Source: Pseudomonas prosekii
GTDB taxonomy: Bacteria; Pseudomonadota; Gammaproteobacteria; Pseudomonadales; Pseudomonadaceae
NCBI RefSeq assembly: GCF_900105155.1
Contig: NZ_LT629762.1
Location: forward strand, 5,031,501-5,095,500
DNA length: 64,000 nt
Reading direction: 5' to 3'
In this document: in pieces, positions 1 to 64,000 of the stretch
How the letters are laid out: each line of letters opens with the position of its first letter
Position numbering within the stretch: position 1 is the first letter of the stretch
Notes under the pieces: generated by a model
The model's database searches: none
What the model was told of the DNA's origin: nothing
Seen by the model: the letters and a program-made list of their open reading frames with translations, nothing else
Position numbers and translations under genes: made by a program

Positions 1-3000
1 GACAAGGTTCTGCAAAAGACCCCGTTCAGTTTCGACGTGTCGGTCTGGGAATTTTTCTGGCCACTGCTGACCGGCGCGACCCTGGTGGTCGCGGCGCCCG
101 GTGCGCATCGCGATCCGGCGCAACTGATCGAACTGATCAGCGCGCAACAGATCACCACGCTGCATTTCGTGCCGTCGATGTTGCAGGTGTTCGTCCAGGA
201 CCCGGCAGTTACCGCGTGCACCAGCCTGACCCGCATCGTTTGCAGTGGCGAAGCGCTGCAAGTCGACGCCCAGCAACAGGTGTTCGCCAAGTTGCCGAAC
301 GCCGGGCTCTACAACCTTTACGGGCCGACCGAAGCGGCGATCGACGTGACCCACTGGACGTGTGTGGATGAAGGGCATGACGTGGTGCCGATCGGCCAGC
401 CGATTGCCAACGTCGGCACCTACATTCTCGACGCCGAGCTGGCGCCGCTGCCGGTAGGGGTGACCGGTGAGCTGTACCTCGGCGGCGAAGGCCTGGCCCG
501 TGGCTACCATCGTCGCGCGTCGTTGACCGCCGAGCGTTTTGTCACCAGTCCGTTCGGCAGCGGCCAGCGCCTGTACCGCACCGGCGACCTGGCCCGCTAT
601 CGCGCCGACGGCGTCATCGAATACGCCGGGCGCATCGACCATCAGGTGAAAATCCGTGGTTTACGCATTGAACTGGGCGAGATTGAAGCGCGGCTGGCCG
701 AGCACGACGAAGTCCGCGAAACCGTGGTCATCGCCCAGGACGGCACGCTGCTGGTGGCTTACGTGGTGCCGCAACGCGCGGCCCTGCTGAGCGCCGACGA
801 CGCAACTCGTCACGCCGTGCAGCAGCAATTGAAAGCGCACTTGAGCCAGAGCCTGCCGGAATACATGGTGCCGCAGCACTGGTTGTGGCTGGAAAAAATG
901 CCGGTCAGCCCCAACGGCAAACTCGAGCGCAAGGCCTTGCCGAAGGCAGACACCAGCGTCAGCAGCCACGCTTACCGCGCCCCGAGCAACGCCACCGAGC
1001 ACACCTTGGTGGAGATCTGGCAAAGCGTGCTCGGGCGCACGCCGGTGGGGATCAGCGACAACTTCTTCGAGTTGGGCGGTGATTCGATCATCTCGATTCA
1101 AGTGGTCAGCCGCGCGCGTCAGGCCGGGATTCATTTCAGCCCCAAAGACCTGTTCCTGCACCAGACCGTGCAAAGCCTCGCTGCGGTGGCCACGCTCGGC
1201 GAAGATGCGTTGAGCATCGATCAAGGCCCGGTGACCGGCGACACGCCGCTGTTGCCATTCCAGCAATTGTTCTTCGAACGCGACCTCGCCGAGGCGCATC
1301 ACTGGAACCAGTCGGTGTTGCTCAAAGCCGCCGCGCCATTGCACGCCGGGCATCTGCAGCAGGCCTTGCTGGCGCTGGTCACGCATCATGACGCGTTGCG
1401 CCTGACGTTCACGCGGCAGGGCGCTGCCTGGGTCGCCAACCATCGTTCGCTGGCCGAACAACAGCGTCAGCCGTCGTTGTTGTGGCAGGCCGACGTGGCG
1501 GATGACGCCGCACTGCAAGGGCTCGCCGAGCAAGCGCAGCGCAGCCTCGACCTGTCCCAAGGCCCGCTGTTGCGCGCGGTGCTGGCGAACCTCGCCGATG
1601 GCCGCCAGCGCTTGTTGCTGGTGATCCATCACTTGGTGGTGGACGGCGTTTCGTGGCGCATTCTGCTCGAAGACCTGCAACTGGCTTACGAGCAATTGCA
1701 CGCCGGCCAAGCGCTGAAATTACCGGCCAAGACCAGCGCCACCCAGGCGTGGGCGCGGCGCTTGCAGGCGCATGCCGACAGCGCGCCGATGCAGGCTCAG
1801 TTGGCCTTCTGGACCACGCAATTGCAGGGTGCGCGACAAGATCTGCCGTGCGACCGCCCGCACGGCGAACTGCACAATCGACATGCGCAACAGGTGCAAA
1901 CCCGACTCGACAAGGATCAGACGCGCAAGCTGCTGCAAGAAGCGCCGGCGGCCTACCGCACGCAGATCAATGACCTGCTGCTGACCGCGCTGGCGCGGGT
2001 GATCGGCGACTGGACCGGCGATAGCTCGACGCTGATTCAACTCGAGGGCCATGGCCGCGAGGCGTTGTTCGACGAGATTGATCTGAGCCGCAGTGTCGGC
2101 TGGTTCACCAGCCTGTTCCCGGTGCGCCTGACGGCTGCAACCGAGCCAGGTGCATCGATCAAAGCGATCAAGGAACAACTGCGCGCGATCCCCGACAAAG
2201 GCCTCGGTTTCGGCGCGTTGCGCTACCTCGGCAACGACGCCAGCCGCCAGGCTCTGAAAGAGCTGCCGGTGCCGCGCATCACCTTCAACTACCTCGGCCA
2301 GTTTGACGCCGCGTTCGGCGAAGAGTCCGCCGCGTTGTTCACCCCGGCCAGCGAAGCCTGCGGCACTCAGCAGAGCCCGCTGGCCCCGCTGGATAACTGG
2401 TTGACCCTGAACGGCCGGGTGTTTGCCGGTGAATTGAACATCGGCTGGACGTTCAGCGAGCAGATGTTCGACGAGGCGACCATCGAGCGCTTGGCCCAGG
2501 CCTACGCCCGCGAACTCGAGCGTTTGATCGAGCACTGCTGCCAATCCGCGCATCAGGGCCTGACCCCGTCCGACTTCCCGTTGGCCGACCTGAGCCAAGT
2601 GCAACTCGACGGTCTGGCGTTGAATCCGAGCCAGGTCGAAGACCTTTATCCGCTGTCACCGATGCAGCAGGGCATGTTGTTCCACACCCTCTACGAACAA
2701 CAGGGTGGCGACTACATCAATCAACTGTGCGTGGACGTCGATGGGCTGCAGGTCGAGCGCTTCCAGCAAGCCTGGCAAGCGGCAATGGATGCCCATGATG
2801 TGCTGCGCAGCAGTTTCCGCTGGGACGGTGAATTGCAGCGTCCGCTGCAAGTGATCCACAAAACCTTGCGCGTGCCGTTCAGCGTGCTCGACTGGCGCTC
2901 GCGCAGCGATCTGCCACAAGCGCTGAGCGCGTTGGCGAACGCCCAGCGCGACCAGGGTTTTGATCTGCAGGCCGCGCCGTTGCTGCGTCTGGTGCTGGTG

Positions 3001-6000
3001 CAGGTCAGCGCCGAGCGCTATCACCTGATCTACACCAGCCATCACATCCTGATGGACGGCTGGAGCAATTCGCAGTTGCTCGGCGATGTGCTGCAACGCT
3101 ACAACGGCAGCGCCCCGACACTTGGCGGCGGACGTTATCGCGACTACATCGAGTGGCTGTCGCGCCAGGATGCGCAGCTCAGCGAAGCGTTCTGGAAGGG
3201 CCAACTGGCCCACTTCGACGAGCCGACGTTCCTCGCCAAGTCCCTGCTGTGCAGCGCCAAGGATCAGCTCGGCCAAGGCGAGCATTTCCTCAACCTCGAC
3301 GCCGCGCGCACCGCCCGTCTCAATCAGTTTTCCAGAGCGCAAAAAGTCACCGCCAACACCTTGGTGCAAGCCGCCTGGCTGCTGTTGTTGCAGCGCTGCA
3401 CCGGGCAGGACACGGTGAGTTTCGGTGCCACGGTGTCCGGGCGTCCGGCGCAACTGAATGGCGTCGAGCAGCAGATCGGTCTGTTCATCAACACCTTGCC
3501 GGTGATCGCCAGCCCGCGTGCCGAGCAGCCGTTGCACCAGTGGTTGCAGCAAGTGCAGGCGCAGAACCTGTTGCTGCGCGAGCAGGAACATACGCCGCTG
3601 TTCGACATTCAGCGCTGGGCCGGGCAGGGCGGGGAAGCGCTGTTCGACAATATTCTGGTGTTCGAAAACTACCCGATTGCCGAAGCCTTGCAGCAGGGCG
3701 CAGCGCATGACCTGCGCTTCGGCGAAGTGACGAATGTCGAACAGACCAACTACCCACTGACGCTGTCGGTGATGCTCGGCGAGCAACTGTCGCTGCAGTT
3801 CAGTTACAACCGTCAGCAGTTCGATGGCGCGGTGATCGCGCAATTGGCGGCGTGCCTTGACCAATTGTTGCTGCAAATGGTCGAGGCCGGCGCCGAGCGT
3901 TGCCTCGGTGAATTGACCCTGGTGCCGGTGGCGCTGCGCGACGTGCTGGCGCAACCGGATGACGAGCATTGTGTGCAGCAGTTGTTCGAACAACAGGTGC
4001 AAAAGACCCCGGATGCGCTGGCGCTGATCTACAACGAGCAGCGTTTGAGCTACGCCGAACTCAACGGTCGGGCCAACCAATTGGCGCGGTTGCTGGTGCA
4101 GCACGGCGTCGGCCCGGATGTGCTGGTCGGGATCGCCGTCGAGCGTTCGCCGCAAATGATCGTCAGCCTGTTGGCGGTGCTCAAGGCGGGTGGCGCGTAC
4201 GTGCCGCTGGACCCGGAATACCCGGCCGAGCGCCTCGGGGCAATGATCGAGGACAGCGGGCTGCGTGTGTTGCTGACCCAAAGCCATTTGCAAGCCGCGC
4301 TGCCGACCACGCCAAACGTCACGCTGCTCAGCCTCGATCATCTGACGTTGCCGCAGCAGGACGACAATCTGCCGGTGCGTTGCCGTGCGCAGAACCTGGC
4401 CTACGTGATGTTCACTTCCGGCTCAACCGGCCGCCCGAAAGGCGTGGCGATCAATCACTCGGCGCTGTCCCGGCATACCCAAGTGACCGTGGGTTTCCAT
4501 GGTTTGAGCGCTGCGGATCGCGGTTTGCAGTTTGCCACGTTCAACTTCGATGCCTTCGTCGAACAGCTTTACCCGCCGCTGATCTGCGGCGCCTCGGTGG
4601 TGCTGCGCGGTCCGGAGATCTGGGACAGCGAAACCTGGCATCGTGAAGTGCTGGACAAACAGATCACCCTCAGCGACCTGACCACGGCTTACTGGAACAT
4701 GCTGGTCAAGGACTTCGCCGCCAGCGCGCCACGCGACTACGGCCGGTTGCGGCTGGTCAGTGTCGGCGGTGAAGCGATGCCGCCGGAAGGCGTCGCGACC
4801 TGGGCCAAGGCTGGCCTCGGGCACGTGCGCCTGCTCAATACCTACGGCCCGACCGAAGCGGCGGTGAGCGCCACGGAGCTCGATTGCACTGACTACGCAC
4901 TCGGCCAACGGCCGCTGCCGGCGACCATGCCGATCGGCCATGCGTTGCAGGGGCGCGGTTTGCACGTGCTGGACATGCATGGCCAACCGGCGCCGGTCGG
5001 TGTGGTCGGCGAACTGGTGATTGGCGGTGATTTGCTGGCGCGCGGCTATTTCAATCGTGCAGACCTCACCGCCGAGCGCTTCATTCCCGATCCGTTCGAC
5101 CCGCTCGGCGGTGGTCGTCTGTATCGCACCGGTGACCTGGCGCGGTATCGCCCCGACGGCTTGATCGACTACGCCGGACGGCTTGACCACCAAGTGAAGA
5201 TTCGCGGTTTCCGCATCGAACTCGGTGAAATCGAAACTCATCTGCTACAGGCGCCGTCGGTGCGTCAGGCGCTGGTGGTGGCGCAACCGGCGGCCATCGG
5301 TCAGCAACTGGTCGCCTACGTGGCGTTCGATGACCCGGCACTGGCCCGCGGCGATGCGACGTCGCAGGCGCTGCTGCGTGAAGATCTCAAGGCCCGTTTG
5401 CGCGCCAGCCTGCCGGATTACATGGTGCCGGCGCATGTGCTGCTGCTCGAAACCCTGCCGCTGAGCCCCAACGGCAAGATCGACCGCAAAGCGTTGCCGC
5501 GTGTCGATGCGACGGCGGCGTCCGGCGACTTTATCGCTCCGGTCGGCGTGCTGGAACAGCAGATCGCCACGGTCTGGCAAGAGGTCCTGGAACTGCAGCA
5601 GGTCGGGCGCAACGACCATTTCTTTGAGCTCGGCGGACATTCGTTGCTGGCGACCCAGGCAGTTTCGCGTCTGCGCAAACTCAGCGATTGCCCGTTGAAC
5701 CTGCGTGACCTGTTCAGCCACCCGCGCCTGCAAGATCTCGCGGCCTACATGCATGAACAACGGTTGTTCGAGCAAGGCTTGCCCGTCAGCGATGCAGCGC
5801 TGCTCAAAGCGCCGCTGCTCAAGGCGCATGGCAGTAAAACCAGCGCACCGCTGTCGCTGGTGCAGCGCCGCTTGTGGATCGCCGAGCAACTGTCCGGTGG
5901 CACGTCGGCGTATGGCATGCCGATGGCGTTGCGCCTGCGCGGCGAGCTGTCGGTCGAGCGACTGATCAGCAGCTTCGCTGAAGTCGTGCGTCGTCACGAA

Positions 6001-8292
6001 GTGCTCCGCACCGCGTACACCCAGGACGATGAAGGTGATCCGATTGCGCTGATTGCCGAACACGTCGAACTGGATTTCCCGGTGATCGACTTGTCCGCTC
6101 TTTCACGCAGCGCGCAGGAAGAACTGGTCGCGCAAGCGGCGCTGGAAAACGCCCGCACGCCGATTGATATGGAACATGCGCCGCTGTTGCGTGGGCGGAT
6201 CCTGCACCTGGGGCCGACCGAGCACGTGATGCTTTATGCGATGCACCACATCATTTCCGACGGCTGGTCGATGGGCCTGCTGGTCAACGAACTGGTGCAG
6301 ATTTACGACCGCAGCAAAGTCGCTGATTCGACGCCGTTGCCGCCGCTCGACGTGCAGTATTCCGACTTTGCGTTGTGGCAGCAGGCCCTCGAACAGGAAG
6401 GTGTGCTGGCGCGTCAGGCGGATTACTGGAAGACCCGGCTCGCCGGTTACAACGGTCAGTTATCGCTGCCAACGGACAACCCGCGCGGGCCGACGCCTTC
6501 TTATGAGGGCGATGCCGTGCAATTCCGCCTGAGCCCGGGCCTGAGCACGGCGCTGCGCCAGTTGTCGATGCAGCGCGGCGTGACCTTGTACAGCACGCTG
6601 CTGGCGTCGTTCCAGGTGTTGTTGCACCAGGTCAGTGGCGGCGCGGATGTGCTGGTCGGCGCTGACGTCGCCGGGCGTGAGCAAGCGGAACTGGAACGCC
6701 TGATCGGCTTCTTCGTCAACGTCCTGCCGCTGCGTTCGCGGTTCGATGCTGAAATGCCGTTCGCCAGATTCCTCGGCCAGACCCAGGAAACCCTGCTCAG
6801 CGCGCTTGAGCATCAGGACCTGCCATTCGACATGATCGTCGAGGCTTCGGGCGTGCCGCGCCACAAAGGCATGAACCCGCTGGTGCAGGTGTTGTTCGTG
6901 ATGAACAACCTGCCGGGAAGCACCCACGCCATGGGCGGTTTGAGCGTCGAATCGCTGCCGGCGCTGGAGACCCATTCTAAATTCGACATGGCCTTGTTCG
7001 TTGACGATGAAGAAGGGCAATTGCTGGGTAATTGGCAATTCGCCACAACCTTGTTCGGACACGAGCGCATTCAGCATCTGGTGCAGGCCTGGATAGCCCT
7101 GTTGGAACAGATCGTCGCTGATCAGGACATTCAATTGGGAGCTATCAGCATGCCAGTCGACAATTCAGCGGTGGCCGCCAAGCCAGCCGCGCCCGCACCT
7201 CAGGCTCCAGCACCGCAAGCCCCAGCACCGAAGGCCGACAAGCTCGGCAAGTTCTTGAAACGCGGTGCCGCCCCGGCAGCCAAGGCCCGGCCAGCGCCGG
7301 TGCGCGAATCGCTGATGGCCGCGCCGCAACCGTTCCCGTTGCTGCTGGAACCGAACGAGCCGCAGCTGGACTTGATCGAGTGGATCAACCACAACCGGGC
7401 GCTGATCGAAGCCAAACTGGCAACCCATGCCGGGATCCTGTTCCGCGGTTTCGAACTCGATGGCATTCAGGGTTTCGAGGCGTTTGCCGAAGCGATCCAG
7501 CCGGGGTTGTACGGCCAGTACGGCGATCTGCCGAAGAAGGAGGGCGGCAAGAACACCTACCGCTCCACGCCGTACCCGGAGCGCAAGATGATCCTGTTCC
7601 ACAACGAGAGCTCGCATCAGGACCGCTGGCCGCGCAAGCAAATGTTTTATTGCGAGCAGGCCGCGCCGGTCGGCGGGGCGACGCCGGTGGTGGATTGCCG
7701 CTTGATGTACGAAAAACTGCCGGCGGACCTGCGCGACAAGTTCGAGGAAAAAGGCCTGCTCTACGTGCGCACCTTCACTGACAACCTTGACGTGTCCTGG
7801 CAGCACTTCTTCAAGACCGAGGACCGCGCCGAAGTCGAAGCGCGGTGCCGCGCCGGTGGCATCGAATGGCGCTGGCTCGACAACAACGAACTGCAAACCC
7901 GCACGCCGGGCCCGGCGATCATTCGTCACCCGGTGACCGGCGCCAAGTCGTTCTTCAATCAGGTGCAACTGCATCACATCTATTGGCTGGAGCCGGATGT
8001 GCGCGAAGACCTGCTGTCGATGTTCGGCCTCGAGCGCATGCCGCGCCATGTGTTCTATGGCGACGGCACGCCGATTGAAGATGAAGTAATGCAACGCATC
8101 GGCGATCTGTACGAAGAGTGCGCGGTGCGTTTCGACTGGCAAAAGGGTGACGCCATCCTGCTCGACAACATGCTGGTGGCGCACGCCCGTGATCCGTTCG
8201 AAGGGCCGCGCAAGATCGTCGTGGCGATGGGCGATATGTTCGACCGCAGCGCCCTTGAACGCGCAATGAACACCGAGGAAACCGGAGCATGA
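1..8292 (+). CDS. Pyoverdine NRPS, 5'-truncated: A(Ser)-PCP-E-C-A(Lys-like)-PCP-C-TauD hydroxylase
   Basis: The reading frame is open from base 1, so the protein starts outside the window. Domains in order: partial A domain with pocket residues D-V-W-H-V-S-L-I-D, the serine code; PCP (GGDSI near 1075); E domain (HHLVVDG near 1627); C domain of DCL type (YPLSPMQQGMLFH near 2647, HHILMDG near 3040); A domain with pocket D-A-E-D-S-G-T-V-S, most like lysine codes; PCP (GGHSL near 5635); C domain of LCL type (SLVQRRLW near 5854, HHIISDGWS near 6244). An Ala/Pro-rich linker (7170-7315) leads to a SyrP/TauD-type Fe(II)/2-oxoglutarate dioxygenase. Its ligands are visible: His at 7600, Glu at 7606, distal His at 8182 and the 2-oxoglutarate Arg at 8209. 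The stop overlaps the next start (ATGA). Predicted product step: D-Ser then Lys, then hydroxylation of Asp held by the next protein. Substrate calls come from my manual alignment; Ser is firm, and Lys could be Dab or Orn. Confidence 0.95.
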   Translation, partial: DKVLQKTPFSFDVSVWEFFWPLLTGATLVVAAPGAHRDPAQLIELISAQQITTLHFVPSMLQVFVQDPAVTACTSLTRIVCSGEALQVDAQQQVFAKLPNAGLYNLYGPTEAAIDVTHWTCVDEGHDVVPIGQPIANVGTYILDAELAPLPVGVTGELYLGGEGLARGYHRRASLTAERFVTSPFGSGQRLYRTGDLARYRADGVIEYAGRIDHQVKIRGLRIELGEIEARLAEHDEVRETVVIAQDGTLLVAYVVPQRAALLSADDATRHAVQQQLKAHLSQSLPEYMVPQHWLWLEKMPVSPNGKLERKALPKADTSVSSHAYRAPSNATEHTLVEIWQSVLGRTPVGISDNFFELGGDSIISIQVVSRARQAGIHFSPKDLFLHQTVQSLAAVATLGEDALSIDQGPVTGDTPLLPFQQLFFERDLAEAHHWNQSVLLKAAAPLHAGHLQQALLALVTHHDALRLTFTRQGAAWVANHRSLAEQQRQPSLLWQADVADDAALQGLAEQAQRSLDLSQGPLLRAVLANLADGRQRLLLVIHHLVVDGVSWRILLEDLQLAYEQLHAGQALKLPAKTSATQAWARRLQAHADSAPMQAQLAFWTTQLQGARQDLPCDRPHGELHNRHAQQVQTRLDKDQTRKLLQEAPAAYRTQINDLLLTALARVIGDWTGDSSTLIQLEGHGREALFDEIDLSRSVGWFTSLFPVRLTAATEPGASIKAIKEQLRAIPDKGLGFGALRYLGNDASRQALKELPVPRITFNYLGQFDAAFGEESAALFTPASEACGTQQSPLAPLDNWLTLNGRVFAGELNIGWTFSEQMFDEATIERLAQAYARELERLIEHCCQSAHQGLTPSDFPLADLSQVQLDGLALNPSQVEDLYPLSPMQQGMLFHTLYEQQGGDYINQLCVDVDGLQVERFQQAWQAAMDAHDVLRSSFRWDGELQRPLQVIHKTLRVPFSVLDWRSRSDLPQALSALANAQRDQGFDLQAAPLLRLVLVQVSAERYHLIYTSHHILMDGWSNSQLLGDVLQRYNGSAPTLGGGRYRDYIEWLSRQDAQLSEAFWKGQLAHFDEPTFLAKSLLCSAKDQLGQGEHFLNLDAARTARLNQFSRAQKVTANTLVQAAWLLLLQRCTGQDTVSFGATVSGRPAQLNGVEQQIGLFINTLPVIASPRAEQPLHQWLQQVQAQNLLLREQEHTPLFDIQRWAGQGGEALFDNILVFENYPIAEALQQGAAHDLRFGEVTNVEQTNYPLTLSVMLGEQLSLQFSYNRQQFDGAVIAQLAACLDQLLLQMVEAGAERCLGELTLVPVALRDVLAQPDDEHCVQQLFEQQVQKTPDALALIYNEQRLSYAELNGRANQLARLLVQHGVGPDVLVGIAVERSPQMIVSLLAVLKAGGAYVPLDPEYPAERLGAMIEDSGLRVLLTQSHLQAALPTTPNVTLLSLDHLTLPQQDDNLPVRCRAQNLAYVMFTSGSTGRPKGVAINHSALSRHTQVTVGFHGLSAADRGLQFATFNFDAFVEQLYPPLICGASVVLRGPEIWDSETWHREVLDKQITLSDLTTAYWNMLVKDFAASAPRDYGRLRLVSVGGEAMPPEGVATWAKAGLGHVRLLNTYGPTEAAVSATELDCTDYALGQRPLPATMPIGHALQGRGLHVLDMHGQPAPVGVVGELVIGGDLLARGYFNRADLTAERFIPDPFDPLGGGRLYRTGDLARYRPDGLIDYAGRLDHQVKIRGFRIELGEIETHLLQAPSVRQALVVAQPAAIGQQLVAYVAFDDPALARGDATSQALLREDLKARLRASLPDYMVPAHVLLLETLPLSPNGKIDRKALPRVDATAASGDFIAPVGVLEQQIATVWQEVLELQQVGRNDHFFELGGHSLLATQAVSRLRKLSDCPLNLRDLFSHPRLQDLAAYMHEQRLFEQGLPVSDAALLKAPLLKAHGSKTSAPLSLVQRRLWIAEQLSGGTSAYGMPMALRLRGELSVERLISSFAEVVRRHEVLRTAYTQDDEGDPIALIAEHVELDFPVIDLSALSRSAQEELVAQAALENARTPIDMEHAPLLRGRILHLGPTEHVMLYAMHHIISDGWSMGLLVNELVQIYDRSKVADSTPLPPLDVQYSDFALWQQALEQEGVLARQADYWKTRLAGYNGQLSLPTDNPRGPTPSYEGDAVQFRLSPGLSTALRQLSMQRGVTLYSTLLASFQVLLHQVSGGADVLVGADVAGREQAELERLIGFFVNVLPLRSRFDAEMPFARFLGQTQETLLSALEHQDLPFDMIVEASGVPRHKGMNPLVQVLFVMNNLPGSTHAMGGLSVESLPALETHSKFDMALFVDDEEGQLLGNWQFATTLFGHERIQHLVQAWIALLEQIVADQDIQLGAISMPVDNSAVAAKPAAPAPQAPAPQAPAPKADKLGKFLKRGAAPAAKARPAPVRESLMAAPQPFPLLLEPNEPQLDLIEWINHNRALIEAKLATHAGILFRGFELDGIQGFEAFAEAIQPGLYGQYGDLPKKEGGKNTYRSTPYPERKMILFHNESSHQDRWPRKQMFYCEQAAPVGGATPVVDCRLMYEKLPADLRDKFEEKGLLYVRTFTDNLDVSWQHFFKTEDRAEVEARCRAGGIEWRWLDNNELQTRTPGPAIIRHPVTGAKSFFNQVQLHHIYWLEPDVREDLLSMFGLERMPRHVFYGDGTPIEDEVMQRIGDLYEECAVRFDWQKGDAILLDNMLVAHARDPFEGPRKIVVAMGDMFDRSALERAMNTEETGA

Positions 8293-11200
8293 ACGAGGTA
8301 TCGATGGACCAGCAGGATCTGGGTTACGCCTTGACCGCCGAGCAGCAGCTATTGATCGAACGGCTGCCGACGGCGCCGGTCTGCGCCGATGCGCTGCGGT
8401 TTCTGCAGGTCGACATTGTTGGAGCGCTCGATCCGCAGCGCCTGCAATCCGCCCTCGATAGCGTGCTGGCGCAGCAGCCGATGTTGCTCGCGCGGCTGGC
8501 GAAAGCGCCGGGTTTGCACGGTCTTCGGCAGTTCGCCGGGGCTGCCCAGCGGTTTCCGCTGACGGTGCAGATGCGGGTCGTGACGCCTGCAGAGATCCAG
8601 GCGCAGTTGGCTGAATGGGCAGAACGTTGTCATGTCGTCGGGGAATCCGAGGGCGCGCAGGCTGTGCTGTATCGCTTGGCCGATGAGCGCTGGCAATTGG
8701 TTGTCGGCCTGGCCCGCCACAGCTTCGATGACAGTGGCGTGCGCCTGCTTTATCAGCAATTGCTGCTGACATATGCGCAGGAGACGGCGCAGGACGACGA
8801 AGAAACCGGGGAATTCAGCCAGTATCTGGAATGGCGCAGCGAAGTCGTGCTCGACGAAGACGCCGCCGGCGCTCGCGTTTACTGGCAGGAGCATCTGCAA
8901 GGGGCGGACGTCGAGCTGAGCACACCGTGGCTGGCTTATCGCAACTCAGGCGCGGCGTTGCCATCGAGCACCGCGTTGCAGTCGATCAATCTTCTGCCGG
9001 CGTTGCGCGAGGGTTTACAGCAGTTGGCTGGTTCGTTGGGGCAATCGCTGGAGGTGCTGGTCCAAGGTGCCTGGTGGTTGCTGTTGGGCCGACTCAGTGG
9101 GCACGAGCAGATACTGGTCGGCGCGCGGCATGACAGTCGCGACGATTACGACTACTTCAGCGCTGCCGTGGGCGTGTTCGAGAAAACCCTGCCGCTGCAT
9201 TTGTCCTTGAACGCGCGCGCGCCGTTCAGCACGTGGCTGGCCGAGTTGGCCGCGCGGCTGGAAGAACACCGCACCTGGCAGGAATACTGGTCGGCGGAAC
9301 TGGCGCCGAGCGCGGCGCGCCCGGCTTATGGATTTACCCTGAGCCGGGCTGCGCAGGCGCAAACCGCTGCAGGGCTGCAGTGGTCGGCGCAGTCGCGTGC
9401 CGAGTCGGGCGAGGCGCTGTTCGAATTGCTGCTGGAGCTGCAAGCCAATTCGGCGGGCGGCCCGCAGGCGTTGCGCATTCACTACGCAGCGTCGCGCTAT
9501 TCGGCGCAGGCGATTGACGGGTTGATCGCACAATTGCACAGCGTGCTCGAAAGCATCGTCGCCAATGTTCACGGCGAAATCGCGAAGGTGCAGGTGTCGG
9601 GCGCCGCCGAGCAGCAACGTCTGCTGGGGCTCAACCCGCCCGCGCAAGCCTTGATCGATGGCCGCTACCTGCCGCAGCGCATTGCCGATTGGGCGCAGAC
9701 GACGCCGGACGCGATCGCCGTGACGGCCGCCGAACAACGCCTCAGTTATGCGCAGTTGCAGACCAACGTCGAAGCGCTGGCCCAGGCCCTGAAGGATCAG
9801 GGCCTGACGCCGGGCGCGGTGATTGCGCTGGCCTTGCCGCGGTCGACAGATCTGGTGGTGGCGATGCTCGCCGCTTGGCGCATCGGTGCCGCGTACCTGC
9901 CGCTGGATGCGCAGTGGCCGCTGGCGCGCCAAGCCCTGATGCTGGAACAGGCCGGCGCGGCGCTGCTGTTGGTCGCGGACGGGCAGATCGGCCAGTGGCA
10001 CGATCAGCCGCTGCCCGTGGCCACCGTGCAACGCGTGCTGCAATCGACATCGGCGCCGGGCTCGGCAGTCTCGGTCAGCGCGTTCGACACGCAGGCCAGC
10101 GATGCCGCCTACGTGGTGTTCACCTCCGGCTCCACCGGTGTGCCGAAAGGCGTGGTGATTGAGCATCAGCAGTTGCTCAACTACACCGCTCACGCCAGTC
10201 AGGCGTTGGGTTTGCCGCTGTGCAAGCAGTTCGGATTCACCTCCACCGTGGCCGCAGACCTCGGCAACACCGCGCTGTTCGGCGCCCTGTTCAACGGCGC
10301 GACGCTGCACGTGGCCAGCGACGAGCAGATGCAGGATGGCGGTTTGTTTGCCGAATTCGTCCAGCAACAGGCGATTGATTGCCTGAAAATCGTGCCGTCG
10401 CACCTTGCCGCGCTGCTCGCCAGCGAACGCGCGCAACTGCCGCACACGCTGATTCTCGGCGGCGAGCCGATTGCTCCGGCGCTGGTGCAACAGCTCGCCC
10501 GGTTGCGCAGCGATTGCCGGGTGTTCAACCACTACGGCCCGACCGAAGCCACGGTCGGCGTGCTGGTGCATCCGCTGCGTTTGGACGCCGATGCAGCGGA
10601 CTGCGGGATTCTTTCGCAGGTGCTGGGCAACAATAAAGTGTTCGTGCTCGACGACAACCTGCAACTGGCGCCGGTCGGTGTGCTCGGCGAGTTGTACCTG
10701 GGCGGCGCACAGTTGTGCCGTGGCTACGTGAATGCCGAGGCCGATGCGCAGGTGTTTATCCAGAGCCCGTTCAATCCTCAGGAGCGGCTGTACCGCACCG
10801 GTGACCTGGCGCGTTATCGCCCGGACCTGGCGATTCAACTGCACGGTCGCCGCGACCAGCAGATCAAGGTGCGCGGTTTCCGCATTGGACTGGCCGAGAT
10901 CGAAGCCGAGTTGCTGCGCCTGCCGCACGTTGCGCAGGCGCTGGTGCTGCCGGGTGAGAGCGCGCAAGCGGGGCTGCTCGCGTTTATCGTCGCTGCGCAA
11001 ACACCGGCGGCCGGGGCGCTTGAGGCTATCCGCGATGAACTGGCGCTGCGCTTGCCGAGCGTGATGCTGCCGCAGCATTTGCAGTTCATCGACAGTTTCC
11101 CGCGCTTGGCCAACGGCAAGATCGACCGCCGCGCGTTGCAGCAATTGGCCGCCATTCCGGCGAATGACGAAGGCCTGGCGCCGCGCGATGCACTGGAGCA

Positions 11201-11537
11201 ACTGCTGGCCACGCGCATGGCGCAATTGCTCGGGGTCGAGCGGCTGGGCATCGACCGCGACTTTTTCGCCGCCGGTGGCCATTCGTTGCTGGTGATCAAA
11301 CTGGTGGCGGGCATTCGCAAGTTGTTGCAGTGCGAAATCCAGCCGGGCGTGGTCTTCGATCATCCGACCGTGGCGGGCCTGGCAGCGGCGTTGCGCGCGC
11401 AGGAAAGCAGCCCCGGCCAACTGGAGAAAATCGCCCAGGCGCGGGTGCGTCTGGACAGCATGAGCCCTGAAGAAAAAGCCCTGCTCACCGAAAAAGCCCG
11501 GCAATTGCACAACGCCAAGGCTGCTTTAAACGGTTGA
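8289..11537 (+). CDS. Pyoverdine NRPS: interface-like C domain-A(Asp)-PCP
   Basis: A 1082-aa protein, translationally coupled to the preceding NRPS by a 4-bp overlap. Residues 15-430 form a condensation-type domain whose HHxxxDG motif has degenerated to RHSFDDS (143-149), so it is unlikely to condense. The A domain follows (FTSGSTGVPKG, YRTGDLARYR, NGKIDRRAL) with pocket D-L-T-K-I-G-H-V-G, the aspartate code. A PCP (FFAAGGHSLL) ends the protein, with a helical tail (SMSPEEKALL) and neither TE nor further C domain. A catalytically dead C-like domain next to an Asp A domain matches the 'interface' domain known to partner siderophore aspartyl beta-hydroxylases. That hydroxylase is fused to the upstream protein, so the two together make one split module for beta-hydroxy-Asp, an iron ligand. 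The Asp-loaded PCP must hand its chain to another protein, most likely the Thr-TE synthetase at 14960-19123. Confidence 0.95.
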   Translation: MNEVSMDQQDLGYALTAEQQLLIERLPTAPVCADALRFLQVDIVGALDPQRLQSALDSVLAQQPMLLARLAKAPGLHGLRQFAGAAQRFPLTVQMRVVTPAEIQAQLAEWAERCHVVGESEGAQAVLYRLADERWQLVVGLARHSFDDSGVRLLYQQLLLTYAQETAQDDEETGEFSQYLEWRSEVVLDEDAAGARVYWQEHLQGADVELSTPWLAYRNSGAALPSSTALQSINLLPALREGLQQLAGSLGQSLEVLVQGAWWLLLGRLSGHEQILVGARHDSRDDYDYFSAAVGVFEKTLPLHLSLNARAPFSTWLAELAARLEEHRTWQEYWSAELAPSAARPAYGFTLSRAAQAQTAAGLQWSAQSRAESGEALFELLLELQANSAGGPQALRIHYAASRYSAQAIDGLIAQLHSVLESIVANVHGEIAKVQVSGAAEQQRLLGLNPPAQALIDGRYLPQRIADWAQTTPDAIAVTAAEQRLSYAQLQTNVEALAQALKDQGLTPGAVIALALPRSTDLVVAMLAAWRIGAAYLPLDAQWPLARQALMLEQAGAALLLVADGQIGQWHDQPLPVATVQRVLQSTSAPGSAVSVSAFDTQASDAAYVVFTSGSTGVPKGVVIEHQQLLNYTAHASQALGLPLCKQFGFTSTVAADLGNTALFGALFNGATLHVASDEQMQDGGLFAEFVQQQAIDCLKIVPSHLAALLASERAQLPHTLILGGEPIAPALVQQLARLRSDCRVFNHYGPTEATVGVLVHPLRLDADAADCGILSQVLGNNKVFVLDDNLQLAPVGVLGELYLGGAQLCRGYVNAEADAQVFIQSPFNPQERLYRTGDLARYRPDLAIQLHGRRDQQIKVRGFRIGLAEIEAELLRLPHVAQALVLPGESAQAGLLAFIVAAQTPAAGALEAIRDELALRLPSVMLPQHLQFIDSFPRLANGKIDRRALQQLAAIPANDEGLAPRDALEQLLATRMAQLLGVERLGIDRDFFAAGGHSLLVIKLVAGIRKLLQCEIQPGVVFDHPTVAGLAAALRAQESSPGQLEKIAQARVRLDSMSPEEKALLTEKARQLHNAKAALNG

Positions 11538-11552
11538 GGCGACGGAAAAAAC

Positions 11553-11584
11553 AGGCCGGCGTTTAGTGCGCCGGCCTTTTTTTG
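11553..11584 (+). terminator. Rho-independent terminator after the NRPS operon
   Basis: A perfect 9-bp stem (AGGCCGGCG / CGCCGGCCT) with a 7-nt loop is followed by seven T residues, 16 bp after the NRPS stop. It should end the NRPS transcript before fpvA. Confidence 0.92.
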
Positions 11585-11873
11585 TGAAAATTATTGTGAA
11601 TGATAAATAAACTCATTCCGGTTTTCCCCCGGTGCTGCGTCTTACTAACGTAAGCAGACAAATCGAACCGGGCAGGGTAGCCACAAGGTTCAGTTGCACC
11701 GACTGCAAAAAAACATTTTCCGCTGTCCGGACCAGCGATCGAGCCCGGGGAGGGGCCGGTCACGACTTGCCACGCACGCCTGCATGGGCCGCCGAGGCAA
11801 GCGGTTTTCAGGTCTGGCAGCGACAGGGTGCTCGGGCGCCCATGTCTTAACCACTTCAATAATAGAGAGCACG
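11585..11873 (+). promoter_or_regulatory. fpvA upstream region with a candidate ECF (FecI-type) promoter
   Basis: This 289-bp gap precedes fpvA. I found no TAAAT-N16-CGT box here, unlike the other pvd promoters. At 11616-11643 the sequence TTCCGGTTTTCCCC followed by GCGTCT resembles the -35/-10 layout of FecI-type ECF promoters, which would fit autoregulation of fpvA by FpvI. An AT-rich stretch at 11589-11612 (TGAATGATAA) has weak Fur-box similarity. Both readings are inference from motif shape. Confidence 0.4.
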
Positions 11874-14345
11874 ATGTCAGCAATTCACGAGTTCAAACCT
11901 CTGTTCAAGGCGTTGGTCATTGCCCGATCCCTGCGCTCGCGTCGTTCCATGGCCAGCCTCGGCCTGACGTGCCTGCTGCCACTCAGCGCACAGGTCTGTG
12001 CCGAAGAATTAAGTCTCAATATTCCTGCCCAGTCGTTGCCGCAGGCGCTGCAGGCATTTGGCGCGCAGACCAATCAACAGGTGATCTACAACGCCGACGA
12101 TATGGCCGGCCTGCGCAGTACACAGGTCAGCGGCAAGTTGAGCAGCGAAGCGGCGATCAGCCAGTTGCTCAGCGGCACGGGCGTCAACTACAGCTTTGAA
12201 GGCAACACGCTGATGCTGGTGCGCGGCACCTCGACTCAGGGCCTGGAACTGGGCGCCACGACCATCAGCGCGCAACAGGCCAGCGCCACCACTGAAGGTT
12301 CGAACTCGTACACCTCGAACGCCGTGACCATCGGCAAGGGCACCCACACCCTGCGGGAAATTCCGCAATCGGTAACGGTGATCACCCGCAAGCAACTGGA
12401 TGATCAGGGCATCGTCGATCTCAAGGACGCGGCCAACAAAACCACCGGTCTGGTCGGCGCGCAGGGCGTGGGCAGAGGCTTGGTCCTGTCGTCGCGCGGT
12501 TTCCAGATCGATGACTGGCAGTACGACGGTGTGCCGATCCCGCGTAACACCTACGCGCTGGGCAACTGGGCCACCCAGGACCTGATTTTCTTCGACCGCA
12601 TGGAAGTGCTGCGTGGCGCCTCGGGTCTGCTGCAAGGCACCGGCAGCCCCGGCGGCGCGGTCAACCTGGTGCGCAAACGCGGTCAGGCAGCACCCAAAGT
12701 GACCCTGACTGGCAAGGCCGGTTCGTGGGATCACTACGGTCTGCAACTGGACGCCGGCGGACCGCTGAACCAGGAAGGCACGATCCGCGGCCGCTTCGTC
12801 GCCGACCAGGACAACAGCCACTCGTTCGTTGATTCCGAATGGTACGAAACCACCTCGCTGTACGGCGCGCTGGACTTTGACCTGAGCGACGCCACCACAG
12901 TCGGCTTCGCGGTCAGCCAGTCCGACGGCGAATCGCGCTCCAATGTCCGCGGCTTCCCGCGTTATGCCGACGGCAAACCGATCGACCTGCCACGCAAGAC
13001 GTACACCGGCGCGAAGTGGAACCATTCGGACATCGATGTCACCACGCTTTACACCGATCTGGAACACCGCTTCAACGACGACTGGGCTTTCAAGGTCGGC
13101 GCCGTGCGCATGACGGAAACCAACAAGGCGAAAAACCAGCGCGTGCAAAACGGCATCAACGCCGATGGCACCGGGGTGCAATACGCGGACTTCCTGACAG
13201 ACCTGGACTCCACCAAAGTCGCTCTGGACATGAACGTCACCGGCAAGTTCGACGCCTGGTCGATGCAGCAGGAAGTGATGTTCGGCGGCAACTATTCGAA
13301 GGTGACGACCGATGACAAGTACGCGCGGACCTTCAACAACAGCTCCGACAATATCTTCGACATCAATCACGATCGTCCCGACATCAGCTACGAAGGTTTG
13401 ATCAACAGCCCGGGTGGCCGTGGCTTCCCGAGCGAATACGACATTCGCCAGAAAGGCCTGTATGGCAGCTGGCGAGTCAAACCGGTCGACGACCTGACGC
13501 TGGTTCTCGGTTCGCGGGTCAGCTGGTACGACTACAGCTACAAATCCTGGACCCAGACCACCACCGCCATCACCGAAGAACCTGAAAGCACCTCCACCGA
13601 ATCCGGTGAAGTCACGCCTTACGCCGGGATCATTTATGACCTGAGCCGCGAGTGGTCGGTCTACGCCAGCTACACCGACGTGTTTGTGCCGCAGACCGAA
13701 CGCACTACGGGCGGCTCGGTGGTCAAGCCGATTATCGGCAGCAACTATGAAGTGGGCATCAAAGGCGAGTTGATGGATGGCCGCATCAATACGTCCTTGG
13801 CGCTGTTCCGTTATGACCAGGAAAACCGTGCCGTTATCGACACGGCCGGCGAGCAGAGTTGTGACGGTTGGTATTGCTCGAATGCTTCGGGCAAGGTCCG
13901 CAGTCAGGGTCTGGATGCCGAGATCAGCGGTGAGGTGATCGACAATCTGCAACTGTTTGCCGGTTATACCTATAACACTACGAAGTATCTGGAAGACCCG
14001 GAGAACGAGGGCAAGATCTTTAGCTGGTGGACGCCGAAACATATGTTGCGGGTGTGGGGCAATTATCAGTTCACTGGCGATTGGAAGCAGGTCAGCACGG
14101 GTTTGGGCTTCACCGCTCAGACTCACACGGTGGGTTTCGATCATGCGGTGAATGTGCCGGGTTATGCGGTGTGGAATGCGCGGGTCGGTTATCAGTTGAC
14201 GCCGGAGATCGAGTTGGCGATGAATGCGAACAACTTGTTTGACAAGGGGTATTTCACGCCGGCTTACAATCAGATTAATGGCAACAATAATTATGGTGAT
14301 CCGCGTAATGTGATGTTCAGTGTGAAGTACACGCCTGAGTTCTGA
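11874..14345 (+). CDS. fpvA: TonB-dependent ferripyoverdine receptor with signalling domain
   Basis: An 823-aa outer-membrane receptor. The ATG at 11874 is chosen because it follows AGAG and starts a signal peptide (residues 1-43, ending near SAQVCAEE). An STN secretin/TonB signalling domain follows (LSLNIPAQSLPQALQAFG to about residue 120), then a plug (EIPQSVTVITRKQLDDQGI, and the typical MEVLRGASGLLQGTGSPGG) and a 22-strand barrel ending in the aromatic KYTPEF expected for outer-membrane insertion. It imports ferripyoverdine and, through the STN domain, signals to an anti-sigma factor controlling FpvI and PvdS. Position between the NRPS genes and pvdE matches P. aeruginosa fpvA. It should be specific for the peptide made by the flanking synthetases. 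Convergent with the Thr-TE synthetase. Confidence 0.95.
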   Translation: MSAIHEFKPLFKALVIARSLRSRRSMASLGLTCLLPLSAQVCAEELSLNIPAQSLPQALQAFGAQTNQQVIYNADDMAGLRSTQVSGKLSSEAAISQLLSGTGVNYSFEGNTLMLVRGTSTQGLELGATTISAQQASATTEGSNSYTSNAVTIGKGTHTLREIPQSVTVITRKQLDDQGIVDLKDAANKTTGLVGAQGVGRGLVLSSRGFQIDDWQYDGVPIPRNTYALGNWATQDLIFFDRMEVLRGASGLLQGTGSPGGAVNLVRKRGQAAPKVTLTGKAGSWDHYGLQLDAGGPLNQEGTIRGRFVADQDNSHSFVDSEWYETTSLYGALDFDLSDATTVGFAVSQSDGESRSNVRGFPRYADGKPIDLPRKTYTGAKWNHSDIDVTTLYTDLEHRFNDDWAFKVGAVRMTETNKAKNQRVQNGINADGTGVQYADFLTDLDSTKVALDMNVTGKFDAWSMQQEVMFGGNYSKVTTDDKYARTFNNSSDNIFDINHDRPDISYEGLINSPGGRGFPSEYDIRQKGLYGSWRVKPVDDLTLVLGSRVSWYDYSYKSWTQTTTAITEEPESTSTESGEVTPYAGIIYDLSREWSVYASYTDVFVPQTERTTGGSVVKPIIGSNYEVGIKGELMDGRINTSLALFRYDQENRAVIDTAGEQSCDGWYCSNASGKVRSQGLDAEISGEVIDNLQLFAGYTYNTTKYLEDPENEGKIFSWWTPKHMLRVWGNYQFTGDWKQVSTGLGFTAQTHTVGFDHAVNVPGYAVWNARVGYQLTPEIELAMNANNLFDKGYFTPAYNQINGNNNYGDPRNVMFSVKYTPEF

Positions 14346-14368
14346 TTGCGTTTTCACTGTTTGACTGG

Positions 14369-14401
14369 GCCCGACTCGCGATGTGTGAGTCGGGCTTTTT
14401 A
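14369..14401 (+). terminator. Rho-independent terminator of fpvA
   Basis: GCCCGACTC and GAGTCGGGC form a perfect 9-bp stem with a 9-nt loop, followed by TTTTTATT, 23 bp after the fpvA stop. Confidence 0.9.
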
Positions 14402-14427
14402 TTGGCCCGACCCGTATCCCCCGAGTC

Positions 14428-14857
14428 TGCGCAATCCCTGTAGGAGTGAGCCTGCTCGCGATAGCTTTCTATCAGCCAACTTGTTCTTGTCGGGTGTACA
14501 TATCCATTTCTGCGGTCACGGCGGCATTGGGTTTCGCTTTTACAGCGAGTCACTTTCGAGAAGCGCGAAAGTAACCAAAGCGCTCTTGCCCCTTTCGTTC
14601 GGTGCCTCGCCTAGGCTCGGCATGCCCTCGCTCCGGTCCTGCTCCGTGGGCCCGCCGCCATCGGCCATCCCTGGCCGGGGGCGGCTAACCCGGCATCCTT
14701 GCCGGGTTGCCCACTACGCAGAACCTGCGCTCGGCCTCACGAGGGGGCGGGCACCGCAAAAGCGCCGCGAGGCGGCCTGATAGCCGACCTGGTTCTCCCG
14801 GATATGCGCAATCCCTGTAGGAGTGAGCCTGCTCGCGATAGCTCCCTAACAGCCAAC
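14428..14857. repeat. 324-bp element between two copies of a 53-bp REP half-site
   Basis: Near-identical 53-bp segments at 14428-14480 and 14805-14857 (both containing GTAGGAGTGAGCCTGCTCGC and ending AGCCAAC) flank a 324-bp stretch. The interior includes AGCGAGTCACTTTCGAGAAG and a proline/arginine-rich pseudo-reading frame. I recognise it as a dispersed non-coding repeat common in P. fluorescens genomes, from memory only. No gene with a supported start is seen in 14346-14959. Confidence 0.7.
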
Positions 14858-14885
14858 CACTTTCTTGCTGATTCAAAAACATCAA

Positions 14886-14956
14886 AATGTGGGAGCGAGC
14901 TTGCTCGCGATAGGCAGCGACGCGATGTGTCTGGATCACTTCATCGCGTCGCTGCA
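14886..14956. repeat. REP half-site plus 14-bp perfect inverted repeat
   Basis: GTGGGAGCGAGCTTGCTCGC is followed by GCAGCGACGCGATG (14914-14927) and its exact complement at 14942-14955, with a 14-nt loop. The hairpin lies 4 bp beyond the stop of the minus-strand Thr-TE synthetase and could end that transcript, although there is no clear T run. Confidence 0.7.
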
Positions 14957-14959
14957 TTT

Positions 14960-17900
14960 CTACTGAGGAGGAGGGGGGTAGCGCTGGGTGCTCACGCTCG
15001 CGAGGAATGTTTCAATCACTGATTCGATCAGTGTGTCGTCGAAGATCATGCTGCGGTGCAGCAGCGGTGAGTGCATTGAGCAGTTGAGTGCGCCGGTGCG
15101 GCTGTAGCGTTTGATCAGGGTTTCGTTGAAGGCCAGTTCTTGCGCGGTTTTTTCCGGCGTGGCCCACCAGCAGCTGGGCTGGACGGTTACCGGTTTGAAG
15201 GTGAACGCTGCGAACGCTTCGACCAGGCGATCGTGTACCGCGAACGCCTGGGCATTCATGACTTCGTTTTTGATGTTTTGCACGGTCGCCAGCAAGTCGC
15301 CCTGGCCGGGTTCGACCAGCCCGGTTGCCCAGTCATAAAACCCTTTCACCGAACCTTGCGGCGAATCTCGCAGCCACGCCGCCGTGTGCTCGGTCAGCGT
15401 CGGGAACAGCAGGTCGAAGTAGTGAATGGCATCGCGGATTTCTTCCGAGGCTTCGCTGTGGCTCGCCTCGTCGAGTTGGCGCTGGCGCGGCAGGTCGGCG
15501 GGGTACAGGTGCTCTGGAACGGTGCTGTCGACCAAGCCTAAAAAAGCCACCTGATGGCCTAGGCCTTCGAGCGTGGCGGCGATGTCCAGCGCGATGGCGC
15601 CGCCCAATGACCAGCCCAGCAGGTGATAAGGGCCTTGCGGTTGGGCCTTGATGATTTCGCTGCTGTAATCGGCAATCATCTCGTCCCAGGTGTGCGTGTC
15701 GTTATGTTGCTCGCTGAACCCGCGATGTATCACGCCGCTCACCGCCGCATGCGCCTTGAGTTTTTTCGCCAACGGCTGGTAGCAAAACACGATGCCACCG
15801 CTCGGGTGCAAACAGAACAATGTGGGCGATCCGCTCGGCGCGCTGTTCAGTTCGACCACGCATTGGCTCTGATCGCGATGCTTGCGCGAAAGAAACGCCG
15901 CCAACTGCGCAATGCTCGGGTGCGCCAGCAGTTCTTGCAGGCGCAGGTCGATGTTCAATTGCGCTTTGAGTGTGGAAATGAACTGGATCGCCAGAATCGA
16001 GTGCCCGCCGAGTTCGAAGAAATTGTCGCTGATGCCCACCCGGTCAACCCCCAGCGCTTGTTGCCAGAGTTCCGCCAGCGCTTGCTCCAGCGGTGTTTGC
16101 GGCGCCACGTAAGCTTGCTGCCACAGACTGGCGTCGGGCGCCGGCAATTTACTACGGTCGAGTTTGCCGTTGGCATTCAGCGGGAAATCTTCGATGAACG
16201 ACAGATGCGCCGGCACCATGTAGTCCGGCAACTGTGATCGCAGCGCGGCGAGCAATTGCTCGCGCAGTTCGGCGGTCGGTGGTTCGCTGGCGATCACGTA
16301 GCCGACCAGTTGCTGCCCGCTCGGCCCTTCGTGTGTCAGCACCACGCAATCGCGCACCGCCGGCAAGCCTTGGAGGCGCGCCTGAATTTCCCCCAGCTCG
16401 ATGCGGAACCCGCGAATTTTTACCTGATGATCGATGCGCCCGGCGTATTCGATGCTGCCGTCGGCGCCATAGCGGGCGAGGTCGCCGGTGCGATACAACA
16501 GCCCGCCGGGCAACGCGTCGAATGGATCAGGAATGAAACGGCTGGCGCTCAGGCTCCGGCGGTTGAGGTAGCCGCGCGCCAGGCCGGCGCCGCCGACATA
16601 CAGCTCGCCGATACAACCTTTGGCCACCGGGTTTAGCTGCGGGTCGAGCACGTACCACGACAGGTCGACAATCGGCACGCCCAACGGGCTGGCCGCCGCA
16701 CAGTCGAGGTCGGCCAGCGACAGCGGCCGGTACGTCACGTGCACGGTGGTTTCGGTGATGCCGTACATATTGACCAACTGCGGTGCGTGATCGCCGAAGC
16801 GCTCGAACCACGGGCGCAGGCTTTGCACGTCGATCGCCTCGCCACCAAAAATCACGTAACGCAACTGTTGCTTCAGGCTCTGGCCCGGCGCGCAGGCAAT
16901 TTGCATCAATTGCTTGAACGCCGAAGGCGTCTGGTTCAGCACGCTGACTTTTTCTGCGCAGAGCAGCGCGTACATGTCTTGCGGCGAACGGCTGATCGCG
17001 TGCGGCACGATCACCAGTCGGCCACCGTGCAGCAGTGCGCCGAAGATTTCCCACACCGAGAAATCGAACGCGTAGGAATGAAACAGGCACCAGACGTCGC
17101 GGTGATTGAAAGCAAACCAGTCAGCCGTGGCGTCGAACAGACGCATCACGTTGTGGTGCGGCAGCAGCGCGCCCTTCGGTTTGCCGGTGGAGCCGGAGGT
17201 GTAAATCACATACGCGAGGTTGTCCGGGTGCACCGCAACGTCGGGATTGTGCTCGGCGCCAGTGGCCGTCGGCTCGAGGATCAGGCAGCGCACCTCGGGC
17301 GGCAGCGCCAGTTGTTCGCGCAGGTGCGCCTGGGTCAGGACCACCGTGATACCGCTGTCCTCAATCATGTAGGCCAGTCGCTCGGCCGGATACGCCGGGT
17401 CGAGTGGCACGTAAGCGCCGCCGGCCTTGAGGATCGCCAGCAGGCCGATGATCATCTGTGGCGTGCGTTCCGCCGCGATGCCCACCAGCACTTCCGGCCC
17501 GACCCCTGCGCCGATCAATTGATGAGCCAGGCGATTGGCCTGGCGATTGAGCTCGGCGTAACTCATGTGCTGTTCGCCAAACGTCAACGCGATGGCTTCA
17601 CCGGCACGGCTGGCCTGTGCCTCGATCGCCTGATGCAGACAGCGTTGGCGCGGCAGCCGGGTTGGCTGTGGATTCCATTCGGTGAGGGTCTGGCGGTGTT
17701 CGTGCGGGCTGAGCAACGGCAACTCGCCGACGCTGCGTTCAGGTGTCTGAATCATCGCTTGCAGCAGGTTCTGCCAATGCCCGGCGATGCGCTCGATGGT
17801 GGTGACCTGGTAGAGGTCGCGACTGAATTCCAGACTGGCCGTCAGGCCTTGCGCGGAGTATTCGACATCCAGTGACAGGTCGAATTTCGCCTGATTTTCC

Positions 17901-19123
17901 CCGGCATCAAGGAAGTCCAGCGTCAGCCCATCCCAAACCATCGGCGGCGCGTCCGCACCGCCTGTGCGCCAATTGAACAACACCTGGAACAGTGGATTTG
18001 CGCTGTGGTTGGTCGGCCTTTGTAACTGGTCGATCAGCAGTTCCAGCGGGTAATCGGCATGGTCCATCGCCGCCAGCGACTGGCCGCGCAGTGCCTGCAG
18101 GAAATCCACCGTGCGCTGGCACGGATCGAGGCGCACGCGGTACACCTGGCTGCTGACGAAAAACCCCACCAGCTCCTGGGTTTCGCCGCGATTGCGGTTG
18201 GCGTTGGGCACGCCGACGGTGAAGTCGTTCTGGTTGCTGTAGCGCGCCAGCAGCAATTGCCAGGCACCCAGCGCCAGCACAAATGGCGTCAATCCCTGAC
18301 GCTGGCAGAACGCGTTGAAGGCCTCGGCGAGAGCCGGTTCAAGCGTCCACTGCAAGCGTCCGGCCAAGTGCTGCTGACCGTCGGCGCGAGTCGCGTCCTG
18401 CGGCAATTCAAGCACCGGCAATTCACCGCCCAGGTACTCGCGCCAGTAATCGCCGCTGCGCGCGCAAGCGCTACTGTCGAGGTATTCGCCGCGCTGCCAG
18501 TGCGCGTGATCGGCGTACTGCAAGTGCAGCGGCGGCAACGGCGAATCATCACCCGCCCGCGCCTGAGCGTAGGCGCGCGACAAATCCTCCATCAGGATCG
18601 CGTTGGACCAGGCGTCCGAGACGATGTGGTGCATGTTCAGCAGCAACAGGTATTGCCCCGGCGCGGTGGTCAGCAACGTCGCCCGAATCAACGGCGCCTG
18701 GCGCAGATCGAAAGCCCGCGTCGCTTGATCCTGGATGCGCTGCGCCAGTGCTGCGGCGCGGGCCTGCTCGTCGAGGGTCGACAGGTCTTCGCGGTGCAGG
18801 GTCAGCCGCGCTTCACGCTCGACGATCTGTGTCGGCACGCCATCGAGTTCGGTGAAGGCGCTGCGCAGGATGTCGTGGCGGTCAATCACGCGATTCAGCG
18901 CCGCCTCTAGCGCATCGGCATGCAGCTCACCGCTCAGGCGCAAGGCGCGCGGCAAGTTGTACGCCGAACTGTGCGGCGCGCGTTGCTGCTCCAGCCACAA
19001 GCGCTGCTGGGCAAACGACAGCGGCGCTTGCTCCAGTCGGGTTGTGGTCGCCGGGGCGTGGACGGCGTCATCGGCCTCTGCCAGCAGCAGCGCCAGCAGA
19101 TCATCATCAAGAAGTTCGTTCAT
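14960..19123 (-). CDS. Terminal pyoverdine NRPS: C-A(Thr)-PCP-TE
   Basis: A 1387-aa single-module synthetase with thioesterase. C domain of LCL type (PLSFAQQRLWLEQQ; active site HHIVSDAWS, with Ala where Gly is usual). A domain at about 470-990 with pocket D-F-W-N-I-G-M-V-H, the threonine code, and core motifs YTSGSTGKPKG and YRTGDLARYG. PCP (FFELGGHSI). TE at about 1110-1387 with nucleophile motif GWSLGG (Ser1172). It begins 34 bp after pvdE on the same strand, so the two are probably co-transcribed. Neither plus-strand pyoverdine NRPS in the window has a TE, so this protein most likely adds the last residue, Thr, and releases or cyclises the peptide. P. aeruginosa PvdD likewise ends in Thr-TE, but there the gene is downstream of fpvA on the other side; its place behind pvdE is unusual. 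Confidence 0.95.
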   Translation of the reverse strand: MNELLDDDLLALLLAEADDAVHAPATTTRLEQAPLSFAQQRLWLEQQRAPHSSAYNLPRALRLSGELHADALEAALNRVIDRHDILRSAFTELDGVPTQIVEREARLTLHREDLSTLDEQARAAALAQRIQDQATRAFDLRQAPLIRATLLTTAPGQYLLLLNMHHIVSDAWSNAILMEDLSRAYAQARAGDDSPLPPLHLQYADHAHWQRGEYLDSSACARSGDYWREYLGGELPVLELPQDATRADGQQHLAGRLQWTLEPALAEAFNAFCQRQGLTPFVLALGAWQLLLARYSNQNDFTVGVPNANRNRGETQELVGFFVSSQVYRVRLDPCQRTVDFLQALRGQSLAAMDHADYPLELLIDQLQRPTNHSANPLFQVLFNWRTGGADAPPMVWDGLTLDFLDAGENQAKFDLSLDVEYSAQGLTASLEFSRDLYQVTTIERIAGHWQNLLQAMIQTPERSVGELPLLSPHEHRQTLTEWNPQPTRLPRQRCLHQAIEAQASRAGEAIALTFGEQHMSYAELNRQANRLAHQLIGAGVGPEVLVGIAAERTPQMIIGLLAILKAGGAYVPLDPAYPAERLAYMIEDSGITVVLTQAHLREQLALPPEVRCLILEPTATGAEHNPDVAVHPDNLAYVIYTSGSTGKPKGALLPHHNVMRLFDATADWFAFNHRDVWCLFHSYAFDFSVWEIFGALLHGGRLVIVPHAISRSPQDMYALLCAEKVSVLNQTPSAFKQLMQIACAPGQSLKQQLRYVIFGGEAIDVQSLRPWFERFGDHAPQLVNMYGITETTVHVTYRPLSLADLDCAAASPLGVPIVDLSWYVLDPQLNPVAKGCIGELYVGGAGLARGYLNRRSLSASRFIPDPFDALPGGLLYRTGDLARYGADGSIEYAGRIDHQVKIRGFRIELGEIQARLQGLPAVRDCVVLTHEGPSGQQLVGYVIASEPPTAELREQLLAALRSQLPDYMVPAHLSFIEDFPLNANGKLDRSKLPAPDASLWQQAYVAPQTPLEQALAELWQQALGVDRVGISDNFFELGGHSILAIQFISTLKAQLNIDLRLQELLAHPSIAQLAAFLSRKHRDQSQCVVELNSAPSGSPTLFCLHPSGGIVFCYQPLAKKLKAHAAVSGVIHRGFSEQHNDTHTWDEMIADYSSEIIKAQPQGPYHLLGWSLGGAIALDIAATLEGLGHQVAFLGLVDSTVPEHLYPADLPRQRQLDEASHSEASEEIRDAIHYFDLLFPTLTEHTAAWLRDSPQGSVKGFYDWATGLVEPGQGDLLATVQNIKNEVMNAQAFAVHDRLVEAFAAFTFKPVTVQPSCWWATPEKTAQELAFNETLIKRYSRTGALNCSMHSPLLHRSMIFDDTLIESVIETFLASVSTQRYPPPPQ

Positions 19124-19157
19124 GGGAGCTCACAAAAGGCGCAGAAAGTGGGGCGGC

Positions 19158-20816
19158 TCAGGCGGTGGCCAACGGGGCTTTTTCGCTGACGACCCGTCCG
19201 CCCTCCATGCGCACCAACTGGTCGGCGACATCGAAGTAACGGTCATCGTGGGAAATGACGATGATGGTCTTGCCCAGGTATTTCAGCTCCGGCAGCAGCT
19301 CGGTGTAGAAAATGCGCCGGAACACCGGATCCTGGTCGGCCGCCCACTCGTCGAACACCAGCACCGGGCGTTCTTCGAGCCACGCGTTCAACAGCGCCAG
19401 GCGTTTGCGCTGGCCGGTCGACAGGTCGGTGGTGGTGAAAGCGCCGTCGCGGATGCTCACCTTGTGCGAGATTTCCAGGCGTTCGAGGTATCGGCTGGCG
19501 TCTGCGGGAACGTTCTGATCGCCCTGCACCAGTTCATCGAACAGGTAGTAATCGGCAAATATCGTGGTGAACAACTGGCGATAATCGTCGCGGTTTTTCG
19601 CCAGTACCGGCTCGCCGTTGAGGATGATTTCACCGCCCTGTGGCGCATACAGACCCAGCAGCAGTTTGATCAGCGTGGTTTTGCCGCCGCCGTTTTCGCC
19701 GACGATGAACACAATCTCGCCTTGGGCAATCGACAGGTTGACCGGGCCGAGGGCGAACGGCGTGCTGCCGTCCACCGCCGGAAAGGCAAGATGCACGTCG
19801 CGCATTTCCAGGTGCTCGACCAGCGGTTTGGCCGCGTCTTTGTCGCTGAGCAACAAGTGCGGTTCCGGCGACGAAAACTGCTCGGCGAGGTCGGCAATGC
19901 GCTTGAACGCGATGTTGGCGCGGCTGACCACGGGCAGGGTGGTCACCAAATATTCCATCGGGCCTTTCATGTACAACAGCACCAGCACAAAACCGCTGAG
20001 CACCGCTTTGTCAGTGCCCAACCAGAACGATTGCAGGGCCAGCGCCAGACCGATTACCACGAAAAACAGCATCGAGCCGAGGGTCTTCGCGACCACAAAA
20101 GTGTTGACCGCGCGGATGTGCGTATTGCAGATGAAGTCGGCGGTGCCTTCGATGCGCTGGCTGAACATGCGCTGGCGGCGTGGACGATGGATGCGCAGTT
20201 CCTTGGCCCCGGCGGCAATCGCGCTGTAGTGTTTTTGCAGTTCGTCCTCGGCTTCGCGAGCGGCCTGGAAACCCTTGATGCCCTTGGCCCGCGCCACGTA
20301 TTGCAGAGCAGTGCCGATGGTCAGCGCGACCAGCAGCAAGGCAAACATCGGCAGCGACAAATACGCCAGGTAGCTCAGGCAGCCGAGGGTCACGGTGAAC
20401 GCAATCGCCAGCGGCGCGAACGAGAAAGCGAAATCGCTGACGGTGTCGACGTCGTGGGTCAGCACCGGAATCAGTCGATAACTGCGAAAGCGTTCGATCT
20501 GTTCGATTGGCGCCAGCAGGACTTTTTCACCCAGCGATTTTCGCAGGCCGGCAATGATGTGCTGGCCGACATGGTTGGTGCCGATGTCCGACAGAATCTG
20601 CGTGGTCAACGCGACCACGCACAGCCCGACAAACACCGCCAATGCGCGCGGTGACGGGCTGGTGGCGGCGTTCAGCGCGTCATTGATGGTCGCCAGCAAC
20701 GCGGTGATGCTCAGGCCACCGAGCATGCCGAGCAGGATCGACACGACAACGATGAACCGGAAAGGCTTGAGCAGGCCGAGGACTTCACTGAAGGCGCCGC
20801 GCGATTTTGAGGTCAT
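19158..20816 (-). CDS. pvdE: Pyoverdine precursor (ferribactin) ABC exporter
   Basis: A 552-aa fused half-transporter that moves acylated ferribactin across the inner membrane to the periplasm for maturation. The N-terminal half is a six-helix membrane domain (segments such as FIVVVSILLGMLGGLSITAL and LAVFVGLCVVALTTQIL). The ATPase has Walker A GENGGGKTT (near residue 371), signature LSTGQRKRLAL and Walker B VLVFDEWAADQDP. The ATG at 20816 is chosen over the upstream TTG at 20858 because it gives the usual family length of about 550 residues, although the ribosome-binding site (GCGGAAAAC) is weak. It has its own iron-starvation box at 20878-20901 and is followed by the Thr-TE synthetase after 34 bp. 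Confidence 0.94.
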   Translation of the reverse strand: MTSKSRGAFSEVLGLLKPFRFIVVVSILLGMLGGLSITALLATINDALNAATSPSPRALAVFVGLCVVALTTQILSDIGTNHVGQHIIAGLRKSLGEKVLLAPIEQIERFRSYRLIPVLTHDVDTVSDFAFSFAPLAIAFTVTLGCLSYLAYLSLPMFALLLVALTIGTALQYVARAKGIKGFQAAREAEDELQKHYSAIAAGAKELRIHRPRRQRMFSQRIEGTADFICNTHIRAVNTFVVAKTLGSMLFFVVIGLALALQSFWLGTDKAVLSGFVLVLLYMKGPMEYLVTTLPVVSRANIAFKRIADLAEQFSSPEPHLLLSDKDAAKPLVEHLEMRDVHLAFPAVDGSTPFALGPVNLSIAQGEIVFIVGENGGGKTTLIKLLLGLYAPQGGEIILNGEPVLAKNRDDYRQLFTTIFADYYLFDELVQGDQNVPADASRYLERLEISHKVSIRDGAFTTTDLSTGQRKRLALLNAWLEERPVLVFDEWAADQDPVFRRIFYTELLPELKYLGKTIIVISHDDRYFDVADQLVRMEGGRVVSEKAPLATA

Positions 20817-20877
20817 GGAAGTTTTCCGCTTCAAGGGCCGCAATGGGCAATGGTTCAAGAGTTTGGCTGCTTGAAAG

Positions 20878-20901
20878 ACGAAACCCGTGGGCGGCGATTT
20901 A
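20878..20901 (-). promoter_or_regulatory. Iron-starvation (PvdS) box for pvdE and the Thr-TE NRPS
   Basis: On the minus strand TAAAT is followed by exactly 16 bases and CGT, the PvdS promoter consensus. It lies 62 bp upstream of the pvdE ATG. Confidence 0.85.
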
Positions 20902-20916
20902 GCCGCGCACGGGTTT
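20881..20916 (-). terminator. Hairpin after pvdO overlapping the pvdE promoter
   Basis: Fifteen-base arms 20881-20895 and 20902-20916 pair with a single mismatch around a 6-nt loop. It lies 32 bp past the pvdO stop. On the minus strand it is followed by CGTCTTTC, a poor T run. The loop reads TAAATC, which is the -35 element of the pvdE iron-starvation box. Confidence 0.7.
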
Positions 20917-20947
20917 GTTGCAGGTCATGCGACAGGAGGTGGGGGCC

Positions 20948-21832
20948 TCACAGATCCCGAGCGACGCGAAAGCCGATCCAGTCGCCGCGGGTGTCGGTGT
21001 AGGTCGCGTTGCGGTTGCCCGAACGCGAGAACACCGGCGCTTCGCCCCAGTCATTGCCGCGGATGCGCCGCACTTTGCAATCGCCGGTCAGCCAGGCACT
21101 GCCGTCGCTCGGTGCGCCAAGGTAGTTTTCGTTGTAGCAATCGGCGGTCCATTCATAGATGTTGCCGTGCATGTCGTACACGCCGAACGCGTTGGCCGGG
21201 AAGCTGCCGGCCGGCGCGGTGAAGTTGTAGCCGTCGGCGGCGCCGTAGGTGTTGGCGTGTTTGGCGATGCTGTATTCCTTGCCTTCATCGAACGGGAAGG
21301 GGAACGGCCCGCTGCTGCCGGCGCGCGCGGCGTACTCACGCAGGGATTCGCTGACCAGTCGGTAGGTTTTGCCGGATTTTTTCGACAGCCATTCCACGTA
21401 GGCGTTGGCCTCGGGGAAGTCCATGCACACCGCTGGATGTTTGGCCGTGCGCTCGTAGCGCGGCACGCCAGCCTTGCACTCGCGGCCGGGGCGCGTATCG
21501 CCATCGGGCATCACGTAACCGGTGTCGCGCAGATAGGCGTCCCACTCGCCGGCCAACACTTGGAAGCGGCTGATGGCCAGCGGTTTGGCGAAGGTCACTG
21601 GGTGCAACGGACCTTCATCCGGCTCGCGTCCGACTTCGTTGTCCGGCGTGCCCATGGTGAAGGTGCCCGTGGGCAGGACGACCATTTCCGGGCAGTCCTT
21701 GCAATCCTTGAACACCTTGCCCGGTTGCGCCGGTTCAGCGGCCTGGGCGACGCCCGGCAGCAGGCTGGCGACGGCGGCTAAGGCCAGTGCGGGGAGCGTC
21801 TTCAGGGAAAAACTACGCAGCTCACTGTTCAT
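20948..21832 (-). CDS. pvdO: Periplasmic pyoverdine maturation protein, FGE-sulfatase family
   Basis: A 294-aa protein with an Sec-type signal peptide (TLPALALAAVASLLPGVAQA). The body is of the formylglycine-generating-enzyme/sulfatase-modifying fold: LPTGTFTMGTP, HPVTFAKPLAISRFQV, RLVSESLREYAARAG, FGVYDMHGNIYEWTADC and RIRGNDWGE. In P. aeruginosa PvdO is needed for the last oxidation, dihydropyoverdine to pyoverdine chromophore. Two ATG codons sit in tandem (21835 and 21832); the second leaves better spacing from GAGAG. The frame continues upstream through a REPIN but without a plausible start. It is the third gene of pvdMNO, separated from pvdN by a 279-bp gap filled by that REPIN. Confidence 0.92.
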   Translation of the reverse strand: MNSELRSFSLKTLPALALAAVASLLPGVAQAAEPAQPGKVFKDCKDCPEMVVLPTGTFTMGTPDNEVGREPDEGPLHPVTFAKPLAISRFQVLAGEWDAYLRDTGYVMPDGDTRPGRECKAGVPRYERTAKHPAVCMDFPEANAYVEWLSKKSGKTYRLVSESLREYAARAGSSGPFPFPFDEGKEYSIAKHANTYGAADGYNFTAPAGSFPANAFGVYDMHGNIYEWTADCYNENYLGAPSDGSAWLTGDCKVRRIRGNDWGEAPVFSRSGNRNATYTDTRGDWIGFRVARDL

Positions 21833-21924
21833 CATCTCTCTCGATACAAAGATAAAAGGCAAAGGTAAAAGGAGTCGGGTGGGGCGGGCACCGCCGGTGC
21901 GTCTTACACCCCTGTGGCAGGGGA

Positions 21925-22077
21925 CTTGTGTGGCGAGGGGGCTTGCCCCCGTTCGGCTGCGCAGCAGTCGCAAAACCATCGCATGCGGTATGCCTGATGC
22001 ACCGCAGTCGTGGGTTCTGGGAGCGCTTCGGGGAGCGCTTCGCGCTCCAACGGGGGCAAGCCCCCTCGCCACACAAG
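21925..22077. repeat. REPIN in the pvdN-pvdO gap
   Basis: Two inverted REP ends, CTTGTGTGGCGAGGGGGCTT and its complement AAGCCCCCTCGCCACACAAG, each with its own GGGGGCttGCCCCC palindrome, flank a 105-bp spacer. Family differs from the TGGGAGCGAGC type seen elsewhere in the window. A further half-site (CTCGCCACACACGC) lies at 22081-22094. Confidence 0.88.
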
Positions 22078-22111
22078 CCTCTCGCCACACACGCTCGCTC
22101 CTGGCGCATGT

Positions 22112-23419
22112 TTAGCCGAGCTGGGTGCCGAGCAAGACCATGAAACGGTCGATTTCGGCTTCGGTATTCAGCAGCCCCGGAGCGGTGCGGATCACCGGCC
22201 CGACATCGCGGTCCACCGCATCGGCGACCACGCGGTTCTGCATCAGGTAAGCGGCGATCTTGTCGGCGTCCTTGCCCTTGACCCGGAAGAAACTGAAACC
22301 TGACGACAGCTCGCGGCTCAGCGGCGTGACCAGCTCGATCTGCGGATGCGCCAGCAGGCGTTTTTTCATGTAGTCGTTGAGCGCGTGGATACGCGCCTGC
22401 ACGTCAGCCTTGCCCAATTGCAGATGCAATTTGAACGCCTCATTCAGCGCCCAGCGGTGCTCGAACGAGTGATAACCGCCGGGCGTCATGGTGGTGGAAA
22501 ACGCCGTGGCTTCGGAGAAGGTCGGAATGATCGGCGTGACGTATTTGACCTCGGCGCTGCGGCTGCAAACGATGCCGGTGCCGCGCGGGCCGAACATCCA
22601 TTTGTGGGTGCCAGCGATAAAGAAGTCGCAGTTCATGGCCGGGAAACTCAGGTCCTCGACGCCAAAACCATGCACGCCGTCCACCAGATAAATGATCCGG
22701 TCCTGATCGCTGCGGCCACGGTTGTGCTTGTCCACCAGTGCGCCGATCTCGGCGATCGGGATTTTCACGCCGCTGCCCGATTGCACCCACGTCATGCCCA
22801 GCACCCGCGTTTCGGGTTTGATGCTGCGGTCGATAGCCGCGAGGATTTCTTCCTTGCTGACGGTCTGCGGGTTTTCGAACAGTTTGATCTTGCGCACCTT
22901 GGTCCCGTCACGCTGGGTGCGCAGGGCAAGGATGGTGTGCGTGGCGTAGTGTTCGTGGACGCTGGTGAGGATTTCCTGATCCGGGCGCACGTGCACGCCG
23001 CCATAAATCATCGCCAGGCCCTCGGTGGTGCTGCCGGTCAGCGCGATCTGTTTGGCGTCGGCCTGCAAGTAGCGACCGGCCCACACGCGCACGTCTTCTT
23101 CGCGTTGCTCGATCACCCCCAAGTCCCAATCCATCGCCAGTCCGGGGTTTTTATCGAGGGCTGCGCGGTGCATTTCGATGGCCTCGCGCACCGGTTTGGG
23201 GTGCGAGGTGATGAGGAAATTGGAGAAGTGCAGGTAGTCCGGATCCTGGTCGAACAACTGGCGCAACTGCGCCCATTTGTTCCGGGGCAGCGGCGCCGGC
23301 AGGGCGTTGTGCGGGTTATTGGCGAGGGTTGCATTGGCGCTGCGGTGCAGGCCGGCAGTCAACGGCAGGCCAGCGGCGAGGATGCCGGCCTGTTTCAAAA
23401 AGGTTCGACGATCACTCAT
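22112..23419 (-). CDS. pvdN: Periplasmic PLP enzyme modifying the pyoverdine acyl side chain
   Basis: A 435-aa fold-type I PLP enzyme (class V aminotransferase/cysteine-desulfurase-like) that in pseudomonads converts the chromophore-attached glutamate to the succinamide form in the periplasm. The N-terminus is a twin-arginine signal (DRRTFLKQAGILAAGLPLTA). The PLP lysine is K273 in AGTHKWMFGP, with the cofactor Asp region YLVDGVHGFG upstream. Start ATG overlaps the pvdM stop by 4 bp, so translation is coupled. A Tat-exported PLP enzyme is rare outside pyoverdine loci, which makes the assignment firm. Confidence 0.94.
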   Translation of the reverse strand: MSDRRTFLKQAGILAAGLPLTAGLHRSANATLANNPHNALPAPLPRNKWAQLRQLFDQDPDYLHFSNFLITSHPKPVREAIEMHRAALDKNPGLAMDWDLGVIEQREEDVRVWAGRYLQADAKQIALTGSTTEGLAMIYGGVHVRPDQEILTSVHEHYATHTILALRTQRDGTKVRKIKLFENPQTVSKEEILAAIDRSIKPETRVLGMTWVQSGSGVKIPIAEIGALVDKHNRGRSDQDRIIYLVDGVHGFGVEDLSFPAMNCDFFIAGTHKWMFGPRGTGIVCSRSAEVKYVTPIIPTFSEATAFSTTMTPGGYHSFEHRWALNEAFKLHLQLGKADVQARIHALNDYMKKRLLAHPQIELVTPLSRELSSGFSFFRVKGKDADKIAAYLMQNRVVADAVDRDVGPVIRTAPGLLNTEAEIDRFMVLLGTQLG

Positions 23420-24786
23420 GGCTTGCTCTGGTCCTGCTGCGAGATTTGCGCCGGTCTGGCGGCTTTTTGTACCTGGTCCCAGACACGCAGGAAGTTGCCG
23501 CCCCAGAGCTTGGCGATGTCCGCTTCGGAATAGCCGCGCGACAGCAGTTCGGCGGTCACGTTGCGAATTTCGCTGACGTTTTCCCAGCCCTTGATGCCGC
23601 CGCCCTCGTTGAAGTCAGAGCTGATGCCGACGTGGTCGATGCCGATCTTGCGCACGGTGTATTCGATCGCGTCGCCGAAGTCCTTCAGGCTGGCCTTGGG
23701 TTCTTCCTCCAGAATCGCATAGAGGCCACTGGCGTACTGGCCGAACTTTTGCTCGGACCACGCCGAGATGATCGGGTCACCCGGCATCAGCGCCATCGCC
23801 AGGTTCGGCAGCGGCGGCAGGTCGAAGCGTTTGCGCAGGTCGTTGAGTTTGTCCTGGGTGGGTTGGGTCAGCGGTTTCAGGTATTGCGAAAAACCGACAA
23901 TCTGCACCACGCCGCCGCTGTGCTTGATCAGTTGCAATTCTTTGTCGCTGAGGTTGCGCGGTATATCCACCATCGCCCGCGGTGCCGAGTGCGAGGCCAC
24001 CAGCGGCGTGCGGCTCAGTTGCGCGACTTGCTCCAGGGCCTTGGTCGACATTTGCGAAACATCGATGATCACCCCGAGGTCATTCAGGCGCTTGACCGCC
24101 TGTTTGCCCAGATCCGAGAGGCCGTCGAGCGCGTCTGGCGAATCGTTCAGAAACGGCAGCGGACGCGACGAGTCGGCCCAGTCGTTGTTGCCGATGTAGC
24201 TGAAGCCGAACATGCGCATGCCGCGCGCCGTCCACAGGTCCAGCAGGTTCAGGTCGTGGCCCAGCGGGTAGGCGTTGAGCATGCTGATGAAAATCGCGAA
24301 CTTGCCTTCACCGTGCAAGCGACGGAAATCGTCGGGGGTGTAGGCGATGGCGACCTGATTGGGGAAATCGCGAACCATGCCGGTGATGATTTTGTAGCGG
24401 ATCTCCTGCTGGTTGCGGGCCTCCTCGACAAATCCGGCGGTAGGCTTGTGCGGCGCGTTCGGGCCGTTCCACATTTCCGGCCAGCCGAAAATCGTCAGGG
24501 CAGCGCCGGATAGGTGCCCGCGATTGGCTTTGACCAGGTCGAACTGGCCTTCGCCATCCTTGTCGGCCTCGTTGCCTTGGGTGCCGAAGTTTTGCATCAG
24601 GCTGATGTGGCTGTCGAAGGACAACATGCGTTCGTGCAGCTCGTCGGCCTGTTTCATTACCTTGACCGGGTAGCCGGGGTTGTCCTTGAACCAGTGATTC
24701 CAAACCGCAAAACCGGCACCGGCGCTGATCGCCAGGGCCAGCGGCAGGCCGATGTAAAGAGCCTTTTTCGAACGTGGTTTTGTCAT
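23416..24786 (-). CDS. pvdM: Periplasmic dipeptidase-like pyoverdine maturation protein
   Basis: A 456-aa membrane-anchored protein of the renal dipeptidase (M19) family. One N-terminal transmembrane segment (ALYIGLPLALAISAGAGFAV) is followed by the periplasmic domain with SFDSHISLMQNFG, LGVIIDVSQMS, PLVASHSAPRAM and HVGISSDFNEGGG, positions where family metal ligands lie. PvdM is required for ferribactin oxidation in P. aeruginosa. First gene of pvdMNO. Its start is 63 bp downstream of a perfect iron-starvation box and it diverges from pvdP. Confidence 0.93.
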   Translation of the reverse strand: MTKPRSKKALYIGLPLALAISAGAGFAVWNHWFKDNPGYPVKVMKQADELHERMLSFDSHISLMQNFGTQGNEADKDGEGQFDLVKANRGHLSGAALTIFGWPEMWNGPNAPHKPTAGFVEEARNQQEIRYKIITGMVRDFPNQVAIAYTPDDFRRLHGEGKFAIFISMLNAYPLGHDLNLLDLWTARGMRMFGFSYIGNNDWADSSRPLPFLNDSPDALDGLSDLGKQAVKRLNDLGVIIDVSQMSTKALEQVAQLSRTPLVASHSAPRAMVDIPRNLSDKELQLIKHSGGVVQIVGFSQYLKPLTQPTQDKLNDLRKRFDLPPLPNLAMALMPGDPIISAWSEQKFGQYASGLYAILEEEPKASLKDFGDAIEYTVRKIGIDHVGISSDFNEGGGIKGWENVSEIRNVTAELLSRGYSEADIAKLWGGNFLRVWDQVQKAARPAQISQQDQSKP

Positions 24787-24848
24787 TGCCGTCTCAGTCA
24801 GGTTCGCCGCCCCGGTGCCAACGCAGGGGCCTTTGCTATCTGGGATGA

Positions 24849-24872
24849 ACGAGTGGCTGGGGCAAGAATTTA
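24849..24872 (-). promoter_or_regulatory. Iron-starvation (PvdS) box for pvdMNO
   Basis: Minus-strand TAAAT-N16-CGT with exact spacing, upstream of pvdM and back to back with the pvdP box 53 bp away. Confidence 0.85.
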
Positions 24873-24925
24873 GGTGTTTGTTCGGGCCTCTTCGCGGGCA
24901 AGCCTCGCGCTTACAGCCAAGCGCT

Positions 24926-24949
24926 TAAATTTGTCCTGCGGTTGAACGT
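24926..24949 (+). promoter_or_regulatory. Iron-starvation (PvdS) box for pvdP
   Basis: TAAAT (24926-24930), 16 bases, CGT (24947-24949), 46 bp before the pvdP ATG. Confidence 0.85.
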
Positions 24950-24994
24950 TCTAGCTTGGATAAAGCCTGCTTCATGGCTGACACAGGTAGGGCA

Positions 24995-26623
24995 ATGACG
25001 ATTTCTCGACGATGGTTCATGGCGGGCCTGGCGCTGACCGGCGCCGCCGTGCCTGCGGCTTATTATGGGCATCGCGAATGGACCAGACCGGACCCGACGA
25101 TCACCCCCGGCGAGGCAACTGTCGATCTCGCGGATACGGCCGGCCAGCACTTGGCGAACTCGCTGCGCGGGGTTTGGGATATCCGGTTTGACGGGGCGCA
25201 GCCGGGGCTCGACGGGTTGCCGTTGCAGGGCTTGCAGCTGTTTCTCGACATTGCCCAGCGTGGCCGGGGCTTGCGCGGCTGCGTGGACACTGCGCAGCAG
25301 TTGCGCAGCGACGGCGAACCGCGTTATCGGGTGATCGGTGATCTGCTGTCGAGCAAACCCGGCGAGATTTACTGGCGCCTGGTCGATACCCAATCGGCCA
25401 ACGGCGCCGCTGCGTATGAATTGGCGGTCACCCTTGACGAAGTCTGGGCGGATTTCGGCAATGCCGGCAGTGGCACCCTCAGCGGGCGCTTGTTGCGGTT
25501 GGACCGGCCGCTCGGTTTGCCGGCGCTGGACAGCCAGTTTGTCGCGCACAAATGCCTGTTCCCTGAAGCGCGCGAACGCACCGGCCTCAATCCGACATTG
25601 CTGGCGTGGCTGACGTCGCCGGAACATCGTTTGTTCCACCAGTTGTGGCACGCCTCGCGGGACAAATGGCACACCCTTTCCGAGGACAAGCGCGGGGCGT
25701 TGCGCGGCATTGGCTGGCAGCCCGGCCCGCGCGACAAGGAGCGCGATGCCCGCGGCCCGCGCAAGGATCGCAATGGCTCGGGTGTGGATTTTTTCTTCAT
25801 GCACCGCCACATGCTCGGCACGGCGCGCTCGATGCAGGACTTGCCATCCTGGCCGAGTTTTCCGATGCCGCAGCCGGAGCTGGAGCGCGACCGTCAGGGT
25901 TTCGCACGTTATTTCGATAACCACGACGGCGCCTCGCTGCCGCCGACCTGGCTGGCCAGCGAGGACGCCGATTACACCCAGTGGGTCAGTGACATCAAGA
26001 CCGCCGAGACCTATCACAGCAACTTTCAGGTCTGGGAATCGCAGTACCGCGATCCGCGTTATCTATCGAAGTTGACGTTGGGGCAGTTCGGTTCGGAAGT
26101 CGAACTGGGCCTGCACGACTGGCTGCACATGCGCTGGGCGTCGGTGCCGCGCGATCCGTCGAATGGGCAACCGGTGCCGTTCGCCAGGGACCCATCGGAC
26201 TTTTCCGCGCGCTGGTTCGGGGCGGAAAATGATTTTCTTGGCGACCCGTTTTCTTCACATGTAAGCCCGGTGTTCTGGCACTTCCACGGCTGGATCGATG
26301 ATCGACTGGAAGACTGGTTCCGCGCGCACGAGCGCTTTCATCCGGGCGAGGTCACGCGGCTTGAGGTCAATGGTGTGCCGTGGTTCGCGCCGGGCCGTTT
26401 CGTTGAAATCGACGACCCGTGGCTCGGCCCGAGCACCCACGGCTGCAGCACCACGCCGGGGTTGCAGGCCGGCAAGAGCGTGGAAATGGACCCGGAAACC
26501 ATGAAGCTCGCACTGCGCATCACCTTCAGCGAAGACGACAAAAAACTCGCCAGCCTGTTCCGCCGCGTACCGCAACGCCCGTGGTATGCGCGTCACCTGA
26601 AAGTCCGGCAGCGGCAGGTCTGA
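24995..26623 (+). CDS. pvdP: Periplasmic tyrosinase forming the pyoverdine chromophore
   Basis: A 542-aa copper oxidase that converts ferribactin to dihydropyoverdine. The ATG at 24995 is preferred over upstream in-frame TTG/ATG codons: it follows AGGTAGGG and starts directly with a Tat signal (SRRWFMAGLALTGAAVPAA). The N-terminal beta domain covers about residues 40-200. The tyrosinase-like C-terminal half carries His-rich copper-site motifs (FFMHRHMLG, LHDWLHMRW, SPVFWHFHGWIDDR). Transcribed divergently from pvdMNO from its own iron-starvation box; a REPIN array follows. Confidence 0.93.
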   Translation: MTISRRWFMAGLALTGAAVPAAYYGHREWTRPDPTITPGEATVDLADTAGQHLANSLRGVWDIRFDGAQPGLDGLPLQGLQLFLDIAQRGRGLRGCVDTAQQLRSDGEPRYRVIGDLLSSKPGEIYWRLVDTQSANGAAAYELAVTLDEVWADFGNAGSGTLSGRLLRLDRPLGLPALDSQFVAHKCLFPEARERTGLNPTLLAWLTSPEHRLFHQLWHASRDKWHTLSEDKRGALRGIGWQPGPRDKERDARGPRKDRNGSGVDFFFMHRHMLGTARSMQDLPSWPSFPMPQPELERDRQGFARYFDNHDGASLPPTWLASEDADYTQWVSDIKTAETYHSNFQVWESQYRDPRYLSKLTLGQFGSEVELGLHDWLHMRWASVPRDPSNGQPVPFARDPSDFSARWFGAENDFLGDPFSSHVSPVFWHFHGWIDDRLEDWFRAHERFHPGEVTRLEVNGVPWFAPGRFVEIDDPWLGPSTHGCSTTPGLQAGKSVEMDPETMKLALRITFSEDDKKLASLFRRVPQRPWYARHLKVRQRQV

Positions 26624-26634
26624 GTTCCGCGTTA

Positions 26635-27120
26635 CGAGCGGGCTCACTCCCACAGGGGATTTTCAGCGTTCACAAATAATGTGTGCGCCACAAATCCAAA
26701 TGTGGGAGCGAGCCTGCTCGCGATGGCGGTGTGTCAGACGCCAGAGATACTGGATGTGATGGCCTCATCGCGAGCAGGCTCACTCCTACAGGGGATCTCC
26801 AGCGTCCACAAATAATGTGTGCGCCACACATCCAAATGTAGGAGTGAGCCTGCTCGCGATGGCGGTGTGTCAGGCGCCAGAGATGCTGGATGTGACTGCC
26901 CCATCGCGAGCAGGCTCACTCCCACAGGGGATCTTCAGCGTTCACAAATAATGTGTGCGCTACAAATCCAAATGTGGGAGCGAGCCTGCTGGCGATAGCG
27001 GTGTGTCAGTCGCCAGAGATGCTGGATGTGCCTGCCTCATCGCGAGCAGGCTCACTCCTACAATTGATCTTCAGCGTTCACAAATAATGTATTCGCCACA
27101 AATCCAAATCTGCTCGCGAT
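26635..27120. repeat. Tandem REPIN array, 136-bp period
   Basis: CACAAATAAT recurs at 26671, 26807, 26943 and 27079, exactly 136 bp apart each time. Each full unit holds a forward GGGAGCGAGCCTGCTCGCGA half-site and an inverted TCGCGAGCAGGCTCACTCC half-site. The last unit is truncated. The array fills the space between the convergent pvdP and opmQ genes and contains no supported reading frame. Confidence 0.93.
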
Positions 27121-27133
27121 GGCGTCCTTGGCT

Positions 27134-28528
27134 TTACAACGCCTGCCAGCCGCCGCCGAGTGCCTTGTACAGTGCGATGCTTGCTTGCAGCCGCGACAAC
27201 CGCAGTTGCACATTCAAATCCTGCGCGGCGTACAGCGTGCGCTGTGTCTCAAGCACTGTCAGCAAATCCTCAGCGCCTTCCTGATAGCGGTTCTGCGCAA
27301 TGTTGAAGGCAGTTTGCGCCTGGCTCAGTTCTTCACTCTGCCACCGCCGTTGTTGGTCCAGCCCGTCAATGCTGTTCAGGGCTTTTTCGACGTCGGCGAA
27401 GCCATTGATGATTGCCCCGCGATAGATTTCCAGCAGTTCTGCCTGACGCGCCGTGGCTTTGTCGCGTTCGGCGCCGAGGCGGCCGTTGTTGAAGATCGGC
27501 GCCGCCAGCCCGGCAGTGAGGTTGTAGAACGGACTGCGCAACAGCTCGGCGGCGATGTTTGACCCTGAACCGAGACTGGCGCCGAGGGTCACCGCCGGCA
27601 GCATCGCCGCGCGGGCAACAGTGACGTCAGCTTGGGCGGCGGCCAGTTGCGCCTCGGCGCGGGCAATGTCGGGGCGACGGCTGAGCAACTCACTGGGCAC
27701 GCCTGTGCCGATCACTGGCCACTGCAGTTGATCGAAAGATTCGTCGATCGTCGCCAATTCCTGCACCGGCAAGCCGAGCAGGGCGGCGAGGCTGATCAGC
27801 GCGTCCTGGGCCTGTTGCTGCACCGTCGGCAGTTGCCGCTGCTGCGCCGCGACCAGGCTTTTCTGCTGCGCCAGTTCCAGCGCCGTGGCAGAGCCCGAAT
27901 CAAAGCGCGTTTGCACCAGCTTCAAAACGCTCTGGGCGTTGGCCAGATTGAGTTCGGCAATGCGTTTTTGCTCGCGTAACGACAACGCTTGCGCATAACT
28001 GTTGGCGACGCCGCTGAGCAACGTCAGCTCCACCGTCGCCTGATCAAATTCACTGGCCTTCAGCGCAAACTTCGCGCTGTCACGTGAGGCGCGCTGGCCG
28101 CCCCAGAAGTCGATTTCGTAACTGGCGCTGAGGTTGGCATCAAAGTAATCGACGGCCTTGTCGTTGTTGTCGACATCGAGCTGGCTGTAGCCATTGCCGC
28201 GTAACAGTTTTTGCCGATTGGCATTGGTCCCGGCCTTGATCTCCGGCAACTGCGAACCACCGGCAATCACCGTGCTCGCCTGCGCCTGACGCACCCGAGC
28301 GACCGCTGCCGCCAGGTCAAAACTGCCGACTTGCGCCTGTTCGATCAGACGATTGAGCTGCGGGCTGCCGAACTGCGTCCACCATTGCCGATTGCTCTGC
28401 GCGGTGCTTGGGCTGTGCGGCGATTGCCATGCGACGGGCGCCGTCACGCCGCTGTCCGGGCGCGGGGCAGGGCTGGCGCACGCGCCAAGCAGCAGGCAAA
28501 GGGTCAAGAGACTGAGTTGCGCTTTCAT
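27134..28528 (-). CDS. opmQ: Outer-membrane factor lipoprotein of the PvdRT pump
   Basis: A 464-aa TolC/NodT-type outer-membrane lipoprotein. The ATG at 28528 gives a lipoprotein signal with lipobox LLLGACAS; an in-frame extension to 28606 lies inside pvdT and lacks a site. Two OEP repeats are visible, with LIEQAQVGSFDLAAAVARVR in the first and LLSRRPDIARAEAQLAAAQA in the second. With PvdR and PvdT it forms a tripartite pump that exports newly made pyoverdine and recycles it from the periplasm. It begins 7 bp after the pvdT stop. Confidence 0.93.
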   Translation of the reverse strand: MKAQLSLLTLCLLLGACASPAPRPDSGVTAPVAWQSPHSPSTAQSNRQWWTQFGSPQLNRLIEQAQVGSFDLAAAVARVRQAQASTVIAGGSQLPEIKAGTNANRQKLLRGNGYSQLDVDNNDKAVDYFDANLSASYEIDFWGGQRASRDSAKFALKASEFDQATVELTLLSGVANSYAQALSLREQKRIAELNLANAQSVLKLVQTRFDSGSATALELAQQKSLVAAQQRQLPTVQQQAQDALISLAALLGLPVQELATIDESFDQLQWPVIGTGVPSELLSRRPDIARAEAQLAAAQADVTVARAAMLPAVTLGASLGSGSNIAAELLRSPFYNLTAGLAAPIFNNGRLGAERDKATARQAELLEIYRGAIINGFADVEKALNSIDGLDQQRRWQSEELSQAQTAFNIAQNRYQEGAEDLLTVLETQRTLYAAQDLNVQLRLSRLQASIALYKALGGGWQAL

Positions 28529-28535
28529 AGATCGA

Positions 28536-30509
28536 TCATTCACTGGTAAGGGCCGTGACCGGGTCGAGCCGGGCAGCTTTGCGGGCGGGCATGAAGCCGA
28601 AGACAACGCCGGTCACCAGCGCGCAACCGAAGGCGCCAAACACCGCCATCAAGGAAAACGCCACGGCGACTTCGCTGAGCACCAGCACGCCGCCGACGAT
28701 CAACGCCAAAGCAATTCCGGCCAACCCGCCAACCACCGAAAGCATCACCGCTTCAGTCAAAAACTGCCGCAGGATGTCGCGCTGACGAGCGCCGGTGGCC
28801 ATGCGAATGCCGATTTCGCGGGTGCGTTCGCGCACGGTCATGAGCATGATGTTCATCACGCCGATGCCGCCCACCAGCAGCGAAATCGCGGCAATCGAGC
28901 CGAGCATCAGTGACAAGGTATTCTGCGTGCGCGCTTCGGCCTGAATCATCGCCGCGTTGTTGGTCAGTTCGAAATCCTGCTTGCCGTTGTGCAGTTGCAG
29001 CATCAATTGTTTGATCGCGGTTTCCGCTTCCTTGACCTTGCGCGCGTCGGCGGCGGCAATCACCACGTATTCCGGATCGTGCGTGCCGAACAGACGCACG
29101 CTGGCCGCCGAATAGGGGATGGCGATGCGGTTGTCGCTGTCGGAATCGCCGGAGCTGGCGCCTTTCTCCGCGAGCACTCCAACCACTTGGAACGGCACGT
29201 TTTCGATCAGGATGTATTGGCCGATCGGGTTGGCGACATCCTTGAGCAATTTGGTCCGGACCTTGTGTCCGATCACCGCGACGGCGGCGGCGTTGCGTTC
29301 GTCGGCGTCAGTGAAATAGCTGCCCTGAACCACCGGCCAATTGAAGATCTGCGGGAAATTGGTGTCATTGCCGCCGACGTAACTCAGGTGGTCGACGTTG
29401 CCGAAGCGCACCCCCGCTTCCGCACCGTTGACCGGCATGATCCGCCGCACCTGCGGCAGGCTGGTCAGCGCGGCAACGTCGTCGAGGCTGACCACGCCGG
29501 GCGGCGTGCGCGGGTTTGGCGCCGAGCCGTTCAGGTAAATAATGTTCGAACCGAACGCGCCCATTTGCGCCATGACCTGGCGCTTGCTGCCTTCGCCGAC
29601 CGCCAGCATCACCACCACCGACGCCACGCCGATGATGATCCCGAGCAACGTCAGGGCGGTGCGGAACCGGTTGATCCACATCACCCGCCACGCCGCTTGC
29701 ACGGCATCCACCAGCTCGCCTTTCCAGGCGCCCGTGGCTTCGGCACCTTCGCTCAGGCGCTTGCGCAAATCCACCGCTTGCAGCGCGCCGGGGTTGGCCG
29801 AAGTTTGCGCTGCCGGGTCGTCGCGGGCGCTGTCGCTGATGATCAGGCCGTCGCGGATTTCGATGATGCGTTTGGCCCGCGCCGCGACTTCGCGGTCGTG
29901 GGTGATCAGGATCACCACGTGGCCCTGGCTCGCCAGTTCGTCGAGCAAAACCATCACCTCGGCGCCGCTGTGGCTGTCGAGGGCACCGGTCGGTTCGTCG
30001 GCGAGAATAATGTGGCCGCCGTTCATCAGCGCGCGAGCAATCGACACCCGTTGCTGCTGGCCGCCGGACAATTGGTGCGGACGGTTGCCGGTACGCGACG
30101 CGAGGCCGAGGCGGTCGAGCAGGGCGGCGGCGCGGGTGTGACGCTCGACGGCGGGCAAACCGGCGTAGATCGCCGGCATCTCGACGTTTTCCTGGGCCGA
30201 GCCCGACGGGATCAGGTGATAACCCTGGAACACAAACCCGAACGCTTCGCGGCGCAGCCAGGCCAGTTCATCGCTGTCGAGCCCGGCGACGTTTTCCCCG
30301 GCAAAGCGATACTCGCCGGAGGTTGGGCGGTCGAGGCAGCCGAGGATGTTCATCAGGGTCGATTTGCCCGAGCCGGAAGCGCCGACAATCGCTACGAACT
30401 CGCCGGCATGAATCGCCAGATCGATGCCGCGCAATACGTGAACTTCGGGTGAATCGCCGCCGCCGTAGGCTTTGCGGATGTCCTGCAGGTCGATCAGTGG
30501 CGTCTGCAT
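28536..30509 (-). CDS. pvdT: MacB-type ABC transporter of the pyoverdine pump
   Basis: A 657-aa fused protein. ATPase at residues 1-235 with Walker [10 protein letters not shown], signature [15 protein letters not shown] and Walker [13 protein letters not shown]. The MacB membrane part follows, with one helix near residue 285 ([20 protein letters not shown]), a large periplasmic domain (about 310-530) and three C-terminal helices ([60 protein letters not shown]). Works with PvdR and OpmQ. The ATG abuts the pvdR stop (TGAATG). Confidence 0.95.
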
Positions 30510-31694
30510 TCAGCCGCCACTCCCGTCAGCCGGGCCGATCAACAGGTGATCGCCTTCCTCGAGGCCATCGACAATCTGCACCTTCAGCCGATCGCTGATG
30601 CCGGTGCGCACTTGCCGGGGTTGAATCGCGCCGTTTTTCGCGACCACTTGTGCGGTCTGGATGTTGGTCTGAGAGCTGGTCTGAGAGCTGGCCTGTAGCG
30701 CGGCAATCGGCGCGGTGAGGACATTTTTTGCCTGGTCAGCGACGAAGAATATTTGCGTGGTCATTTCTGCCATCAGGGCGTTGTCGGCGTTATCGACGTC
30801 GAGCAACACCGTGTACAGAACCACGCGGCCCGTGCCGCTTTTACTCGAACTGGCCGGGCTGCCGCCGCCCTGGCTGGTCTGGTCGAGCGGTTTCGGCGGG
30901 ATCGGCAGAATCTGCCGCACCGTGCTGTTCCAACGCCGGTTGCCGCCGCTGAGGGTGGTGAACCACGCGGTCATGCCCGGTTTGACGTGGCCGATATCCG
31001 CCTCGGAAACCTCGGCCCAGACGGTCATCGGCGACAGTTTGGCGATGCGCAGAATCAGCGGGGTTTGCTGCTGCGCGTTCAGCGTCTGGCCTTCGCGGGC
31101 ATCGAGCGCGACAACTGTGCCGCTCATGGGTGCATAAATGCGCGTGTAGCCGAGTTCGGCCTGATCGCTGCGCAAACTGGCCTGCGCTTGGCGAATCTGC
31201 GCCTGAAACATGTCAACCCGCGCCTGCGTCGCACGCAATTCGGCCTGAGCGGTTTGCACGTCTTCGGCGCGGGTGGCGCCGCCGGCCGCGAGGTTTTGCT
31301 GGCGCTGGAATTTCTGCCGCGCGAGTTCGTGCTGAGCCTTTTGCTCTTGCAGCTGCGCTTTGAGGTTGTCGATGGAGAAGCGTCCGGCGTCGAGTTTGGC
31401 CTGTTGGGTGGACGGATCGATTTCCACCAGCAGGTCGCCTTCCTTGACCACGTCGCCAACTTCCACGTGAATCTTCTGGATCTGCCCCGACGCCTGGGCG
31501 CCGACATCGACATAACGCCGCGGTTGCAAGGTGCCGAGCGCCGTGACGCTGCTTTCTATATCGCCGCGACTGACTTGCACCGTGGCAAATTGATCACGGC
31601 CCGGCGGCAGGATCTGCCACGCGGCAACGGCGATGACAGGGATCAGACACAGTGCAACAAGCAAGGCGCGTCGTGCGGTGCGGGGACGTTTCAT
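30510..31694 (-). CDS. pvdR: Periplasmic adaptor of the pyoverdine pump
   Basis: A 394-aa membrane-fusion protein. N-terminal membrane anchor (LLVALCLIPVIAVAAW), lipoyl-like half-motifs (GTLQPRRYVDVGAQASGQIQ and YAPMSGTVVALDAREGQTLN), a coiled-coil hairpin rich in Gln between them (about 105-170) and a beta-barrel region. Start at 31694 (GGAACCCTGC before ATG) replaces a longer frame that begins at 31745. A Gln/Thr/Ser-rich stretch near the C-terminus (QASSQTSSQTNIQTAQ) looks like a small internal repeat. First gene of pvdRT-opmQ. Confidence 0.93.
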   Translation of the reverse strand: MKRPRTARRALLVALCLIPVIAVAAWQILPPGRDQFATVQVSRGDIESSVTALGTLQPRRYVDVGAQASGQIQKIHVEVGDVVKEGDLLVEIDPSTQQAKLDAGRFSIDNLKAQLQEQKAQHELARQKFQRQQNLAAGGATRAEDVQTAQAELRATQARVDMFQAQIRQAQASLRSDQAELGYTRIYAPMSGTVVALDAREGQTLNAQQQTPLILRIAKLSPMTVWAEVSEADIGHVKPGMTAWFTTLSGGNRRWNSTVRQILPIPPKPLDQTSQGGGSPASSSKSGTGRVVLYTVLLDVDNADNALMAEMTTQIFFVADQAKNVLTAPIAALQASSQTSSQTNIQTAQVVAKNGAIQPRQVRTGISDRLKVQIVDGLEEGDHLLIGPADGSGG

Positions 31695-31801
31695 GCAGGG
31701 TTCCGGCCAATGGAAATCGGCCCGTCGCGCAGATGACGCACACAATCAGGCGACAGCTGGGCGCTGCCGCAGGGCGACAGAGACGGGGAGCTGTCCTGTA
31801 A

Positions 31802-31825
31802 ACGATGAAAGCAGCGACAAATTTA
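31802..31825 (-). promoter_or_regulatory. Iron-starvation (PvdS) box for pvdRT-opmQ
   Basis: Minus-strand TAAAT-N16-CGT with exact spacing, 108 bp upstream of the pvdR start, divergent from fpvI. Confidence 0.82.
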
Positions 31826-31892
31826 GCGCTGCCCGCGCCCAGCGGTTGGCGGCAAGTTGTCGGGCAAATCGAAACAACACTTTAAATCTATA

Positions 31893-31907
31893 TGAGAATT
31901 ACTATAA
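31893..31907 (+). promoter_or_regulatory. Fur-box-like sequence upstream of fpvI
   Basis: TGAGAATTACTATAA matches the 7-1-7 Fur pattern TGATAATnATTATCA at 12 of 14 fixed positions. It lies in an AT-rich stretch 99 bp before the fpvI start, where Fur repression in iron-rich cells would be expected. Confidence 0.7.
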
Positions 31908-32005
31908 ATTACGCACCTCGAACTGCCACTATCGTGCCACTGCCTGTTTTGGCTGGCGAAAATGTGGCTCAAGGACAGAAAACCGCACCCGTGCGGCCGG
32001 GAGTC

Positions 32006-32488
32006 ATGTTGGAAAACTACTATCGCGAGCTGGTGTGTTTCCTGAACGCCAAGCTGGGCAACCGTCAGGTCGCCGAAGATGTGGTGCATGACGCTTATGT
32101 GCGAGTGCTGGAACGTTCCAGCGAAACGCCGATCGAGCAGCCCCGGGCCTTCCTTTATCGCACTGCGCTGAATCTGGTGATCGACGATCATCGGCGCAAC
32201 TCGCTGCGCCAACTCGAATCGCTGGACGTGCTCGACACCGAAGAGCGCTATTTCACCCCATCGCCGCATACCAGTCTCGATCACGGCCAGCGCCTGGCCA
32301 TGTTGCAGCGCGCCTTGGCGGAATTGCCGGCGCTGTGCCGCGAAAGCTTTTTGCTGCGCAAGATTGAAGGCCTGTCGCACCCGGAGATTGCCGAGCATCT
32401 GGGGATTTCCCGCGCACTGGTCGAAAAACACATCGTCAACGCCATGAAACATTGCCGCGTGCGCATCAAGCAGTGGGACGCCCACTGA
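32006..32488 (+). CDS. fpvI: ECF sigma factor, FpvI type
   Basis: A 160-aa extracytoplasmic-function sigma factor of the iron-uptake (FecI-like) group. Sigma region 2 is seen in MLENYYRELVCFLN, DVVHDAYVRVLE and PRAFLYRTALNLVIDDHRR. Region 4 is seen in ALAELPALCRESFLLRKIEG and HPEIAEHLGISRALVEKHI. The ATG at 32006 follows GGGAG; an in-frame extension to 31892 would run through the Fur box. Position between pvdR and pvdA matches P. aeruginosa fpvI, whose product transcribes fpvA. No fpvR anti-sigma gene is present beside it. PvdS is a less likely identity because of position and family length. Confidence 0.88.
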   Translation: MLENYYRELVCFLNAKLGNRQVAEDVVHDAYVRVLERSSETPIEQPRAFLYRTALNLVIDDHRRNSLRQLESLDVLDTEERYFTPSPHTSLDHGQRLAMLQRALAELPALCRESFLLRKIEGLSHPEIAEHLGISRALVEKHIVNAMKHCRVRIKQWDAH

Positions 32489-32499
32489 TCTCTTCTCGC

Positions 32500-32523
32500 T
32501 AAATTTTTTTTCATTGTCCTCGT
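32500..32523 (+). promoter_or_regulatory. Iron-starvation (PvdS) box for pvdA
   Basis: TAAAT (32500-32504), 16 bases, CGT (32521-32523), 96 bp upstream of the pvdA ATG and just past the fpvI stop. Confidence 0.87.
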
Positions 32524-32619
32524 TCCTAATCAACAGACGACTTGCCGCGCTGCTCAAAGCCGACCGGGTCACATAGGCTTCCTCCCCTTGTTGAGGGGTT
32601 CATCCAGAGGACACTGGAA

Positions 32620-33957
32620 ATGACACAGGCAATTGCATCGCCCATCGTTCACGACCTGATCGGCATCGGTTTCGGCCCATCGAACCTGGCGCTGGCCATC
32701 GCCCTGCAAGAGCGCGGGCCGATTCAGGGTGAGCTGGATGTGCTGTTTCTCGACAAACAGGCCGACTACCGCTGGCACGGCAACACCCTGGTAACGCAGA
32801 GCGAATTGCAGATTTCCTTCCTCAAGGACCTGGTGACCCTGCGCAACCCGACCAGCCCGTATTCGTTCGTCAATTACCTCAAGCACCACGGGCGCCTGGT
32901 GGACTTCATCAACCTCGGCACTTTTTATCCGTGCCGCATGGAGTACAACGATTACCTGCGCTGGGTCGCCGGCCAGTTTGAAGCGCAGAGTCGTTACGGC
33001 GAAGAAGTGCTGACCATCGAGCCGGTGCTGCACAACCAGCAGGTCGAAGCGCTGCGCGTGATTTCGCGCGATACCCAAGGCCAGCAACACGTGCGCACCA
33101 CCCGTTCGGTGGTGGTCAGCGCCGGTGGCACGCCGCGTATTCCCGAAGCGTTCAAGGCGCTCAAGGATGACAGCCGCGTGTTCCACCACTCGCAATACCT
33201 GGCGCAAATGGCCAAGCAGCCGTGCGTGAACAATCAGCCGATGAGCATTGCGATCATCGGCGGCGGGCAGAGCGCGGCGGAAGCCTTTATCGATCTGAAC
33301 GACAGCTTCCCGTCGGTGCAAGTGGACATGATCCTGCGCGGCTCGGCGCTGAAACCGGCCGATGACAGCCCGTTCGTCAACGAAGTGTTCTCGCCGGAAT
33401 TCACCGACCTGGTGTTCCAGCAGGCCAACAGCGAGCGCGAGCGGCTGGTCAACGAGTACCACAACACCAACTATTCGGTGGTCGACATTGACCTGATCGA
33501 GCGCATCTACGGCATCTTCTATCGGCAGAAGGTTTCCGGGATTGCCCGTCACGCGTTCCGCACCTTGACCACTATCGAGAAAGCCACCGCCACCGAGCGC
33601 GGGATCGAGTTGGCGGTGCGCAACAACGCCACGGGTGAAGTGTCGGTTCGGCATTACGACGCGGTCGTGCTGGCCACCGGTTATGAGCGGCAGATGCACC
33701 GCAAACTGCTGGCGCCGCTGGAAGAATATCTGGGTGAATTTGAAGTTGATCGCAACTACAAGCTGATCACCGACGAGCGCTGCAAGGCTGGCATTTACAT
33801 GCAGGGCTTCTGCCAGGCGAGTCATGGTCTGAGCGACACCTTGCTGTCGATCCTGCCGATTCGCGCCGATGAAATTGCCGGCTCGCTGTACGAACACGAC
33901 AAATCCCGCGGCAAGGTGCGTTCGGTGAAGGATCTGTTGTTGGCGACTGCCAGCTGA
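32620..33957 (+). CDS. pvdA: L-ornithine N5-monooxygenase
   Basis: A 445-aa FAD- and NADPH-dependent enzyme that hydroxylates ornithine to supply N5-hydroxyornithine for the siderophore. Motifs: FAD site GIGFGPSNLALAI, NADPH site IIGGGQSAAEAFIDL, and the C-terminal ATGYERQMH of N-hydroxylating monooxygenases. Start at 32620 after AGAGGACACTGGAA; length fits the family (P. aeruginosa PvdA 443). Its presence implies at least one hydroxyornithine upstream in the peptide, since none of the modules in this window carries that code. Confidence 0.96.
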   Translation: MTQAIASPIVHDLIGIGFGPSNLALAIALQERGPIQGELDVLFLDKQADYRWHGNTLVTQSELQISFLKDLVTLRNPTSPYSFVNYLKHHGRLVDFINLGTFYPCRMEYNDYLRWVAGQFEAQSRYGEEVLTIEPVLHNQQVEALRVISRDTQGQQHVRTTRSVVVSAGGTPRIPEAFKALKDDSRVFHHSQYLAQMAKQPCVNNQPMSIAIIGGGQSAAEAFIDLNDSFPSVQVDMILRGSALKPADDSPFVNEVFSPEFTDLVFQQANSERERLVNEYHNTNYSVVDIDLIERIYGIFYRQKVSGIARHAFRTLTTIEKATATERGIELAVRNNATGEVSVRHYDAVVLATGYERQMHRKLLAPLEEYLGEFEVDRNYKLITDERCKAGIYMQGFCQASHGLSDTLLSILPIRADEIAGSLYEHDKSRGKVRSVKDLLLATAS

Positions 33958-33967
33958 ACCCCAATCC

Positions 33968-34013
33968 TGATCGTTCCCACGCTGCATTCCCGCGCAGAGC
34001 GTGGGAACGATCA
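33968..34013. repeat. 15-bp perfect inverted repeat after pvdA
   Basis: GATCGTTCCCACGCT (33969-33983) and AGCGTGGGAACGATC (33998-34012) form a hairpin with a 14-nt loop 11 bp after the pvdA stop. The GTTCCCACGCT unit is a common dispersed palindrome in Pseudomonas and may act as a terminator; no T run follows. Confidence 0.75.
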
Positions 34014-34390
34014 TCCTGAACCCTTCCTGAAGAACCCTCAAATTCTCCCGACCCCCCCGCCACAGAGCATTTACTCCCCGAAAATCGCGGCGTAAGCTTC
34101 GCCCGTTTTCATCCATTAGCGGAGACCCACAGTGGGTACTTGTTCGAGTGACAGTTGTCGGCCGGTTGCAGTAACCGGCATCTACTCGGCAAGCTGACGC
34201 GCAGGTTTTCGCTGCCGTTGCCTTGCTGAAAAGCGAGCAGCGGCATGCTGTTCACGGCCAGTTGCGGTCCGTGGCCCAATGCCCCTCTCATCGACACGTA
34301 ATCGTGTGATGCGCGACGTCCCCGTCGTCATCGCCGCGACTCAACACGCCTGCTCGACGGTTTCCCGGCTGACCCTGGGGGGCAACTGCC
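34014..34390 (+). promoter_or_regulatory. Structured 5' leader of mgtA
   Basis: This 377-bp gap lacks a conventional gene but looks structured. It has a GCCGGTT/AACCGGC stem with 5-nt loop (34161-34179) and a longer imperfect stem around GCTGCCG...CAGCGGC (about 34220-34246). A short reading frame sits at 34132-34197. A second small frame from 34280 runs across the mgtA start in another phase. The arrangement suggests leader-mediated (Mg2+-responsive) control like that of enterobacterial mgtA, but sequence similarity to a known leader was not recognised. Confidence 0.4.
34132..34197 (+). CDS. Possible 21-codon leader peptide upstream of mgtA
   Basis: A GTG start preceded by GCGGAGACCC opens a 21-residue frame (VGTCSSDSCRPVAVTGIYSA then Ser) that ends at TGA 34195-34197 and spans the first leader hairpin. 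No similarity to MgtL was recognised, and the frame could be fortuitous. Confidence 0.3.
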   Translation: MGTCSSDSCRPVAVTGIYSAS

Positions 34391-37096
34391 ATGAACCTGA
34401 TCATGCTCAAGGAATTCTTCGCCGGATTCCTGCGTAACCGCCATATAGCCCGGCACTTCCGACGCCTGGCGTTACTGGAAAGCTTCACCGACACCCGCGT
34501 CGGCCGCGACATGCCGCCGACCCTCGCGCACACCCTGTTGAACGCGGCCAACAGCGACGCCGCCCAACTGCTCGAAGCGCTTGGCAGCGGCGACGACGGC
34601 TTAAGCGCGGCCCAGGCCGAAGCGTTGCGCGCTCAATGCGGGCTGAACGAAGTCGAACACGAGCAGCCGCTGCCGGTCTGGGTGCACCTATGGCACTGCT
34701 ACAAAAATCCGTTCAATTTGCTCCTGAGCTTGTTGGCGCTGGTCTCCTGGCTGACCGAAGACCTCAAAGCCGCGGTGGTGATTTTCTCCATGGTGGTGCT
34801 CTCGACGTTGCTGCGATTCTGGCAGGAAGCCAAATCCACTCAGGCCGCCGATGCGCTCAAAGCCATGGTCAGCAACACCGCGACCGTGCTGCGTCAGGGC
34901 GCGCCGCGCAGCGAATTGCCGATCAAGCAGTTGGTCCCGGGCGACCTCATCGTGCTGTCGGCCGGCGACATGATTCCAGCCGATTGCCGGGTGCTCAGCG
35001 CCAAGGACCTGTTTGTCAGTCAGGCGGCGATGACCGGCGAATCAATGCCAGTGGAGAAATTCGCGCACCAACAGAACGGCGCAACGCTCAACCCCTTGGA
35101 CCTCGACACTATCCTGTTCATGGGCACCAACGTGGTGTCCGGCGCAGCCATCGCGGTGATTGTCACCACCGGCAATCGCACCTATTTCGGCGCGTTGGCG
35201 CAGCGCGTCGGCGCCACCGACCGCGCGCCGACGTCGTTCCAGAATGGCGTGAACAAAGTCAGTTGGTTGCTGATCCGTTTCATGTTGGTGATGGCGCCGC
35301 TGGTGTTGTTGATCAACGGTTTCACCAAGGGTGACTGGATGCAGGCCTTGCTGTTCGCGCTGTCGATTGCGGTCGGCCTGACCCCGGAAATGCTGCCGAT
35401 GATCGTCACCTCGACCCTGGCCAAAGGCGCGGTGTTTCTGTCGCGCAAAAAAGTCATCGTCAAACGCCTGGACGCCATCCAGAACTTCGGCGCGATGGAC
35501 GTGTTGTGCACCGACAAGACCGGCACCCTGACTCAGGACAAAATCTGCCTCGCGCGGCATGTCGATGTCTGGGGCGAAGAGTGTGATGAGGTGCTGGAAA
35601 TGGCCTACCTCAACAGTTACTACCAGACCGGCTTGAAAAACCTGCTCGACGTGGCGGTTCTGCAACACGCCGAAGTACAGCGCGAACTGGCGGTGGCGAC
35701 GGCGTTCGCCAAGGTCGATGAAGTGCCGTTCGATTTCACCCGGCGGCGCATGTCGGTGGTGGTCGCCGAACACAATCGGCCGGAGCATTTGCTGGTGTGC
35801 AAAGGCGCGGTGGAAGAAATTCTCGCCGGTTGCACGCGGGTGCGCCATGGTGCTGACGATGAGCCGCTGACGGATGAGGTGCTGGCGCAGATTCGCGCAG
35901 TGACGGCGTCGTTCAACGAAGAAGGTTTGCGCGTGGTCGCGGTCGCCGCGCGGCAGACGCCGAAGGAGCAATCGGTGTACAGCGTCGCCGATGAGCAACA
36001 GATGACCTTGATCGGCTATGTCGCGTTTCTCGATCCGCCCAAGGAAAGCACCGCGCCAGCCCTGCGTGCGCTGGCCGAACACGGCATCGCGGTGAAGGTG
36101 CTGACGGGCGATAACGAACTGGTCACGGCGAAGATCTGTCGTGAAGTCGGGCTCGAACAGCAAGGTTTGCTGCTGGGCCGCGACGTCGAAGGCATGAGCG
36201 ACGCCGAACTGGCGATTGCCGTGGAGCGCACCAACGTCTTCGCCAAACTGACGCCCGCGCACAAGGAGCGCATCGTCCGTTTGCTCAAGGGCAACGGTCA
36301 CGTCGTCGGTTTCATGGGCGACGGCATCAACGATGCGCCGGCGCTGCGGGCGGCTGACATTGGCATTTCGGTGGACAGCGCGGTGGATATCGCCAAGGAA
36401 GCGGCGGACATCATCCTTCTGGAAAAGAGCCTGATGGTGCTCGAGGAGGGCGTGCTTGAGGGACGGCGGACCTTCGCCAACATGCTCAAGTACATCAAAA
36501 TGACCGCCAGTTCGAACTTCGGCAACGTGTTCTCGGTGCTGGTCGCCAGTGCCTTTATCCCGTTCCTGCCGATGCTGCCGATGCACCTGCTGGTGCAGAA
36601 CCTGCTGTATGACATTTCGCAGATCGCCATTCCGTTCGATAACGTCGATGACGAGATGCTGAAACAACCGCAACGCTGGCAGCCGGCGGATGTCGGGCGC
36701 TTCATGCTGTTTTTCGGGCCGATCAGTTCGATCTTCGACATCAGCACCTTTGCGCTGATGTGGTACGTGTTCGACGCCAACAGCGCGCAGCACCAGACCT
36801 TGTTTCAATCCGGCTGGTTTGTCGTCGGGTTGCTGACCCAGACGTTGATCGTGCACATGATTCGCACGCCGAAGATCCCGTTCCTGCAAAGCCGTGCGGC
36901 GATGCCGTTGCTGGTGATGACCGCAATCATCATGGCGTTCGGGATTTTCCTGCCGATGGGGCCGCTGGCGCATTACTTCAAACTGCAGGCACTGCCGCCG
37001 CTGTACTTCGTGTTTCTGCCGCTGATATTGCTCGCCTACATGGCCCTGACGCAGGCCGTCAAAGGCTTCTACATCCGCCGGTTCGGCTGGCAATAG
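34391..37096 (+). CDS. mgtA: P-type Mg2+-importing ATPase
   Basis: A 901-aa P3B-type ATPase importing Mg2+. Features: N-terminal cytoplasmic region rich in basic residues (FLRNRHIARHFRRLALL), actuator motif MTGESMPVE, phosphorylation site CTDKTGTLT near residue 377, hinge motif GDGINDAPALRAADIGI, and about ten membrane helices including PEMLPMIVTSTLAKGA after the TM4 region. Length fits MgtA/MgtB. Not linked functionally to the pyoverdine genes. Long leader suggests post-initiation regulation. Confidence 0.95.
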   Translation: MNLIMLKEFFAGFLRNRHIARHFRRLALLESFTDTRVGRDMPPTLAHTLLNAANSDAAQLLEALGSGDDGLSAAQAEALRAQCGLNEVEHEQPLPVWVHLWHCYKNPFNLLLSLLALVSWLTEDLKAAVVIFSMVVLSTLLRFWQEAKSTQAADALKAMVSNTATVLRQGAPRSELPIKQLVPGDLIVLSAGDMIPADCRVLSAKDLFVSQAAMTGESMPVEKFAHQQNGATLNPLDLDTILFMGTNVVSGAAIAVIVTTGNRTYFGALAQRVGATDRAPTSFQNGVNKVSWLLIRFMLVMAPLVLLINGFTKGDWMQALLFALSIAVGLTPEMLPMIVTSTLAKGAVFLSRKKVIVKRLDAIQNFGAMDVLCTDKTGTLTQDKICLARHVDVWGEECDEVLEMAYLNSYYQTGLKNLLDVAVLQHAEVQRELAVATAFAKVDEVPFDFTRRRMSVVVAEHNRPEHLLVCKGAVEEILAGCTRVRHGADDEPLTDEVLAQIRAVTASFNEEGLRVVAVAARQTPKEQSVYSVADEQQMTLIGYVAFLDPPKESTAPALRALAEHGIAVKVLTGDNELVTAKICREVGLEQQGLLLGRDVEGMSDAELAIAVERTNVFAKLTPAHKERIVRLLKGNGHVVGFMGDGINDAPALRAADIGISVDSAVDIAKEAADIILLEKSLMVLEEGVLEGRRTFANMLKYIKMTASSNFGNVFSVLVASAFIPFLPMLPMHLLVQNLLYDISQIAIPFDNVDDEMLKQPQRWQPADVGRFMLFFGPISSIFDISTFALMWYVFDANSAQHQTLFQSGWFVVGLLTQTLIVHMIRTPKIPFLQSRAAMPLLVMTAIIMAFGIFLPMGPLAHYFKLQALPPLYFVFLPLILLAYMALTQAVKGFYIRRFGWQ

Positions 37097-37259
37097 GCGC
37101 GGAATGCCGCCGGGGACGCTCCGCGTTGCGCTGTGCAGGTAACGCAGGGCGTCACGATCTGAAGTGAGACGGCAATTTTAGGAAAAGTCCTACAGAACAA
37201 GCGCCAAGTGTTCCGTAGCCTTGCCTCCTCACGAAATTGCCACCTCCCTGAGGCCAACG

Positions 37260-37718
37260 ATGCCGAACAAAGCCTTAAGAATCCTGATTGCCGACGAGCA
37301 ACATTTTCATCGGATGAAAATCGAGCGGCTGTTCAATGCGCTGGGCTATTACCGCGTGGCCCCGGTGCAAAGCCTGGAGGAAATGCTGACGGTGGTCGAA
37401 TACGGCTGCGAGCCGTTCGATCTGGTGGTCATCAATGCCTCAATGGCCGGCGAAACGTTGGGCCTGCACGGGTTTCTCCTCGACAACCCGCAGGTTCGTC
37501 ATGCGCTGGTCTACAACGCCCAGGCACGGCGCTCGCCAATGCCTGTCGCGGGGCAGGGGAAAGTCCAGGTCAGTCACGCAGTCCTGCCTGATCAGGTCGG
37601 CATTCTGCGGTTAATGGCGGCCATCGATCCGCCGTGCAAAGACGCTGATCAACCCTGGCTCACCGAACTGTACAAATCCCAAATGCGCCTTGCCGTTCGT
37701 CGGAACTGTCAGTTCTGA
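37260..37718 (+). CDS. Orphan receiver-domain protein lacking the phosphoacceptor Asp
   Basis: A 152-aa protein that is only a CheY-like receiver (KALRILIADEQHFHRMKIER, residues 4-120). At the position where the phosphorylatable Asp is expected the sequence reads VVINAS, with Asn59. The acidic pocket (ADEQ) is kept. ATG at 37260 follows GAGG; a longer frame from 37221 lacks a site. It precedes a BvgA/BvgS-like pair and may be a phosphorylation-independent partner or competitor in that relay. Function not known. Confidence 0.8.
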   Translation: MPNKALRILIADEQHFHRMKIERLFNALGYYRVAPVQSLEEMLTVVEYGCEPFDLVVINASMAGETLGLHGFLLDNPQVRHALVYNAQARRSPMPVAGQGKVQVSHAVLPDQVGILRLMAAIDPPCKDADQPWLTELYKSQMRLAVRRNCQF

Positions 37719-37827
37719 CAGGTAGTTTTGCTTTTTCACCCATGCAAAAGTCATCGCGCAGTCATTGCGTCTGGCCGGGCCTGTCCCGGAATCCGCGTTG
37801 GGCAATTGTCACGTCTAGGGAGTTGCC

Positions 37828-38448
37828 ATGAGGTCTGCACTGATTGTGGACGATCATCCGGTTGTACGGGCCGCAGTCAAAATCGTGCTTGAGCAGGAAG
37901 GTTTCAAGAAAATCCATGAGGCTTCCAGCGGTAACGAAGTCATGTCGTTGCTGCGTGAACATTCGCCTGATCTGTTGGTGCTCGACCTGGTCATGCCGTC
38001 GCTCGATGGCCTGGATGTGCTGGAACGGATCAAGACCGGCGAGCTGTCGTGTCGGGTGCTGACGTTTTCATCGCTGGACCCGCAGCACTTTCAGGAGCGC
38101 TGCATGCGCGCCGGCGCGTTGGCCTATGTGTCGAAAACCAACGACCTCAGCCAATTGCACAAAGCGGTGCAGGCAGTCATGGCCGGCTACACCTATTTCG
38201 CCCGATTACCGTCGGCATCGTTGAACAATGTGCAGCACAGCGAGGCGTATATGATCGATTCACTTTCCAATCGCGAACTGACGATCTGTCAGCACCTGGC
38301 GCGCGGGCTGAGCAACAAGGCGATTGCCGAGGTGATGCACTTGAGCCACAAGACCGTCAGCACGTACAAGACGCGGCTGATCGACAAACTTCGGGTGAGC
38401 TCGGCAGTGCACCTTCGCGAATTTGCCAAACGCAATCACCTGATCTGA
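37828..38448 (+). CDS. NarL/FixJ-family response regulator, BvgA-like
   Basis: A 206-aa regulator: receiver (ALIVDDHPVVRAAVKIVLEQ) with phosphoacceptor Asp53 in VLDLVMPSLDG, switch lysine in YVSKTND, and LuxR-type HTH (SNRELTICQHLARGLSNKAI, HLSHKTVSTYKTRLIDKL). Start ATG after TAGGGAG. Its stop abuts the ATG of the hybrid kinase (TGAATG), so the two are co-translated and form a phosphorelay pair. Target genes cannot be read from the sequence. Confidence 0.92.
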   Translation: MRSALIVDDHPVVRAAVKIVLEQEGFKKIHEASSGNEVMSLLREHSPDLLVLDLVMPSLDGLDVLERIKTGELSCRVLTFSSLDPQHFQERCMRAGALAYVSKTNDLSQLHKAVQAVMAGYTYFARLPSASLNNVQHSEAYMIDSLSNRELTICQHLARGLSNKAIAEVMHLSHKTVSTYKTRLIDKLRVSSAVHLREFAKRNHLI

Positions 38449-41400
38449 ATGTCCCAGAATCTGCGCATTGGTGTGTTCCTGTGCATGTTCCTGCTCGTGC
38501 TCCTGCTCCATAGCGGGGTTCAGGCATCGGAGCAAATTTTCGAACAGCCGAAAATCCAGCACGTACTCGGGCGTTCGACCGTCGACGGTTACCAGGTGCA
38601 ACTGAGCGAAGCCGAGTGGCAATGGCTGCGCAATAAACGGGTGCTGCGACTGGGCGTGTCGGGGCCGGACTACCCGCCGTTCGAGGTCACGCGCAATCCC
38701 GATCAACTCGAGGGTATTACTGCCGATTACGCCGATCTGCTCGGGCAGTTGCTTCACGTAAAGATCCAGGTTCGGCGTTACGCCAATCGTCAGGCGGCCA
38801 TGCAGGCGCTCAAGCACGATGAGCTGGACCTGCTCGGCACCTCGAACAATTTCGAGGCCGCTGACCGCCAATTGACCCGTTCGCGCGCCTACGCCGAAGA
38901 TCAGCCGATGCTGGTGACGCGGCTCGACGAGCGCTTGCCCGACGACCTTGTCGGCAAACGCCTCGCGATGGTCGATGACTATCTGCCGATGTCGAGTGTC
39001 ACGGCGTTGTATCCCAAGGCGAGCGTGCACCTTTATCCTTCGACGCTCGAAGCGCTCGGTGCCGTCGCGTTCGGCCAGGATGACGTCTACCTCGGAGACC
39101 TCATCAGCGCCAAATACCTGATCAACAATAACTACCTGAACAACGTGAATCTGGCCGGGCCTTCCGCTCTGGAGGCCAACCCGTTCGGCTTCGCGCTGGC
39201 CCGCAGCAATGCGCGGTTGACGGCGATTGTCGACCGCGCGCTGGCGGCGATTCCGCCGGATCAGCGCACGGCCATCGAGCAGCGCTGGAGTGCCGGCCGG
39301 GTCAGCCATTCCGGTCAGCAAAGTGTGCAATTGAGCGCCAGCGAACAGCGCTGGCTGGCTGAGCATCCGATACTCACCGTCGGCGCCATCGAAGACTTTG
39401 CACCGCTGACATTTTTTGACGCCCAGGGCCGTTTCAGCGGTCTGACTGCGCAGTTGCTGACGCTGATCAGCCAGCGCAGCGGCCTGAACTTCAAAGTGCT
39501 GCGCGGCAATTCTCTGGACCGGCAAGTCGAGCAACTCAAGGCCGGCGAAATCGACCTGCTGCCGGTGATCACGCCGAGCGTCGAACGCGAGGCCGAGTTG
39601 CGCTTCACCCGCGCGTATCTGAAAAATCCGTTTGTACTGGTCAGTGCCACGGCGCCCGGCAGCCCGCAAACCCTCGACGATCTGGCGGGCAAACGCGTGG
39701 CGATTTACCGTGGCCACCCGTTGTCCGGGTTTATTCAAAATCGCGTCCCGGGCGTGCGTCTGATTGAAGCGCAAAGCCCGGCGCAAGGCATGGAATGGGT
39801 GCTCAAGGGGCAGGCGGATGTGGCGGTCAGTTCGTTGATCGTCGCGCGTTACCTGATCGCCCGGCAGTATCGCGAACGGCTGCACATCCGCAGCACCGTG
39901 GGCGACGAACCGGCGCACATCGCCCTCGCTACCGATCGCGGCGCACTGGAATTGCGCTCGATCCTGAACAAGGCGTTGCTGAGTATCTCGCCTCAGGAAA
40001 TGAACGAACTGGTCGCGCGCTGGAGCAGCGATCTGGCGGTGGATGACAGTTATTGGTTGCGTCATCGCCAAGCGATTTTGCAGGGCTTCGCTGTCGCCGG
40101 TGCCTTGCTGTTATTGGCGGTGATCTGGATCGCCCGCCAGCGTCGACAACTGCGTCAGCGCCAGCAATGGTTGCAGCAATTGCACGACGCCAAGCAAGTC
40201 GCGGACGACGCCAACCGCGCGAAAACCACGTTTCTTGCGACCATGAGCCATGAAATCCGCACGCCGATGAATGCTTTGATTGGCATGCTCGAACTGGCGC
40301 TGAAACGCGCGGAGGAGGGCGTTACCGATCGTCTGGCGATTGAAGTGGCGTCCAGTTCGGCGCAGCAATTGCTGTTGCTGATCGGCGATATTCTCGACAT
40401 CGCGCGCATCGAATCCGGGCATCTGTCGCTGACCCCGGAACGCGCCAACCTGCACGAACTGGCGCAATCGGTGTGTCGCGTATTTGAGGGCCTGGCCCGC
40501 CAGCAAGAGCTGGAGTGGCGGGTTGATCTGGATGCTCACAGCGACTGCGATGTACTGGTCGACCCGCTGCGTTTCAAGCAAGTGCTGTCGAATCTGTTGA
40601 ACAACGCCCTGAAGTTCACTCGCAAAGGTGAGGTCAGCCTGACCCTGCGCGTCAAGCCTGGGCCGTTCAACCATCTGGCGGTGACGGTGAGCATTGCCGA
40701 CAGCGGCATTGGTATCAGCGCGGTCGATCAGCAGCGCCTGTTCAGCCCGTTCGTGCAGGCCGGCAACAGTGCGCAATCGGCGCGCCACGGCTCGGGGCTG
40801 GGCCTGGTAATCAGTCGTTCTTTATGCGAAATGATGGGCGGTCGCTTGCAGTTGCACAGTGAGCTCGGCGTCGGCACTACGGTCGAAGTCAGCGTGGATT
40901 TGCCGACCTTGCTGCCGCAGCTGTCCAGCGATGTGCAGACCGTGGAATCGCCGGTATTCAGCCGTTCACTGGCGATTCTGGTGGTCGACGATTACCCGCC
41001 GAATCGGCTGTTGCTGGCGCGCCAGTTGAGCTATCTGGGGCATCGGGTGCTCGAGGCCGAGGACGGCGAGCAGGGTTTGCAGGAGTGGCGCAAGCAACCG
41101 CTCGACGTGCTGATCACCGACTGCCACATGCCGGCGCTCAGCGGTTATGAACTGGCAATGGCAATCCGCGATGAAGAACAAGCGCAGGGCTTGCCGCCGA
41201 CGCTGATTCTGGGGTTTACCGCGAATGCGCAACCCGAGGAAAAGCTTCGTTGCCTGGAGGCGGGAATGGACGATTGCCTGTTCAAACCGATTCGCCTGGC
41301 GGATTTGAGCGCGTGGCTGGCGGCACGGTTTGCTGATGACGTTGCTGAGGAACAAGGCTTGATCGGCGAGGAATCAGCGTTCGATTTGAGCGGGCTGGAA

Positions 41401-41694
41401 CGCTACGTCGGCAGCGATCGCACGTTGATCAATCAGTTGCGGCGTGATCTGGCGATCAGCAATCGCGAGGACCGCGAACGTTTGCTGCGGGCGCATGCCG
41501 CGGACAACCGTGCGGAGCTTGAAGATTTGGCGCACCGCATCAAGGGCGGTGCGCGGATGGTTAAGGCGCAACGGCTGATCGACGGTTGCGAGCTGCTGGA
41601 GCAGGCCTGCGCGCAAGGACGCGCGGCGCTGATCGATGACGCGGTCGAGCATCTGCAGCAGAGCATGACGCGTCTCGATCAGAGCCTCGGTTAG
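38449..41694 (+). CDS. BvgS/EvgS-type hybrid histidine kinase
   Basis: A 1081-aa unorthodox kinase. Signal segment 1-26; two periplasmic SBP_bac_3 (venus-flytrap) domains at about 55-285 and 300-530; membrane helix near 543-563 (GFAVAGALLLLAVIWIA); a short coiled linker with no clear PAS domain; HisKA with His601 in SHEIRTPMNALIG; HATPase with NNALKFT, DSGIGI and GSGLGLVIS; receiver with Asp891 in LITDCHMPALSG; C-terminal HPt with His1029 in AHRIKGGARM. This gives the full His-Asp-His relay to the adjacent BvgA-like regulator. Ligand unknown. Its end is 9 bp from the convergent dkgB. Confidence 0.94.
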   Translation: MSQNLRIGVFLCMFLLVLLLHSGVQASEQIFEQPKIQHVLGRSTVDGYQVQLSEAEWQWLRNKRVLRLGVSGPDYPPFEVTRNPDQLEGITADYADLLGQLLHVKIQVRRYANRQAAMQALKHDELDLLGTSNNFEAADRQLTRSRAYAEDQPMLVTRLDERLPDDLVGKRLAMVDDYLPMSSVTALYPKASVHLYPSTLEALGAVAFGQDDVYLGDLISAKYLINNNYLNNVNLAGPSALEANPFGFALARSNARLTAIVDRALAAIPPDQRTAIEQRWSAGRVSHSGQQSVQLSASEQRWLAEHPILTVGAIEDFAPLTFFDAQGRFSGLTAQLLTLISQRSGLNFKVLRGNSLDRQVEQLKAGEIDLLPVITPSVEREAELRFTRAYLKNPFVLVSATAPGSPQTLDDLAGKRVAIYRGHPLSGFIQNRVPGVRLIEAQSPAQGMEWVLKGQADVAVSSLIVARYLIARQYRERLHIRSTVGDEPAHIALATDRGALELRSILNKALLSISPQEMNELVARWSSDLAVDDSYWLRHRQAILQGFAVAGALLLLAVIWIARQRRQLRQRQQWLQQLHDAKQVADDANRAKTTFLATMSHEIRTPMNALIGMLELALKRAEEGVTDRLAIEVASSSAQQLLLLIGDILDIARIESGHLSLTPERANLHELAQSVCRVFEGLARQQELEWRVDLDAHSDCDVLVDPLRFKQVLSNLLNNALKFTRKGEVSLTLRVKPGPFNHLAVTVSIADSGIGISAVDQQRLFSPFVQAGNSAQSARHGSGLGLVISRSLCEMMGGRLQLHSELGVGTTVEVSVDLPTLLPQLSSDVQTVESPVFSRSLAILVVDDYPPNRLLLARQLSYLGHRVLEAEDGEQGLQEWRKQPLDVLITDCHMPALSGYELAMAIRDEEQAQGLPPTLILGFTANAQPEEKLRCLEAGMDDCLFKPIRLADLSAWLAARFADDVAEEQGLIGEESAFDLSGLERYVGSDRTLINQLRRDLAISNREDRERLLRAHAADNRAELEDLAHRIKGGARMVKAQRLIDGCELLEQACAQGRAALIDDAVEHLQQSMTRLDQSLG

Positions 41695-41703
41695 CGCTGG
41701 CGA

Positions 41704-42507
41704 TCAGTCCCAGTGCGGTGCGATGCCTTTTGGGCTGGTCAAGCGATGGCCGCGCTCCAGACCGGCGATCAGCGCCATGTCGGCGTCGCTCAAGGTCAAT
41801 TCGCAGGCCTTGAGGTTGCTTTGCAGGTTGGCGCGTTTGGTCGAGGACGGAATCACCGCATAACCCGCTTGCATGGCCCAGGCCAGCGTGACTTGCGCCG
41901 GGGTGGCGTGCAGGCGTTTGGCGATCTGCTGGATCACCGGGTCCTTCAGCACTTCGCCATAAGCCAAGGTCATGTACGAGGTGATCTGAATGCCCTGGCT
42001 CTGGGCAAATTCCACCACTGTGCGGTTCTGCAGGTACGGGTGCAGCTCGATCTGATTGGTCGCGATGTTTTCGGCGCCGACCACGGCAATCGCCTGTTTC
42101 ATCAGGTCGACGGTGAAGTTGGACACGCCGATCTGGCGGGTCAGACCGAGGTTTTTCGCTTCAAGCAGGGCGCTCATGAATTCTTCGACCGGCACCTGGT
42201 CTTCCGGCGATGGCCAGTGAATCAGCGTCAGGTCGAGGTAGTCGGTCTGCAACTTCTGCAGGCTTTCCTTGAGGCTGTCGATCAAGCGATCCTTGGCGAA
42301 GTTGGCGACCCAGATCTTGCTGGTGATGAACAGCTCTTCACGGGCGATGCCGCTGGCGGCAATGGCTTGGCCGACGTCGGCTTCGTTGTCGTAGATTTGC
42401 GCGGTATCGATGACGCGGTAGCCCAATTCAAGACCTGTGCTGACGGAATCGATGACCACCTGACCTTGCAGGCGAAACGTACCAAGACCGAATGCGGGAA
42501 TAGACAT
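41704..42507 (-). CDS. dkgB: Aldo-keto reductase, 2,5-diketo-D-gluconate reductase B type
   Basis: A 267-aa NADPH-dependent aldo-keto reductase. TIM-barrel motifs: [18 protein letters not shown] (catalytic Asp and Tyr), FITSKIW (Lys), LTLIHWPSP (His), and cofactor end [16 protein letters not shown]. The ATG at 42505-42507 follows TGGAGTC and gives the exact length of DkgB; upstream in-frame starts lack a site. Confidence 0.9.
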
Positions 42508-42624
42508 CAATGACTCCAGGGTTGCAGTGGGAATGCCACGAGTATCCGCGCTCGTATCCATGAGAAAAACCGCCGGTGGGACAAAGCACTGTTTACTGAA
42601 AGTCATGAATGGCCTTCAAACGCG

Positions 42625-42652
42625 TAGGAGCGAGGCTTGCCCGCGAAGACAA
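42625..42652. repeat. Single REP half-site between dkgB and pirin
   Basis: GTAGGAGCGAGGCTTGCCCG, one unpaired copy of the REP palindrome found in arrays elsewhere in the window. Confidence 0.7.
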
Positions 42653-42779
42653 TTTCACTCCGTGCCCCAATGCATCGTCCCACTGATAGAACGCTGTGGT
42701 GGGTTATTACCGTCTAGCGCACCAATGCCTGCAGATTTAAGCTGGGTTCATTGCGTCACCCACCTTTTTCGGAGGCACG

Positions 42780-43646
42780 ATGAAAAACCTCATCGGTATC
42801 TACACCAGTCCACGCGCCCATTGGGTCGGCGATGGTTTTCCCGTTCGCACGCTGTTTTCCTACGACACCATGGGCCAACACATCAGCCCGTTCCTGCTGC
42901 TCGATCACGCCGGTCCCGCGCAATTCACCCCGACCCGCGAACGGCGCGGCGTCGGCCAGCACCCGCATCGCGGCTTTGAAACCGTAACCATCGTCTACGA
43001 CGGCGAAGTCGAGCACCTCGACTCCAGCGGCGGTGGCGGCAAAATAGGTCCCGGCGACGTGCAATGGATGACCGCCGCGTCAGGCATCATCCACGAGGAA
43101 TTTCATTCCGAAGCCTTCGCCGAACGCGGCGGCAACATGGAAATGGTCCAACTGTGGGTCAACCTGCCGGCCAAGGACAAAATGGCCGACGCCGGTTACC
43201 AGACCATTCTTGACCGCGACATTCCGAACATCCCGCTCCAGGATCAGGCCGGCAGCCTGCGTCTGATCGCCGGTGAGTTCGATGGGCAAACCGGGCCGTC
43301 GCGCACCTTTACTCCGATCGATGTCTGGGACCTTCGCCTGAATGCCGGCAAGTTGCTGACCCTCGATTTGCACGAAGGGCGCAACACCGCGCTGGTGGTG
43401 CTGCGCGGCACGGTGCAGATCAATGGCGGCGAACTGGCGCGCGAAGGGCAATTGGCGTTGTTCGAGCGCGACGGCCAGCAACTGAGCCTGGAAGCGAACA
43501 ACGACGCGGTGGTGTTGCTGCTCAGCGGCGAGCCGATTGACGAGCCGATTGTCGGTCACGGGCCGTTCGTGATGAACAGCGAAGCGGAAATCCACCAGGC
43601 GTTCGCCGATTTCCATTCCGGCCGATTCGGCCGTATGAGCCACTAA
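42780..43646 (+). CDS. Pirin-family protein
   Basis: A 288-aa bicupin of the pirin family. The metal-site motif HPHRGFETVTIVYDGEVEHL and ASGIIHEEFH fit pirins, some of which act as quercetin dioxygenases. The ATG has a near-perfect ribosome-binding site (GGAGGCACG). Substrate not predictable. Flanked downstream by a REPIN. Confidence 0.9.
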   Translation: MKNLIGIYTSPRAHWVGDGFPVRTLFSYDTMGQHISPFLLLDHAGPAQFTPTRERRGVGQHPHRGFETVTIVYDGEVEHLDSSGGGGKIGPGDVQWMTAASGIIHEEFHSEAFAERGGNMEMVQLWVNLPAKDKMADAGYQTILDRDIPNIPLQDQAGSLRLIAGEFDGQTGPSRTFTPIDVWDLRLNAGKLLTLDLHEGRNTALVVLRGTVQINGGELAREGQLALFERDGQQLSLEANNDAVVLLLSGEPIDEPIVGHGPFVMNSEAEIHQAFADFHSGRFGRMSH

Positions 43647-43667
43647 ACCCGGCCACCCGCAAAATCC

Positions 43668-43760
43668 CCTGTGGGAGCAAGCTCGCTCGCGATAGCGGTC
43701 TGACATTCACTGCAGAGGTGTCTGTCCTACCCTCATCGCGAGCAAGCTCACTCCCACAGT
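43668..43760. repeat. REPIN after the pirin gene
   Basis: CTGTGGGAGCAAGCTCGCTC (from 43669) and inverted GCGAGCAAGCTCACTCCCAC close a 93-bp unit in the gap before the MscS gene. Confidence 0.85.
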
Positions 43761-43848
43761 GGCCAGGGTTGTTCTCAGGTAATCAAATCCTCCTACACTG
43801 TGCGCAATGTGCGATCTTCGCGTCATTGGCCTTTGCTGGAGTTGCTTG

Positions 43849-45291
43849 ATGCTGTCACTGCTCACCGCTCATCCTTTGTTGGCCGCGCTGATCCTGATCC
43901 TCATCGATCTGGGGTTGTGGCGCTTGATCAGCAGTAACGGCAGCAATTGGAAACTGCTGGTGCGGCTGGTGATCTTCGCGCTGTTCAGCGTCGTGCTGTT
44001 CAACGAAGGCCTGAACCCGCTGGAACCGGCGCCGTGGGCCGACAACGTGCCGCTGCACCTGGCCGCCACCGGGTTGCAGATTGGCTGGTGGCTGTTCGGC
44101 GCGCGGACCCTGACCGTGCTGCTCGGCGCGGTGATGATGCAGCGAGTCGGGCACACCGGGCGGCTGCTCCAGGACTTGCTCGGCGCGGTGATTTTCCTCA
44201 TCGCGATCATCGCGGCCATGGCTTACGTGCTCGACCTGCCGGTCAAAGGCGTGCTCGCGACATCCGGCGCGGTGGCGATCATTGTCGGCCTGGCGCTGCA
44301 AAGCACCCTCAGCGACGTGTTCTCCGGCATCGTCCTCAACACCACCAAGCCCTACCAAATCGATGACTGGATTTCCATCGACGGCACCGAGGGCCGGGTC
44401 ACCGACATCGACTGGCGCGCCACGCGCATGCAAACCGCGCAGGGCAGCCTCGCGGTGATTCCCAATTCGCTGGCGGCAAAAGCCAAAATCATCAACTTCA
44501 GCCGCCCGAGCGACATGTTCGGCGTCTCCATCAGCCTGCAACTGAGCCCCCACGCGCGGCCCAACACCGTGGTCGAAGCGCTGGAACGGGCGATGCAGGG
44601 CTGTCGTTTTCTGCTGGATCGGCCGGCGCCGAGTGTCGCGCTGAAAACCGCTACCAGCAGTGGCATGGAGTACGAAATCAGCGGATTTGTCGCCTCGATG
44701 GAGCAGAAACGCGCGGTGCGTAATCAGCTGTTTGACCTGGCGTACCGGCACTTGCAGGCGTCCGGGATCAATCTGCTGTCGAGCGTCGAGCCGGCCATAC
44801 CGAGCAATTTCTCGCGGCCACGGGCATTGCTGGAAAGCTCGGCAATTTTCTCGACCCTGCGCGAGGAAGAGAAAGACACCTTCAGCCAGAACATGACCCT
44901 GCAAACCTTCCGCGCCGGCGAGACGATACTGGCGGCGGCGGAGGTCAGCGATCATTTGTTCATCATCGAATCCGGCGTGGTCACAGTGACGTTGACCCGC
45001 CACGGCACGCCATTCGAGTCCGGGCGCATGGGGCCGGGCGAGGTGATCGGCGAGGCCGGGATTCTGTCCGATACCTCGGTGCCTGCCGAATTCACCGCGA
45101 AGACATTCTGCGCGCTGTACCGCATCGAGAAGAGCTACCTCAAGCCGTGCCTGGACGCGCGCCACGACATCAACGACGCGATGAAAGCCTTGCTCGATTT
45201 CCGTTTGCACAAGGCCAAGGCGTTGACCGAGGACGAGCCGGTGGTGGTGCCGAAAAAGGGCTTTTTGCAGTGGCTGCGTAATCGTGCGTGA
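43849..45291 (+). CDS. MscS mechanosensitive channel fused to a cyclic-nucleotide-binding domain
   Basis: A 480-aa membrane protein. Four to five N-terminal helices (LLAALILILIDLGLWRLI, LLVRLVIFALFSVVLF, LLGAVIFLIAIIAAMAYVL) lead to the MscS pore helix GVLATSGAVAIIVGLALQ and the beta domain (PYQIDDWISIDGTEGRVTDI). The C-terminal 130 residues are a CNB/CRP-type domain (FRAGETILAAAEVSDHLFII, GEVIGEAGILSDTSVPAEF). Such bCNG channels can be gated by cyclic nucleotides with weak or no mechanosensitivity. The ATG at 43849 follows TGGAG; the frame extends 14 codons upstream without a better site. Confidence 0.9.
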   Translation: MLSLLTAHPLLAALILILIDLGLWRLISSNGSNWKLLVRLVIFALFSVVLFNEGLNPLEPAPWADNVPLHLAATGLQIGWWLFGARTLTVLLGAVMMQRVGHTGRLLQDLLGAVIFLIAIIAAMAYVLDLPVKGVLATSGAVAIIVGLALQSTLSDVFSGIVLNTTKPYQIDDWISIDGTEGRVTDIDWRATRMQTAQGSLAVIPNSLAAKAKIINFSRPSDMFGVSISLQLSPHARPNTVVEALERAMQGCRFLLDRPAPSVALKTATSSGMEYEISGFVASMEQKRAVRNQLFDLAYRHLQASGINLLSSVEPAIPSNFSRPRALLESSAIFSTLREEEKDTFSQNMTLQTFRAGETILAAAEVSDHLFIIESGVVTVTLTRHGTPFESGRMGPGEVIGEAGILSDTSVPAEFTAKTFCALYRIEKSYLKPCLDARHDINDAMKALLDFRLHKAKALTEDEPVVVPKKGFLQWLRNRA

Positions 45292-45423
45292 GCAGGTTGG
45301 CGGTTTGGGCGATTGGGCGGATGGCCGCTGTCTGGCCTAGGGGTTTTCCGGGATATTGGCTATTTGTTCGCGGCTTGCGCGGGATTAACTTAGCTCCACA
45401 CCCACTTGTGACGGAGCCCCACC

Positions 45424-45864
45424 ATGACACCGCGTATCGATTTCTACACCGCTTCGCCAGACGCGCTCAAAGCCATGATCGCTTTGGAAACTGCGGTATC
45501 GAAACTGCCGCTGGAAAAGAACCTGATCGAACTGGTCAAGCTGCGCACTTCTCAAATCAACGGCTGCGCGTTCTGCCTCGACATGCACAGCGCCGATGCG
45601 CGCAAGGGCGGCGAAGACGAGCGGCGCCTGTACACGTTGTCGGCGTGGCGCGAAACGCCATTTTTCACCCCGCGTGAGCGTGCAGCGCTGGCCTGGACCG
45701 AGTCCTTGACCCTGCTCAGCCAGACCCACGCCCCGGACGAAGACTACGAAGTGGCCATCGCCGAGTTCAGCCCCAAGGAACTGGTCGATCTGACCGTGGC
45801 GATCACCACCATCAACGCCTGGAATCGCCTAGCAGTCGGCTTCCGCAAAATGCCCCAGGCCTGA
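45424..45864 (+). CDS. AhpD-like/carboxymuconolactone decarboxylase-family protein
   Basis: A 146-aa protein of the CMD/AhpD fold with the redox motif CAFCLDMH at residues 50-57, matching peroxidase-type members that use a CxxC pair. Helical throughout. Ribosome-binding site GGAGC. Its stop lies immediately against the stop of the convergent EmrB-like gene, with no gap. Confidence 0.9.
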   Translation: MTPRIDFYTASPDALKAMIALETAVSKLPLEKNLIELVKLRTSQINGCAFCLDMHSADARKGGEDERRLYTLSAWRETPFFTPRERAALAWTESLTLLSQTHAPDEDYEVAIAEFSPKELVDLTVAITTINAWNRLAVGFRKMPQA

Positions 45865-47454
45865 TCAATGCGCATCGGCTGACGGCGCGGCCGGTGGTTG
45901 CACCTTGCGCATCAAGGGCACCATCGCCGTGGCGATGATGAAGCAGAGCATGATCATCAGAAACGCGTCGCCGTAGGTTTGCGTCTGCGCTTCGCGGTAG
46001 GTCAGCAACCACAGTTGATGCAGGCTGGCGGTGACTCCGGCGTCACCGCTTTGGCCGAGGGCGGCGAAGTTGTTGCCGACCTGGGACAGCCACTGATTGA
46101 GCGCTTCATTGGTGCTGTTGAGGTTTTCCGCCAACCGCGTGAAATGCAGGTTGGTGCGGTCATTGAGGATAGTCGCGCACGCGGCGATACCCATCGCGCC
46201 GCCCAGATTGCGCATCAGGTTGAACAACCCCGAAGCATGTTTCAGCCGCGCTGGCGCCAGCCCGCCGAGGGTCAGCGTCACGGCGGGGGGCACCGCCAAT
46301 TGCTGGGCAATCCCGCGCAGAGCTTGCGGCAGCATCAATTCCCTGGCGCCCCAGTCGTGGGTGATCGGGCTGAAATCCCACATCGACAACGCGAACAGTC
46401 CCAGCCCGGTCATCATGATCCAGCGCAAATCGATGCGATTGGCCAGAAAGGCATATAGCGGAATCGCCAGGATCTGGAACACCCCGGTGGAAAAAACCGC
46501 GAGGCCAATGTCCAGCGCGCCGTAGCCACGGACCCGGCCGAGGAACAGCGGCGTCAGGTAAATCGTCGCGAACAGCCCAATCCCGGTGACAAAGGAAAAG
46601 AAGCAGCCGAGGGCGAAGTTGCGATCCTTCAAGGCACGCAGATCGACAATCGGGTTGGCCACGTGCAGCGTGCGGCCAATGAACGCCAGGCCGGCGATGC
46701 CGCTGATCCACGCGGTGGTGAGGATCGTGCTGTCGCTGAACCAATTCCAGCGCGGGCCTTCTTCGAGGGTGTATTCCAGACAACCGAGAAACAGCGCCAG
46801 AAACAGCATGCTCAGGTAATCCGCGCCTTTGAGCAGCGACAGTTCCGGCTGATCAATCTTCACCAGCATCGGCACCGCCACCGCGACAAAAATCCCCGGC
46901 ACCAGATTGATGTAGAACAGCCAGTGCCACGATGAAATGTCCGTTATCCAGCCACCAATCACCGGCCCCAGCGTTGGCGCCAATGAGGCCACGGCGCCGA
47001 TGGTCGCGGCGGCAATCACCCGTTGTTTGCCGGTGAAGAAAAAGAACGCGGTGGTGAACACCAGCGGGATCATCGAGCCGCCGAGAAAGCCTTGCAGCGC
47101 GCGAAAGGCGATCATGCTCTGGATGTTCCACGCGGCGGCGCACAGCAGGCTGGCGAGGGTGAAACCGACCGCCGAGGCGCAGAACAACCAGCGCGTCGAG
47201 AATACCCGCGACAACCAGCCCGACAGCGGAATCACGATGATTTCGGCGATCAGGTAACTGGTTTGCACCCACGCGGTTTCGTCGGTGCCGGCCGAGAGCC
47301 CGCCGCCGATGTCGCGCAGCGAAGCCGAGACAATCTGGATGTCCAGCAGCGCGATGAACATGCCGATGCACATGCTGGCGAAGGCGAATACCTTGGTCGC
47401 CGTGGCCATGTTGGCGGCGCTTGTCGGTTGTGCCGGGGCGGCGAGGGCGCTCAT
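45865..47454 (-). CDS. DHA2-family MFS efflux transporter, EmrB-like
   Basis: A 529-aa drug/H+ antiporter with 14 predicted helices. Motifs GMFIALLDIQIVSASLRDIG (TM1), ALQGFLGGSMIPLVFTTAFF and APTLGPVIGGWITD are typical of EmrB-type transporters. Start overlaps the stop of the adaptor gene by 4 bp (ATGA), so both are made together. Their nearness to an outer-membrane factor and the lipopeptide NRPS suggests a role in export, but this is inference. Confidence 0.92.
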   Translation of the reverse strand: MSALAAPAQPTSAANMATATKVFAFASMCIGMFIALLDIQIVSASLRDIGGGLSAGTDETAWVQTSYLIAEIIVIPLSGWLSRVFSTRWLFCASAVGFTLASLLCAAAWNIQSMIAFRALQGFLGGSMIPLVFTTAFFFFTGKQRVIAAATIGAVASLAPTLGPVIGGWITDISSWHWLFYINLVPGIFVAVAVPMLVKIDQPELSLLKGADYLSMLFLALFLGCLEYTLEEGPRWNWFSDSTILTTAWISGIAGLAFIGRTLHVANPIVDLRALKDRNFALGCFFSFVTGIGLFATIYLTPLFLGRVRGYGALDIGLAVFSTGVFQILAIPLYAFLANRIDLRWIMMTGLGLFALSMWDFSPITHDWGARELMLPQALRGIAQQLAVPPAVTLTLGGLAPARLKHASGLFNLMRNLGGAMGIAACATILNDRTNLHFTRLAENLNSTNEALNQWLSQVGNNFAALGQSGDAGVTASLHQLWLLTYREAQTQTYGDAFLMIMLCFIIATAMVPLMRKVQPPAAPSADAH

Positions 47455-48572
47455 GGTGCGCTGGCCACGGCTGGGCTTTTGTCCTCGGCGCGGGTGTCCA
47501 CTTCAGCGGTCACCGACAGGCCTGGGCGCAAATGACCGAGCACGCCGTCGGCCGGATCCAGCACGATGCGCACCGGCACCCGCTGGACGATTTTGGTGAA
47601 GTTGCCGGTGGCGTTTTCCGGCGGCAACACGCTGAACTGCGCGCCGCTGGCCGGGGCCAGGCTGTCCAGATGACCATGGAATACCTGGCCCGATAACACA
47701 TCAGCACGAATAACCACGCGTTGGCCGGAGGTCATCCGCGCCAGTTGGTCTTCCTTGAAATTGGCATCGACCCACAAGCCACTCGACGGCACCACCGAAA
47801 GCAACTGCGAGCCAGCCTGGGCATACGCGCCAACCCGCGCCCGGCGATTGCCGATCACGCCATCCACCGGTGCTTTCAGCTCGGTATAGCCGACGTTCAA
47901 TTGCGCCAGATCACGCTCGGCTTTGGCTTGCATCAGTGCCGCGCGCGCCTGTTGCTTCTGTGTTTCGATCACCAGCAATTGGCGCTGGCTGGCAAGCAAT
48001 TCAGCCTGGGCGCGGGCGCTGATGGCCTGGGCGGTCTTGAACGTGGCGTTGGCGCGTTGCGCACTTTCGACCGACACCGCGTTACTGCCTACGAGTTTTT
48101 TATAGCGCGCATCGTCATCGCGTGAGCGCAAAGTCTCGGCGCCTGCGGCGTCAATCCCGGCACGCGCCTGGCCGATCACCGCGTGCTGCAATTGTTCGGT
48201 GGCATCGAGGTTGGCCAGCAGCGCTTCTTCCGCGGCCACCGCGCCTTCAGCCTTGGCCAGATTGGCGCGATAGTCGCGTGAATCGATGCGCACCAGGACG
48301 TCGCCGGCCTTGACCTGCTGATTGTCGGTGACCAGCACTGCTTCGATATAACCGGCGACTTTCGGCCCGATCACCGTGACGTCGCCGCCAATGTAGGCAT
48401 CGTCGGTTTCCTCGATAAACCGCCCGGCGCTCCACCAGTGCACGCCGTACAGCCCGATAGCCACCAGCGCACCGACCGCTGCGATCAGCAACAACAGGCG
48501 TTTGAACAGCGGTGGCTTGGGGGTTTGTACGGGGGCAGCCAGGTCGGGTTCAACGGTGGGCATGCTGGTCAT
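47451..48572 (-). CDS. HlyD/EmrA-type membrane-fusion protein
   Basis: A 373-aa adaptor with one N-terminal helix (LLLLIAAVGALVAIGLYGV), biotinyl-lipoyl halves (TVIGPKVAGYIEAVLVTDNQ and LKAPVDGVIGNRRARVGAYA), a central coiled coil (about 90-200) and a beta-barrel (SGLWVDANFKEDQLARM). Start at 48572 after AGGTAATCC. First gene of the pump operon, with a good sigma70-like promoter at 48613-48641. Confidence 0.92.
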   Translation of the reverse strand: MTSMPTVEPDLAAPVQTPKPPLFKRLLLLIAAVGALVAIGLYGVHWWSAGRFIEETDDAYIGGDVTVIGPKVAGYIEAVLVTDNQQVKAGDVLVRIDSRDYRANLAKAEGAVAAEEALLANLDATEQLQHAVIGQARAGIDAAGAETLRSRDDDARYKKLVGSNAVSVESAQRANATFKTAQAISARAQAELLASQRQLLVIETQKQQARAALMQAKAERDLAQLNVGYTELKAPVDGVIGNRRARVGAYAQAGSQLLSVVPSSGLWVDANFKEDQLARMTSGQRVVIRADVLSGQVFHGHLDSLAPASGAQFSVLPPENATGNFTKIVQRVPVRIVLDPADGVLGHLRPGLSVTAEVDTRAEDKSPAVASAP

Positions 48573-48601
48573 GGCGGATTACCTGTGGGAATCGGGTCTT
48601 T

Positions 48602-48641
48602 ATTACGGGTGTAATATGACGCAGGTAATATTTTGTCGCAA
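48602..48641 (-). promoter_or_regulatory. Promoter and palindromic operator of the EmrAB-like operon
   Basis: On the minus strand TTGCGA and CATATT are 17 bp apart, a good -35/-10 pair. The perfect inverted repeat ATTACgggtGTAAT (48602-48615) overlaps the -10 and start-site region, where a repressor would be expected. A related GGTAATAT lies within the spacer. No regulator gene adjoins. Confidence 0.6.
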
Positions 48642-48709
48642 TTGGTATTTGTTGCCGGTCGTCAGGTGTTATTCCGCGGTAAGGGGATTGATCAATTTGC
48701 AGCGGCGTC

Positions 48710-49186
48710 AGACAGTGCGCCATCGCGAGCAAGCTCGCTCCCACATTCGATCTGTGCCGAACACTGGTTTTGTGATCAACCACAATCCCCTGTAGGAGCA
48801 AGGCTTGCCCGCGAAGGCGATCCGTCAGCCAACACTTATTTCGCAGTTGCCGGCGCCATCGCGAGCAAGCTCGCTCCCACATGGGGACTGCGGTGAACAC
48901 TGGTTTTGTGATCAACCACAATCCCCTGTAGGAGCGAGGCTTGCCCGCGAAGGCAATCCGTCAGCCAGCACCTATTTCGCAGTTGCCGACCCCATCGCGA
49001 GCAGGCTCACTCCTACATGGGAACTGCGGTGAACACTGATTTTGTGATCAACCACAATCCCCTGTAGGAGCGAGGCTTGCCCGCGAAGGCGATTGGTCAG
49101 CCAACACTGATTTCGCAGTTACCGGCCCCATCGCGAGCAAGCTCGCTCCCACATTGGAGCTGCGGTGAACACGGTTTTGTGATCGA
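48710..49186. repeat. Tandem REPIN array, 136-bp period, second copy
   Basis: TGTGATCAAC (TGTGATCGAT in the last copy) recurs at 48771, 48907, 49043 and 49178, spaced 136, 136 and 135 bp. Each unit contains TAGGAGC-AGGCTTGCCCGCG and the inverted CATCGCGAGCAAGCTCGCTC. A half unit precedes at 48720. The array fills the 614-bp gap between the outer-membrane factor and the adaptor gene; no supported gene lies in it. Confidence 0.93.
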
Positions 49187-50599
49187 TCACAATCCTGCCG
49201 GCGCCACTTCCCATGCGCCGCCCAGCGCCGTGTACACATTCACCTCGGCGATCAGTTGCGCGAGGCGATCGGTGATCAGGGTTTGCCGGGCGCTGAACAG
49301 CGAGCGTTGGGCGTCGAGAAAGACCAGATGGCTGTCGACGCCGATGCGGTAGCGGTGCTCGGCCATTGCGTAATAGTCCTGACTGGCCTGGACAAAAGCC
49401 CGTTGAGCGCTGAGTTGATCGCTGTAAGTCTGGCGCGCTGCCAACCCGTCGGCGACTTCCTGGAAAGCCACCTGGATCGACTTTTGATATTGCGCAACGG
49501 AAATGTCTTTTTGCAATTTCGCGTAGTCGAGGCTGGCGCGCAGGCTGCCGGCGTTGAAAATCGGCAGGTTGATTTGTGGCTGAAACGTCCAGCCCCCAGA
49601 GCCGCCCTTGAACAAACCGGACAGCTCCAGGCTGCTGCTTCCCGCATTGGCGGTCAGGCTGATGCTGGGGAAAAACGCTGCTCGGGCCGCGCCGATATTG
49701 GCGTTGGCGGCTTGCAACTGGTACTCGGCTTGTACGATATCGGGGCGGCGTTGCAGCAGGTTCGACGGCAAACCGGCGGGCACTTGCGCGAGCAGATCGT
49801 TGGCCAGCGGTTGCCCGGGAATCGACTCGGCCACCGGCGCGCCAACCAGCAGGGTCAGCGCGTTGATGTCTTGCGCAACCTGCCGGGTATAACGCGCAAG
49901 GCTGGCGCGGGTGCTATCGACGCTGGTCTGCGCCTGAATCCGGTCGAGTGCCGAAACCTTGCCGGCCTGGCTGGTGCGCGTAGTCAGGCGCAGGCTCTGC
50001 TCATCGGCGGCGAGGGTCTGGCGGGTCAGTTCGAGCAATTCCTGATCGGCGCGCCACGTCAGGTAGGCATTGGCGACGTTGGCGACCAGGCTCAGTTCGG
50101 CGCTGCGTCGCGCCTGTTCCGTTGCCAGGTAATTGAGCATTGCCTGCTCGCTGAGGCTGCGCACGCGGCCGAAAAAATCCAGCTCGTAGGCACTGATACC
50201 CAACGTCGCCGAATACGCCGAAGTAATTACCGCGTCATTCGCGCCCGTCACGCTGGCCGGGACGCGTTGGCGTTTGCCCGCGCCGGTCGCGGAAACGGCG
50301 GGGAACAGGTCGGCTCGCTGGATCCGGTATTGCGCCTGAAACGCTTGCACATTCAGCGCGGCGACACGCAAATCGCGGTTATTCACCAAGGCTTCGGCAA
50401 TCAACTGCTGCAATCCGCGATCACGGAACAGCAACTGCCAATCCATCGCCGCTGTCGTTCCTGATACGGCTGCAGCGTACGCCGGACCTTGCGGATACTG
50501 CGGCGAAACCGGCAACTGCGGCGTCTGGTAATCAGGAACCAGCGAGCAACCGCCAAGCAGCAGCGCCATGCCCAGATACCACATCGATAAGCCTTTCAT
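49187..50599 (-). CDS. NodT-family outer-membrane factor lipoprotein
   Basis: A 470-aa outer-membrane channel lipoprotein with lipobox [12 protein letters not shown] and two OEP domains ([40 protein letters not shown]). Begins 29 bp after the luxR stop, ribosome-binding site AAGG, so likely an operon with luxR. A nodT-type gene beside luxR and the first NRPS gene is the usual layout of Pseudomonas lipopeptide clusters. May pair with the EmrAB-like pump. Confidence 0.92.
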
Positions 50600-50628
50600 T
50601 CACGCGCCTTGCAGCAGATCAACAGCGC

Positions 50629-51432
50629 TCACGCCCCGGCCATCCACTTGGCCAGACCATGCCGGCCACTGACGCCGAGTTTCGCCGCCGCGCGTTTGAG
50701 GTAGGTTTCGATGGAGCTGGTTTTAACCCTGAGCTTCTCCGCCATTTCCGGCACCGTGCCGCCGCTCAACAAACCCAGGCACACCTCTTTTTCCCGCGCC
50801 GACAAAGTGATGTCGCCGTGTTCCAGCCGCGTATAAAACTCCCGTTGCAACGGCGTCTGTTCTCCAAGGCTGCCGATAACGTGCGCTTGCGGTTTGTCCG
50901 GGGTGGTTTGGCGACTGATGTAGGCGTGGCACTCGATCAGCGGCAGCAAGGTTTGCGAGAGGTTTTTCAGAAACGCCAGTTCAGACAGGGAAAACACCCG
51001 TTGCGTGGGCGGACGATAGAGGGAAATCACACAGCGTCGATTGGAGTTGCGCGACACCAGATTGCATTGGTGGGACGTGTCGCGCGGGTGCGCGCTGCGG
51101 GTGCGGGCGTTCATCTGGATCAGCAGCGAGTCGTCCATGTCGATCAGGGTTTTGAGCAGCGGATGATCATCGCGCTGTTGCAATGTTCGAGAGGGCGAGG
51201 GCGTTGCCTGCTCAAGGCTGGCGCTGCCGAGCAGCTTGATCTCGAGAATGCTTGCCTGGCGCTCGTCGAGGGTCCATTCGCTGAGATCGACGAGGTCGAC
51301 CGGCACCAGTTTCTCCACCAGATGCAGCAGGTTCGCGGCAAACCGGTCGTCGCCGGTGCTGGCGATCAGCTCGCCTAACTCGCCGTAGAAATGGGGGCTT
51401 TCAATGTTGCGGATACTGCTGGTCAGACCCAT
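50629..51432 (-). CDS. LuxR-family regulator of the lipopeptide locus
   Basis: A 267-aa protein with a C-terminal LuxR HTH (LSAREKEVCLGLLSGGTVPE, KTSSIETYLKRAAAKLGVSG) and an N-terminal region of about 190 residues without a recognised autoinducer-binding signature. Start at 51432 (AGGATGATCAGAAA before ATG) is preferred over a GTG at 51471. LuxR proteins of this type flank Pseudomonas lipopeptide synthetases and are needed for their expression. Divergent from the NRPS. Confidence 0.9.
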   Translation of the reverse strand: MGLTSSIRNIESPHFYGELGELIASTGDDRFAANLLHLVEKLVPVDLVDLSEWTLDERQASILEIKLLGSASLEQATPSPSRTLQQRDDHPLLKTLIDMDDSLLIQMNARTRSAHPRDTSHQCNLVSRNSNRRCVISLYRPPTQRVFSLSELAFLKNLSQTLLPLIECHAYISRQTTPDKPQAHVIGSLGEQTPLQREFYTRLEHGDITLSAREKEVCLGLLSGGTVPEMAEKLRVKTSSIETYLKRAAAKLGVSGRHGLAKWMAGA

Positions 51433-51945
51433 TTTCTGATCATCCTTGAAGTCAAAACGTGGTGCGGCCACTCATTGGAAACTCGGCGTTCCTGTTCTCC
51501 TTGAACATGCCCGAATGCCCGAGTTGTATTTAAGCCATGGAACTGTGCAACGTCTGTAGCGGAATTCGGGGACAAACCTGCCATGAAAATCGCGTGGAGA
51601 AATTGACGCTTTCACCAGGAAACTCTTTCGAAGGCTGTTGGGAGGAACCTTGAAAATTAGTTAACTCTCTGAAAAGGAAGGCATTTCAATAGCAGAGACT
51701 GACCACCAGTCCCTGCACAATCTGTAGCCGATCTCCTACACACTTTTCAGCTTTCCCTGTCCGCCCGATTGATCAACCAAGGCTCTGCGTCGGGCGTCTG
51801 GCGTTGTCCGGGTTTCCGGTGACAGACACCCGTCAGAGCCGGTGCTTGAATACGGAAAAAACCTGTACAGGGCCGTGCGCCCGACACCGTCATGCCAAGA
51901 CCGGGTTTGACTGCGCGCATCGACACCTCCCATGAGACGGACCTT
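51433..51945. promoter_or_regulatory. Divergent luxR-NRPS intergenic region
   Basis: About 510 bp with no supported gene. A 10-bp palindrome CCTGTACAGG at 51862-51871 lies 74 bp before the NRPS start and could be part of a LuxR-type operator. AT-rich stretches at 51650-51690 could hold promoters. Neither is firm. Confidence 0.35.
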
Positions 51946-54900
51946 ATGACGCTTATTTCTGCCGCCGCTGCTGTGGCTGTTACTGACCCTGCGCGCCGTC
52001 CACAAACGCCGCCGCAGACCTTCGCCCTGAGCAGCGCCCAACGTGATATCTGGCTCGACCAACAGAGCCGTGGCGATTCACCGCTGTACAACATTGGCGG
52101 TTACGTCGAACTCCGCGGTCCGCTTGATCCCGCACTGATGCGCCAGGCAATCGAAATGCTGGTGGCCAAGCACGACGCCTTGCGCACGCGCCTATCGCTC
52201 GGTCCCGACGGCTTGCCGTTGCAGACATTTCCTCAAAGCGTGCCAGTCGAAGTGCCGCTGCATGATTTTTCCGAGCGGCCGGACCCACACGTTGCCGCGC
52301 AGGCCCTGATGCAGCAGCAGATGGAGCAGGTCTACGCGCTGCACGACGGCCCGTTATTCCGATTCTTTCTGCTGCGCCTCGACGAGCGTCATCACCTGTT
52401 GGGCACTCAGGCGCATCACCTGATTCTTGATGGCTGGGGGTTCGGCCAGATGCTCCAGTCGCTCGGCGAAATCTACAGTGCGCTGGAGCGCCAGCAGCCG
52501 ATCGACAGCGTCGCGCCGTCGTATATCGACTTCATTCTCGACGACGCGCGTTACCAAGGTTCGCCGCGTCATGCGCGCGACCGCGCGTACTGGCTGGACA
52601 AATTTCACACGCTCCCCGAACCGTTGCTGGCGCCGCGTTATCGCGAGCGCAACGGCACACTCGCGGCGCGCAGCAGCAACCTGGTGCTGGCGTTTCCGAC
52701 GGCGTTGCACCAACGCATGAAGCAGTTGGGCAGCGCCTGCCAGGCCTCGGCGTTTCATGTGTTGCTGGCCGCGTTGCAGGTGTATTTCTGCCGCAGCGCC
52801 CAGCGTGACGAGTGGGTGGTCGGGCTGCCGCTGCTCAACCGCAGCAACGCGCGGTTCAAGTCGACCCTGGGCTTGTTCACCCAAGTCAGCGCGGTGCGAT
52901 TTCCGGTCGATCAAGGGCTGTCATTCAGCGCGCAGGTGCGCGCGACGAGCGAGGTGCTGAAGCAGGATTTTCGTCATCAGCGCTTTCCCCTCAGCGAGAT
53001 GAATCGGGCTCTGGGGCTGTTGCGTGAAGATCGCGCGCAGTTGTTCGATGTCTCGGTGTCCTACGAAAGGGAAGACCACGACTATCGCTACGGCGAGGCG
53101 CTGGCGCAGTCGGTCAAAGTCTCGAACAACCACGAGCCGATGCCGTTGGCCATCCATTTGCGCTCCAACGCCTGCAACGACCAGACATGGGTGCATTACG
53201 TCTACAACGAGGCTTATTTTCAGCGCGCCGAGGTTGAGGCCTTGGCGCAGCGCTTGATCCACATCCTCGAGCAAGGCTTGGAAAATCCGGGCCTGACACT
53301 TGCCGATTTTTCCCTGAGCACGCCTGCCGAAACGGCGCTGTTGCAGCAGTGGAATTCGACTGAGCAGGCGTTCGACGATAACACCACACTGCACCAACGC
53401 ATCGAAGCGCGCGCCGCCGAGCATCCGCACGCCGTGGCTGCGCTGTATCAGGGGCAATCGCTGACCTACGCCGAGTTGAATCAACGGGCGAATTCACTGG
53501 CTCATCACTTGCGTGAACTCGGCGTACAGCCGGATGACAGGGTGGCAATTGTCGCCCGGCGAGGCCTGGAAACGCTGATCGGCTTGCTGGCAATCCTCAA
53601 GTCCGGCGGCTGTTATGTGCCGATCGATCCCGCGCACCCGGCCGAGCGTCTGCACTATTTATTAAGCGATTGCGCGCCGGTAGCGCTGCTCACTCAGGCA
53701 GCCTTGCGCGCGCGTTTACCGGCCCTGGACGTGCCGCTAATCAACCTTGACCACGCCGCTTGGACGCATCACAACGCGCACAACCCGCAGGTCGAAGGCC
53801 TCAGCGCCGCGAACCTCGCCTATGTGATCTACACCTCCGGCTCCACCGGCCTGCCCAAAGGCGTGATGGTCGAGCATCGAAGCGTGTCGAATTTGCTCGA
53901 CTGGCATTGCCGGGCGTTCGACCTGTGCTTGGGGCGCCACACTTCCAGCGTCGCCGGTTTCGGGTTTGATGCGATGGCCTGGGAAGTCTGGCCGGCGCTG
54001 TGCGTCGGCGCGACCCTGCACTTGCCGCCGGCGCATGACGGCAACGAAGACATCGACGCGCTGCTCGAGTGGTGGCGCGAGCAGCCGCTGGACGTCAGTT
54101 TCTTGCCGACGCCAGTGGCCGAATACGCATTCAGCCAAAACCGTTCGCACCCGACCTTGCGCACGTTGCTGATCGGCGGCGACCGCTTGCGTCAGTTTGC
54201 GCGCGCGCAAACCTTCGAGGTGATCAACAACTACGGCCCGACCGAAGCCACAGTCGTCGCCACCTCCGGGCGCGTCGAGGTCGGGCATGACTTGCACATC
54301 GGCCAGCCGATTGCCAACGCGACAATCTATTTGCTGGACGAGCAACAGCGCCCGGTGCCGATCGGTGTCGCCGGGGAGTTGTACGTCGGCGGTGCCGGTG
54401 TCGCGCGCGGTTACCTCAATCGCCCGGAATTGAGCGCCGAGCGTTTCCTCAGCGACCCGTTCAGCAGCTTTGCGCACGCGCGGATGTACCGTACCGGCGA
54501 CCTCGCGCGCTGGTCGGCGCAGGGCAACATCGAATACCTGGGGCGCAATGACGATCAGGTAAAAATCCGTGGCATGCGCATCGAACTCGGCGAAATCGAG
54601 CGTGCGCTCGGCACTTTCCGGGCGGTGAAAGAAGCCGTGGTGCAATTGCTGGAGGGGCGTTTGGTCGCCTGGTTCACCGAGTTCCGCACACTGGCAATCG
54701 AAGATCTGCACGCGCACCTGCAAGCGCATTTGCCGGATTACATGGTGCCGTCGGCGTATGTGCGACTCGACAGCCTGCCGCTGACCGCCAACGGCAAACT
54801 CGACCGCAACGCCTTGCCGGCGCCGGATGCGTCGGCGCTGCGCAGCCGTGAATACGTCGCGCCACAAGGTGCGCTGGAAACCACGCTGGCGCAGATCTGG

Positions 54901-57900
54901 GCCGAAGTGCTCAACGTCGAACGGGTCGGGCGGCATGATCATTTCTTCGAATTGGGCGGCCATTCATTGCTCGCGGTGGTGCTGATCGAGCGCATGCGCC
55001 AAGTCAAGCTCAGCGCCGATGTGCGCGTGTTGTTCAGCCAACCGACCCTGGCGGCGCTGGCTGGCGCAATCGGCAGCGGTCGCGAGATCGAGGTGCCGGC
55101 CAACCTGATTGCGCCCGGTTGCCAGTCGATCAGCCCGCAGCTGTTGCCATTGCTGACGCTCGATCAGCCAAGCATCGACCGCGTCGTCGCCAGCGTGCCC
55201 GGCGGTGTAGGCAATGTGCAGGACATTTACCCGTTGGCGCCGTCGCAGGAGGGCGTGCTTTACCACCACATCACTGCCCAGCAAGGCGACCCGTATCTGC
55301 TCAACGCGCAATTGGCGTTCGACAGCATTGAGCGCTTGCAGGCGTTCGCGCAGGCATTGCAAACCGTCATCGACCGTCACGATATCCTGCGCACCGCAGT
55401 GCTTTGGGAGGGTTTCAGCCAACCGCTGCAAGTGGTGCGGCGCGCGGCGGTGTTGCCGCTGCAGCAGATCATCCTCGATCCGCGCGACGGCGATGTGCTC
55501 GGCCAGTTGCACGCCCGATTTGATGCCCGACACTATCGACTGGATCTCGCCCAGGCGCCGCTGATCCAGCTGATGTACGCGCCGGACCCACGTAATGCGC
55601 GGGTGGTGGCGGTGTTGCTGTTCCACCACATCGTCATGGACCACACCGCGCTCGACGTCTTGCGCGCGGAAATCCAAGCGATTTTGCACGGCAACGGCAC
55701 GTCGCTGGATGCACCGATGCCGTATCGCAATTACGTGGCGCAGGCGCGGTTGGGTGTCGGCGAAGCGGAGCACGAAGCGTTCTTCCGCGAAATGCTCGGT
55801 GACGTCGATGAGCCGACGCTGCCGTTCGGTTTGCAGCGTGTGCACGGCGACATCGAAGAAGCCACGCAAACGCTGCCGAAGGCTTTGAGTGTGCGGCTGC
55901 GCAGCCAGGCGCGCGTGCTCGGGGTCAGTGCGGCGAGCCTGTTTCACTTGGCGTGGGCGCGGTTGTTGGGCGCCGCGTCGGGCAACGACACAGTGGTGTT
56001 TGGCACTGTTCTGCTGGGCCGAATGCACGCTGGCGACGGTGCTGATCGGGCCTTGGGCATGTTCATCAACACCCTGCCGTTGCGTGTCGATGTCGGCGAA
56101 ACCGGCGTGCGCGACGGGGTCAAAGCCACCCACGCCCGGCTGACGGCGCTGCTCGCCCACGAACACGCTTCACTGGCGCTGGCGCAACGTTGCAGCGGCG
56201 TCGCGCCAGCCTTGCCGCTGTTCAGCGCCATGCTCAACTATCGTCACAGCGACAGCACGTTGCAGCAGCAAACCGCGTGGGAAGGGATCGAGATTCTGGC
56301 CAGTGACGAGCGGACCAATTTTGCGCTGACTTTGAGTGTCGATGACCTTGGCGAAGATTTCTCGCTGACCGCCCGCACCCCCGCGCAGATCGGCGCGCAG
56401 CGCATCGGCGACAGCCTGCGCGTTGCGCTGGAGTCGCTGGTGCACGCGCTGGAGCACACGCCGCAACGGGCGCTGAATCGCTTACCGATCCTCACGCCAC
56501 AGGAGCGCCAGCACCTGCTGACAGAGCTGAACGCCACCGAGGTCGATTGGCCGCTGGAGCAGACCATTCAGGCAATCTTCGAGGCTCAGGTGTTGCGTAC
56601 GCCGGATGCCGTGGCGCTGGTGGCCGGCGAGCAATGCCTCACGTATACCGAACTCAACGCGCGCGCCAACCAACTGGCCGCGCACTTGCGCGAGCACGGC
56701 GTGGTGCCGGATGCGCGCGTGGCGATCTGCGTCGAGCGCGGGTTGGAATTGGTGATTGGCCTGTGGGCGATCCTTAAGGCTGGCGGCGCTTATGTGCCGC
56801 TCGACCCCGGTTATCCGCCGGAGCGCATCGCTTTCATGCTGCGCGATTGCGCGCCGGTGGCGCTGCTGATTCACGGCGCCACTCGGGGGTTGCTGCCGGA
56901 CATCGGCGTGCCGCTGATCGACTTCGATCACACCACTTGGCAAGGCCAGTCGCCGAGCAATCCGCAGGTGCCGGGCCTCAACGCGTCGCACTTGGCGTAC
57001 ATGATTTACACCTCGGGTTCGACCGGTACGCCGAAGGGCGTGATGCTCGAACATCGCGGTTTGAACAACCTGGTGTTGTGGAGTTCGCAGCTCATCCCGC
57101 ACAGCCAGAACGGCGCGCTGTTGCAAAAAGCCCCGTTCAGTTTCGACGGTTCGGTGTGGGAGTTCTTCTGGCCGCTGACCGTCGGCATGCGCCTGGTGCT
57201 GGCACGTCCGGACGGCCATCGCGAACCGGCCTACCTGGCGCAACAGGTGCATGAACAGCAAATCACTGTGATCAAGTTTGTTCCGGCGATGCTCCAGCAG
57301 TTTCTCGAACTGGCCGACATCAGCCTGTGCGGCAGCCTCACCGACGTGGTGTGCGGTGGCGGGGAATTGACCGCCGAACTGGCGCGACAGGTGCAAACAC
57401 GATTGCCCTCCGTGCGTTTGCACAACGTCTACGGCTCGACGGAAGCCACGGTGGACAGCAGCGCCTGGACCCTCGAACCGGGCGCTGCCATTCCTGAGAT
57501 TCAGTTGCCGATTGGCCGGGCCATCGCCAATACCCGCCTGTACCTGCTGGACGCGCATGACCTGCCGGTGCCGTTCGGTGTCAGCGGGCACTTGCATATC
57601 GGCGGCGTCGGCGTGGCCCGGGGTTACCGGGGATTGGCGCAACTGACGGCCGAGCGATTTATCGCCAGCCCGTTTGTCGCGGGGGATCGGCTTTACCGCA
57701 CCGGTGATCTGGCGCGTTATCTGCCGGACGGCTCGCTGCAGTTTCTCGGGCGCGACGACTTTCAGGTCAAATTGCGCGGTTTGCGCGTCGAGCTGGGCGA
57801 AATCGAGGCACGGCTCGCGTCGCACCCGGCGTTGAAAGAGGTTGCGGTGTTGATGCGCGACGAGCGTCTGGTCGCCTATTACACGCTGACGACTGCCGCG

Positions 57901-58359
57901 CAGATGCCGGCAATCGAAGAGCTGCGCGGTTATCTGTTGCGCTTGCTGCCGGATTACATGGTGCCGTCGGCGTACGTGGTGCTCGACAGTCTGCCGCTGA
58001 GCCCCAACGGCAAACTCGACCGCCGCGCCTTGCCGGCGCCGGGCGTGGACGCGGTGCTGGCCCGCGACTACGAAGCACCGTTGGGGCCGGTGGAAAATGC
58101 GTTGGCGGCGATCTGGTCCGAGGTGTTGAAGATCGAGCGGGTAGGGCGCCACGATCACTTTTTCGAGCTCGGCGGGCATTCGCTGCTGGCGGTCAATCTG
58201 GTCGCGCGCATGCGTGAAGCGGGCCTGAACGCCGACGCCCGCGCATTGTTCAGCGAGCCGACTTTGGCGGCATTGGCGGCGAAAACCGTCGAACACGTGC
58301 AACCGCTCGCCATCCCCGAAACTACCATCCCGACCCTGCAACGCAAACGCCGCCTCTGA
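51946..58359 (+). CDS. Lipopeptide NRPS, initiating: Cstarter-A(Leu)-PCP-C/E-A(Glu-like)-PCP
   Basis: A 2137-aa two-module synthetase. The opening C domain (LSSAQRDIWLDQQ, HHLILDGWG near 52411) is of the starter type that acylates the first residue with a fatty acid. A1 pocket D-A-W-F-L-G-N-V-V is the leucine code. PCP (FFELGGHSLL near 54946). The next C domain is of the dual condensation/epimerisation type (PLAPSQEGVLYHHI, active site HHIVMDHTALD near 55624). A2 pocket reads D-G-W-K-V-G-V-V-D, not a code I know; Lys278 as in Asp codes with Trp239 and Asp331 as in Gln codes suggests glutamate. PCP near 58159, then a short basic tail (LQRKRRL). No TE. ATG at 51946 (GAGACGG upstream) preferred over 51892. 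Predicted product start: acyl-Leu-Glu. Confidence 0.93.
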   Translation: MTLISAAAAVAVTDPARRPQTPPQTFALSSAQRDIWLDQQSRGDSPLYNIGGYVELRGPLDPALMRQAIEMLVAKHDALRTRLSLGPDGLPLQTFPQSVPVEVPLHDFSERPDPHVAAQALMQQQMEQVYALHDGPLFRFFLLRLDERHHLLGTQAHHLILDGWGFGQMLQSLGEIYSALERQQPIDSVAPSYIDFILDDARYQGSPRHARDRAYWLDKFHTLPEPLLAPRYRERNGTLAARSSNLVLAFPTALHQRMKQLGSACQASAFHVLLAALQVYFCRSAQRDEWVVGLPLLNRSNARFKSTLGLFTQVSAVRFPVDQGLSFSAQVRATSEVLKQDFRHQRFPLSEMNRALGLLREDRAQLFDVSVSYEREDHDYRYGEALAQSVKVSNNHEPMPLAIHLRSNACNDQTWVHYVYNEAYFQRAEVEALAQRLIHILEQGLENPGLTLADFSLSTPAETALLQQWNSTEQAFDDNTTLHQRIEARAAEHPHAVAALYQGQSLTYAELNQRANSLAHHLRELGVQPDDRVAIVARRGLETLIGLLAILKSGGCYVPIDPAHPAERLHYLLSDCAPVALLTQAALRARLPALDVPLINLDHAAWTHHNAHNPQVEGLSAANLAYVIYTSGSTGLPKGVMVEHRSVSNLLDWHCRAFDLCLGRHTSSVAGFGFDAMAWEVWPALCVGATLHLPPAHDGNEDIDALLEWWREQPLDVSFLPTPVAEYAFSQNRSHPTLRTLLIGGDRLRQFARAQTFEVINNYGPTEATVVATSGRVEVGHDLHIGQPIANATIYLLDEQQRPVPIGVAGELYVGGAGVARGYLNRPELSAERFLSDPFSSFAHARMYRTGDLARWSAQGNIEYLGRNDDQVKIRGMRIELGEIERALGTFRAVKEAVVQLLEGRLVAWFTEFRTLAIEDLHAHLQAHLPDYMVPSAYVRLDSLPLTANGKLDRNALPAPDASALRSREYVAPQGALETTLAQIWAEVLNVERVGRHDHFFELGGHSLLAVVLIERMRQVKLSADVRVLFSQPTLAALAGAIGSGREIEVPANLIAPGCQSISPQLLPLLTLDQPSIDRVVASVPGGVGNVQDIYPLAPSQEGVLYHHITAQQGDPYLLNAQLAFDSIERLQAFAQALQTVIDRHDILRTAVLWEGFSQPLQVVRRAAVLPLQQIILDPRDGDVLGQLHARFDARHYRLDLAQAPLIQLMYAPDPRNARVVAVLLFHHIVMDHTALDVLRAEIQAILHGNGTSLDAPMPYRNYVAQARLGVGEAEHEAFFREMLGDVDEPTLPFGLQRVHGDIEEATQTLPKALSVRLRSQARVLGVSAASLFHLAWARLLGAASGNDTVVFGTVLLGRMHAGDGADRALGMFINTLPLRVDVGETGVRDGVKATHARLTALLAHEHASLALAQRCSGVAPALPLFSAMLNYRHSDSTLQQQTAWEGIEILASDERTNFALTLSVDDLGEDFSLTARTPAQIGAQRIGDSLRVALESLVHALEHTPQRALNRLPILTPQERQHLLTELNATEVDWPLEQTIQAIFEAQVLRTPDAVALVAGEQCLTYTELNARANQLAAHLREHGVVPDARVAICVERGLELVIGLWAILKAGGAYVPLDPGYPPERIAFMLRDCAPVALLIHGATRGLLPDIGVPLIDFDHTTWQGQSPSNPQVPGLNASHLAYMIYTSGSTGTPKGVMLEHRGLNNLVLWSSQLIPHSQNGALLQKAPFSFDGSVWEFFWPLTVGMRLVLARPDGHREPAYLAQQVHEQQITVIKFVPAMLQQFLELADISLCGSLTDVVCGGGELTAELARQVQTRLPSVRLHNVYGSTEATVDSSAWTLEPGAAIPEIQLPIGRAIANTRLYLLDAHDLPVPFGVSGHLHIGGVGVARGYRGLAQLTAERFIASPFVAGDRLYRTGDLARYLPDGSLQFLGRDDFQVKLRGLRVELGEIEARLASHPALKEVAVLMRDERLVAYYTLTTAAQMPAIEELRGYLLRLLPDYMVPSAYVVLDSLPLSPNGKLDRRALPAPGVDAVLARDYEAPLGPVENALAAIWSEVLKIERVGRHDHFFELGGHSLLAVNLVARMREAGLNADARALFSEPTLAALAAKTVEHVQPLAIPETTIPTLQRKRRL

Positions 58360-58881
58360 CCACAATCGCGGCCCTGTGGGAGCGAGGCTTGCCCGCGAAA
58401 GCGTCTGTCCAGTCAGCATCATTGTTGAATGGATAGACGCCTTCGCGAGCAAGCTTTGCTCCTACAGGGTTCTCGAGCGTTTACCCGATTGGCGTAACGC
58501 CGCAAAACCCCTGTAGGAGCGAGGCTTGCCCGCGAAAGCGGTGGGTCAGTCAACATCAATATCGACTGTACGGACGCCTTCGCGAGCAAGCTCTGCTCCT
58601 ACAGGTTTTGCGTTGGTCGTGGCTCGGGAATACGCCGTGTTCCGATCTCCCAAACGCACACCGGCGGGGGTTTTGCGTTTGGCGGCATGCGCCTTGTCCC
58701 GGCTTCCCGTGTCAGACGCCTTCGCGCGGATGTTTTAGTTTTCAGGCCTGATGGAGCAGTGTCTTTTTACTTTTTGAGCATGACGGCCAAACAGACTTTC
58801 AGGTTGTCGCGCGGGCGTGGATGCGTCGCTGGAACCGGGTCTTGCCGTTACTCGTTTTTTGAACCAAGGAGCAGGTTACCC
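58360..58881. repeat. Two REPIN units and a hairpin between the lipopeptide NRPS genes
   Basis: REPINs at 58371-58470 and 58507-58607 begin with CCTGTGGGAGCGAGGCTTGC and CCTGTAGGAGCGAGGCTTGC, 137 bp apart. A 9-bp perfect stem CCAAACGCA/TGCGTTTGG follows at 58650-58682. The remaining 200 bp before the next NRPS has no supported gene and may hold its promoter; an AAGGAG ribosome-binding site is at 58866-58871. Confidence 0.85.
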
Positions 58882-61800
58882 ATGCAGTTCAGCGAATTGA
58901 TGGCCGTTATTTCCACCTACGCGATTCGTCTTCAGCGCGAAGAGGATGATCTGGTCATTCTGGGTGACGATGAAGCGCTGGACGACGCGCTGTGGGACAA
59001 CCTGCTGCGGCACAAGACGCAACTGCTCGAACTGGTCGCGCGCAACGGTGGCGACTGGTTAAGCCCGGCGTTTCGCATCACCCCGGACATGCTGCCGCTG
59101 GTGCAACTCGATCAGCCGAGCATTGACCGGATCGTCGCCGGTGTGCCCGGCGGCGCGGCCAATGTGCAGGATATTTACCCGCTGGCGCCGCTGCAGGAAG
59201 GCATGCTCTACCATCATTTGTCGGCGCAACAGGGCGACCCTTACGTATTGCAGGCGCAATTCGCCTTCGACAGCCGCGAGCGTTTCAACGCGTTCGCCGA
59301 AGCCGTGCAATGGGTGATCGACCGCCACGACATTCTGCGCACCGCGCTGGTCTGGGAACGCCTCGACCAGCCGTTGCAAGTGGTCTGGCGCCACGCGCAA
59401 CTGGTCTGCGAAGAAGTGCGGTTGACGCCGGCGCAGGGCGACATCCTCAGCCAATTGCAAAGCCGTTTCGACCCGCGCCACTATCGGCTCGATCTGCGTC
59501 AGGCACCGCTGTTGCGGCTGGTGTTTGCAGAAGAGGTTGCAGAAGAGGTTGCTGATGACCCGAGTCAAAAGCGCCTGGTGGCGATGCTGCTGTTCCATCA
59601 CACGGTGATGGACCACACCGCGCTCGATGTGGTGCGCCGCGAGTTGCGCGCCAGGTTGCTTGAGCAGACCGAGCTGTTGGGCCAACCGGTACCGTTTCGC
59701 AATCATCTGGCGCAGGCGTTAATCGGCAGTAGCGAGCAGCAACACGAAGCGTTCTTCCGCGACATGCTTGGCGATATCGACGAGCCGACATTGCCCTTCG
59801 GATTGCAGGACGTGCAGGGCGATGGCCGCGGCATCGAACAGTCGCGGGTAGCGGTGGACAGCGCGTTGAGCCTGCGCTTGCGTGCGCAGGCGCGACACCT
59901 CGGGGTCAGCGCCGCGAGCCTGATGCACCTCGCGCAGGCCTTGATGCTGAGCAAGGTGTCGGCTGCCGAATCGGTGGTGTTCGGCACCGTGCTGCTCGGG
60001 CGGATGGACGCCGGTGCAGGCTCGGATCAGGCACTGGGGATCTTCATCAACACCTTGCCGTTACGCGTCGACATCGACGCGCAAAGTGTCCGCGCGGCGG
60101 TGAAAGCCACCCACCTGCGCCTGACCGCATTGCTCGGCCATGAGCACGCATCGCTGGCGCTGGCGCAACGGTGCAGCGGGGTGACCGCACCGACGCCGCT
60201 GTTCAGTGCGATCCTCAATTACCGGCATACCGACGCGGTCGATGTCGCGGACGTCATCGACATTGCCCCGGGCGTTCAGGTGCTGGCCTCCGAGGAACGC
60301 ACCAACTATCCGCTGACGGTCAATGTCGACGATCTCGGCGACGACTTCTCGGTGACGGTGATGGTCGCCTGCTCGATTGGCGCCACGCGGGTCGCGCGTT
60401 ACCTGCAAACCGCGCTGGAAAGCCTGGTCCAGGCGCTTGAAGAAACCCCCGATATCGCCGTGCAAACCCTGAATATTCTGCCGGCCAGCGAACGTCATCA
60501 CCTGCTGCACACCCTGAATGCGCCGCAGGGCGAGTACGCCGATGCTTCGCTGATTCATCATCAGGTCGAAACCCAAGCCGCCGTGCGCCCGGACGCGATC
60601 GCGGTGATGTATGAACATTGGAACCTGACTTACGGCGCGCTCAATCAGCGCGCCAATCAGGTTGCGCATCAACTGTTGAGCCTCGGCGTGCGCCCGGATG
60701 ATCGCGTGGCGATTTGCGTCGAGCGCAGTCTGGAAATGCTCATCGGCCTGCTCGGCATCCTCAAGTCCGGCGCCGCTTACGTGCCGATTGACCCGGCCTA
60801 TCCGCTTGAGCGAATTGCCTACACCCTCAGCGACAGCGCGCCGGTCGCGGTGCTGGTGCAGCCATCCACGCTGGCGTTGGTTGGCCAACTGACGGTGCCG
60901 GTCATCGATCTGGAAAGTCGCGAGTTGCGCGACCAGACCAACAGCAACCAGAACAGCAGCAACCCGCACATCCCGGCGCTGACTGCCGCCAATCTCGCCT
61001 ACGTGATTTACACCTCCGGCTCGACCGGTTTACCCAAAGGCGTGATGGTCGAGCATCGGCAAGTGGCACGGCTGTTTTCGGCAACGCGTTACTGGTTCGA
61101 CTTCAATCGGCAAGACGTCTGGGCGCTGTTCCATTCCTTTGCGTTCGATTTTTCGGTCTGGGAAATCTGGGGCGCGCTGGCGCACGGCGGGCAATTGCTG
61201 GTGGTGCCGCAACTGGTCAGCCGCTCGCCGGACGAGTGCTACGCGTTGCTCTGCGAGGCCGGCGTGAGCATCCTCAACCAGACGCCGAGCGCCTTTCGCC
61301 AATTGATCGTCGCCCAGGGCAACAGCCAACAGAAACACTCGCTGCGCCAGGTGATTTTCGGCGGCGAAGCGCTCGACCCCGGCATCCTCAAACCCTGGTA
61401 TGGCCGGGTCGCCAACGCCGGCACGCAACTGGTCAACATGTACGGCATCACCGAAACCACGGTGCACGTGACGTACCACCCACTGGAAGCGGCGGACAGC
61501 CAATTGACCGGCGTCAGCCCGATTGGCCTACGCATTCCCGACCTGCAACTGTACGTGCTCGACGCCCGCCGCGAGCCAGTGCCGGCCGGGGTCATTGGCG
61601 AGTTGTACGTCGGCGGCGCCGGGGTCGCGCGCGGTTACCTGAACCGCGCCGAACTCAGCGCCGAACGCTTTATCGCTGACCCGTTCAGCGGCCGCGCCGA
61701 TGCGCGGCTGTACAAGACCGGCGACCTCGCGCGCTGGAGCGTCGATGGCAGCCTGCATTACCTGGGGCGTAACGACGATCAAGTGAAGATCCGTGGTTTT

Positions 61801-64000
61801 CGCATCGAACTTGGCGAGATCGAAGCGCGGCTGGTTGCGCATCACGGCGTGCGCGAAGCGCTGGTGGTCGCCCGCGAAGACACGCCCGGCGATGTGCGTC
61901 TGGTGGCTTATCTGATTGCCGAACCAAATGCTGCTGCAAACGCCGAGCCGAGCGCCGCCGAATTGCGCGACCACTTGCTGCGCTCATTGGCCGAATACAT
62001 GGTGCCGGGCGCGTTTGTCCTGCTCGATCATTTCCCCCTGACCACCAACGGCAAACTCGACCGCAAAGCCTTGCCGGCGCCGGACGCCGAGGCCGTTGCC
62101 CGTCGCGATTATCAGGCCCCGGAGGGCGAGGTCGAGCGTGCGATTGCCGGGATCTGGCGCGACTTGCTCAACCTCGAACAGGTCGGGCGGCACGACAACT
62201 TTTTCGAACTTGGCGGCCATTCGCTGTTGGCGGTGAAGCTGATCGAACGCATGCGGCAGTTGGAATTGGCCGCCGACGTGCGCGTGCTGTTTGGCCAACC
62301 GACCCTCGCCGCGCTGGCGGCAGCGGTCGGCGGCCAGCAGCAGGTGCGCGTGCCGGCCAATCGCATTGCCGCCGATTGCCCGCGTATTACCCCGGAGTTG
62401 TTGCCACTGGCGACGCTCGACCAAGCGGCGATCGACCAGATCGTCGACAGCGTGCCGGGCGGGGTGGCCAATGTGCAGGATATTTATGCGCTCGCGCCGT
62501 TGCAGGCCGGGATTCTTTATCACCATTTGGCCGCGACCGAGGGCGATCCTTACGTGTTGCAGGTGCAGTTTGCGTTTGACGGCCTGAAGCAGATCAAAGC
62601 TTTTGTGCGTGCGCTGCAAGCGGCGATCCAGCGCCACGATATTTTGCGCACCAGCGTGCATTGGCAAGGGCTCGACGAAGCGGTGCAAGTGGTCTGGCGC
62701 CAGGCTCCGCTGGCCCTGGAACGCGTCGACGCCGACCCGCAGGACGGTGACGTGCTGCAACAGATGCAGGCACGCTTCGACCCGCGGCACTACCGCCTCG
62801 ATTTCAGTAAAGCCTCGCTGATGCGCTTCGCCTATACGCATGACCCGGACCAGTCTCGCTGGATCGGCATTCTGTTGCTGCATCACCTGGTGCTCGACCA
62901 CACCGCGCTCGACGTGCTGGTGCAAGAGCTCAGCGCCAGCCTCTGCGGCCAGGCGCTGCCGCCAACCGCTGCGGTGCCCTATCGCAACTATGTGGCGCAG
63001 GCACGGTTGGGCCTCAGCGAGGCTGAGCACGAAGCATTTTTCAGCGAAATGCTCGGCGATATCGATGAGCCGACCCTGGCGTTTGCCTTGCAGGACGTCA
63101 ATGGCGACGGCAGCGGCATTGAGCAAGCGCAGCAAAACCTCGACGCCACGCTGAGCCGGCGGTTGCGCGAGCAGGCGCGCATGTTGGGCGTGAGCGTCGC
63201 CAGCGTCGTGCACTTGGCGTGGGCGCAGGTGCTGGGCCAGGTCACAGGTCGAGAAGACGTGGTGTTCGGCACGGTTTTACTCGGCCGGATGCAGGGCGGC
63301 GAGGGCGCCGACCGCGCGTTGGGCATGTTCATTAATACCTTGCCGTTGCGCGTGAATGTCGGCGCCAGCGGCGTGCAGGCCGGCGTGCGCGCGACCCATG
63401 CGCGGCTCTCGCAATTGCTCGGCCACGAACACGCTTCGTTGTCGCTGGCGCAGCGTTGCAGCGGCGTGCCGGCGTCGTTGCCGTTGTTCAACAGCTTGCT
63501 CAACTATCGCCACAGTGCGGCGGGCCAAAGTGAGACGGACGACGCTGTCGGCAGTCCGCTGGGCTGGGAAGGTATCGAGATTCTGCAATCGCAGGAGCGC
63601 AGCAATTATCCGTTGGTGCTCAGCGTTGACGACCTCGGCGAGGGCTTTCGCCTGGTGGTGCAAACCCACGCCGAGGTCGGCGCGCAAAGGGTCGGCGACT
63701 ATATGTATGGCGCCTTGCAGCAACTGGTCAACGCACTGGAACAGGCGCCGGGCGCCGCGCTTAATGGCTTGTCGATTTTGCCGGCGCACGAACGTGAACA
63801 GGTCCTGCGCACCTTCAACCACACCGACGCCGACTACCCGAGCGCGCAAACCTTGCACGGAATGTTCGAGGCGCAGGCGCAATTGCGCCCGTATGCGCTG
63901 GCGGTGATTCAGGGTTCGCAGCGGCTCAATTATCAGCAACTCAACCAGCGCGCGAATCAGTTGGCGCATCACTTGCTGCAACACGGCGTGCAGCTCGACG
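58882..64000 (+). CDS. Lipopeptide NRPS, elongating, 3'-truncated: TubC_N docking-C/E-A(Thr)-PCP-C/E-A...
   Basis: The frame is open from ATG 58882 (AAGGAG 10 bp upstream) to the window end. Residues 1-65 (MQFSELMAVISTYAIRLQRE, then LLRHKTQLLELVARNGGDWL) look like a TubC-type N-terminal docking domain. Dual C/E domain (PLAPLQEGMLYHHL; HHTVMDHTALD near 59598); A domain with pocket D-F-W-N-I-G-M-V-H, the threonine code; PCP (FFELGGHSLL near 62203); second dual C/E domain (HHLVLDHTALD near 62881); start of another A domain (from about 63840). A dual C/E after Thr predicts D-allo-Thr as residue 3. It should receive acyl-Leu-Glu from the preceding synthetase. Confidence 0.93.
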   Translation, partial: MQFSELMAVISTYAIRLQREEDDLVILGDDEALDDALWDNLLRHKTQLLELVARNGGDWLSPAFRITPDMLPLVQLDQPSIDRIVAGVPGGAANVQDIYPLAPLQEGMLYHHLSAQQGDPYVLQAQFAFDSRERFNAFAEAVQWVIDRHDILRTALVWERLDQPLQVVWRHAQLVCEEVRLTPAQGDILSQLQSRFDPRHYRLDLRQAPLLRLVFAEEVAEEVADDPSQKRLVAMLLFHHTVMDHTALDVVRRELRARLLEQTELLGQPVPFRNHLAQALIGSSEQQHEAFFRDMLGDIDEPTLPFGLQDVQGDGRGIEQSRVAVDSALSLRLRAQARHLGVSAASLMHLAQALMLSKVSAAESVVFGTVLLGRMDAGAGSDQALGIFINTLPLRVDIDAQSVRAAVKATHLRLTALLGHEHASLALAQRCSGVTAPTPLFSAILNYRHTDAVDVADVIDIAPGVQVLASEERTNYPLTVNVDDLGDDFSVTVMVACSIGATRVARYLQTALESLVQALEETPDIAVQTLNILPASERHHLLHTLNAPQGEYADASLIHHQVETQAAVRPDAIAVMYEHWNLTYGALNQRANQVAHQLLSLGVRPDDRVAICVERSLEMLIGLLGILKSGAAYVPIDPAYPLERIAYTLSDSAPVAVLVQPSTLALVGQLTVPVIDLESRELRDQTNSNQNSSNPHIPALTAANLAYVIYTSGSTGLPKGVMVEHRQVARLFSATRYWFDFNRQDVWALFHSFAFDFSVWEIWGALAHGGQLLVVPQLVSRSPDECYALLCEAGVSILNQTPSAFRQLIVAQGNSQQKHSLRQVIFGGEALDPGILKPWYGRVANAGTQLVNMYGITETTVHVTYHPLEAADSQLTGVSPIGLRIPDLQLYVLDARREPVPAGVIGELYVGGAGVARGYLNRAELSAERFIADPFSGRADARLYKTGDLARWSVDGSLHYLGRNDDQVKIRGFRIELGEIEARLVAHHGVREALVVAREDTPGDVRLVAYLIAEPNAAANAEPSAAELRDHLLRSLAEYMVPGAFVLLDHFPLTTNGKLDRKALPAPDAEAVARRDYQAPEGEVERAIAGIWRDLLNLEQVGRHDNFFELGGHSLLAVKLIERMRQLELAADVRVLFGQPTLAALAAAVGGQQQVRVPANRIAADCPRITPELLPLATLDQAAIDQIVDSVPGGVANVQDIYALAPLQAGILYHHLAATEGDPYVLQVQFAFDGLKQIKAFVRALQAAIQRHDILRTSVHWQGLDEAVQVVWRQAPLALERVDADPQDGDVLQQMQARFDPRHYRLDFSKASLMRFAYTHDPDQSRWIGILLLHHLVLDHTALDVLVQELSASLCGQALPPTAAVPYRNYVAQARLGLSEAEHEAFFSEMLGDIDEPTLAFALQDVNGDGSGIEQAQQNLDATLSRRLREQARMLGVSVASVVHLAWAQVLGQVTGREDVVFGTVLLGRMQGGEGADRALGMFINTLPLRVNVGASGVQAGVRATHARLSQLLGHEHASLSLAQRCSGVPASLPLFNSLLNYRHSAAGQSETDDAVGSPLGWEGIEILQSQERSNYPLVLSVDDLGEGFRLVVQTHAEVGAQRVGDYMYGALQQLVNALEQAPGAALNGLSILPAHEREQVLRTFNHTDADYPSAQTLHGMFEAQAQLRPYALAVIQGSQRLNYQQLNQRANQLAHHLLQHGVQLD

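Follow-up and report, generated by a model that had tools for sequence, protein, structure and literature searches.

The window, the whole 64,000-nt stretch of Pseudomonas prosekii DNA analysed here, holds the end of one large nonribosomal peptide synthetase (NRPS) gene and the complete gene of the next; all features below lie on the + strand and are given in window positions unless stated otherwise. The open frame of the first protein (protein 1) begins upstream of the window and spans genome positions 5026197-5039789, a 13.6-kb gene coding for 4531 aa with the domain order C-A-T / C-A-T-E / C-A-T / C-TauD. Its terminal catalytic condensation domain (5839..7161, Pfam PF00668, residues 1947-2387 of the window part) carries HHIISDG at 6244-6264, and in the tree 13 domains of this terminal type cluster together (SH-aLRT 99). 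A linker rich in Pro and Ala leads from there to the last domain, a TauD-type Fe(II)/2-oxoglutarate aspartyl beta-hydroxylase (7363..8226, Pfam PF02668, residues 2455-2742 of the window part, E 1.2e-47), i.e. the hydroxylase is fused at the C-terminus. The H-x-E at 7600-7608 and the distal H at 8182-8184 are presumably the metal ligands, and this non-heme iron triad H-x-E...H (H589, E591 and H783) is invariant across 48 sequences. Pfam and the motif positions substantiate the first-pass annotation, which had described this protein end as C - linker - TauD hydroxylase.

Protein 2 (8289..11537, 1082 aa) consists of an interface domain, an A(Asp) domain and a T domain, and its start codon, ATG 8289, shares bases with the stop codon of protein 1 (ATGA). 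The C-like interface domain (8412..9626) reaches only 96 bits against Pfam Condensation; RHSFDDS (8715-8735) replaces HHxxxDG, and HDSRDDY is found at 9129-9149. The code of the adenylation domain (9687..10727), DLTKIGHVG, agrees with the Asp code row in PMC3207962, and the thiolation domain (11202..11393, Pfam PF00550) is the expected carrier of the Asp to be hydroxylated. The RHSFDDS domain, the Asp-code A domain and the T domain had all been called before, and Pfam together with the code readout confirmed them. The same features recur in the partner proteins of relatives, where HHxxxDG occurs in 0/133 and the A code D[LI]TK[VI]GH[VI]G in 131/133, the other two being truncated.

The clustering of the C-like domain had been named as a test of the proposed IβHAsp/interface pairing. 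When run, it placed the domain with 17 other partner C-like domains (SH-aLRT 100), on a branch separate from the 13 terminal C domains and from 12 further C/E domains. In the hydroxylase phylogeny the TauD domain joins the fused enzymes, and a branch with SH-aLRT 100 separates 8 stand-alone TβH-like enzymes, where the class labels come from architecture and identity and, for the SyrP-named protein (P0356) only, from a characterised protein. The dead C-like domain, the Asp code and the TauD branch all agree with the pairing. As the hydroxylase is fused and works with an interface domain, it lacks the marks of a TβHAsp, namely a stand-alone enzyme and an ordinary C domain in the Asp module. Hence the locus is an IβHAsp module, a class for which Reitz et al. 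2019 reportedly gave a wider definition, and its architecture is already known. The assembly line is most likely that of a pyoverdine, and by analogy with the family we predict L-threo-OH-Asp (2S,3S) as the product.

The covalent tether had been taken as a departure from the IβHAsp type. This novelty was ruled out, as the tether is a hallmark of the class: the hydroxylase is fused at the protein end in 77/80 named relatives. TauD was the last domain in 80/80 named loci, in the 120 fused homologues listed (the best 120 of 531) and in six NRPS whose open frames span 9426-9797 aa, and no unsplit TauD-interface protein was seen in any of these three sets. The next ORF gave an interface-like match in 80/80 named loci, and the next gene was interface-A(Asp-like) in 52/52 fused relatives chosen from the homology matches, a recurrence that goes beyond coincidence. 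The idea that the hydroxylase acts on a T domain in another polypeptide therefore holds, but it is nothing special to this locus, as all fused relatives examined are alike, and the architecture as first described is ordinary. Two Pseudoalteromonas loci (L156 and L158) encode the hydroxylase in a gene of its own, which has a Shine-Dalgarno (SD) sequence and ATG in the corresponding place.

Known systems resemble the locus to different degrees. The IβHAsp enzymes with interface domain of Reitz et al. 2019, a study cited in PMC12971057 and PMC12230676, share the fused C-terminal TauD, the dead interface domain and the Asp A domain, and nothing in their architecture distinguishes them from the present locus; the parts of these two papers available to us do not mention an internal start or the linker motif, both described below. 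According to the accessible text of PMC7100376, potashchelin PtcB likewise ends in C-TauD, is followed by an NRPS with C - A(Asp) - PCP and gives an L-threo product, but there the OH-Asp is the first residue of a lipopeptide siderophore, whereas here it would come late in the chain of a probable pyoverdine. TβHAsp enzymes such as MobD (PMC10391617, in part) share the TauD family and serve OH-Asp formation in siderophores; they differ in being stand-alone genes with an L-erythro (3R) product (available portions of PMC7100376 and PMC10391617), and the Asp module, seen in 3/4 TβH-like loci read, has an ordinary C domain. In P. putida GB-1 the SyrP-like enzyme has its own gene, PputGB1_4087, described in the accessible part of PMC4019867, and by our reading it belongs to the TβHAsp class. 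SyrP-type stand-alone enzymes (SBH) fall inside the fused clade of the TauD tree, as PMC12971057 also states in its available text, but they stand alone, and the SyrP-like rows have no linker motif.

Directly after the C domain of protein 1 we found an in-frame ATG (7150..7152, residue 2384 of the window part), preceded by the SD-like GGGAG (7137..7141, 8 nt before the ATG). Translation from here is predicted to give a free hydroxylase of 380 aa (7150..8292 with the stop) in frame with protein 1. Upstream lies a block of about 60 codons (6970..7149) that hardly vary at synonymous positions within the own clade, where pairwise codon identity is 0.90-0.99 against a mean of 0.707 (28 sequences); the GC content of its last part is about 0.51-0.53 and about 0.6 around it. 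Outside the own clade, synonymous conservation of this strength is not clear. Across 54 loci matching the amino-acid pattern of the site, which derive from 6 clusters and are not 54 independent cases, the SD codon is purine-rich in 54/54; it is GGA/GGG in 46/46 Gly loci (ORF rate 0.20) and AGA/AGG in 8/8 Arg loci (ORF rate 0.045), while the Leu preceding it is CTA/TTA in 15/50 (ORF rate 0.015). Rare codons retain the SD despite amino-acid change: the rows shown include GGA to AGG, and a V encoded by GTG in place of M.

The site was also compared across the family. It should be noted that sites were picked as the best SD among linker ATGs, a choice which favours the SD tests. Strong SDs were found at 26/69 linker ATGs against 109/1307 other in-frame ATGs (42 clusters, p 1e-10), and an SD-ATG in 25/42 C-TauD linkers against 3/33 C-A linkers (p 5e-6). 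The RNA at the site has less structure than when its residues are recoded synonymously (z +1.45, 34/38 positive), compared with z -0.33 for the 252 ATGs used as controls (p 3e-15) and -0.23 to -0.53 at C-A boundaries of the same genes; this signal is highest at the ATG and gone by 36 codons. The site persists, with SD, start codon and open RNA, in clusters less than 85% identical in TauD. Thus, the conserved SD, start codon and open RNA expected of a dual-product gene were found together, but whole-linker codon resampling with the best of any start codon gave no SD excess (2/130 loci with p<=0.05), and 12/41 fused clusters, e.g. L058, L062 and L157, have no site at dG -5.35 or better. At dG -6.35 the clusters lacking a site were 17/42. 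The site-specific SD test was only mildly shifted, with a median p of 0.47 and 0.74 in controls. Four held-out clusters gave two ATG sites, one GTG site without the structure signal and one cluster without a site. No internal sigma-70 promoter was found in 6700-8400, and no report of an internal start in such genes appeared among the matches listed in our literature search. An unrelated protein family of type III secretion, SpaO/HrcQ, uses internal initiation to make a shorter C-terminal product besides the full-length one (available text of PMC12132427 and PMC8553256). Taken together, the sequence evidence makes it probable that the start at ATG 7150 functions.

Shortly after this ATG the linker carries KADKLGKFLKR (7231..7263), with the consensus K-x-D-K-L-x-K-[F/L] in the linker alignment. 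Among 48 aligned linkers the two K are kept in 46 and 43 and the central Leu in 48/48, while the flanking linker is variable. The strict motif occurs in 82/133 linkers and in 0 of 200 shuffles of each linker, and a match follows the start by 3 to 27 residues in 35/38 sites. In an AlphaFold model of C-linker-TauD the motif-bearing linker is not confidently folded. The literature reached by our searches, which went by subject, contained nothing on hydroxylase, linker and docking domain beyond PMC10212144 as far as its accessible text goes, nor did the motif turn up there; it could still appear in Reitz et al. 2019.

We suggest that this motif probably docks the hydroxylase on protein 2. Pyoverdine enzymes are reported to gather at the inner membrane, and a short, basic, amphipathic sequence might instead bind the membrane or some partner other than the interface protein, which we regard as possible yet unlikely. 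None of the stand-alone enzymes inspected, TβH-like or SyrP-like, has the motif, and in stretches read near such genes (2 SyrP-like and 4 TβH-like, with the Asp module inside the stretch for 3/4 and 0/2 of the TβH-like and SyrP-like genes, respectively) the interface profile had no strong best match (>94 bits). Further, in Pseudoalteromonas both the end of the upstream NRPS (NKFKSTKFAKLKK) and the start of the separate hydroxylase are motif-like, which again speaks for the interface protein.

The spacing between start and motif also bears on what the start is for. The site might load fresh ribosomes late in the 13.6-kb gene and so drive the overlapping downstream gene, the short product having no role; the ATGA overlap fits this, and internal initiation would increase ribosome flow into protein 2. 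Such coupling is compatible with a free hydroxylase, but taken as the whole explanation it leaves the motif match behind the start unexplained, and we find it improbable. We give marginally less credit to the view that SD and ATG are left over from a time when the hydroxylase had its own gene, before the stop upstream of it was lost, with a free enzyme irrelevant today. Separate hydroxylase genes do exist in L156 and L158 and a good number of fused clusters lack a strong site, yet in linkers this variable a relic should have decayed, whereas SD, start and open RNA were kept among the diverged clusters and the SD was held by rare codons. That an SD-like sequence and unstructured RNA merely pause ribosomes or ease their passage during folding is very improbable, for although the site sits at a domain boundary, C-A boundaries of the same genes show neither signal and pausing does not require a start codon.

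Building on the domains, the Asp code, the dead C-like domain, the motif and the start-site signature, which are all read from the sequence itself, we propose the following course. The A domain of protein 2 would load L-Asp onto the T domain of the same protein, while the dead interface domain holds the TauD domain of protein 1. TauD would then hydroxylate the beta carbon of this Asp while it sits on the T domain, giving the L-threo form expected from its family, and protein 1 would use its final C domain to couple the growing peptide to OH-Asp. Ribosomes starting also at ATG 7150 may give a fused and a free enzyme from one gene, and KADKLGKFLKR, present in both, may dock both forms on protein 2. 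This reading as a whole, an IβHAsp module with an internal start and a docking motif, seems to us quite probable. For the wider claim we lean only slightly to the positive side: fused IβHAsp genes across Proteobacteria may be dual-product genes, and the shared peptide may be a new docking motif through which the hydroxylase and the final C domain reach the protein with the interface domain. A working internal start would mean that these NRPS domains, described as fused, also occur as free enzymes, and the way in which their in-trans hydroxylation is drawn, tested and engineered would have to change. The motif could serve as a short, swappable handle for steering a hydroxylase to whichever module is wanted, and through it the proposed role of the interface domain can be tested as binding of the peptide.

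Independent swapping of interface and hydroxylase was also considered, as the median identity in the own clade is 55% for the interface domain but 94% for TauD, and in the next clade 39% and 78%, respectively. We rejected it, since the interface is the lowest-identity domain of the module in both clades compared, so that fast divergence suffices to explain the difference.

The window holds the end of protein 1, a 4531-aa NRPS that starts upstream of it and has the domain order C-A-T / C-A-T-E / C-A-T / C-TauD; its stop is overlapped as ATGA by the start (ATG at 8289) of protein 2, interface-A-T. Next along the region are a TonB receptor gene (11694-14345) and, on the opposite strand, a C-A-T-TE NRPS protein (14960-19123) with a Thr-like A code, whose A domain varies between 43 and 83% identity among clade members, giving a mosaic pattern next to the receptor gene. 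The A codes in gene order are DVWHVSLID, DGEACGGVT, DLWNNALTY, DILQFGLIW, DVWHVSLID, DAEDSGTVS, DLTKIGHVG and DFWNIGMVH. By general code tables DLWNNALTY is presumably Ala-like and DILQFGLIW presumably Gly, whereas DGEACGGVT and DAEDSGTVS give no clear residue. From the layout of the genes and the A codes we infer a pyoverdine assembly line. The Asp, Thr and Ser codes were taken from the table in PMC3207962, which suggests Ser for both DVWHVSLID codes, Asp for DLTKIGHVG and Thr for DFWNIGMVH.

The split beta-hydroxy-Asp module was correctly seen by the first-pass annotation and is of a known kind. In phylogenies the hydroxylase falls with fused enzymes, from which eight stand-alone TβH-like ones split off (SH-aLRT 100), and the C-like domain of protein 2 shares one branch with 17 other partner domains, partners being the next open frames (SH-aLRT 100; the tree held 18 of 50 aligned interface domains, 13 of 48 terminal C domains and 12 other C/E domains). 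By two profile models, trained on part of the set, all 81 scored partners, none used in the interface model, were closer to interface than to terminal C domains. The Asp A code was found in 131 of 133 partners, the remaining two being truncated, and HHxxxDG in none of the 133. The annotation had further regarded the tether of the hydroxylase to the upstream NRPS as unusual; this is the ordinary arrangement, since a C-terminal fused hydroxylase followed by a C-A(Asp) protein is described in PMC7100376, and according to PMC12230676 antiSMASH 8 includes profiles for such hydroxylases and interface domains. Among the best 80 of at least 566 confirmed relatives 77 are fused; in L156 and L158 the hydroxylase is a separate gene, and in L124 the upstream C domain was not seen in its frame. 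At E 1e-60, 146 of 298 genomes of the same genus (Pseudomonas, judged by named relatives) have a match, fused and stand-alone counted together. The interest lies in a family-level prediction.

The new part is a likely internal translation start in the fused hydroxylase genes, together with a plausible docking motif. In the window the candidate start reads TTGGGAGCTATCAGC-ATG and lies where the C domain ends (7150). A linker ATG could be ranked in 71 of those 80 loci, and the best of the several ATGs per linker had a median rank of 0.03 for Shine-Dalgarno (SD) strength against other in-frame ATGs (48/71 at or below 0.1). After clustering of 133 loci at 85% TauD identity (42 clusters), a strong SD preceded 26/69 linker ATGs vs 109/1307 others (p 1e-10), and a strong SD-ATG was present in 25/42 C-TauD linkers vs 3/33 C-A linkers (p 5e-6). 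The same mark was carried by 24/29 next-gene starts, taken as the best candidate near the stop, vs 25/38 internal sites. Codon choice was counted in 54 loci matching the amino-acid pattern of the site; they fall into six clusters and show 22 distinct codon strings. Where the SD codon encodes Gly, it is GGA/GGG in 46/46 cases (against an ORF rate of 0.20); where it encodes Arg, it is AGA/AGG in 8/8 (0.045). The preceding Leu is CTA/TTA in 15/50 (0.015). Where Val replaces Met, the codon is GTG in the rows shown. As the Met lies mostly in two alignment places (columns 439 and 447-448), it seems to be the start that is kept rather than the residue.

RNA folding around the site was -13.0 vs -24.2 kcal/mol at other ATGs. 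When synonymous recodings that keep the residues served as the baseline, z was +1.45 at the site (34/38 positive) vs -0.33 for 252 control ATGs (p 3e-15). The signal is local, rising from 0.09 at -36 codons through 0.35 (-24) and 0.76 (-12) to 1.44 at the ATG, and falling to 1.16 (+12), 0.19 (+24) and -0.05 (+36); in C-A linkers z was -0.23 to -0.53.

Other results go against the internal start. When codons were resampled across the entire linker and every type of start codon was allowed, only 2/130 loci reached p<=0.05; we think this test is diluted by the many candidate starts and G-U pairing, but it is still negative. The site-specific SD test was modest (median p 0.47 vs 0.74 in controls; p<=0.1 in 3/38 sites and 5/252 controls). 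Of the 41 clusters labelled fused, a label that includes one TTG site, 12 had no site that reached a dG of -5.35, and at -6.35 with ATG only, 17/42 clusters lacked one. Among four held-out clusters, L208 (SD -5.8, z 3.08) and L221 (SD -6.4, z 1.12) had an ATG site, L220 had a GTG site with the structure signal absent, and in L226 no site was found.

Upstream of the site, about 60 codons (6970-7149) show hardly any synonymous variation among 28 related strains, with low GC in the last part. This own-clade block is strong (0.90-0.99 vs 0.707), and its length exceeds what a ribosome-binding site requires. Among five other groups, the 20 codons ahead of the start were raised in Halomonas (0.86 vs 0.71, rank 68 of 661, four sequences) and not raised in two, and two more were not scorable.

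The linker also carries a motif, K-x-D-K-L-x-K-[F/L]. In 48 aligned C-linker-TauD sequences the conserved positions are K (46), D (35), K (43), L (48), K (37) and F or L (38), the rest being variable. The strict motif was present in 82/133 linkers and never arose on shuffling; a loose form matched 127/133, yet also 21% of shuffled linkers, and another loose pattern, scored on real linkers only, matched 40/40 later-added fused loci. Among the matches listed, a regular expression picked up the motif in 108 of 120 fused homologues, and inspection by eye found it in the remaining 12; it was absent from the stand-alone enzymes examined, SyrP-like as well as TβH-like. The likely internal start and the motif are family-wide features and not peculiar to this genome.

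Two Pseudoalteromonas encode the hydroxylase as a gene of its own, and there motif-like sequences stand both at the C-terminal end of the upstream NRPS (NKFKSTKFAKLKK or QSKFKSSKFAKFKK) and at the N-terminal start of the hydroxylase (RKGKFSSLKKG); we read this as plausible docking to the shared partner. Stretches of 96 kb around two SyrP-like genes and of 20 kb around four TβH-like genes contained no domain for which the interface profile was the best match above 94 bits, and the 131 scored partners reached at least 249 bits; the SyrP-like stretches also held no Asp-code module. In an AlphaFold model of C-linker-TauD both domains are confident and their relative placement is not (pTM 0.58); the motif-bearing linker (residues 444-486) has pLDDT <50, so that no packing of the motif onto its own chain is predicted.

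Tandem KL motifs occur in the linkers of L119 (KMDKLGKLDKLGKLAK), L131 and L155. The window strain has an additional Pro-Ala-Gln repeat ahead of the motif (7192-7218), and eight of the repeat's alignment columns (454-461) are occupied in this strain alone among the 48 sequences. The NRPS open frames of L221-L226 (9426-9797 aa) likewise end in a TauD hydroxylase, with motif-like KLEKL or KLRSL in their linkers; by likeness to Cupriavidus loci their hosts probably belong to Burkholderiaceae. Within the module the interface domain of protein 2 (8289-11537) changes fastest, with a median own-clade identity of 55% (TauD 94, T 89, terminal C 80, A 72). A further, separate NRPS gene set begins at 51892 and continues beyond the window end (51892-64000).
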